From contig CAIMXI010000314.1 in NCBI GenBank assembly GCA_903845365.1, forward strand, positions 1 to 35,667: DNA of 35,667 nt, in the 5' to 3' direction. The stretch's first letter is position 1. Each line of letters begins with the position of its first letter. The stretch is from an uncultured Geobacteraceae bacterium (GTDB taxonomy: Bacteria > Desulfobacterota > Desulfuromonadia > Geobacterales > Pseudopelobacteraceae). A model generated the notes under the pieces. That model was not told where the DNA came from. It did not search any database and saw only the letters and a list, made by a program, of their open reading frames with translations. Position numbers and translations under genes: made by a program. Positions 1 to 35,667 of this stretch are shown piece after piece.

Positions 1-3000
1 GAGTGTGTATGCACCCGGAATGTCCAGCCCGCTGAAGCCTTTGCTCAGGTCGGGCTGGATAAGGTATTCAAATCTGCCGGATCCCTGATTTGGCGTACCG
101 CTTATTACCGGAAGGTTCATCGAAACCTGGCCGGTACCGCCATCGTCGGGAAGAAGATAGTCGGGCCTGCGGATCTCGATCCATGATGACGCCGTATTGG
201 TAAGATCAATAGCTGCCCATACGGTTGTAGATGCGGTTCCTTGCGCTATTTTACCGGTGGGCATTATCCCCTGCCATACAACTCCGGATGCGTTTGAGCC
301 GAGTCCCAGTCTCATCTTGTCGGCGATGCTTCCGTCATTTTGCCCGATTGTCAGTAACGGGCTGCCGGCGCCATCGCCATTGTCGTCCATAAGCGGGTGC
401 TGAGCTGCGTCGTCACCCATGCCGACTCCGTTCTGCCGGCATGCTGCAGTGTTGCATTTCCTCAACTGCTGCGTCAGTTCGGCGGCTTCACTAAATGATT
501 TGCCGACAGTTTCCCCTGCGGTGAGACTGTTGAACAGATAGTAGATGAAGTATTCCCCGTAGGTTTTCTGGTTGAAGCTCGGCCCCTGGGCGGATAGTTC
601 GCCCTGGCTGCTGCTGGCGATAATTACCCGGTTCTTTTTTGACAGTTCCGATATAAAGCTGCCGGAGTAACAGGAACCGTTGATCACCACCGTAGTCAGC
701 TCTTTGCCAAGGTCGGTTTTGACGTTTCCTTCCAGCGACGTCAACCAGCCATTCAGATCACCGGGGGTTATGAACTGCGGTGTGGCCTTGGCGTCACCCG
801 GTTGCTGGATGTAGAATTTTCCCCCCTGCCCACCGTGATCCATCATGATGATATACAGAGGAGCTACGCCGTACTGTTTTATTTTGCTCAGAGCCCAGGT
901 TGTTATGGCTGACTGGATGTTTGCCTTAGTGGTCGCGCCATCCACACCGGCGTGGCCGGTTTCGTAACTCAGATACTGGATGGTGTCATCGGTGAAGGAG
1001 CGGGACAACAGTTTTGCTCTGATGTCGTCAAGGCTCGCGGTATAGTGCGCACGGTACTGGCCGTTGTTGTCCCCTTCGATCAAGATGGCGTATCCGGCGG
1101 CATTCGCCACAGTTACGTTTTTCAGTTCGGATTCGATGCCGTTATAGTTTGTGTCGTTTATTACGCGGGCTTTGATTTTCCAGACACCTTCCTTACCGGA
1201 AAACTGAGTGTACTTGGCGGTGTAATGCCCCAGAGTGCCGGTAAGTGTGGCGGTTACTGTGTGTGCCGTGCCGTCAGGGTCGATGAAGTCTACAGCAATG
1301 GCAATGTTTGAAAGATCCGTTACTGTGGCTGACGATGCTTTCCCAGTGGCGGTAAGAGAGCCGTTGGGAGAGATACTGAGGTTATCCAGAGTGAGCTGGA
1401 TGGTGGTGTCAGCTTTGGCAATGGTGAAGGGTGTAATCGTCGTTACGGCGTTGTAGCTGCTGTCTCCCTTGAAGGATGCATTAACGCTCCATGATCCTGC
1501 CTGGTTGATGTAACTGGTGTCGGCAATGTAGGAGTAGCTTCCGCTGCTGCTGGTCTGGGCGCAGTTTTCAGATGTCTGGGTCTGGACTGGGGTGCTGAAG
1601 ATAAAGCAGACGTTCTTGCCAGCAAGAGCCACACTGCTGGCGTCTTTGAGTGTACCGGTCACCGTTACAGACTGGCCGTAGGTGGCTGAGGAGACGCCCG
1701 CTGTTATAACGGTGGAAATCAAGCCTGGGGCGGCTATCGTTATTGTGTGGCTGCCGCTATCCCATGCGGCGGAGGAAGTGCTGGTTTTCCCGGATGCCGT
1801 AAGGGTCGCTACGCCAACAGTTGTGTCTTTGTAGAAAAATTCAACCGCATTAAATCCTGTGGGGATAGTCAGTGTCGCTGTATTGCTGGAATTGTAAGTA
1901 AAGTCATCAAGAGAGAATCTGCCAGCTGTTGAGGTAGATAAAATAGTGAAGTTGGTGTTTGTGCTTACCGGAGCATCATTGCCCGAATCATCAATTACCT
2001 TGGCTGTCAGTATTCCAGAGACTCCCTTTTGCAGTGTCCATCCTGTTGCAGTCAGTACCAGAGCACGGTAGTTCGGATCGGAGATCTTCATCGTGTACTG
2101 AGCGGAGGTGCTGTGGTCGTCGCCGTCTTGTACCTTGATGGTGAAGGTAAAGCTCCCTTTTGTTGTCGGTGTGCCGCTCAGAACGCCGCTGCTGCTCAGG
2201 GAGAGGCCGTCCGGCAGTGAACCGGTGGTGCGGGTGAAGACAAGAGTCCCAATGCCGCCGGTTGTCGCTATTGTTCCGCTGTATGCCTGCCCTTTCAGAC
2301 CGGCAGTCAGGGAGGTGGTGGTAATAGCAAGCGGGGCTGCAACCGTGACCGGTACGTCAAAGGTTTTGGTGACACCTCCTCCGGTGGCGGTCAGGCGAAC
2401 CGTTGATGCGCCGATAGGGGTTGTGCTGCCGGCGGTGATGGAGAATATGGCTGAACTGCCGCTGGCAGTTGGCGTTACCGGTGATGTGGTGATAACGGCT
2501 GTTGCTCCGCTGGGGAGTGTGCTCCAGGTGATGGCGACCGGTGTGTTGAAGTTGTTGGTGGCGGTCAGGGTTACGATGGCCTGGCGGGTGTCACCTTGTA
2601 CAACTGAGATTGCGCCGGAGGTTATGCTGAAGCTAGGGGCTGGGGCAAATACCGCTGCTACGCTTTTTGCCGTGCTCATGGTTACCTGGCAAGTTCCTGT
2701 GCCACTGCAGTCGCCTGTCCAGCCGGTGAAGATGTTGCCACTGTCAGGGGTTGCGGTAAGGGTTATGACTGTCCCGTAGTTGTAAGCAGCGCTGCCGCCG
2801 CTGCCGACCCAGGATATGCTGCCGCCGTCGGAGGTTACGCTGCCGCCTGAACTGCCTGATTTGCTGATGGAGATACTGTTGGTCTGGATGGCCGCCGAGC
2901 AGTTGGACGAGGTTCCGCCGTTGCTGCCGCTGCATGTCCAGTTCCACGGCCCGCTGTCGGTTACGGTGGATGCGGTTCCCGCCGTGCAGAGGTTTGTGGA

Positions 3001-4974
3001 GGGAACCGTAATTAAAGTCTGTCCGCTGCTGCTGCCGCAAGATCCGTTGACCGAGTCGATGGCAAAGTTGGCGGTGATGCTTAGTGCTGCGGTTACGTTG
3101 CTGACCGTCAGCGGGTTGCTGGTTGTTGTGGTGAATCCGCTACCAGTCCAGTTGACAAAATGATAGCCGGTTTTAGAGACGGCGGTTATGGCTGTTGCAG
3201 AGGCACCGTGGTTGACGGTCTGGTTGGCAGAGCCGGTCAGGGTACCGTTGGCATCGCTTGCAAAGGTTACGCTGTAGCTGGTAATCGCTGCGCTACAGCT
3301 AGCGGTTGTGCCGTTGTTCAGCCCTGCACAGTTCCAGTACCACGGACCTGTTCCGGTTACTGTGGATGCGGTGCCGCTTGTGCACAGGTTACTGGTCGGT
3401 GTGACGGTGAAGGTGCCGCTGTTGCTGCTGCCGCAGGTTCCGTTGACAAATATGCTGACGTTGATGGTTATGCTGGCTGTGCCGCCATTTCCATCGGAAG
3501 CTTGCACTACAAAGCTGTCAGATCCGGTGTAGTTGGCGGTCGGGGTATAGCCGATGGCTTTAGACGTTCCGGTGCCGCTGGCTGCGGCTGTACCGTGGCT
3601 TGCAGCCGATGAGATGCTCCAGGTTATGGTGTCGTTATTCGCATCGGAGGCGTTCAGCGTCAGGGCAAATGGGGTGGGGCTGCCGTCTTTGGACATGGAG
3701 ACGTTGACGCTGGAGCCCTGGGTGATAGTTGGGGCTTGGTTGGCTGGCGGAATACCTTTTGTGAAGGTCAGACTCACCGGGTAGGAAACGTTACCTGCCA
3801 GATCAGTTGAACGGGCGCGGATTGTGTAAGCACGACCATCTAGCCAGGGGGTGCCTAATGTATTGATGTACCAGTATTTACCCGTCGGTTCATATACTGC
3901 TGGTATCCACACTTCGGGGACAAAACTGAAAGTTGATGCAGTACTGTTCAGATAGTAGTTTTTAGCGCTTGAAGTGAAATATACCGAAAATTCAAGTGAA
4001 GCTACTCCCATATTATCGGTTCCGTTGGCATCCAGATCAAATACCTCATTCTGATAGCTTCCATTAGCCGGGAACGTAATGCTGACAACCGGCGCAGTTG
4101 TATCGTTAAAGGTGGCTGTGACATTTTTGTCGCCATCCATGGTGAGGATACAATCACCAGTCCCGCTGCATGAGCCGCCCCAGGCCGTCAGAGTGGAACC
4201 AGGGTCGCTGGCGGTGGTCAGGGTGAGCTGGTTGTTGTAGGGGATAACCATCGCTCCGCTGTTGCCGTTCCAGTTGATTGTGCCGCTAGTGGTGCTGACT
4301 GTGCCTTTGCCTGTTCCATTTTTAGTAATGGTGAGGAGTGTGGCGATGGTCCATTGCCAGGAATCCTGGGTGCTGACAGTTTCGATGTTGCCGATGGTGT
4401 CACTGGCCTTGACGGTGAAGGTATGGCTGCCGGGGGTGAGGTTGGTGTAGGTTTTTGGGCTTGTGCAGGCGCTGAATGCTTCACTATCAAGCTGGCACTG
4501 GAAAGTTGCTCCGGCTTCTGAGGAGAAGCTGAAAGTTGCCGAACGGTTAGTGTCGGTTGCCGGTGGTTTGGCGGTGATGATTGTGATTGGCGCGGTGCTG
4601 TCAAGGGTTATGCTGGCACTATAGACCGATGACCAGTTGCCTAGGGTGTCCTTGAATTTAACGTAGACGGTTTTTGTGCCGTCGCCAGTGGTCAGGGTCC
4701 AGGTTTTGGTTGTGGCGTAGGTTTCCTCAGTGCCGTCAGACAAATCCGATGTGTTGCCGATAGTCATTTTGGCTACGCCGGATGGGTCAGATGCGGAGAG
4801 GGCCAGGGTTACGCTGGTTGTTTTGGTGGTTGCGGCGACGGAGTTGATGGTGATGGCGGGAGCGGTACCTGTTGATGAGGAAATTTTGCGGATTCTGTAA
4901 CTATCCGTCAAATAGAGGTCAGTGCCACTGTTAGTCATACCGTACATAGGGACGTTAAACAGAGCAACACCCTG
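1..4974 (-). CDS. Giant secreted multi-Ig protein with C13-like (legumain/clan CD) peptidase domain; partial at both ends
   Basis: The minus frame is open for 1658 codons, from just below an in-frame TAA (4975-4977) to the left edge; I checked every codon and saw no stop. Reading from the N-terminus: an NHL-repeat tail (about 4970-4890; GTDLYLTDSYRIRKI), Ig-like domains (4866-4380), a divergent InlB-type repeat (about 4340-4090), an Ig/cadherin-like stretch (4110-3440), two copies of a Cys-containing cassette (3440-3300 and 3058-2890), two more InlB-like repeats, a putative-Ig (He_PIG-like) domain (2340-2090), further Ig-like domains, then a protease-like domain (about 1110-480). That domain holds MMDHGGQGG (His codon 835-837) and NGSCYSGSF (Cys codon 670-672), the His/Cys dyad arrangement of C13-like peptidases. 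No ATG has a ribosome binding site (first ATG 4947), so the N-terminus, including any signal peptide, is missing. A cell-surface or secreted protease/adhesin role is inferred. Confidence 0.85.
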
Positions 4975-6375
4975 TTATCGCTGATTGATGAGGTCGCGTA
5001 CAAACTGAGGGTCAATTACACGGTATTGGCGGATCTCTCCCAATATTCCATTACGGTATTCGATAACTGCGAAAAGAACAGTGATAATAAAAAGTTCGTC
5101 AGGGCAAACTGGTCCAAGATAAAGACGCGCGGTTTTGCCAGCATGGAGGAATTACTTAACCTGTTAAACACCATGAAAGATGGCAACGGAAAATCCATCT
5201 CTATTGAGTTTGAGTCAATTGGCGATGGCGTCGTGCTCAAAAATTCGAAAGCGCCGGAGTTCCCCGGAAGTTACAAAAAAGTGTTTCTAAACAACGTCAC
5301 TACAAAGGAAGCCGAGGAGGGTATAAAAAGGCTCTACTTTGCCCGCGAGATCGGGTTCCAGGTGGTAAACCAGGGGGTACCGAGCATACAGATCTCATCT
5401 TCTGGCCAATATGTGCCTCCTCCACCCCTGACGCCTGGGCCAACAAATTATACTACATTTCCCAGCGCCAAAATAATTAACGACACTATTGTTGGCATCG
5501 CAACACAAAACGCCCTGATAATTAAAGCACCACTTGAACTGCTGAACCTGTTGGGGGATATCATCGCCTCTCTTGACGTGAAATACCCTCAGGTGCTGAT
5601 AGAAACCAAAGTGTTCGAGGTAGATGACTCCATCTCGAAAAAAATCGGCGTAGCGCTGGATTACAGCAAGAATAACGGTGCTTCTACATCTCACGGCGTC
5701 AAGACTTTGCTCCAGGAAGGGCTCGGAATTCCCGAAGCTATGCTGCCTGCTATGTTCTTTCAATACACCGATGCAGAAAAGAAGTTGTCCCTTCTGTCAA
5801 ATCTGGTGCTAAACGATCGTGACGGCCTGGTGAAGATTCTTGCAGAGCCGCGAATTGTCATGAAACCGGGTGAAGAGGCGGCCATTGCCCTTACCTCCGT
5901 GCAGTATGTGGCGACACAGGGTGTGAATACTTCTGATCTGAAAGGTGTGGAGTCCGGTATAACGTTCAAGATAACCCCGATAATTCTGAATGAAAACAAG
6001 ATATCACTCCGCCTCGCCATTGAGCAGAGCGAATTCGTCCCGAACAGCGACAGCAAAATCACTCTTGCCACCAACAAGAACACCATCTACACGACTGTTG
6101 TAGCTGATGACGGGGAGATGATTTCGATTGGCGGGATTGAAACGAGAAGAGCCTCAAAGTTTTCATCGGGTCTGCCGTTTCTTAAGGACATACCGTTTCT
6201 GGGCGCCCTGTTTTCATCAAGGACTAAGGATTCCAGCAGTACCAAAATCGAGTTCATGATAAGACCGGTCATCAAGCAGTTGAACATGCACCAGAAGCAG
6301 ATTACCGATGTTATGGAAGAGAAGAGAAAGATGGACAACAGTGCTACCACATACCGGGATTTGTTAGTTCAGTAA
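4951..6375 (+). CDS. Secretin (GspD/PilQ/MshL-type outer-membrane channel), 5'-truncated
   Basis: Secretins form the outer-membrane ring of type II secretion and type IV pilus systems. The C-terminal half is a clear secretin domain: PQVLIETKVFEVDDSISKKI, a GLVKILAEPRIV strand, then GEMISIGGIETRR and GLPFLKDIPFLGALFSS near the end. The N-terminal part (NTLLSLIDEVAYKLRVNYTV) resembles the short STN/N0-like domain that follows the signal peptide in such proteins. That homology is already under way at 4966, but upstream there is only antisense sequence of the giant protein and an in-frame stop at 4873. The only usable start is TTG at 5026, inside the domain and without a Shine-Dalgarno sequence. 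The signal peptide and promoter are therefore lost, and the gene is probably non-functional unless the junction is an assembly error. No other secretion or pilus gene is in the window. Confidence 0.85.
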   Translation, partial: DVKQSNTLLSLIDEVAYKLRVNYTVLADLSQYSITVFDNCEKNSDNKKFVRANWSKIKTRGFASMEELLNLLNTMKDGNGKSISIEFESIGDGVVLKNSKAPEFPGSYKKVFLNNVTTKEAEEGIKRLYFAREIGFQVVNQGVPSIQISSSGQYVPPPPLTPGPTNYTTFPSAKIINDTIVGIATQNALIIKAPLELLNLLGDIIASLDVKYPQVLIETKVFEVDDSISKKIGVALDYSKNNGASTSHGVKTLLQEGLGIPEAMLPAMFFQYTDAEKKLSLLSNLVLNDRDGLVKILAEPRIVMKPGEEAAIALTSVQYVATQGVNTSDLKGVESGITFKITPIILNENKISLRLAIEQSEFVPNSDSKITLATNKNTIYTTVVADDGEMISIGGIETRRASKFSSGLPFLKDIPFLGALFSSRTKDSSSTKIEFMIRPVIKQLNMHQKQITDVMEEKRKMDNSATTYRDLLVQ

Positions 6376-6382
6376 CGTATTC

Positions 6383-8308
6383 ATGCTAAAGACAGGCATT
6401 TGGCTGGCACTGTTTCTGTTTTTCATCATCTGCCCGTCTGCGGGACGAGCAGAACAGGTCGTCAAAGTCGGCTACTACGATATCAAGCCTCTTGTGTTTA
6501 AAGACAGCAATGGAGATCCTGTCGGCCTGTTCATTGACGTGCTGGACCACGTGGCTCACAAGGAGGGGTGGAAGCTGCAGTTTGACTTCAGCACGTGGCC
6601 GGACATTTACCAGCGGCTGCAGAGCGGTGAGCTGGATCTGGTCCCCTGTGTTGCCACTTCCGAAACCCGCAGGGAATTTCTCTCCTTCAGCGACGACTAC
6701 CTCTTCCTTGATTGGGGCGTAATCTACGCACGCCCCGGAATCGGCATCGAATCAATCTTCGACCTGAAGGGGAAGAGGGTCGCAGCTCTTTCGGAAAGCT
6801 TCTATTATGAAGGTCTCTCCCAGCTCCTGACCCAGTTTGACATAGCTGTCGAGTTCCATAACCAGAAAAACTTCATCGACGTATTTCGAGCCATTGACAG
6901 GCGGCAGGTCGATGCCGGCGTCTCGACCAGCCTGACCGGGCTGCAGTTCGAACGTGAATTTGGCGCCGAGCGTACCGGCATTGTTTTTTCACCGGCGAAA
7001 CTGGCTTATGCGGTAAAAAAGGGGCAAAATGATCCGCTTCTGGCAAGCCTGAATCAAGAGATCAGATCGCTAAAGGCGGACAAGAGATCACTTTTCTATG
7101 ACAGCTACGAAAGATGGATCAGCAACAGTGCGCCGCATAAGACGCCACCAGCCTTATGGTGGGGAGTAGGTTCCCTCCTTGGTGGGATGATCCTCATCGG
7201 GAGCTGGAGCGTTTCACTCAGGCGCCAGGTCGAGAGACAGACAGGTCATCTTGAGGCCGAGATTGTCCAGCGGAGACTCAGTGAAGAGGCTCTTCGAGAG
7301 GCAAACGCAAATATAGAAAATCTCTTCACGCATGCCAGCGCTCCAATCATCGTCTGGGATGCAAATCTGCTGATTACCCGCTTCAACCGGGCCTTTGAAA
7401 ACCTGACCGGGATGCTCGCAACCGAAGTTGTCGGAAAACACATTTCCCAGCTCTTTCCTGATATCCACTTTTATGAAGTATTGATCATGGTCGACAAATC
7501 CTTTGCCGGTGAGTTGTGGGAGTCGGTTGAAATTCCGATCAAACATCTGGACGGTTCCATCAGAACCGTTATCTGGAATTCTGCAACCGTTTATCTGGAC
7601 GGTCGGGATGCACCACTCTCGACTATTGCCCAGGGGCAGGACATTACCGAGCTGCGAGCCTTAATCATGAATGAGCACCACCAGGAGGAGCAGCAGCGTA
7701 TCCGGGAATTGGTAGAGAACGAGGAGCGCTCGCGCCTCTCCCGTGACCTTCACGATGGCGCCGGTCAATCGCTACAGGCGATCAGACTCCACCTGCAACT
7801 CCTCGAAAGCGGAAAAATGGGGGGTGATGCACCTCTTGAGATGATAGCCAAGCTGACGAAGGAGGTCTCCGATGTCGCCACCGAGTTGCGGGAGATATCA
7901 CACCAGTTGCATCCATCCTATCTTCATGAAAAGAGCCTTGATGCCGCAATATCCAGCCGCTGTGAAATGCTGCGCCACCGTGGGATGCCGCTTCTGTGCG
8001 AAAAAAGCGGGGATTTTTCGTCGCTGTCGTATATTGTCAAAGACAATCTTTACCGCATCATGCAGGAGGCTGTCGCAAATTCCGTCCGTCATGCGGATGC
8101 CGGAGAGATCAAGGTGGGGCTGTACCGCCATGAATCCGGGCTGCAGCTAGTTGTCAGCGATGACGGATGCGGCATTAGCGAGAACAGCGGGGAAGAGGGG
8201 ATGGGAGTGCGAATCATGAAGGAGAGGGCGACCATGATCGGCGCCAGCCTCGACCTGACATCCAGCCAGGCGGGAACAACAGTTACCGTCAATTTGGAGC
8301 TGCCTTGA
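6383..8308 (+). CDS. Membrane sensor histidine kinase: SBP_bac_3 sensor, PAS, HisKA_3, HATPase
   Basis: 641 residues. A signal peptide (1-23, ending in GRA) leads into a periplasmic solute-binding domain of the SBP_bac_3 type (about 27-245; VKVGYYDIKPLVF, GELDLVPCVATSETRREF). One membrane helix follows (about 255-277), then a short coiled coil, a PAS domain (about 305-425) and a NarX/DegS-type dimerisation domain with phospho-acceptor His457 in LSRDLHDGAGQ. The ATPase domain has an N-box (MQEAVANSVRHADA) and G-boxes (DDGCGI, GMGVRIMKERA). All catalytic motifs are intact. It begins 7 bases after the secretin stop and overlaps the regulator gene by four bases (TTGA), so the kinase and regulator are translationally coupled partners. 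The ligand may be an amino acid or similar small molecule, judged only from the sensor family. Confidence 0.93.
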   Translation: MLKTGIWLALFLFFIICPSAGRAEQVVKVGYYDIKPLVFKDSNGDPVGLFIDVLDHVAHKEGWKLQFDFSTWPDIYQRLQSGELDLVPCVATSETRREFLSFSDDYLFLDWGVIYARPGIGIESIFDLKGKRVAALSESFYYEGLSQLLTQFDIAVEFHNQKNFIDVFRAIDRRQVDAGVSTSLTGLQFEREFGAERTGIVFSPAKLAYAVKKGQNDPLLASLNQEIRSLKADKRSLFYDSYERWISNSAPHKTPPALWWGVGSLLGGMILIGSWSVSLRRQVERQTGHLEAEIVQRRLSEEALREANANIENLFTHASAPIIVWDANLLITRFNRAFENLTGMLATEVVGKHISQLFPDIHFYEVLIMVDKSFAGELWESVEIPIKHLDGSIRTVIWNSATVYLDGRDAPLSTIAQGQDITELRALIMNEHHQEEQQRIRELVENEERSRLSRDLHDGAGQSLQAIRLHLQLLESGKMGGDAPLEMIAKLTKEVSDVATELREISHQLHPSYLHEKSLDAAISSRCEMLRHRGMPLLCEKSGDFSSLSYIVKDNLYRIMQEAVANSVRHADAGEIKVGLYRHESGLQLVVSDDGCGISENSGEEGMGVRIMKERATMIGASLDLTSSQAGTTVTVNLELP

Positions 8309-8916
8309 TAACCATTATTATTGCTGACGATCACACGGTTTTCAGGCAGGGGATGAAGCTGCTTCTCTCCAGTGACGAACGTTTTCAACTTATTGGCGAG
8401 GCAAAGAACGGGCGGGAGGCGTTGGAGCTTATCCGCGAACTGTCACCTGAGGTCGCCGTGCTTGATTTTTCCATGCCACGGCCGGACGGCATCGAGGTCA
8501 TTACCCAGGCCCTTGCCCTGCGGAGCAGCACCAGATGCATTATCCTTTCGATGAAAGACGACCTTCAGACGGTACGCCGCTCTCTTGATGCCGGTGCCAG
8601 GGGGTATCTGCTGAAAGAGGCCGCTTTTGCAGAGATAGCCGACGCCATCGTCCGGGTTGCTGCCGGAAAAATCTACCTGGGAGCCTTTCAGGAGTCCCTG
8701 GATATATCCACCCCGAAAACCGGGTGTAAACTGACAAACCGCGAAGAGGAGATCCTGCGCCAGGTCGCCCTGGGGTTGACCAGCCGCCAGATCGCCGACA
8801 ATATCTGCTTAAGTCACCGCACAGTCGAAACCCACCGATTTAACATCATGGAAAAGTTGGATATCCACACCTCCGCCGGCCTCACTCTTTATGCCAGGGA
8901 AAAGGGGCTGGTGTAG
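8305..8916 (+). CDS. NarL/FixJ-family response regulator (REC-LuxR HTH)
   Basis: 203 residues. The receiver domain has the acidic pair D8/D9, phospho-acceptor D54 in VAVLDFSMP and the conserved Lys in YLLKEA. The output domain is a LuxR-type helix-turn-helix (about 138-200; LTNREEEILRQVALGLTSRQ, then SHRTVETH). The start is TTG at 8305, overlapping the kinase stop, with GGAG at 8296-8299 inside the kinase gene as ribosome binding site. It is the cognate partner of the HisKA_3 kinase upstream. The target genes are not visible; the exported-protein genes downstream are candidates only by position. Confidence 0.93.
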   Translation: MITIIIADDHTVFRQGMKLLLSSDERFQLIGEAKNGREALELIRELSPEVAVLDFSMPRPDGIEVITQALALRSSTRCIILSMKDDLQTVRRSLDAGARGYLLKEAAFAEIADAIVRVAAGKIYLGAFQESLDISTPKTGCKLTNREEEILRQVALGLTSRQIADNICLSHRTVETHRFNIMEKLDIHTSAGLTLYAREKGLV

Positions 8917-8974
8917 GATTATTTTGATAATATCCGGCTTCGATCTCAGGCAAATTTAATAGCCTGAAAAACAG

Positions 8975-9154
8975 ATGGTTCTGAACCCGGGTCGCGCCAG
9001 GTATCTGCTGGCCGCCACGCTTTTAGACCTTATCGGCTCGGGGCAGCATGAACAGGCGCGCGATTTGTGGCTTAAGAGATAAAAAACCGTTTTCCCGGCG
9101 GACGCGCCACTGCTGTTCCAACTGCTGGTTGCCCATGCCGAGCATCCATTTTAA
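8975..9154 (+). pseudogene. Decayed 3' gene remnant with an internal stop
   Basis: Within the 355-base gap after the response regulator, the frame from 8975 encodes NPGRARYLLAATLLDLIGSG and onward to a TAA at 9080-9082. The same frame then continues in protein-like composition for 23 codons (PADAPLLFQLLVAHAEHPF) to a second TAA at 9152-9154. The Leu/Ala-rich helices look like the end of a TPR-like or enzyme C-terminal domain, but I do not recognise the family. The rest of the gap carries a hairpin and a palindrome listed separately. Confidence 0.3.
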
Positions 9155-9170
9155 ATCGAATCAGCTTAAA

Positions 9171-9199
9171 AATACGTAGAACTACGTATTGTTTTTTTA
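9171..9199 (+). terminator. Hairpin followed by a T-run
   Basis: AATACGTAG (9171-9179) and CTACGTATT (9182-9190) form a perfect 9-base inverted repeat with almost no loop (an 8-base stem with a GAAC loop is equally possible). It is followed by G and seven T, and preceded by an A-run, so it could act in both directions. It lies after the decayed remnant and before the exported-protein gene. The stem is AT-rich, so a protein-binding operator is an alternative. Confidence 0.45.
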
Positions 9200-9227
9200 T
9201 TTGTCCGGATTATGGTCATCCCCAACA

Positions 9228-9245
9228 GGTGATCAGACGATCACC
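9228..9245. promoter_or_regulatory. Palindrome in the leader of the exported-protein gene
   Basis: GGTGATC (9228-9234), a 4-base spacer, GATCACC (9239-9245): a perfect 7-base inverted repeat 27 bases upstream of the ATG at 9272 and just before its GGAGG ribosome binding site. The position suits an operator or a leader hairpin controlling translation. No known riboswitch consensus was recognised. Confidence 0.4.
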
Positions 9246-9271
9246 AAAATCAAAAACGGAGGTAGAGGATT

Positions 9272-9721
9272 ATGGAAAAACAGAGAAGAGTATTCAGGAA
9301 GTTGCTAGCTCTAGCGGTAGTCGCAATGCTCTCGTGCGCAACATCAGCGTACGCCGGCGGTCTTGGCGCTAACTTGCCGGGTGGGGGCTCAAAAATTAAA
9401 CCTCCTACAAACAACAACACAGTAGCAGAACAACCTCTTATCTTAAATCTTGTTGAACAAGGTGTTTCTTCTTACACATTTGATCCGTCAGGATATACTT
9501 TCAGTGGTCCCGTGGATGTCTGCCTTAAATACAATCCAGCGGGCGGCACAGGCAACACGAGAACTGCAAGCTCGAAGTTGAAAAGTGCAATGAATATGAG
9601 TAAATATATAAACGAAGTCAAAAACGAAAGCGGCAGAGCCTGTAATAAAGTTGGTGTAGAACCCGTTGATGATACAGTAAATAACCGAATGTGTTTAAGG
9701 TTTGATTGCAGCAATTATTAG
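9272..9721 (+). CDS. Small exported protein, ZU5/Ig-like segment
   Basis: 149 residues with a classical signal peptide (about 1-28; KLLALAVVAMLSCATSAYAG, cleavage after AYA) and a strong GGAGG ribosome binding site. The mature part has a Gly/Pro/Asn-rich linker, then YTFDPSGYTFSGPVDVCLKY, which resembles the strand pattern of ZU5-like/Ig-like modules in bacterial surface proteins. Three Cys residues in the mature part (DVCLKY, RACNKV, RFDCSN) plus MCLRF allow disulfides in the periplasm. It is followed by its own terminator. Function unknown; secretion is well supported, the domain assignment only loosely. Confidence 0.7.
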   Translation: MEKQRRVFRKLLALAVVAMLSCATSAYAGGLGANLPGGGSKIKPPTNNNTVAEQPLILNLVEQGVSSYTFDPSGYTFSGPVDVCLKYNPAGGTGNTRTASSKLKSAMNMSKYINEVKNESGRACNKVGVEPVDDTVNNRMCLRFDCSNY

Positions 9722-9730
9722 TTCCCGGCT

Positions 9731-9769
9731 TTCAGCCATGTTCATGCCTTGGCATGGCTGAAGTGTTTT
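9731..9769 (+). terminator. Rho-independent terminator
   Basis: TTCAGCCATG (9731-9740) pairs with CATGGCTGAA (9753-9762) as a 10-base perfect stem, followed by GTGTTTTTG. It starts 10 bases after the stop of the exported-protein gene and closes that transcript. Confidence 0.8.
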
Positions 9770-9776
9770 TGCTGTT

Positions 9777-9868
9777 ATCCGCCTTTATCCCTCTTATCCC
9801 TGTAAATAAAAGAGTTTGCTTTTGACTTCAAAGGCTTTTGACAGGGACAAAGAAGGATAAAGGCGGAT
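9777..9868. repeat. Long imperfect inverted repeat (MITE/REP-like)
   Basis: ATCCGCCTTTATCC (9777-9790) is perfectly complementary to GGATAAAGGCGGAT (9855-9868), and the inner CCCTGT (9798-9803) to ACAGGG (9841-9846). The roughly 90-base unit can fold into one long hairpin with an AT-rich interior. It has no coding capacity and sits between two exported-protein genes. The ATCCGC-TTTATCC theme looks like an interspersed chromosomal repeat, but only this full copy is in the window. Confidence 0.6.
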
Positions 9869-9928
9869 GAAACCTGTTGAAGATAATTATTTGTAAGTTA
9901 CCAGCTACTGATGAAGTGATTTCAACAA

Positions 9929-9960
9929 GACCCCCGCCACTCACTTGAATGGCTGGGGTC
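9929..9960 (+). other. GC-rich stem-loop before the second exported-protein gene
   Basis: GACCCC-C-GCCA (9929-9939) pairs with TGGC-T-GGGGTC (9950-9960). No T-run follows, so it is a weak terminator candidate or a leader structure upstream of the ATG at 9994. Confidence 0.4.
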
Positions 9961-9993
9961 GTCTCAATTAATTCTTAAAGCAGAGAGTAATAT

Positions 9994-10380
9994 ATGAAGT
10001 ATTCCCCCGTCACCCTTATTCCATCACTGTTCCTTGCGGTCTTTGCGTCTGCGCCAATGGCCGCGACGCCGGTCGACGTCTGCCGTGCCGAAGCCACCGC
10101 TACCCTCGCCGAAACATTGAAAACAGTAGCCCAGGCAAAGAGTAACGGTGTGTTATCCGTGGACGAGGATAATGCCTTAAAAACCATGGAAACCAACCTG
10201 AAAAATCACGAGAAACGCCTGCCCTTCTCCGGGCTTCCCCTTACGGAGTGCCAGGGAATCAAGCAGGAACTCGACTCTATAAAATCAGCCGTAGTCAACA
10301 TGGTGGCTGGCAGAAAGCTTGCACCGAGTGGTGCTGATGTGGAACAGAGTCAGGCAAAAAACAAATTTAAAAAGAAGTGA
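9994..10380 (+). CDS. Small exported hypothetical protein
   Basis: 128 residues. A signal peptide (about 1-23, cleavage near PMAA) precedes a mostly helical, charged mature domain with two Cys (DVCRAEA, LTECQG), ending in a Lys-rich tail (NKFKKK). AGAGAG precedes the ATG at a normal spacing. The gene ends 31 bases before the dCache sensor gene on the same strand and is probably co-transcribed with it and the MscS channel. I do not recognise a family. A periplasmic partner of the sensor is a guess from position. Confidence 0.7.
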   Translation: MKYSPVTLIPSLFLAVFASAPMAATPVDVCRAEATATLAETLKTVAQAKSNGVLSVDEDNALKTMETNLKNHEKRLPFSGLPLTECQGIKQELDSIKSAVVNMVAGRKLAPSGADVEQSQAKNKFKKK

Positions 10381-10411
10381 TTTTGTAACCAACCAGGCAG
10401 GTACTCTAACC

Positions 10412-11464
10412 ATGAAATTTAAAAAAAACCAAACTGACTCGAACACAAATGAAGTCGTCACACCTGATGCAAAAAATGGAGGCAAGGGGCGCTGGCTCAT
10501 TATCATTGCTGTGCTGATCATTTCCGGTGCGCTCTCATCCTTTTACGCACTAAGCGAATACACTAGCGCCACCGCAGCGTTGATCAAAGCTGCCGACGCC
10601 AACTCGGACCGGTTCGAGGAAATTTATATCGACGCGGCAGCTCGCCGGACGAGCAAATTGCGTTTTGGAGCAGATATGCTGCTGCAGAGTGGTGAGATTG
10701 TTTCTGCATTCTCCAAGGATGACCGGGCCGCATTGTCGGACAAAGTGCTGCCACTCTATGAAGGCATTTTCAAAAAGAAGCACGATGTTGACCGGGTCAA
10801 TTTTTGGAGTCCGCCGGCGACATCATTCTTTCGTGCCCATGAGCCAAAGGTATTCGGTGTTGACTCATCCGACTCCCGTCTAATTGTGGTTGAAGCCACT
10901 AAAAATCGAAATGATGTGTTTGGGCTGGAGGTTGGCATAAACGGCGTCATTGCCCTTCGTGCTATTGTTCCGGTGGTGGACGGCAACCGGTTTGTGGGGG
11001 TCATTGAGCTGGGGAGTGAGCTTAATTCCCTGTTGCAGCGTGCCGCTAAAACCACGGGGATGGATTTTGCGGTAGGTATGGATGTTAAGCGCTCTGAAGG
11101 CGTTAAACGGCCTGTAGATGCAAAGAATGACTCCGTGCAGGGGAGTGATGTATTTTATCTGTACTCAAAGCCCGAAGTCGGGAAAACTCTTCGAAGCATT
11201 AGTTTCAACTCCCGTAGCACAAAGCCGCAGATTATCAAGTCCGGCGGTAATACTATTTTCGTCAGTGCCTTTACCATCAAGGATTTTACAGGTTCACCGT
11301 CAGTTGTTGTTGCGACTGTGCTCGATCTGACCAAAGATTTCGCTGCTATCTTTCGCTCAGTGCTGATCAAGGGAGTCATAGCATTCCTGGTCATCACCGT
11401 CATTGCAATTGTCGCCGTTTTCAAATTCAGGGAACTGCGTGATGGCTTTACCAGGGCGATTTAA
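10412..11464 (+). CDS. dCache membrane sensor, N-terminal half of an interrupted kinase-like gene
   Basis: 350 residues from ATG 10412 to a TAA at 11462-11464. An upstream in-frame start exists, but it overlaps the previous gene and adds unlikely sequence. There are two membrane helices (about 27-50 and 317-337). Between them lies a periplasmic domain with the hallmarks of the double-Cache sensor of two-component kinases (dCache_3-like): NFWSPPATSFFRAHEPKVFG, then ALRAIVPVVDGNRFVGVIEL. The TAA comes 13 residues after the second helix, exactly where a cytoplasmic coiled coil should begin, and the same frame stays open beyond it into a kinase-like domain. An A8 run (10421-10428) lies just after the start codon. 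As it stands the product would be a membrane-anchored sensor without output. Confidence 0.8.
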   Translation: MKFKKNQTDSNTNEVVTPDAKNGGKGRWLIIIAVLIISGALSSFYALSEYTSATAALIKAADANSDRFEEIYIDAAARRTSKLRFGADMLLQSGEIVSAFSKDDRAALSDKVLPLYEGIFKKKHDVDRVNFWSPPATSFFRAHEPKVFGVDSSDSRLIVVEATKNRNDVFGLEVGINGVIALRAIVPVVDGNRFVGVIELGSELNSLLQRAAKTTGMDFAVGMDVKRSEGVKRPVDAKNDSVQGSDVFYLYSKPEVGKTLRSISFNSRSTKPQIIKSGGNTIFVSAFTIKDFTGSPSVVVATVLDLTKDFAAIFRSVLIKGVIAFLVITVIAIVAVFKFRELRDGFTRAI

Positions 11465-12271
11465 CTGCAGCGCCTGGAGTTCGAGGAAAAGGCGGCGTTT
11501 TACCAATCGGCAGTTGACAAACTAAAAGATGTCGATCTGCTTAAACGCGGTTTTTTCACCAATCTGATCAGTGCTATCAACGAACCTTTGAAGGCTGTCG
11601 CCGGGACGCTGAGAACTGCTCTTCCCTCGATAGAGCGTGCGAACGGTACCGATTCTGGCAAACAGAGAAGTGGTGATCAGCAAATGACTGATCGTCTCCG
11701 CTTTGCACACACCGAAATCATTCGTCTAAGCACACTTATTGACGATTATCAGCAAATTGAACTGTTCCGGCAGAATCTTGTCTCCAGCGACAGTTCCCTG
11801 GTGTTGCTGTCTGCAGTGGTTGCCAAAGTCCAGGCCGAAGAGCTGGCGATGGCGCAGCGTCTGCCGCAACTTAAAATCAGCTTCGATCTGCCGGAAAGCC
11901 TGCCCCAGATTCGTATAGATGCGGATCTTTTGCGGCGAGCAATCAGTGCACTCGTCAACTATGCGGTGCGCGGCGCCGGGCAGGGTGCCATTGTCTTGCA
12001 GGGGAGCATCAATGCGCAGGGGTGGCTGAAGCTGGCCATCACCGGTTCCGCCTTCGAACTGGCGGGCGCCCCTACCGATGCCCTACTGGATGAATCACGC
12101 CAGTTTTTGTCGAGTCTGGGTACTGAACATAAGGCGACAGACTGGAGTGCGACATTTATCTCCATCGTACTTGCCAGATTGATCGTTGAATATTACGGCG
12201 GAAAAATCGAAATTTCCACTGGGGATAAGGCGAATCCCGGCTTTGTTATACTTCTACCGGTAGCGGTGTAG
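11465..12271 (+). pseudogene. Degenerate histidine-kinase-like C-terminal half, in frame after the TAA
   Basis: The frame of the dCache sensor continues after its TAA: LQRLEFEEKAAFYQSAVDKL (coiled coil), a HisKA-like helix FFTNLISAINEPLKAV, and an HATPase-like domain to the stop at 12269-12271. Against the usual FLANxSHELRTPL, the phospho-acceptor His is replaced by Ser. The N-box (AISALVNYAVRGA) is altered, and the DxGxG G1 box is replaced by ITGSAFELA; ARLIVEYYGGKIEI is still recognisable. So this half looks like a pseudokinase even without the stop. Only weak internal starts (TTG 11588, ATG 11684) could restart translation, none with a clear ribosome binding site. It ends 8 bases before the MscS gene. 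Single nonsense mutation (for example CAA to TAA), recoding or a sequencing error are the alternatives. Confidence 0.75.
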
Positions 12272-12279
12272 GCACGAAT

Positions 12280-13728
12280 ATGGTCAACTTCTTAAAGTCC
12301 TACGGTCGCCTGCTTGTTGTGTTACTTCTCCTTGGTCTGGTTCTGGTCCTGGACAGCCTTTTTACCGGTCCGCTTGCATTTGTCACGGGAATTCCAGCAA
12401 CTTCGCTGAATCAGATAGGGCTTGCAGCCTTCCTATTCACTCTGTCGCTGCTGGCGGCGCGCTTTGTCCGCCGCGACATAGTGCATGGCCTGCTTGAGCG
12501 CCGCTCCGGCAGTGAGGTGCCGAAACTGATTGGCGATCTGTCAGGCGTGACGGTTCTTTTCGCCGGCATTTGCCTGATCATGTCATTCGTTTTCAAGAAG
12601 GACATTACGGCACTGGTAGCTACCGGTGGAGCCAGCTTGATGCTGTTAGGTATTGCGCTACGTGATCTGTTGCTTGCAGCTTTCACCGGCGTCCTGCTTA
12701 ACGTTGAAAAACCGTTTCGGCCCGGAGACGTGATCAAGGTAAATGACAAATACACCGGAATGGTCAAGCAGGTTACCTGGCGCACCGTCGTATTGCAGAC
12801 TCCGAACGGCTGCGTGACTATTCCCAATATTACATTGTCAAACGCGATCATTGTCAATTTTGCGCAACCGGATATGACATCCAAACGCCGTATCGAGGTG
12901 GTCATAGACTACGACACCTCGGTCGAGAGCGTCGAGCGCATTTTGTATGCCGCCGTTATCGGCGCAGTGGATGTCAAGCTGGCCAAAACGCCTTCCGTCT
13001 ATGCACGTCGAATGGATCGGGACGGAATTGCCTATGTAGTATCGTTCACCATTACCAACTACTTTGATGACGATGCCAGCGAACATGCAGTCATCAAGAG
13101 CATTCTGCAATGCATGCGCAACGCCGGTGTAAACGTTGCTCTACCAAAGTCCGAAACTGTTCAGTCCGAAAAACGTCTCCGCATTGCGGATCGCTCACTC
13201 GACATTTTTTACCTTGTACAGCAGTGTCGGCTTTTCAGTGGTCTGAAAGACGAAGCGTGCCATCGTATCGCTCAACTACTGACCGAACATTATCACCAGA
13301 AAGGCACAACCATTGTACATGCCGGGGAGCGACGCTTTTCGCTGTTTATTGTGGGTGAAGGGATTGTCAAGCAGAACTGCACCAACCGCGATGGTTCAAT
13401 GCTGATCCTGAAGCGTTTTATCGCGACCCAGTCCTTTGGCCACAAAGCCCTGTTTTGCGCCGAGTCGCAGATGGCCACTGTTTTCGCCGAAAGCAACGCT
13501 ATGATTTATGAACTTGGCACCAGCGCCCTTGCAACCCTGTTTCAGGAGATGCCGGAGTTGCGAAGCGAACTGGCTGCCGCACTGGCGCATCTGGACTGGC
13601 TTGATATGCACGAGGGACTGACCGAAAGCAAACCTGACGCTATTGCTATCGAGCGCCTGCAAAATATTTACCTGGGGCAGATTGAGTCCTGCTACAGTGG
13701 CGGGGGCAGCTGCCCAACAGTCGGGTAA
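12280..13728 (+). CDS. MscS-family mechanosensitive channel with C-terminal cNMP-binding-like domain
   Basis: 482 residues. Membrane helices lie at about 8-30, 43-62 and 88-107. The pore-lining helix and MscS beta domain follow (ATGGASLMLLGIALRDLLLA, then NVEKPFRPGDVIKV and the PNITLSNAIIVNF strand), which is diagnostic of MscS channels. After the cytoplasmic domain (to about residue 300) comes a cyclic-nucleotide-binding fold (about 318-440; LFSGLKDEACHRIAQLL, FIVGEGIV). Its phosphate-binding cassette reads SFGHKALFCAESQMATV, where the usual Glu of FGE and the Arg of R-x-A are replaced by His and Gln, so nucleotide binding is doubtful. It starts 8 bases after the sensor/pseudokinase gene, which indicates an operon and suggests that the sensor and channel act together on envelope or osmotic state. 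Confidence 0.92.
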   Translation: MVNFLKSYGRLLVVLLLLGLVLVLDSLFTGPLAFVTGIPATSLNQIGLAAFLFTLSLLAARFVRRDIVHGLLERRSGSEVPKLIGDLSGVTVLFAGICLIMSFVFKKDITALVATGGASLMLLGIALRDLLLAAFTGVLLNVEKPFRPGDVIKVNDKYTGMVKQVTWRTVVLQTPNGCVTIPNITLSNAIIVNFAQPDMTSKRRIEVVIDYDTSVESVERILYAAVIGAVDVKLAKTPSVYARRMDRDGIAYVVSFTITNYFDDDASEHAVIKSILQCMRNAGVNVALPKSETVQSEKRLRIADRSLDIFYLVQQCRLFSGLKDEACHRIAQLLTEHYHQKGTTIVHAGERRFSLFIVGEGIVKQNCTNRDGSMLILKRFIATQSFGHKALFCAESQMATVFAESNAMIYELGTSALATLFQEMPELRSELAAALAHLDWLDMHEGLTESKPDAIAIERLQNIYLGQIESCYSGGGSCPTVG

Positions 13729-13774
13729 GAGCCATGTTCTCTTCGCATATCGACCGCACACACTATTTGCATAA

Positions 13775-14309
13775 TGCGGCAGTTGTCAAATTGCTGCTGG
13801 AGTCGCCTGGTGTCGCATTATTCAAACCGCCTTCACCAAATCTGAGCTCCTCGCTTGCGGCACCGGCGAACTTGACGGAGTTGCATATCCGCGTCTGCCG
13901 CTGCCAAACATGCTGATGCTCGATTGCATAACCCACATCTCCGACGAAGGCGGCAAATATTGGCGTGGTGAAGTTATTGCCGAATTTGCAGTAACCCCGG
14001 AATCGTGGTTTTTCGGTTGCCACTTCAAAGATGATCCGATCATGCCGGGGAGTCTGTCGCTGTATGGCTTGTGTCAACTGCTCGGATTTTATCTTGGTTG
14101 GAAAGGTTAAAAAGGTAAAAGGTCGTGCCTTTGGTTCTGGTGTAGTGGAGTATCGTGGTGAAATTTTGCCGACTTCTGGAAAGTTAACTTACCACCTGGA
14201 TGTCAAAAAAATCATAAACAGCTCAATTGTCATGGGTATTACTGATGGAGAGGTATCGGTAAAAGATGAGGTGGTTAATACGGTGAAATCATTGGGGTGG
14301 GGATTTTGC
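13775..14309 (+). pseudogene. FabA-like 3-hydroxyacyl dehydratase pseudogene (frameshifted)
   Basis: Frame 2 encodes SELLACGTGELDGV, RLPLPNMLMLDCITHIS and SWFFGCHFKDDPIMPGSLSL to QLLGFYLGWKG and a stop at 14108-14110. The match to FabA then continues in frame 3 with KGRAFGSGVVEYRGEILPTS and INSSIVMGITDGEVSV. A frameshift therefore lies at about 14100-14125, in an A-rich stretch. The catalytic His of GCHF is kept, but the Asp that follows in GLDAMWQ of E. coli FabA is Tyr here (SLYGLCQ). There is no credible start (in-frame stop at 13772), and the FabA match fades just before 14310, where the vapC stop lies. FabA makes and isomerises 2-decenoyl-ACP in fatty-acid synthesis; this copy is dead. 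Confidence 0.8.
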
Positions 14310-14714
14310 CTACCGTGCTACATGCAGCTTGATGGGAATGTGCTTGGCGAAAAGATTGAAGTCATTATCGGTAGTGAATATCGGCAAGGAGTGACGCAAC
14401 GATACCGCGCAGATTAGAAAATCGGTATTCGAACCTTGTATACCCTTAGCGCGTACAATGTTGAACAACTCTGCGGCATATTCAAAATCATCACTGGTGA
14501 GAAGCAGATCAGGAAACGAACGCAACTGATCCCGAACAGCAACAAATTGTGACTCCACCCTGATACCGGACAGTATCTCCTGGCGGATTGGGCCGATCAT
14601 CTGCACGTGCATGTTGTTGATCAGCTTAATCAACTCCTGAACGTGTTGAGACGTGTCCACTATTCTTCGGCGTAGAGCCAATGACCAGACCGAGGTATCA
14701 ACTAAGACCATCAT
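14310..14714 (-). CDS. vapC: VapC-type PIN-domain ribonuclease toxin
   Basis: 134 residues, the usual length for VapC. The PIN acidic site is complete: D6 in VDTSVW, E46 in RQEIL, D98 in SNTDFLICA and D116/D118 in TTDNDF. VapC toxins cleave RNA, often initiator tRNA or rRNA, and are neutralised by the VapB encoded just upstream. Its ATG overlaps the vapB stop by four bases (ATGA), the usual coupling. Its 3' end meets the end of the fabA pseudogene on the opposite strand. With the tRNA fragment nearby, this fits a mobile or accessory island. Confidence 0.93.
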   Translation of the reverse strand: MMVLVDTSVWSLALRRRIVDTSQHVQELIKLINNMHVQMIGPIRQEILSGIRVESQFVAVRDQLRSFPDLLLTSDDFEYAAELFNIVRAKGIQGSNTDFLICAVSLRHSLPIFTTDNDFNLFAKHIPIKLHVAR

Positions 14715-14911
14715 TTGCGCTTGCGCTGTTCTTTGTAGTCATAGGATGGCTCGTAATCAACACCACCGAATAAGGAGACAATTTTCTGCTGGTTACGCCG
14801 CTGAATGTATTCATTCAGGGCAATGGTAACAGCGGCCTTTTTGGTTTTGTGGTGGCCTATTCTTACGGCTTCCTGAATAAGCGAATCATCAATGGCGAGG
14901 TTAGTAGGCAT
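14711..14911 (-). CDS. vapB: VapB-type antitoxin
   Basis: 66 residues from the ATG at 14911, chosen because AAGGAG stands 6 bases upstream; a longer frame to 14956 lacks a site and adds unrelated residues. The N-terminal half (MPTNLAIDDSLIQEAVRIG, then KTKKAAVTIALNEYIQRR) is the short ribbon-helix-helix-like DNA-binding segment of VapB antitoxins. The Lys/Arg-rich tail (YDYKEQRKRK) would wrap the toxin. It normally represses its own operon together with VapC. Confidence 0.9.
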   Translation of the reverse strand: MPTNLAIDDSLIQEAVRIGHHKTKKAAVTIALNEYIQRRNQQKIVSLFGGVDYEPSYDYKEQRKRK

Positions 14912-15023
14912 GGCGCATCTCCTTTCTACACATAAGGCTACACAATTGGACGCCAAAAGTCAAATGTTGAGCCTCTAATAGACTCTCTGATCACACACTA
15001 CGAAAGCACTTTCGCAAGCCATT

Positions 15024-15086
15024 TTCCAATTTCCCTACTGAAAGAGCCTATCCTTTGACCCTTCCAATTCCCTACTGAAAGAGCCT
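15024..15086. repeat. Two direct copies of a 25-base sequence
   Basis: Copies at 15024-15049 and 15062-15086 share TTCCCTACTGAAAGAGCCT and the TTCCAAT before it, differing by one extra T. The centre-to-centre distance is about 37 bases with a 12-base spacer, too short for CRISPR. They lie close to the tRNA fragment, where integrase or excisionase sites may occur. Confidence 0.7.
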
Positions 15087-15132
15087 CCAGCAGTCAAATT
15101 GTTCTTATAAATCAACCACTTAGCCCACATGT

Positions 15133-15177
15133 CTTTTAATCAGGTGGTCGTTGGTTCGACCCCAACGCGGCTCACCA
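15133..15177 (+). other. 3' part of a tRNA-Lys(TTT) gene: attachment-site scar
   Basis: From 15133 the sequence matches the anticodon loop (CTTTTAA, anticodon TTT), the 3' side of the anticodon stem (TCAGG), a complete T-arm (GTTGG-TTCGACC-CCAAC), the 3' acceptor strand GCGGCTC and ACCA. The 5' half is absent: upstream bases (CCCACATGT) do not pair with TCAGG and no D-arm or 5' acceptor strand is present. Such 3' tRNA ends, starting at the anticodon loop, are what remains at one border of elements that integrate into tRNA genes. Confidence 0.85.
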
Positions 15178-15184
15178 ATCATTC

Positions 15185-15221
15185 CAGGCACTTACGTTAA
15201 TTCGTGGGTGCCTGTTTTGTT
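15185..15221 (+). terminator. Terminator that follows the tRNA fragment
   Basis: CAGGCAC (15185-15191) pairs with GTGCCTG (15208-15214), followed by TTTTGTTT. It sits 8 bases after the CCA end of the tRNA fragment, as expected for a tRNA transcript terminator carried along with the integration site. Confidence 0.75.
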
Positions 15222-15223
15222 TC

Positions 15224-15245
15224 ATAGGGTACATATAGGGTACAT
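15224..15245. repeat. Tandem 11-base repeat next to the tRNA scar
   Basis: ATAGGGTACAT occurs twice back to back (15224-15234, 15235-15245). Short direct repeats beside a tRNA attachment site resemble integrase arm-binding sites; no integrase gene is present. Confidence 0.6.
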
Positions 15246-15596
15246 CGTGAGGAACTTAAGTTCGGTAAAATGCTATAAAATTCCATGATACACAAGCTAA
15301 GATAACTGCCCAATTCAATACGGTTTTTAATAGCTCGGATCACGAAAGAGCGGTTTGCGGCTTCATCGCAAATCGATCTTGAGTGACCGAATACTGTAGA
15401 CTTTTATGCGAATCACTGCATTCGTGCTTACAGAGTGGACAAATTCTACTTACCTTACAGATCAGAGTGGTACATACAAAAATCACCATTAATTCCGACT
15501 CTGTCATAATTGCATGCAGTTACTCAGGAAATGTTACCACAGTGTCAATCCAACGCGGTGACTTTAATGTTTTTGCCTTATGAGGATTGAACAAGC

Positions 15597-15668
15597 AGCT
15601 TCGTTGCACAAGGTTAGTGAATACAATTACAAAGCTTTGTTGCACCAGATTAGTGACAACAATTACAA
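15597..15668. repeat. 36-base tandem duplication
   Basis: Two adjacent 36-base copies (15597-15632, 15633-15668) differ at about five positions; both contain GTTGCAC and end in ACAATTACAA. They lie just downstream of the 3' end of the minus-strand membrane-protein gene. The AGCTTTGTTGCAC core resembles IS-element ends, but no transposase is adjacent. Confidence 0.7.
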
Positions 15669-15694
15669 CTCAGCAGCAAGTCTGGAAACTATCA

Positions 15695-16018
15695 TTACTT
15701 ACCAGCAGCGGCAAGATTTTTCTTAGCTGCCCGTGTGCTGATAGTTGACCTGATGCGCTGATAGGTAATTATCCCTACCGTGGTTAAAGTTCCCAACAGT
15801 CCAAGTGTTGAAGCCGCTATTGCTGCAATCAGGCTATCTGACACTTTAGTGAATGCCGCAAGACCTACAACAGTCAAGGCAATATCCAGGATAAATAGCC
15901 TACTCAGTGACCTTTCAAACCAGTGCCGAATTTTCTTTGGTAGGTAGATCCAGTAGTAACCCATCCAGCTGATATAGGTAACCAATCCCAATACAGCACC
16001 GACGTAGAGAAAGTTCAT
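15695..16018 (-). CDS. Small integral membrane protein, unknown
   Basis: 107 residues from ATG 16018, which has GGGAGG 9 bases upstream; an earlier GTG (16027) overlaps that site. There are three hydrophobic segments (about 3-25, 42-60, 65-88) separated by basic stretches (LPKKIRHWFERSLSRLF, QRIRSTISTRAAKK), with an Ala/Lys tail. The size and topology could suit a phage holin or a small island-encoded membrane protein, but no family motif is recognised. It stands alone in non-coding DNA. Confidence 0.6.
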   Translation of the reverse strand: MNFLYVGAVLGLVTYISWMGYYWIYLPKKIRHWFERSLSRLFILDIALTVVGLAAFTKVSDSLIAAIAASTLGLLGTLTTVGIITYQRIRSTISTRAAKKNLAAAGK

Positions 16019-16922
16019 ATAATTCACCTCCCTCTGTTAATGATGTTATCGTTCTGTTTCTTATTCCCAAGATTCACTACTCTCAGGAACATTGCACTTG
16101 CCAACCACAATCCAGATACAAACAGTGTGTCCGTCACCAGCTTAGCGCCCAGGAGCTGTTGGTTTGAGTATTGAATCACTACCTCTCAGCTCAGCTCTTC
16201 TTTGGTGGCGGTTCTGCAAATCTCATGAGACACGTAACGATCGACCTAGCGCCTCTGTCGAGCGTCTCCTGTTTCTTCTCTGTAACTATTGCGAAAGCCG
16301 CGAACTCAAGCTCGGTCTTCGCTTTTTCTTTTACGCTTATCTACGTCGAAAGCTCTCTCTTGAACAGGTCACAGTGCCTATGCCCTGCACTTGACCTAGT
16401 GCGGAACGAGTCTTCACGTTTTACCACGTCCGCCGTCAACTGCAAAATTACTACAAAAATTACTGTTAAAAGCAACCCGTATCGTTTAAGATGCCCAAAG
16501 AAAATGGACTGACGCCGGATACCTGAGTTAGCACTCAGCTTGGTACACAAATCTAGTACACAGAGTTGGTACACAGTTTCCCAGCAGCATCCAAAAAGCT
16601 ATTTTTCTGAGTTAATAAAAGCTGAACGTTCTCACTATGTTACTATGCTATTGATAGAGTTTTAGAGTCTTACGTGGTATTTGTATCTAGTTCTTGTAAC
16701 TAATACATATTGTTAACGTTTTTCAGTTTTTATAGCTCCGATTTTTCATCAAATACATAGGTTTAGTACACAGTCGGAACTGGTATAAAAACTGAGTGTT
16801 ATCAGATGCCTACGAAATGAGATAGAAGCTGGATACCTGCAATCGTTGCATGGTATTTGTAGCTATCGGAAACGCGGAACTCAATAAATTGATTCCCGCA
16901 TAAAAAAACAGAGGGGGACGAA
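16019..16922. other. About 0.9 kb without a convincing gene, AT-rich
   Basis: Overlapping open frames on both strands (16164-16574) show Ser-rich, low-information translations and no consistent codon use, so I call none of them. The right half is AT-rich with GTACACA repeats and a hairpin, plus loosely repeated phrases (GGATACCTG at about 16517 and 16831; TGGTATTTGTA at about 16675 and 16852). The last part must contain the fba promoter; its ribosome binding site is GAGGGGG at 16911-16917. Confidence 0.5.
16523..16575. repeat. Hairpin plus three GTACACA repeats at 13-base spacing
   Basis: CTGAGT-TAGC-ACTCAG (16523-16538) is a 6-base stem-loop. It is followed by GTACACA at 16543, 16556 and 16569, exactly 13 bases apart, each preceded by a similar TGG/TAG. 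A fourth copy is at 16766. Regularly spaced short repeats beside AT-rich DNA resemble iterons or a multi-site operator. Confidence 0.55.
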
Positions 16923-17900
16923 ATGGAAAAGCAGAAAGTTCATTACAGCGAATTGGGCCTGTCCAACACGAAAGAGATGTTCAGCAAGGCGATGGCTGGT
17001 AAATATGCCGTTCCAGCCTACAATTTCAATAACCTTGAGCAGCTTCAGGCTATTGTGACCGGCTGTACGGAAACCAATTCCCCGGTGATTATTCAGGTAT
17101 CCAAGGGTGCGCGCAGCTATGCAAACGAAACGATGCTTCGCTTCATGGCAATGGGTGCGGTGAAGATGGCGCGTGAGGCAGGCTCCAATATTCCGATCTG
17201 CCTTCACCTTGATCATGGCGACTCATTTGAGCTGTGTAAATCGTGCGTCGATAGCGGCTTTTCATCTGTCATGATTGACGGATCACACCTGCCATTTGAA
17301 GAGAATGTGGCACTTGCCAAAAAAGTAGCTGAATATGCTCATCAGTTTGATGTTTCAGTAGAAGCTGAATTAGGGGTTTTGGCCGGTATTGAAGATGAAG
17401 TCTCTGCGGAGCATTCCACCTATACGAAGCCGGAAGAGGTTGAAGAGTTTGTCAAAAGGACCGGCGTCGATTCGTTGGCGATCTCGATCGGAACATGTCA
17501 CGGCGCTTACAAATTTAAGGCTGGCGAGCCGGTTCCTCCACTCAGGTTCGATATACTGGAAGAGTGCGAAAAGCGCATTCCCGGTTTTCCGATCGTTCTT
17601 CATGGCGCCTCATCGGTTGTTCAGGAGTACGTCGCATTGATCAACCAGTACGGCGGCAACCTTGAAGGGGCTTTAGGTGTCCCGGAAGAGCAGCTCCGAC
17701 AGGCGGCAGCTAGCGCTGTCTGCAAGATAAATATCGATTCCGATGGCAGATTGGCGGTAACCGCCAGAATTCGCGAATATTTTGCCAAGGATCCGAAAGA
17801 GTTTGATCCGCGCAAATACCTGGGTGAAGCACGTAAAGAGCTGGTAAAGCTGGTAAAGCACAAAAATGAAACGGTTCTCGGTTCGGCAGGAAAGGCCTGA
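16923..17900 (+). CDS. fba: Class II fructose-1,6-bisphosphate aldolase
   Basis: 325 residues. The enzyme reversibly splits fructose 1,6-bisphosphate into dihydroxyacetone phosphate and glyceraldehyde 3-phosphate in glycolysis/gluconeogenesis, in the cytoplasm, using zinc. Visible site residues: D97 and H98 in LHLDHGD, H193 in GTCHGAYKF, H227 in VLHGASSV, plus the NIDSD phosphate-site motif near residue 273. A long helical insert after LHGASS (QEYVALINQYGGNLEGALG) is typical of one class II subgroup. GAGGGGG precedes the ATG. In an acetate-oxidising organism it would act mainly in gluconeogenesis (inference). Confidence 0.95.
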   Translation: MEKQKVHYSELGLSNTKEMFSKAMAGKYAVPAYNFNNLEQLQAIVTGCTETNSPVIIQVSKGARSYANETMLRFMAMGAVKMAREAGSNIPICLHLDHGDSFELCKSCVDSGFSSVMIDGSHLPFEENVALAKKVAEYAHQFDVSVEAELGVLAGIEDEVSAEHSTYTKPEEVEEFVKRTGVDSLAISIGTCHGAYKFKAGEPVPPLRFDILEECEKRIPGFPIVLHGASSVVQEYVALINQYGGNLEGALGVPEEQLRQAAASAVCKINIDSDGRLAVTARIREYFAKDPKEFDPRKYLGEARKELVKLVKHKNETVLGSAGKA

Positions 17901-17924
17901 TTTCCTACGGTTGTGGAAGGCACT

Positions 17925-19901
17925 ATGAAAAGACATTCAATTCTGTATTCTGTCGGTGGATTTCTGCTCGGCGTACTTGCTCCGGTCGGTTGGTCATTGG
18001 TCAGAGTAGTATTTTTTTTTGATTCCAAGCGTGGCTTTGCGGAGCAGATATTTTACGACATTGTCAAAGATAGTGAACATTTTGCCCATTATACGTATAT
18101 GGGGGGGGGAACCGCCGTTGTAATCAGCGTTCTTGGCTATCTGATCGGCAAGTATGACGACGAGTTGCGTGAACGGGCAACGGAACTCAGCGTTCTTCAC
18201 CAGGAGGTGAACGAACAGAAGGAGATTTTTGAAAATCGTTATAAAATTCTGGACAGGAACATCAAAAATTTTCATCAAATCAGCAGCAAAATCCAGAAAT
18301 CACTCAATCTTGATGAAGTCCTGTTTCTCTGCGCTGAAGGGTTGCACGACGTTCTGGGTTACGAGCGGGTCAATATCCTGCTGGCGGAAGATGGTCGACG
18401 GCTTCGTTTCTTTGCCGCCATCGGTACGGAGGCTTTTGACCCGTCCGGCATTACTATGCCGATCGATTCGAGTATCGGTATTATTGCCAAATGTTTTCAT
18501 GAACGTAAGGTGTTTCTGATCGACGACATCTCGCGCTATCCCGATGATTACCATTTGAAGCCCCCCCACAACGCTCTGTCGCCGCTCCGTTCGAAAAGCT
18601 TTATCTTATGTCCGATTGTCGTTAAGAACGATACGTTCGGGATTTTTGCCATCGACAATAAGAACAGCCGCCGATCCCTTAATGACTCGGATGTCGATAC
18701 CATCATGCTCTTTGCAGACCAGGTGTCATCCGCCATAACCCGTATCAGTTTGCTTACTTCAATTGACACGTTGACATCCGAGATGGAGAGCTCATTCAGA
18801 TTTCTATTGGCAAGTCGCGACCAGTATTCTAGAAATGTCAGCAATCTGCGTGAGGGCGTTGATTCTGTTGCTGACGGGACATCGATTATCGCTTCTTCCT
18901 CTGAAGGTGTTATGGCGTCAGTTGAAGAAACCAGTTCAGCAGTTACCCAAATTTCAGTTGCCATAGAACAGGTTACCAGAAATCTGGATCACCTGGCGGG
19001 GGTTGCCCGCCAATCAGCATCAGCAATGGAACAGCTCCACGGCACTATCGGCAGCGTTGAACAGAATGCGGCGATTTCGCACGGAGTTTCGCAACAGGTA
19101 AAAGAGCGTGCAGAAGAGGGGAGAGTCGTCGTCACGGAAACTATATCTTCCCTTGACGAAATTAAAATATCGGTCGGCCTTTCATTTGACGCCATACAGC
19201 GACTGGCTGAGAATAGTACCCGTATTGAAAATATCGTCAGCGTTATTAATGACATCACCAAACGTACCAATCTTCTGGCGCTGAACGCTGCCATTATTGC
19301 CGCTCAGGCGGGTGAATACGGCAAGAGTTTTGGTGTTGTGGCCGATGAAATCCGTAATCTGTCGCTGCAAACCGGTCATTCAACCGGCGAAATAACCTCC
19401 ATAATCGAAAAAATCATGAGCGAGTCCAAAACTGCGGCCAGCAATATCGGGATAACCAAGGATCTGGTGCAACGTGGTGTTGAATTGGGTAACACTACCG
19501 GGGAGTCACTGAAAGCAATCTTTGACAGCTCAAATTGTTCACTTGAGATGACCAGACAGATCAAGCAGGCAACTCAGGAGCAGGTGGCCGGAGTTAAGCT
19601 GGTGGCGCACTCGATGGAAGAGATCAGTTCAATGACTTCCCAGATTTTCGCCGCGTCTACCGATCAGTCCAGAGCCACAAAAAGTATTGCCCGGTCAATT
19701 GAAACAATTAAGGATATGACTCATGAAATGGTTAATTCAACATCGCGTCAGGTTGAGGATGGCAGACTGATTCGACGCAATGTGGAATCGGTCAGCGGCA
19801 TGGTTACCGAGTTGTTTGATAATATGGAGATGCGCAGGGCACAGAGTGCGGAAGTTGTTAAGGAACTGGAGCAGATGAAAGGCCTTACACGCTCGATATG
19901 A
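17925..19901 (+). CDS. Methyl-accepting-chemotaxis-like protein with GAF domain
   Basis: 658 residues from ATG 17925 (GGAAGG 6 bases upstream; a GTG at 17913 is in frame). Two membrane helices (about 5-27 and 58-78) enclose only a short periplasmic loop, so sensing is probably cytoplasmic through a GAF domain (about 115-270). The signalling domain (about 350-620) has the hairpin tip TNLLALNAAIIAAQAGEYG, where canonical receptors have AAIEAARAGE: the Glu and Arg of the trimer contact are Ile and Gln. Such variants may serve pathways other than flagellar chemotaxis. The 5' part holds T9 (18012-18020), G9 (18101-18109) and C7 (18561-18567) runs. It follows fba by about 25 bases and precedes panB by 25. 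Confidence 0.92.
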   Translation: MKRHSILYSVGGFLLGVLAPVGWSLVRVVFFFDSKRGFAEQIFYDIVKDSEHFAHYTYMGGGTAVVISVLGYLIGKYDDELRERATELSVLHQEVNEQKEIFENRYKILDRNIKNFHQISSKIQKSLNLDEVLFLCAEGLHDVLGYERVNILLAEDGRRLRFFAAIGTEAFDPSGITMPIDSSIGIIAKCFHERKVFLIDDISRYPDDYHLKPPHNALSPLRSKSFILCPIVVKNDTFGIFAIDNKNSRRSLNDSDVDTIMLFADQVSSAITRISLLTSIDTLTSEMESSFRFLLASRDQYSRNVSNLREGVDSVADGTSIIASSSEGVMASVEETSSAVTQISVAIEQVTRNLDHLAGVARQSASAMEQLHGTIGSVEQNAAISHGVSQQVKERAEEGRVVVTETISSLDEIKISVGLSFDAIQRLAENSTRIENIVSVINDITKRTNLLALNAAIIAAQAGEYGKSFGVVADEIRNLSLQTGHSTGEITSIIEKIMSESKTAASNIGITKDLVQRGVELGNTTGESLKAIFDSSNCSLEMTRQIKQATQEQVAGVKLVAHSMEEISSMTSQIFAASTDQSRATKSIARSIETIKDMTHEMVNSTSRQVEDGRLIRRNVESVSGMVTELFDNMEMRRAQSAEVVKELEQMKGLTRSI

Positions 19902-19926
19902 CCGGTTTTATAAAGGCGGATGATAG

Positions 19927-20727
19927 ATGAAAAAGAAAACGACAATTCCTGACATCCTGAAGATGAAGCTTAACGGCCAGCGCATTACCGTGTTGACCGC
20001 ATATGATTTTCCGTTTGCGCGACTAGTTGATGGTGGCGGGGTGGACGTAATTCTGGTAGGAGATTCCGCCGGCGTCGTTTTCGCAGGTCATGAAACTACG
20101 CTGCCGGTTACGATGGATGAGATGCTGTATCATGTGCGGGCTGTCAAGCGAGCCGACCCGAAGGCTCTTGTCGTTGCAGATATGCCCTTCATGTCGTATC
20201 AAACCGGCATCGAAGACGCCTGCCGTAATTGCGGCCGCATGATCAAGGAGGGTGGTGCCGAGGCTGTCAAGGTTGAGGGGGGGAGCAATATGGCCCACGT
20301 TATCCGGGCGGTTTCATCAATCGACATCCCGGTTATGGCGCATATCGGGCTTACGCCGCAGTCGGTTCATCGCATGGGTGGTTACAAGGTTCAGGGGAGA
20401 AACGAGCAGGCCGAACGGATCAAGGATGATGCATATGCAGTGCAACACGCTGGGGCTTTTGCCGTTGTATTGGAGGGAATACCGGCAGCGCTGGCGGCAG
20501 AGATAACTGCCGAACTGACCATTCCTACCATCGGTATCGGAGCCGGCCCCTCATGTGATGGCCAGGTGCTGGTAATCCACGATATTCTCGGCCTTTGCGA
20601 TAAATATTCACCCAAATTCGTCAAACGCTATGCCGATCTGGGGCCGATCATCTCCGCTGCTGTTACGCAGTATGTTGCCGAGGTCAGAAACGGCGAGTTT
20701 CCAACAGAAGAGCATTCATTCAGTTGA
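19927..20727 (+). CDS. panB: 3-methyl-2-oxobutanoate hydroxymethyltransferase
   Basis: 266 residues. PanB transfers a hydroxymethyl group from 5,10-methylene-tetrahydrofolate to 2-oxoisovalerate to give ketopantoate, the first committed step to pantothenate. Family signatures: [46 protein letters not shown] and [18 protein letters not shown]. Full length. The stop is followed by panC 7 bases later, forming a panBC operon. Confidence 0.97.
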
Positions 20728-20734
20728 GGATCAG

Positions 20735-21586
20735 ATGAAAATTATTAACAGCATCGTAGCAATGCAGGCGCTTGCCATTGCCCCAGAACGTGAGGGGAGG
20801 AGGATCGCCTTGGTTCCGACTATGGGATTTCTGCATGAGGGGCACGCCTCACTGCTTCGGCACGGGCGCAGCCTTGGCGATGTTCTGGTGCTCTCGATTT
20901 TTGTCAACCCGATCCAGTTTGGACAAAACGAAGATCTGGATCGTTACCCGAGAGATGTTGAGCGTGATTGCCGGATCGCCGAAGCTTGCGGAGTTGATAT
21001 CGTCTTTATGCCGACTGCTGCGGAGGTCTACCCTCCCGGATTTCAAACGGGTGTCAGCGTAAGGAATCTCTCGTTGCCGCTCTGCGGTGCAAGCCGTCCC
21101 GGACATTTTGAAGGCGTGGCAACCGTCGTGGCCAAGCTGTTCAATATTGTCCGTCCTGACGTGGCGCTCTTTGGTACCAAGGATTATCAGCAGTTGGCCG
21201 TCATCCGTCGCATGACCGGAGATTTGAACATGCCGGTTGAGATTATCGGAATGCCGATTGTGCGTGAAGCAGACGGTGTGGCGATGAGTTCGCGTAACGC
21301 TTACTTGTCGCCATTTGAACGGCAGAGCGCAACCTGCCTGATGCGAGCGCTCATTCATGCCCGCGAGATGTTTGCAGCCGGAGAACGTTCGGTTGCCATC
21401 TTGCTGAATGAGACAAGAGCTGTCATTGAAAAGGAAGCCTCCGCCGTAATTGATTACATCGAATTTCGTGAGGGCTCAACACTGCAGGAGTTGGAAGTAG
21501 CTGACGACAGCACCCTATTGGCGCTGGCAGTGAAAATCGGAAAGACCAGACTCATCGATAATACCGTTCTTGGAGAGGAGTTGTAA
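20735..21586 (+). CDS. panC: Pantothenate synthetase (pantoate-beta-alanine ligase)
   Basis: 283 residues from ATG 20735 (GAGGATC upstream); a longer in-frame extension lies inside panB and is rejected. PanC condenses pantoate with beta-alanine using ATP. Motifs: [15 protein letters not shown] (first ATP-binding HIGH-like motif), [24 protein letters not shown] and the KMSKS-like region [11 protein letters not shown]. Coupled with panB. Confidence 0.97.
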
Positions 21587-21649
21587 TTTCTGCACAGATC
21601 TGTTCATACAGCCGCTTATCTGCGTAAACGGGCGGCCGTTGGTCCCTGG

Positions 21650-22861
21650 TTGATCAACGAACCACCTTCCACCCTTTTCTCCGGCGCAGTCGTCGTCCCC
21701 TCCCTGGCCGAAACAGCCAACCTTCCACTGACATTAGAGTCACTTTCACGCAATCCACCTGATCTGCTGGAGTGTTTCCTGATTTTGATCGTGGTCAATC
21801 AGCGTGTAGATGCATCAGATGCGGAAAAAGCAGACAATCTTGAAACATTGAGGATGCTGCCGTTTTGGAGACTGGAGTATGGGTTACGCAATCTCTATTG
21901 GGTTGACTCTGCTTCAACCGGTAAAGAGTTGCCCCGGAAGCAGGGGGTAGGTCTGGCGCGCAAGATAGGCCTTGATCTGGCTCTACCGCTACTCGATTAT
22001 CGCCACGACAACCCGCTGCTCATCTGCCTCGACGCCGACACTCTGGTACAGCCTGACTATCTCCCGGCGATCACCCGGCATTTTGCCGGTTCATGCGCAG
22101 GTGGTGCCGTAATCCCATTTCGACACCGTCCGGCTTCTGACCCGGCAGGGCAGTCGGCCATTGACCGCTATGAACTATTTCTGCGTCTCTACGCATTGGG
22201 GCTTGAACGCGCCAGTTCTCCATTTGCATTTCATACGGTTGGGAGCGCCATGGCCTGCACAGCATCGGCATATATTGCCTCAGGCGGCATGAACCGGCGT
22301 CTGGCCGGCGAAGATTTCTATTTTTTGCAGCAGGTTCACAAAACATCTGGCATCGCACGGTTGGCCGGAACAGTCGTCCACCCTTCGCCCCGTTCGTCAC
22401 ACCGGGTTCCGTTCGGAACGGGGCGCGCTGTCGGAGAGATGCTGGCAAACGGAGAGCAGCGGCTCCTTTTCTATCAGCCGGCTGTTTTTTCAAAAGTCGG
22501 AGAGTGGCTGGCGTGTGCAACGGAACATAGCGGGGAAGATGCGTTATTGCTGCAAAATCGTGCGGCGCTGATTTCGCCGGTTCTCCGCGATTATCTGGAA
22601 CAGGTCGACTTCAGTAGAGCCTGGGAAAATTTGAAGAAAAACAGCAGCGGGAGTTCTGCACTGATGAAGTCATTCCACGGCTGGTTTGATGCCTTCCGTA
22701 CCATGCGGCTTATTCATGAGCTGAGTGACCGGGCCTATCCGAGGATACCGCCGGAGGAGGCGCTGTTGCCGCTGCTTGAACAGGGTGGCGCTGTTTGCTC
22801 TGATATTACGATATCTGGTCAACTGGAGTTTCTGCGGAGATTACAGGGGGCAACAGGTTAA
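21650..22861 (+). CDS. Family 2-like glycosyltransferase
   Basis: 403 residues from TTG 21650. Features of GT-A glycosyltransferases: SGAVVVPSLAETANLPLTLE at the N-terminus, the DxD-type motif LICLDADTLVQPDYL for nucleotide-sugar and metal binding, and MNRRLAGEDFYFLQQV near the acceptor-site region. No membrane segment. The frame is open back to the panC stop and encodes plausible protein (AAYLRKRAAVGPWLINEPP), with a GAGGAG site nine bases before a CTG at 21590, so the real start may be upstream of 21650 and non-canonical. The sugar and acceptor are unknown. Its TAA overlaps the greB stop on the other strand. Confidence 0.8.
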   Translation: MINEPPSTLFSGAVVVPSLAETANLPLTLESLSRNPPDLLECFLILIVVNQRVDASDAEKADNLETLRMLPFWRLEYGLRNLYWVDSASTGKELPRKQGVGLARKIGLDLALPLLDYRHDNPLLICLDADTLVQPDYLPAITRHFAGSCAGGAVIPFRHRPASDPAGQSAIDRYELFLRLYALGLERASSPFAFHTVGSAMACTASAYIASGGMNRRLAGEDFYFLQQVHKTSGIARLAGTVVHPSPRSSHRVPFGTGRAVGEMLANGEQRLLFYQPAVFSKVGEWLACATEHSGEDALLLQNRAALISPVLRDYLEQVDFSRAWENLKKNSSGSSALMKSFHGWFDAFRTMRLIHELSDRAYPRIPPEEALLPLLEQGGAVCSDITISGQLEFLRRLQGATG

Positions 22862-23337
22862 GGTTGACCCGGCCGGGTTGAGCTGATTCCGGTAATATAC
22901 AGCGTTATTTCACCCCCCGGTTTACGAACAATTACTTCATCATCAAGCTTTTTGTGCAGCAGCGCCTGCCCAACCGGTGAATCCATGCTGATTCTGCCGA
23001 TGCTGACATCAATCTCATCCGGCCCGACCAACTGGTAGCTCCGCTCGTCTCCCCCCTCTTCCTCGTATGTGACCCAGCAGCCGAAGGTAACCTGCTTCGG
23101 GTTTGCCGGAACGGTTGCCACCTTCAGCACTTTCAGACGTGAGCCAAGGTGTTTCAGCTTGCGATCAATTTCGCGCAGCCTTTTTTTCCCGTAGATGTAT
23201 TCGGCATTTTCTGAGCGGTCACCCTCCGCAGCAGCGTCAGCAACTCCCCTGACAACCTTGGGGCGTTCGACTTTCCATAGGTGGTCATATTCATCGCACA
23301 GTTTTTTCAGCCCTTCAGCAGAAATCAAATTCGTCAT
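22858..23337 (-). CDS. greB: Transcription elongation factor GreB
   Basis: 159 residues. Gre factors rescue backtracked RNA polymerase by stimulating transcript cleavage. The N-terminal coiled coil carries the tip acidic motif in AAAEGDRSENAEYIYGKKRL, and the IYGKKRLREIDR pattern is GreB-like rather than GreA-like. The C-terminal FKBP-like domain contains YQLVGPDEIDVSIGRISMDS and PVGQALLHKKLDDEV. It lies 12 bases downstream of the FKBP isomerase gene on the same strand. Its stop overlaps the convergent glycosyltransferase stop (TTAA). Confidence 0.93.
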   Translation of the reverse strand: MTNLISAEGLKKLCDEYDHLWKVERPKVVRGVADAAAEGDRSENAEYIYGKKRLREIDRKLKHLGSRLKVLKVATVPANPKQVTFGCWVTYEEEGGDERSYQLVGPDEIDVSIGRISMDSPVGQALLHKKLDDEVIVRKPGGEITLYITGISSTRPGQP

Positions 23338-23349
23338 TCAGAGGCAAGA

Positions 23350-23790
23350 TTACTTTGCGACGTCAAGCAGTTCAACATCAAACAGCAGAGTGGCATTAGG
23401 CGGAATTGCTCCGCCTGCGCCACGTGCGCCATAGCCAAGTTTAGCAGGGACTATCAGCTTGCGCTTGCCGCCGACTTTCATCGTCATGACACCTTCGTCC
23501 CACCCGGGGATAACTTCACCGACTCCGATTGTGAAGGAGAACGGCTCATTTCGGTCAACCGAGCTGTCAAACTTTTTACCGTTTTCAAGTGTCCCTGTGT
23601 AATGAACCTTGACCATCTTACCGGCTGTCGGCGCTGCTCCCTTACCGGTGACGACATCAACATACTTGAGTCCGGATGCTGTTGTCACTGTTTTGCCGCC
23701 ATCCTTCTTTGCTTCCTGAGCGGCAAAAGCCGGGACAGCAAGCAGCACCGCCATAAAAATTGACACAACAATTCTGCTGATACTCTTCAT
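23350..23790 (-). CDS. Exported FKBP-type peptidyl-prolyl isomerase
   Basis: 146 residues with a signal peptide (1-23, cleavage at AFA). The single FKBP domain is complete: VKVHYTGTLENGKKFDSSVD, FTIGVGEVIPGWDEGVMTMK, IVPAKLGYGARGAGGAIPPN and LLFDVELL. It would catalyse proline isomerisation during periplasmic protein folding. CGGAGG precedes the ATG. It is the first gene of a two-gene unit with greB. Confidence 0.95.
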   Translation of the reverse strand: MKSISRIVVSIFMAVLLAVPAFAAQEAKKDGGKTVTTASGLKYVDVVTGKGAAPTAGKMVKVHYTGTLENGKKFDSSVDRNEPFSFTIGVGEVIPGWDEGVMTMKVGGKRKLIVPAKLGYGARGAGGAIPPNATLLFDVELLDVAK

Positions 23791-24023
23791 TCTTATAAAC
23801 CTCCGGATGTTTTTTTGCTGATGCCGACAAGATAGTTGGTTTTGCTCACGCTGGCAACAGGGATTTTGCCGAATTCAATTCTTGACATTCACTTTCAAAC
23901 TGTTTACAGCAGTCAAAACAGATTTCAGTTGTTTTGCTGAATTCCGCCGACGCAACTACACAGCCAAAGCCTATACCGGCCAGATTGATAAATGACGATG
24001 ATTCCGAAAAGCGCTGCGTCTTT

Positions 24024-24911
24024 ATGATAGTCACAATTACGAATCTTGCTATGGTATCAAGAACGATTGTTATTATTGTTACCGTTTTGATCATCCTGTT
24101 TTCTGCTGAAGTTAAGGCAAATGATAATGGTTCAAAAACAGAATCCACAATACCACTCTGGGAGCTAGGTTTATCGGCTGGCGGGTTTTATACTCCTGAT
24201 TATCCGGCTGCAGAAAAGAATTCATTGCATGGACTAATTCTTCCCTATGTGATCTATCGTGGAGATTTTTTACGTTTAGGGAAAGATAGTATTTTGAAGG
24301 GTGTATTTATTGATAATGATTTTGTCGAATTTGATATAAGTGTCGCTGCCTCCTTCAATTCTGATTCTAATGATAATGATGCTCGGCGTGGCATGCCGGA
24401 TTTGGATTACCTCTTTGAAATTGGCCCCCAGTTAAAGATAAAGTTAGGTGACTTTCATGGCGGCAAGGCCGAATTACTCCTACCTATCCATGCAGTATTT
24501 TCAACGGATATTAGCAGAATTGATCATAGAGGCTTTGTCTTAAAGCCAACTATCACCTACAAAAAGCGTAACGTCTTCAATTCGCTCATTGATATGTACA
24601 GCTCTGTTGGTGTGAGTTTTGCCTCCCAAAAATTACACGAATATTATTACGCTGTCGAACCACAATACGCTACGCCCACCCGTCATGCATATGAATCAGA
24701 TGGTGGTTATCTCGGTAGCCGTATAGCTATTGGATTATCTTATGGTATTACGGAACGAATTCAGGCTACCGTTGCCGGAGGGATTGGATATTATGGCGGG
24801 ACAGCAAATACTAATAGTCCATTGTTTCGTCAGAACACAAATGGATATATCAATGCTGGCTTGACATGGTCAATCATTCAAAGCGATATGCGTGCTAACC
24901 CTCATAGGTAG
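24024..24911 (+). CDS. MipA/OmpV-family outer-membrane protein
   Basis: About 295 residues. A hydrophobic signal peptide (TIVIIVTVLIILFSAEVKA) is followed by alternating beta-strands typical of small barrels: WELGLSAGGFYTPDYPAAEK, LILPYVIYRGDFLRLG, and a C-terminal strand NGYINAGLTWSII. ATG 24024 or 24051 may be used; neither has a strong ribosome binding site. The gene is more AT-rich than its neighbours and is followed directly by IS630 and phoU debris, so it may be acquired. MipA was named as a murein-hydrolase scaffold; the role here is unknown. Confidence 0.85.
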   Translation: MIVTITNLAMVSRTIVIIVTVLIILFSAEVKANDNGSKTESTIPLWELGLSAGGFYTPDYPAAEKNSLHGLILPYVIYRGDFLRLGKDSILKGVFIDNDFVEFDISVAASFNSDSNDNDARRGMPDLDYLFEIGPQLKIKLGDFHGGKAELLLPIHAVFSTDISRIDHRGFVLKPTITYKKRNVFNSLIDMYSSVGVSFASQKLHEYYYAVEPQYATPTRHAYESDGGYLGSRIAIGLSYGITERIQATVAGGIGYYGGTANTNSPLFRQNTNGYINAGLTWSIIQSDMRANPHR

Positions 24912-24963
24912 TGCTGCGGTACTGGTCACCAGTCCATTAATACATGTGAGGCTTCCAATTTAG

Positions 24964-25122
24964 CCCAGTACAGCATACGAAGTCTGTGAACTTTTGCATC
25001 TCTTGGCGGCACAGAAACTGGAGGTGCCAATCACGCTCTTCTTGGATAATGCCCGCTATCAAAAATGTGCCTTGGTCATGAGTACTGCTGAACAGCTTCA
25101 GATTGAACTATGTTTTTTACCG
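24964..25122 (+). pseudogene. IS630-family transposase fragment
   Basis: Frame 1 after a TAG (24961) reads YEVCELLHLLAAQKLEVPIT, then LFLDNARYQKCALV and LQIELCFLPTY. This is the DDE segment around the second Asp of IS630-type transposases, normally followed by SPNLNPIERLW. Only about 50 codons remain. The match breaks off at about 25122, where phoU-like sequence starts in a different frame. No terminal inverted repeats were found. Confidence 0.8.
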
Positions 25123-25123
25123 A

Positions 25124-25324
25124 CCTATTGTGGATGATCTGAATATACAAATCCAGCGGGAGCTATCGACATTCATGATTGAAGACCCGGCGACAATCTC
25201 ACGTGCCATGAAGCTTAACTACATCTCAAAGTCATTGGAGCGTATCGCCGACCATGCAACCAATGTCGCCGAGATGGTCATCTTCATGGTCAAAGAGAAG
25301 GATATCCGGCACAAAATCGCCTGA
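25124..25324 (+). pseudogene. 3' remnant of a second phoU gene
   Basis: The frame ends in ISRAMKLNYISKSLERIADH and continues through MVIFMVKEKDIRHKIA to TGA. Over the last 64 residues I count 57 identical to the intact PhoU at 33939-34610, while many third codon positions differ, so it is a diverged paralogue rather than a recent copy. The N-terminal two thirds are missing and IS630 debris sits at the break. PhoU regulates the Pst phosphate transporter and PhoR signalling. Confidence 0.88.
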
Positions 25325-25422
25325 ACAATGGCTGTTGACCCACCCCATTACTTCGATGTATTATCCGCCAGTATCAAGTAGATAAAATCGACCCACAATG
25401 TCGATATACACGAGAGTCTGAC

Positions 25423-27429
25423 ATGGCAGATATTCCGGATCATAAGGATTTCAAGCTCCTCCGTTATTTCACGGCAACCAGCCTGGTTGCCTTTCTGATC
25501 GTTGCCGCTCTGCTCGGTTACATATTCAGGACTTTATCCATTAACGCGATGATCGCCAGTTGTGAAAGTGAGCACACCAATCTGGCCAAGGTTCTTGCTA
25601 ATGAAATAGTGAACCACGAACTGGAATTGTTATTAAAAGCCACTGAGGTCAAGCATGATTCCGGGCAGAAAGGGCAGCCACCCCACATAACTGCAATGAA
25701 CGAGGAGGTAACTTCTGTCCTCAAGGGCACTTCGATTTTCAAAGTCAAGCTATACAACTTGAAGGGTATCACAACTTACTCAACTGAACTAAAGCAGATT
25801 GGCGAGGACAAGAGCAAGAACGCGGGTGTTGTCGCCGGCTTGCAGGGGAGAACCAGCTCTAAGCTGACGCATCGGAACACATTCAGTGCATTCGAGGGGG
25901 AGATACAGAATATTGACCTGGTCGAAAGCTATGTTCCGTTGTACGACTCTGCAACCGGCAAGATCAGCGGTGTATTTGAAATCTATGGAGATGCAACCCA
26001 GAGAGTGGCTCAAATAAGCAACAGGCAGTGGTATATCGTTGGCGCTATCCTGGGGCTGCTCTCCATGCTTTATCTGACGCTGTCTGTCATCGTGAAACGG
26101 GCTCAGAACAGGATTATCCGACAGGATGAAGAAAGTCGGCGCTATCTGCAAGCCCTCAGCGAGAGTGAGGAGCGGTGGGAATTCGCCCTGGAAGGCTCTG
26201 GCGACGGCGTCTGGGATCGCAATCTGCAAACCGGTGAAGTGCTCTATTCGAAACGCTACAAGGAAATTTACGGTTTTTCCGAAAATGAACTGGTCGATCA
26301 TCAGGAATCATGGTACGCGCGAGTCCACCCCGACGATCTACATCAGGTGAATGCGGATCGGGAAGCCTATTTCGCCGGCCAGCAGCAGAGCTATACCAGC
26401 GAGAGGCGCATGCAGTGTAAGGATGGAAGCTGGAAATGGGTTCTTTCGCGGGGTATGGTGGTATCGCGTGATCCGGAAGGGAAGCCGCTCCGCATGATCG
26501 GCACGCACAGCGACATCACCGAGCGACATCAACGGGAGGACAAGTTGCGGCTGGCGGCCACGGTTTTAAACACCATGGACGAGGCGGTCGTAGTGACCGA
26601 CCTTGAAAATAGAATCGTCTCTGTTAATCCCGCGTTCACGCGTATCACCGGCTATTTACCGGATGAAGTTATCGGAAAGGATCCGAAAGTGCTTGCCTCC
26701 GCCACTCAATCGGCGGAGTTTTACCAGGAGATGTGGCAGAGTTTGTTTGCCACTGACGCCTGGCAGGGTGAAATCCGCAACCGCCGCAAGGATGGCAACC
26801 TGTATCTGGAATGGCTTTCCCTCAAACGGGTATACAATGACCTGGGTTTGCCGACCAACTATGTCGCCGTATTTTCCGATATTACCGAGCGGAAGGCGAC
26901 CGAGGAGCGTACTCAGTACCTGGCACATTACGACCTGCTTACAGGCCTACCGAACAGAACCCTTTTTTCTGACCGTCTCCAGCAGGCCATAGCAAAGGCG
27001 CGCCGTGACAAATCCCAAATGGCGCTGATGTTCATCGATCTCGACAAATTTAAACCGGTCAATGACACGCTCGGGCATCAAGTGGGCGACCTGCTGCTTG
27101 AACAGGTGGCGTGCCGCTTGCGGGAATGCCTGCGGCGCGAGTCGGATACCGTTGGAAGGGTGGGGGGAGACGAATTTGTTGTAATCCTGCAGGAAATTGA
27201 AACCGTCGGAGATGCCAGGCTCGTTGCAGAAAAAATTCTTCAATCACTCAACCAGTCTTTCGACATCGCCGGTCACCCCATCAACATCTCTTCCAGCATC
27301 GGAATAGCGATTTTCCCAGAGCACGGGAGCGACGAAAAGCTGCTGCTCAAGTCTGCCGATGCAGCCATGTACCGTGCCAAGGAAGCGGGGCGCAATCGCC
27401 TGGTTATGGCGGAATTATTGTCACCGTAA
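25423..27429 (+). CDS. Membrane diguanylate cyclase: sensor, PAS, PAS, GGDEF
   Basis: 668 residues. Two membrane helices (about 14-38 and 204-226) flank a periplasmic sensor. Two PAS domains follow (about 250-370, ending in DITERHQRE, and 375-490, ending in DITERKATE), then the GGDEF domain (about 500-665; YDLLTGLPNRTLFSDRLQ). The signature GGDEF is intact at residues 581-585, and the inhibitory-site RxxD is present (R572-D575), so it should make c-di-GMP and be product-inhibited. There is no EAL domain. An imperfect palindrome (ATCGAC 25387-25392 / GTCGAT 25400-25405) lies upstream. Its last 9 bases overlap the convergent metH end. Confidence 0.95.
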   Translation: MADIPDHKDFKLLRYFTATSLVAFLIVAALLGYIFRTLSINAMIASCESEHTNLAKVLANEIVNHELELLLKATEVKHDSGQKGQPPHITAMNEEVTSVLKGTSIFKVKLYNLKGITTYSTELKQIGEDKSKNAGVVAGLQGRTSSKLTHRNTFSAFEGEIQNIDLVESYVPLYDSATGKISGVFEIYGDATQRVAQISNRQWYIVGAILGLLSMLYLTLSVIVKRAQNRIIRQDEESRRYLQALSESEERWEFALEGSGDGVWDRNLQTGEVLYSKRYKEIYGFSENELVDHQESWYARVHPDDLHQVNADREAYFAGQQQSYTSERRMQCKDGSWKWVLSRGMVVSRDPEGKPLRMIGTHSDITERHQREDKLRLAATVLNTMDEAVVVTDLENRIVSVNPAFTRITGYLPDEVIGKDPKVLASATQSAEFYQEMWQSLFATDAWQGEIRNRRKDGNLYLEWLSLKRVYNDLGLPTNYVAVFSDITERKATEERTQYLAHYDLLTGLPNRTLFSDRLQQAIAKARRDKSQMALMFIDLDKFKPVNDTLGHQVGDLLLEQVACRLRECLRRESDTVGRVGGDEFVVILQEIETVGDARLVAEKILQSLNQSFDIAGHPINISSSIGIAIFPEHGSDEKLLLKSADAAMYRAKEAGRNRLVMAELLSP

Positions 27430-30400
27430 CACGTCAAAATAGCGCCCCTGCGGATGATGAAAGACCAGCGCCGAGACGCTCGCCTCCGGATCCATCATGT
27501 CGCCGTCAGTTAACTGTACGCCGATCGCTTCCGGCTCCAGCAGCCGGAACAGTTTCTGCTGATCGCTCAGCTCCGGGCAGGCCGGATAGCCGAACGAAAC
27601 ACGAATACCACTGTATTCAGCGTTGAAGATCTGCTTCAGGCTGAGTGCCGGATCATCAATAATACCCCATGAAGTACGAATACGCTTGTGCAGAAATTCG
27701 GCGGTCGCTTCTGCCAACTCCAGAGCCAGTGCCTGTAGCAGGTGCGAGTTGAGATAATCGCCCGCCTCCTTCATCGCCTCGCTTTTTTCCCTGACTCCCA
27801 TACCGCAACTGACCACAAAAAGCGCCATGTTGTCCCGTAATGCGCCGGTGTTCGGACGGACAAAATCTGCAACACAGAGTCGTTCTCCTGCGGCTTGCCT
27901 GGGGAAGCCGATGCGCATGGCTTCACTATCCTGATCAGACTGATCGAACAGGATCAGATCGTTCCCTTCGCTATTGGCCGGATAGAAGCGGTAGAGCGAC
28001 TGCGGCTGTATCAACCCCTCCCGCTCGACTCGCGCCAGCATCTCCTCCACCGCCTCGTGCAGCTTGAGCGCCTTTTCGTCACCTGCCGCCAGCAGTTTTT
28101 CCACGGAACCGATCAAGCCGAGATGCTTGGTGTAGAGCATCTGTCGGTTCAGGAAGGGGAGCACCTGCTTGAGCGGGATGTCGCGCAGAATGTGCTTGTC
28201 AAAATCAGGCGGCGGCAGGATCGGCGCTTCAGGAAGTTGGCTTTTCAGACTGGCCTGACCGGTCGGACTAGTCAGACTAGTCTGACGGCTTGCCACTGCA
28301 GCCTGCTGACGCCGTGCCAACTCCTCCAGCAGAGCTGCGCGTTCAGCCGGTTCAAACAGGTGATTGGCCAGCTCCAGGCCGGCCATTGCATCCTTGGCAT
28401 AAAGCACCGGCGCGCCATACGCCGGTGCGATGCGGCTGTCGGCAAAGTTGCGGGAGAGCGCCGCGCCGCCAACCATCAGCGGTACTTTTATGCCGGCCTC
28501 CTTTAGATCTGCTGCTGTCGTCACCATCTGCAGGGCGCTCTTTACCAGCAGCCCCGAAAGCCCGATGAAGTCCGGCTGCTCGCGCCTGGCCGCCTCTATC
28601 AGCGTCTCCGATCCGACCTTTATCCCGAGATTGACGACTTCAAAGCCGTTGTTGGAGAGGATTATCTCCACCAGATTTTTGCCGATGTCGTGGACATCTC
28701 CCTTGACCGTCGCCAGAAGCATCTTCCCCTTACTAGAGCTTTCACCCTTCTCCAAGTACTGCTGCAGATGCGCCACGGCTGCCTTCATTGCTTCCGCCGA
28801 CTGCAGCACCTCGGCAACAATCAGTTGGTTATCGTTAAAGAGCCGCCCTACTTCGGCCATACCGGCCATCAATGGTCCATTGATGATGTCGAGCGGTCTG
28901 TCACCCCTCGCCAGTGCAGCATCGAGGTCAGCCGTAAGACCGTTTTTGACCCCCTCGACTATGTAGAGTGACAGCCGCTCGTCCAGCGGAAGCTCTGCTG
29001 CCGGGGCGTGTGAAGCAGGCTTTTTGTCGCGGAAGGCGGCGGCAAAGACGGCTACCGGATCTTCACCGCGCCAGAAGATCAGATCCTCTGCCAGGCGCAG
29101 TTCATCGGGATGAATGGAAGCGTACCGTTCGAGATTTTCGGTGTTGACGATAGCGTAGGTGAGACCGGCCTTGACACAATGATGGATAAAGACGGCGTTC
29201 AGCACCTCACGTCCCGGCTGAGGCAGACCGAAGGAGACATTGGAAATCCCCAGAATGGTACTGCAGTCAGGAAATTCCTCTGTGATAAGCCGCACCCCTT
29301 CGATGGTTTCCACCGCCGAACCAATATAGGCGGCGTCGCCACTCCCGACCGGGAACACCAGCGGGTCGAAGATAAGGTCTTCCGGGCGCAGGCCGTATTT
29401 GTTGACCAGCAGGTCGTATGAACGCCTGGCGACCGCCAGCTTGCGCTCGCGCGAGACCGCCATGCCATGCTGCGGGTCTTCGTCGATGCAGCCTACCACT
29501 ACGGCACCGCCGTAGCGATGAATGAGGTCAGAAACCTGAGCGAAGCGACTCTCGCCATCCTCAAGATTGATTGAATTAAAGAGACATTTTCCCTGCAGCC
29601 GCTGCAACGCCAGCTCCATGACCTGCGGGTCGGTAGAGTCGATCATGATCGGCGCCCGCACCTTGCGAGGGAGAAACTCCAGAATGCGGGTCATATCGGA
29701 CGACTCGTTCCGATCAGGGTTGGCCACGCAGATGTCAATCACCTGAGCTCCGTTTTTGACCTGATCTCGCGCAATTTCGGCGCCCTCTTCAAAACGCTCC
29801 GCCACGATCATATTCTTGAATTTGCGTGAGCCGATCACGTTGGTACGTTCGCCGACCAGCAGCGGACGGGCATCATTTTCTATCACAAGGGCTTCAATCC
29901 CGGAGACGACCCGGCGGCGTGGCGCTGAGGGACGACGAGGCGGCTTGTCGGCCACCATCCGCGCGATAGCGGCGATGTGAGCCGGAGTTGTGCCGCAGCA
30001 GCCGCCAACTATGTTCAGCCACCCTTCATCAACAAAACGGGAGAGCTTTGCAGCCAGAGAGTCTGGCGATTCGGCGTAGTTGCCGTTCTCATCGGGGAGA
30101 CCTGCGTTAGGGTAGACAGAGACATGGCAGTTGGCCAGCTCCGAAAGCGTGCGGAGATGATCAGTCATGAATTCCGGCCCGGTGGCACAGTTCAGGCCGA
30201 TGCTGATCAGCCCGAGGCTATCCTCCAGATGAGCCAGGCTGACGTAGAGTGCTTCAACCCCCTGTCCGGCCAGCATCGTTCCGGTCGGCTCAATCGTGCC
30301 CGAGATCATCAGCGGCACCCGCTGCCCGCTCTCGGCAAATGCCAACCTGATCCCCTCAGCGGCGGCCTTCAGATTCAGGGTGTCCTGGGCTGTTTCGAGC

Positions 30401-30876
30401 AGCAGCAGGTCGACGCCGCCCGCCAGTAGTCCCAGCGTCTGCCCCCGAAATGCCTGCACCAATTGATCAAAGGTCACGCCGCCGGTAACCGAGATGGTAC
30501 GTGTGGTCGGCCCCATCGAAGCGGCAACCCAGCGCGGTTTCTCCAGAGTAGCAAAGGCGGCGCAGGCGCGGCGGGCGATCAGCACCGCCTGCCGGTTCAG
30601 TTCAAAGACCTGATCCTGCAGTCCGTATTCGGCAAGAACGATATCAGTTGCGCCAAAGGTGTTAGTTTCGACGATATCGGCCCCGGCGGTAAGATAGGCG
30701 CGGTGAACCCCCTCGATCACATCAGGACGGGTCAGGGTCAGATGTTCGTTACACCCCTCATATTCAGCGCCTCCAAAATCATCGGCGGTCAGATTGTAAG
30801 TCTGCAGTTGGGTGCCCATGGCGCCGTCTATAACCAGTATGCGTTCGGCAAGTGCTTCAAGAATGTTCTGTGTCAT
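27421..30876 (-). CDS. metH: Cobalamin-dependent methionine synthase
   Basis: 1151 residues, slightly shorter than the 1227 of E. coli MetH. It moves a methyl group from methyl-tetrahydrofolate to homocysteine through cobalamin. Domains in order: homocysteine binding with zinc Cys230, Cys293 and Cys294 (GLNCATG, GGCCGTTP); pterin binding (VGERTNVIGSRKF); cobalamin cap and binding domain with the lower axial ligand His729 in GDVHDIGKN; and an AdoMet activation domain (IRVSFGYPACPELSDQQKLF). GAGGAG precedes the ATG. It lies 33 bases downstream of radA; no cobalamin riboswitch fits in that gap. Confidence 0.97.
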   Translation of the reverse strand: MTQNILEALAERILVIDGAMGTQLQTYNLTADDFGGAEYEGCNEHLTLTRPDVIEGVHRAYLTAGADIVETNTFGATDIVLAEYGLQDQVFELNRQAVLIARRACAAFATLEKPRWVAASMGPTTRTISVTGGVTFDQLVQAFRGQTLGLLAGGVDLLLLETAQDTLNLKAAAEGIRLAFAESGQRVPLMISGTIEPTGTMLAGQGVEALYVSLAHLEDSLGLISIGLNCATGPEFMTDHLRTLSELANCHVSVYPNAGLPDENGNYAESPDSLAAKLSRFVDEGWLNIVGGCCGTTPAHIAAIARMVADKPPRRPSAPRRRVVSGIEALVIENDARPLLVGERTNVIGSRKFKNMIVAERFEEGAEIARDQVKNGAQVIDICVANPDRNESSDMTRILEFLPRKVRAPIMIDSTDPQVMELALQRLQGKCLFNSINLEDGESRFAQVSDLIHRYGGAVVVGCIDEDPQHGMAVSRERKLAVARRSYDLLVNKYGLRPEDLIFDPLVFPVGSGDAAYIGSAVETIEGVRLITEEFPDCSTILGISNVSFGLPQPGREVLNAVFIHHCVKAGLTYAIVNTENLERYASIHPDELRLAEDLIFWRGEDPVAVFAAAFRDKKPASHAPAAELPLDERLSLYIVEGVKNGLTADLDAALARGDRPLDIINGPLMAGMAEVGRLFNDNQLIVAEVLQSAEAMKAAVAHLQQYLEKGESSSKGKMLLATVKGDVHDIGKNLVEIILSNNGFEVVNLGIKVGSETLIEAARREQPDFIGLSGLLVKSALQMVTTAADLKEAGIKVPLMVGGAALSRNFADSRIAPAYGAPVLYAKDAMAGLELANHLFEPAERAALLEELARRQQAAVASRQTSLTSPTGQASLKSQLPEAPILPPPDFDKHILRDIPLKQVLPFLNRQMLYTKHLGLIGSVEKLLAAGDEKALKLHEAVEEMLARVEREGLIQPQSLYRFYPANSEGNDLILFDQSDQDSEAMRIGFPRQAAGERLCVADFVRPNTGALRDNMALFVVSCGMGVREKSEAMKEAGDYLNSHLLQALALELAEATAEFLHKRIRTSWGIIDDPALSLKQIFNAEYSGIRVSFGYPACPELSDQQKLFRLLEPEAIGVQLTDGDMMDPEASVSALVFHHPQGRYFDVLR

Positions 30877-30909
30877 GCTGGTAAACTCCTCGGTTTTGTT
30901 TTTATCAGT

Positions 30910-32259
30910 CTACTCAAAAATAACATCAAGTGCCCCCTGAACATTTGAAACCCCTTCAAGACGAATACCACGTTTTTTAAGGCGTTTCAAGCTGCCAGCC
31001 GGGATGATGCAGCGTTTGAAACCGAGCTTTTCTGCTTCGGCAATGCGTAATTCAGGTTGAGTGACCGCCCGTACTTCGCCGGCCAGACCGACCTCACCAA
31101 ATACAACAGTATCTGGCGGAATGGCTCTGTCGAGGTGGCTGGAGGCTACGGCCATAATCATTGCAAGATCGGCGGCCGGCTCATTCAGCCGTGCGCCGCC
31201 GGCCGCATTTAAAAAAATGTCCTGGCCGGTCAAATGCAGGCCGACCTTTTTTTCCAACACGGCAACCAGCAGAGCCAGGCGGTTATGATCCACTCCGATA
31301 GTTGTCCTTCTGGGTACGCCGTATGAAGATGGTGTTACAAGCGCCTGAAGCTCAACCAACAGCGGGCGGCTCCCCTCCAGTGAGGTGGTTACTACCGATC
31401 CTGAGACACCGAGCGGGCGTTCAGAAAGGAACAGCTCAGAAGGGTTTGCCACTCCGCAGAGCCCCTCCTGCTTCATTTCAAAAACGCCTATTTCATTGGT
31501 CGAACCAAAGCGGTTCTTGACCGCCCTCAGAATCCTGAAAGGGTGGCTGCCGTCTCCTTCAAAATAGAGCACCGTATCAACCATATGTTCCAGCACCCGT
31601 GGACCGGCAATCGATCCATCTTTTGTTACGTGGCCGACAATGAATATCGGGATACCGCTCCCCTTGGCAAGCAACATCAGCTTGCCGGCAGATTCCCGCA
31701 CCTGACTGACGCTACCGGGAGCCGATTCGAGGGCGGAAGTCCAGACCGTCTGGATTGAGTCAACTACCATTGCAGCCGGCTTGAGAGCCGCAGCCTGACT
31801 TAGAATCGCTTCAAGGAAGTTTTCAGCCAGAATCAGCAGATTTTTGCTTGAAGCGCCGAGTCGCTCACCGCGAAGCCGGGTCTGTGAAGCGGACTCTTCG
31901 CCTGAAACATAGAGCACTTTCCCCGACTCCTCCGCCAGGGTGTGCATCGCCTGCAGCAACAAAGTCGATTTTCCTATGCCGGGGTCCCCGCCGATAAGTA
32001 CCAGCGAGCCGGGTACAATGCCGCCGCCAAGTACCCGGTCGAGCTCTCCGATGCCGGTCGGCCTCCGGGTTTCAGATTGCGGTGGGACATCACAAATCGG
32101 TATCGGCTGTGCGCTTCCTGCTGTGCGCTGCGGGCTAGAAGCCTTGATAACAGCCTCTTCCACCATACTGTTCCAGGCTCCACAGTCAGGGCATTTGCCA
32201 AGCCATTTGGGGGATTGGCTCCCACACTTTTGACAGGTAAAGATGGTTTTCTGTTTCAT
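30910..32259 (-). CDS. radA: DNA repair ATPase RadA
   Basis: 449 residues. RadA is a RecA-like helicase/ATPase that promotes branch migration in recombinational repair. The N-terminal C4 zinc finger has C9, C12, C23 and C26. Walker A is GGDPGIGKST (about 90-99), the RadA-specific KNRFG motif appears in VKNRFGSTNEIGVFEM, and a Lon-like C-terminal domain follows (GGARLNEPAADLAMIMAVAS, EVGLAGEVRAV). It sits 18 bases after the WYL regulator gene and is probably co-transcribed with it and metH. Confidence 0.97.
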   Translation of the reverse strand: MKQKTIFTCQKCGSQSPKWLGKCPDCGAWNSMVEEAVIKASSPQRTAGSAQPIPICDVPPQSETRRPTGIGELDRVLGGGIVPGSLVLIGGDPGIGKSTLLLQAMHTLAEESGKVLYVSGEESASQTRLRGERLGASSKNLLILAENFLEAILSQAAALKPAAMVVDSIQTVWTSALESAPGSVSQVRESAGKLMLLAKGSGIPIFIVGHVTKDGSIAGPRVLEHMVDTVLYFEGDGSHPFRILRAVKNRFGSTNEIGVFEMKQEGLCGVANPSELFLSERPLGVSGSVVTTSLEGSRPLLVELQALVTPSSYGVPRRTTIGVDHNRLALLVAVLEKKVGLHLTGQDIFLNAAGGARLNEPAADLAMIMAVASSHLDRAIPPDTVVFGEVGLAGEVRAVTQPELRIAEAEKLGFKRCIIPAGSLKRLKKRGIRLEGVSNVQGALDVIFE

Positions 32260-32277
32260 TTATTCCTCGTGATATAT

Positions 32278-33312
32278 TCAGGCCAATTTGATTTTCTTCT
32301 CTCTTTTTTCCTTCTCCTTACCCCGATACATCTCACGCATCTCTTTCACCTGACTTCTGACCTCCTTGCGCAGCTCCGGCGGCTCCAGTACCTCGGCGTG
32401 AATGCCATAAGAGAGTATCCAGGAAATCAGCTCCATCTGCCCCGCCGCCTCAAATTCGACGACCACCCGTCCACCCGGATCGATGCTGATCTTCTGTCCC
32501 GGCATCCAGATCCGATCCTTGACTGTGTGAGCAATCTTGGCAGAAAAGCGAACCCGCACCTTCATCGGTGTATCGCTCACCAGGCCAAAAGCGGAGCTGA
32601 AATGGGCTTCCGGCTGATAGCTGTCAGGTATCTCAAAGCGCTGGCGGGTAATCTCTACCCCACGTATGCGTTCCAGGGCAAACAGGCGCATGCCGGAGCG
32701 GTTGATTGTATTCCCGAGCAGATAAATCCCCCCCTTGTGGAAGACCAGCGTATAGGGCTCAACCTCATATAAATCTTCTTCGCCCTTACCCTTCTTCGCA
32801 TATTTCAGCCGAATGCGGTACTGCTGCAGCAGCGCTTTTTGCAGACCACCTACAAAGGCGGCTGCCGGGGAGTAGTCCCTTGCTCCGTGCAGCAGCGGCA
32901 GCGAAACCCGTGCAATCCGCTCCAGATGCGCGGCATGACGATCCGGGAGAACGGAGTGAACGGTTTTGAACAGCTCGTCAATCTCGGCCTGGAACGGCGT
33001 GCCTGCCAAGTGGGCGCCAAGAGAGCGGAGCAGGTATAGCGACATCAATTGCGGCAGAGTAAAGGTAATCGGTGGGAGGTTCCGAGATCGGGTCAGGAAG
33101 CTGTAGACCTTTTTCCCATCACTCCACTCCGTTGTCAGCGTATAACCGGCCTGTTCCACCGCATTCAGATCGCGGTGAATGGTGCGCCGATCAACGTCGC
33201 ACTCTTCCGCCAGTTCATCCAGAGTCAGGCCGCGCCTGGTTTCCAGTAGACGGATAATCGAGTGCAACCGCCCCGCTTGAGAATATTTTTTCGCCGGTTT
33301 ACCTTTCAGCAT
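32278..33312 (-). CDS. HTH-WYL transcriptional regulator
   Basis: 344 residues. An N-terminal winged helix-turn-helix of the DeoR/HTH_11 type (about 15-70; LTLDELAEECDVDRRTIHRD) precedes a WYL domain (about 150-235; IRLKYAKKGKGEEDLYEVEP, GIYLLGNTINRSGMRLFALE) and a WCX-like C-terminal extension. The tail is very Lys-rich. WYL proteins regulate DNA-damage, phage-defence and metabolic genes by sensing nucleic acids or nucleotides. As first gene of a cluster with radA, a link to DNA repair is attractive but inferred. The palindrome at 33342-33389 is its likely operator. Confidence 0.92.
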   Translation of the reverse strand: MLKGKPAKKYSQAGRLHSIIRLLETRRGLTLDELAEECDVDRRTIHRDLNAVEQAGYTLTTEWSDGKKVYSFLTRSRNLPPITFTLPQLMSLYLLRSLGAHLAGTPFQAEIDELFKTVHSVLPDRHAAHLERIARVSLPLLHGARDYSPAAAFVGGLQKALLQQYRIRLKYAKKGKGEEDLYEVEPYTLVFHKGGIYLLGNTINRSGMRLFALERIRGVEITRQRFEIPDSYQPEAHFSSAFGLVSDTPMKVRVRFSAKIAHTVKDRIWMPGQKISIDPGGRVVVEFEAAGQMELISWILSYGIHAEVLEPPELRKEVRSQVKEMREMYRGKEKEKREKKIKLA

Positions 33313-33341
33313 TGTTCCCCCTTGCCGAAACTGGATTTATC

Positions 33342-33389
33342 GCTACAATGTCCGGAGTATGCTAGATAAAATGAGCGGAGCATTGTAGC
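33342..33389. promoter_or_regulatory. Inverted repeat between divergent genes (likely operator)
   Basis: GCTACAATGTCCG (33342-33354) and CGGAGCATTGTAGC (33376-33389) are complementary except for one extra G. They are separated by 21 bases containing an AT-rich promoter-like stretch. The repeat lies between the WYL regulator (minus) and the YqaA gene (plus), an ideal position for autoregulation of a divergent pair. Confidence 0.6.
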
Positions 33390-33392
33390 AAT

Positions 33393-33881
33393 TTGAGTCA
33401 TTTTGACAATCAATTTCTGACATATACCGTCATGCTGCATGACTGGCTCAACCAGCCCGGCTATGCTTCACTGTTCTTCATGAGCTTTCTCGCATCCACG
33501 CTGCTGCCGCTTGGCTCAGAGTGGCTGCTGGTGATGATGCTGGTCAGTGGCTATGATCCCGTGATGACAGTTGCCGTTGCTACCTTTGGTAACTACCTGG
33601 GAGCCGTGGTGACCTATCTGATTGGCATTTGGGGTGGGAGTTGGCTGATAGAAAAGGTTATGCGTGTTTCGCCGCAGCAGCAGGAACGGGCCAAAGGGTA
33701 TTACCAGCGCTTTGGCGTGTATTCATTGCTCTTCTCCTGGATGCCGATAATCGGAGACCCGCTCTGTCTGGCGGGGGGAGTATTGCGGATCAATTTCTGG
33801 ATGTTTTCTCTGTTGGTCGCTATCGGCAAACTTGTCCGCTATGCGGTGACTGCGGCAATAACGCTCACGGCCGCCGGGTAG
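33393..33881 (+). CDS. YqaA/DedA-type (VTT domain) membrane protein
   Basis: 162 residues from TTG 33393, or 149 from ATG 33432 (MLHDWLNQPGYASLFF), which better matches the family start; neither has a strong ribosome binding site. Four to five membrane segments and the motifs FMSFLASTLLPLGSEWLL, TFGNYLGAVVTYLIG, YYQRFGVYSLLFSWMPIIGD and GGVLRINFWMF are typical of YqaA proteins, small DedA relatives thought to move lipids across membranes. It is divergent from the WYL gene and convergent with phoU. Confidence 0.9.
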   Translation: MSHFDNQFLTYTVMLHDWLNQPGYASLFFMSFLASTLLPLGSEWLLVMMLVSGYDPVMTVAVATFGNYLGAVVTYLIGIWGGSWLIEKVMRVSPQQQERAKGYYQRFGVYSLLFSWMPIIGDPLCLAGGVLRINFWMFSLLVAIGKLVRYAVTAAITLTAAG

Positions 33882-33938
33882 AAAGGAATTTGTCGGTAGC
33901 AAAAAGGAATGTTCCCCCTGGGTGTCCAAGTAGCAGTT

Positions 33939-34610
33939 TTAAGCAATCGTATGCCTTATATCCTTCCCTTTGACCATAAAAATCACCATTTCGGCAATGT
34001 TGGTAGCATGGTCTGCAATTCGCTCCAATGATTTTGAGATATAGTTGAGCTTCATGGCGCGTGAGATCGTGGTTGGGTCTTCAATCATAAAAGTCAGCAA
34101 CTCTCTTTGAATCTGATTATTAAGGCCATCTACAAAACTGTCATCCCTGCATACCTTGACGGCCAAATCAGCGTCACCAATAACAAATGAGTCCAAAGCC
34201 TGCTTTACCATCACCTCAGCACAGTGAGCCATACGGGGAATATCGATGTAGGGCTTAAGCGGTGGTTCTTCATTCAACTCGCGGGCTCGTTTGGCGATGT
34301 TGGCGCACTGGTCGCCCATTCTTTCAAGGTCAGTGACTATCTTGAGCGTAATCGTGATGAAGCGCAGATCACGGGCGGCTGGCTGGCGAAGTGCTAACAA
34401 TTCCAGACAGCATTCATCGATTGAGATTTCGGCGGCATTGACCTCATGATCAAATGCAATAGTACGCTCTGCCAAAGGAGTGTCCCTATCTACCAGTGAC
34501 TTGACCGAGTTGGCAATCATCAACTCCACCTTGCCCCCCATTACCAGAATGCTCTGTCTCAATTCATTCAACGCAACGTCAAATGAGGTACTGATGTGTT
34601 CGCGCTCCAT
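33939..34610 (-). CDS. phoU: Phosphate signalling regulator PhoU
   Basis: 223 residues, two repeats of a three-helix bundle. Signatures: FDHEVNAAEISIDECCLELL, LRFITITLKIVTDLERMGDQ with CANIAKRA in the first repeat, and KLNYISKSLERIADHATNIA in the second; the E/D-rich helices bind metal. PhoU restrains the Pst transporter and PhoR under phosphate sufficiency. It starts 8 bases after pstB. A diverged 3' remnant of a second phoU lies at 25124-25324. Confidence 0.96.
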   Translation of the reverse strand: MEREHISTSFDVALNELRQSILVMGGKVELMIANSVKSLVDRDTPLAERTIAFDHEVNAAEISIDECCLELLALRQPAARDLRFITITLKIVTDLERMGDQCANIAKRARELNEEPPLKPYIDIPRMAHCAEVMVKQALDSFVIGDADLAVKVCRDDSFVDGLNNQIQRELLTFMIEDPTTISRAMKLNYISKSLERIADHATNIAEMVIFMVKGKDIRHTIA

Positions 34611-34618
34611 TATCTCTC

Positions 34619-35401
34619 CTAACCGAATCTTCCGGTGATATAGTCTTCCGTCTGTTTCTTCTCCGGGTTGGTAAAAATCTTCCGGGTTCCTCCTGCCTCA
34701 ATCAACTCTCCAAGGTAAAAGAATGCCGTCACATCGGACACCCTCGCTGCCTGCTGCATGTTATGAGTAACGATGACAATAGTATACTTGTTTTTCAGCT
34801 CTTCTATCAATTCCTCTATCTTGAGTGTCGAAATCGGGTCAAGCGCCGAGCATGGTTCATCCATCAGGATAATTTCAGGGTTAACAGCTATTGCCCGTGC
34901 GATGCAGATACGCTGAGCCTGACCACCGGAAAGACCCAGGGCGGAATCATTCAAGCGGTCCTTGACCTCGTTCCAGATGGCCGCGCTTTTCAGACTGCGC
35001 TCGACCGCCTCGTCAAGGGTTGCCTTGTCATTGACACCAGCGATGCGTAAACCGTAGACAATGTTCTCGTAGATTGACTTGGGAAAGGGGTTGGACTGCT
35101 GGAAGACCATACCGATCTTGCGTCGCAATGAGATAACATCGGTAGAGGCATCATTTACCTCGTCTCCGTTAAAACGGATACTCCCTTCAATCCTGGCGCT
35201 CTCCACAAGATCGTTCATCCGGTTGAAACAGCGGAGCAGAGTTGACTTTCCACAACCTGACGGTCCGATAAAGGATGTCACCTGATGTCGTCTCATGTCA
35301 AGGTTGATTCCCTTGAGGGCATGTGCGTCACCATAATGAAGATCCAGGTTGGATACCGAAAGAATTGGTGCTGCCGCTGTTAGTTCTTTAGTATGTGGCA
35401 T
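34619..35401 (-). CDS. pstB: Phosphate ABC transporter ATP-binding protein PstB
   Basis: 260 residues. Walker [12 protein letters not shown]-loop [17 protein letters not shown] (PFP is PstB-specific), signature [19 protein letters not shown], Walker [14 protein letters not shown] and the H-loop [10 protein letters not shown] are all intact. It powers phosphate import through the PstCA channel. It lies between pstA and phoU in the usual order. Confidence 0.97.
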
Positions 35402-35423
35402 TCGCTGATTCCTTGATTAGGCG

Positions 35424-35667
35424 TTAAAATGTTGAGGTTGTGTATTTGCCGCGCATCCGGTTACGGAGGTAAATGGCCGTACTGCTGGCTAGGACAACTA
35501 TTGCGAGCAGCAGCATGGTAGTGACATACACCATTGGTTTAGCCGCCTCTACGTTAGGGGACTGAAAACCGACGTCGTAGATGTGAAATCCAAGGTGCAT
35601 GAATTTTCTATCCATATGGAAGAATGGAAAGTTTGTGTCAAATGGTAAGGTCGGTGCCAGCTTAACC
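35424..35667 (-). CDS. pstA: Phosphate ABC transporter permease PstA, C-terminal end (partial)
   Basis: The frame is open from the right edge and ends at 35424: KFMHLGFHIYDVGFQSPNVE, then a final membrane helix (YVTTMLLLAIVVLASSTAI) and a basic tail (LRNRMRGKYTTSTF). This is the characteristic C-terminus of PstA, the inner-membrane phosphate channel subunit. The rest of the gene lies outside the window, upstream of pstB. Confidence 0.9.
   Translation of the reverse strand, partial: VKLAPTLPFDTNFPFFHMDRKFMHLGFHIYDVGFQSPNVEAAKPMVYVTTMLLLAIVVLASSTAIYLRNRMRGKYTTSTF

Follow-up and report, generated by a model that had tools for sequence, protein, structure and literature searches.

The window analysed here, the whole of contig C314 (35,667 bp) in a draft genome of 5.51 Mb (511 contigs, 99.6% complete, 3.1% contamination), raises the question of how two genes on opposite strands came to meet head to head near position 4975, both apparently deprived of their 5' ends. 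The original prediction attributed both losses to one event, which could be an inversion or a deletion in the chromosome or a chimeric assembly.

The minus-strand frame was open from 4974 to 1 (1658 codons without a stop, first ATG at 4947), and it was directly preceded by an in-frame TAA at 4977–4975. It encoded the C-terminal fragment of a giant secreted or surface-type protein, with part of one NHL repeat followed by repeats of the Ig-like/InlB-B-like type and by a peptidase C13-like domain, and its 3' end lay beyond the contig edge. In the Pfam search no full NHL repeat was found in the fragment; the matches were confined to the Ig/InlB-type and C13-like domains farther downstream. A profile was then built from 24 NHL repeats of contigs C301 and C231 of the same genome, and it was found that the first residues past the TAA, GVALFNVPMYGMTNSGTDLYLTDSYRIRKISS, matched this profile with 23.7 bits (domain E of 3e-9 in a two-sequence search). 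At the DNA level, ACAGGGTGTTGCTCTGTTTAAC, which spans the first seven codons of the frame up to ∼4975, shared 18 of 22 bases with an NHL repeat of C231; all four differences were silent, leaving QGVALFN unchanged. The profile match from the very first residues, together with the silent-only DNA differences, indicated that the minus-strand gene is cut within one NHL blade, at 4974–4975. A complete N-terminal half with propeller blades was not present, as the frame ended inside the blade at the TAA at 4977. It had been predicted that this gene was interrupted in an NHL repeat with an in-frame TAA right behind it, which agrees with the homology extending right up to the TAA.

The intact form of such a gene was found on C301 (G000:C301:2538-14681). 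The window fragment was homologous to this paralogue along its whole remaining length, with the same domain order and 88.8% DNA identity over window 1–4893, and the differences were mostly at silent sites (dN/dS of about 0.2). The paralogue comprised at least 4048 residues and had a complete 5' end, with a signal-peptide-like start (by eye), a lactonase-type propeller, a laminin-G-like domain and 18 NHL repeats, in contrast to the one partial NHL repeat kept in the window. Its lactonase-type and NHL blades lay before the point matching the window cut, and about 2,400 N-terminal residues extended beyond the fragment. Upstream of the giant gene on C301 was an FKBP gene. The identity between the two copies was patchy, being 84–99% in most 200-base blocks and 60–76% near 1600–2200 and 3800–4200. 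This patchwork of highly similar and diverged blocks, together with a near-identical 3' end, could be read as the trace of a headless, silent donor cassette that diversifies the expressed C301 surface protein by gene conversion, but we regard this as the least probable of the readings considered here. The genome was seen to encode at least three giant proteins of this surface type, related to one another (L004:2538-14681 with L052:9564-12770; L052:2639-9022; window 1–4974). Their N-terminal propellers differed (lactonase/NHL or Kelch-like) and their protease-like regions were related; patchy identity was seen between two of them. The two C-termini that could be seen, both on contig C53, ended with the same dockerin-like sequence.

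On the plus strand, the C-terminal secretin domain PF00263 was clearly present (E of 3.7e-30, 105 bits versus a cut-off of 27.5), and it is shared with GspD, PilQ and SctC, the secretins of type II secretion, type IV pili and type III secretion. The window protein nevertheless scored far below the curated NCBIfam cut-offs for all three (120 versus 351 bits for GspD, 116 versus 284 for PilQ and 97 versus 238 for SctC). The frame was open from 4879 to 6375 and contained no ATG, GTG or TTG until TTG 5026. No Shine-Dalgarno-like sequence was found before this TTG, and no alternative start codon with a ribosome binding site was available. A start codon with a ribosome binding site and an export signal, as expected for a complete secretin gene, was therefore lacking. 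Because no start codon precedes TTG 5026, and neither a ribosome binding site nor a signal-like N-terminus was found, the gene is best described as a predicted secretin remnant rather than a working secretin.

A close homologue of this secretin was found in only one of 58 relatives, a genome of another family in the same order (G037, the metagenome-assembled genome of uncultured Desulfuromonadales bacterium F14_bin-0369), and a scan of genome contigs returned the same single record, CAIYUY010000209.1 (C209 of that genome). The two proteins were 59–66% identical from the STN-like start through the C-terminus, and the window gene (4963–6375) corresponded to residues ∼536–1143 of the relative. 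The alignment started at residue 536 of the relative, equivalent to window 4963–4965, and the first identical residue was at 4972. These data indicated that ∼535 N-terminal residues, the start codon and the ribosome binding site are missing from the window gene. The absence of a start and a ribosome binding site was thus as originally predicted, and so was the truncation itself; the cut, however, was not inside the N-terminal domain as had been proposed, but appeared by eye to lie at the very start of the STN/N0-like module, with the ∼535 residues preceding it.

The relative (1143 residues) carried a lipoprotein-like signal (by eye) and a Ppx/GppA-like domain in the ∼535-residue region before the secretin, and it differed from the window protein by a ∼134-residue insert. 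The Ppx/GppA-like region gave a Pfam E of 1.4e-4, which is below the curated cut-off, and a three-sequence profile of the region matched solved exopolyphosphatases at 4.6e-07. The gene (L041:5916-9344) would therefore encode one predicted lipoprotein composed of an exopolyphosphatase-type Ppx/GppA-like domain, the insert and a secretin. Among 277 class genomes, one had the Ppx/GppA-like half in this form; in two others a related Ppx/GppA-like domain is joined to TPR-like repeats, and no secretin is attached. In a literature search no report of secretin/exopolyphosphatase fusions was found. An HD-GYP-type gene lay upstream of the secretin in the relative, and the gene that followed it encoded a HEAT/cNMP-domain membrane protein, whereas a kinase gene follows in the window.

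With both ends located, the breakpoint could be narrowed. Homology to NHL repeats reached 4974–4975 and homology to the secretin began at 4963–4972, so the most likely position of the join is 4972–4977. The start of the secretin can also be aligned with a gap (VK-QSNTLLSL with VKNRSLVSL), which could bring the homology down to ∼4954, and the outer bounds are therefore set at 4951–4977. The two homologies thus meet directly or share no more than ∼25 bases, in line with the original estimate that the coding sequences meet within about this distance; the coordinates of the original prediction were correct. The TAA at 4977–4975 of the minus strand is the opposite strand of TTA 4975–4977, a leucine codon of the secretin. 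The two homologies stop within a few bases of each other and the stop codon is simply the reversed secretin codon, which supports a single join. A direct repeat of more than 15 bases was not found at the junction, nor was an inverted repeat in 4700–5250; the junction sequence had no second copy, and tRNA and Rfam searches gave no RNA gene. The inverted recombination sites of a phase-variable invertible switch were likewise absent from the junction. An exact match to a 36-base junction sequence was not found in IMG/VR, and the same junction was seen in none of the 277 class genomes searched.

The proposal that one event accounts for both losses is thus consistent with the single join, but the alternatives it listed did not fare equally. 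An inversion that broke each gene once and left both of its products in the chromosome would also place the 3' halves in the observed head-to-head position. It would, however, leave a reciprocal junction in which the NHL 5' half is joined to the Ppx/GppA-like half, whereas a misjoin would leave the two halves on other contigs and a deletion predicts that they are absent. In the search for the missing 5' ends, which had been suggested at the outset, the Ppx/GppA-like half of the secretin was absent from the assembly at E≤1. NHL repeats were present only on C301, on C231 and in the stub at the junction. The missing NHL half was also sought as a separate contig, and only the intact C301 paralogue and a separate 415-residue NHL protein on C231 were obtained; no second NHL 5' half was found. 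Because the Ppx/GppA-like half needed for the reciprocal junction is lacking from a 99.6% complete assembly, and no inverted repeats flank the join, a simple inversion is disfavoured and we consider it improbable.

The absence of both segments, as far as a draft assembly can show it, is what a genuine deletion would leave. We therefore favour a recent deletion in the organism, possibly in only part of the population, as the origin of the junction, with a probability of roughly 0.56. One illegitimate junction at 4972–4977 would have joined the inside of the NHL/Ig-repeat giant gene on the minus strand to the inside of the Ppx/GppA-like-secretin gene on the plus strand, and the two 5' ends would have been lost in the deletion, along with their promoters and all that lay between. 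Both remaining fragments would then be non-functional. No stop or frameshift was found in either fragment, both being open throughout, although ∼2 nonsense changes (1.45 + 0.52) are expected per 1% neutral divergence over 6.4 kb; the truncation, if real, must therefore be very recent, since 6.4 kb of coding sequence that would now be purposeless shows no decay. In these respects the locus resembles known gene-truncating deletion junctions and recent pseudogene pairs, in which unrelated genes are likewise cut internally and abut without a repeat or decay. Unlike in those cases, the intact order before the deletion was not found in relatives; the two genes were neighbours in no genome examined, so that no intact precursor of a simple deletion came to light.

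The lack of decay in either fragment would fit an artefact equally well, and the assembly is fragmented. Rare chimeric reads or a wrong edge in the assembly graph might have led the assembler to connect two separate, intact loci, or one locus from each of two co-occurring strains, in which case the genes would be complete in the organism. The draft consists of 511 contigs with ends of the short-read graph type; C53, for example, overlaps by 109 bases both the start of C314 and the end of C301. The junction was present in no other searched genome of the class. The draft also appears to be a metagenome assembly, and short-read metagenome assemblers are documented to produce chimeras of related genomes with k-mers in common (PMC7299287). 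No sequence is shared at the join that could drive misassembly, however, which disfavours a repeat-induced chimera, and the missing 5' halves would be expected as contig ends, yet they are absent from the 99.6% complete assembly. A chimeric contig is thus a serious but less probable explanation, and a real deletion is more likely.

A repeat did shape the contig elsewhere. C301 ends with an exact copy of window 1–141, and C53 with one of its first 109 bases; the left edge of C314 is a repeat-induced break. C53 bears the last 1068 residues of the giant protein whose gene leaves the window at position 1. A cross-species chimera was considered and rejected. On the right flank, PanC was closest to same-genus genomes and the fba-MCP-panB-panC block was syntenic with the closest of them, and a paralogue with 89% identity to the left gene is present in the same genome. 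C314 is therefore no obvious mixture of distant species, as judged from these comparisons.

It could also be asked whether the present arrangement is functional, the shortened genes being expressed from ATG 4947 on the minus strand and TTG 5026 on the plus strand. The frames are open on both sides, and compared with its paralogue the NHL fragment shows a purifying pattern of changes. Export would be required both for a secretin of the outer membrane and for a surface protein, yet neither shortened protein starts with a signal-peptide-like stretch (by eye). Moreover, TTG 5026 is not preceded by a ribosome binding site, promoter-like matches did not exceed the chance level, and the NHL start lies inside a propeller blade. 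Such an arrangement is very unlikely.

The favoured deletion would also have affected the genes downstream of the secretin. A sensor histidine kinase gene (6383–8308, plus strand; SBP_bac_3, PAS and HisKA_3/HATPase domains) has its ATG 7 bp beyond the stop codon of the secretin gene and overlaps by 4 bp a LuxR/NarL-type response regulator gene (8305–8916, plus strand). This spacing fits one operon, and the secretin and the kinase are probably co-transcribed. A promoter upstream of the secretin would then have served all three genes, and, judging from the spacing, the kinase/regulator pair has plausibly lost the promoter it formerly had in common with the secretin. Promoter-like matches in 4500–6700 were at the chance level. 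Weak relatives of the kinase were found in the order, and no kinase gene lay next to the secretin in the one secretin relative. In the two closest genomes of the genus, the stretches examined around the syntenic fba-MCP-panB-panC block held no counterpart of window 6383–16500 (kinase/regulator/dCache/MscS), which is probably accessory DNA. Farther along the window, an inverted pair of ∼198-nt repeats (25128–25325 and 33938–34135, 77% complementary, 8.6 kb apart) was observed, the right arm of which overlaps the 3' end of phoU.

The junction is either an ordinary scar of a recent deletion or rearrangement or an assembly error, neither of which is biologically new; the Ppx/GppA-secretin fusion of the relative is more curious. 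For annotation, neither gene at the junction should be treated as encoding a full-length protein, and the order of genes spanning ∼4975 is an unsafe basis for inferring operons or neighbourhoods before reads have confirmed it. Should the deletion be real, the kinase/regulator pair would be without its operon promoter and may be silent.
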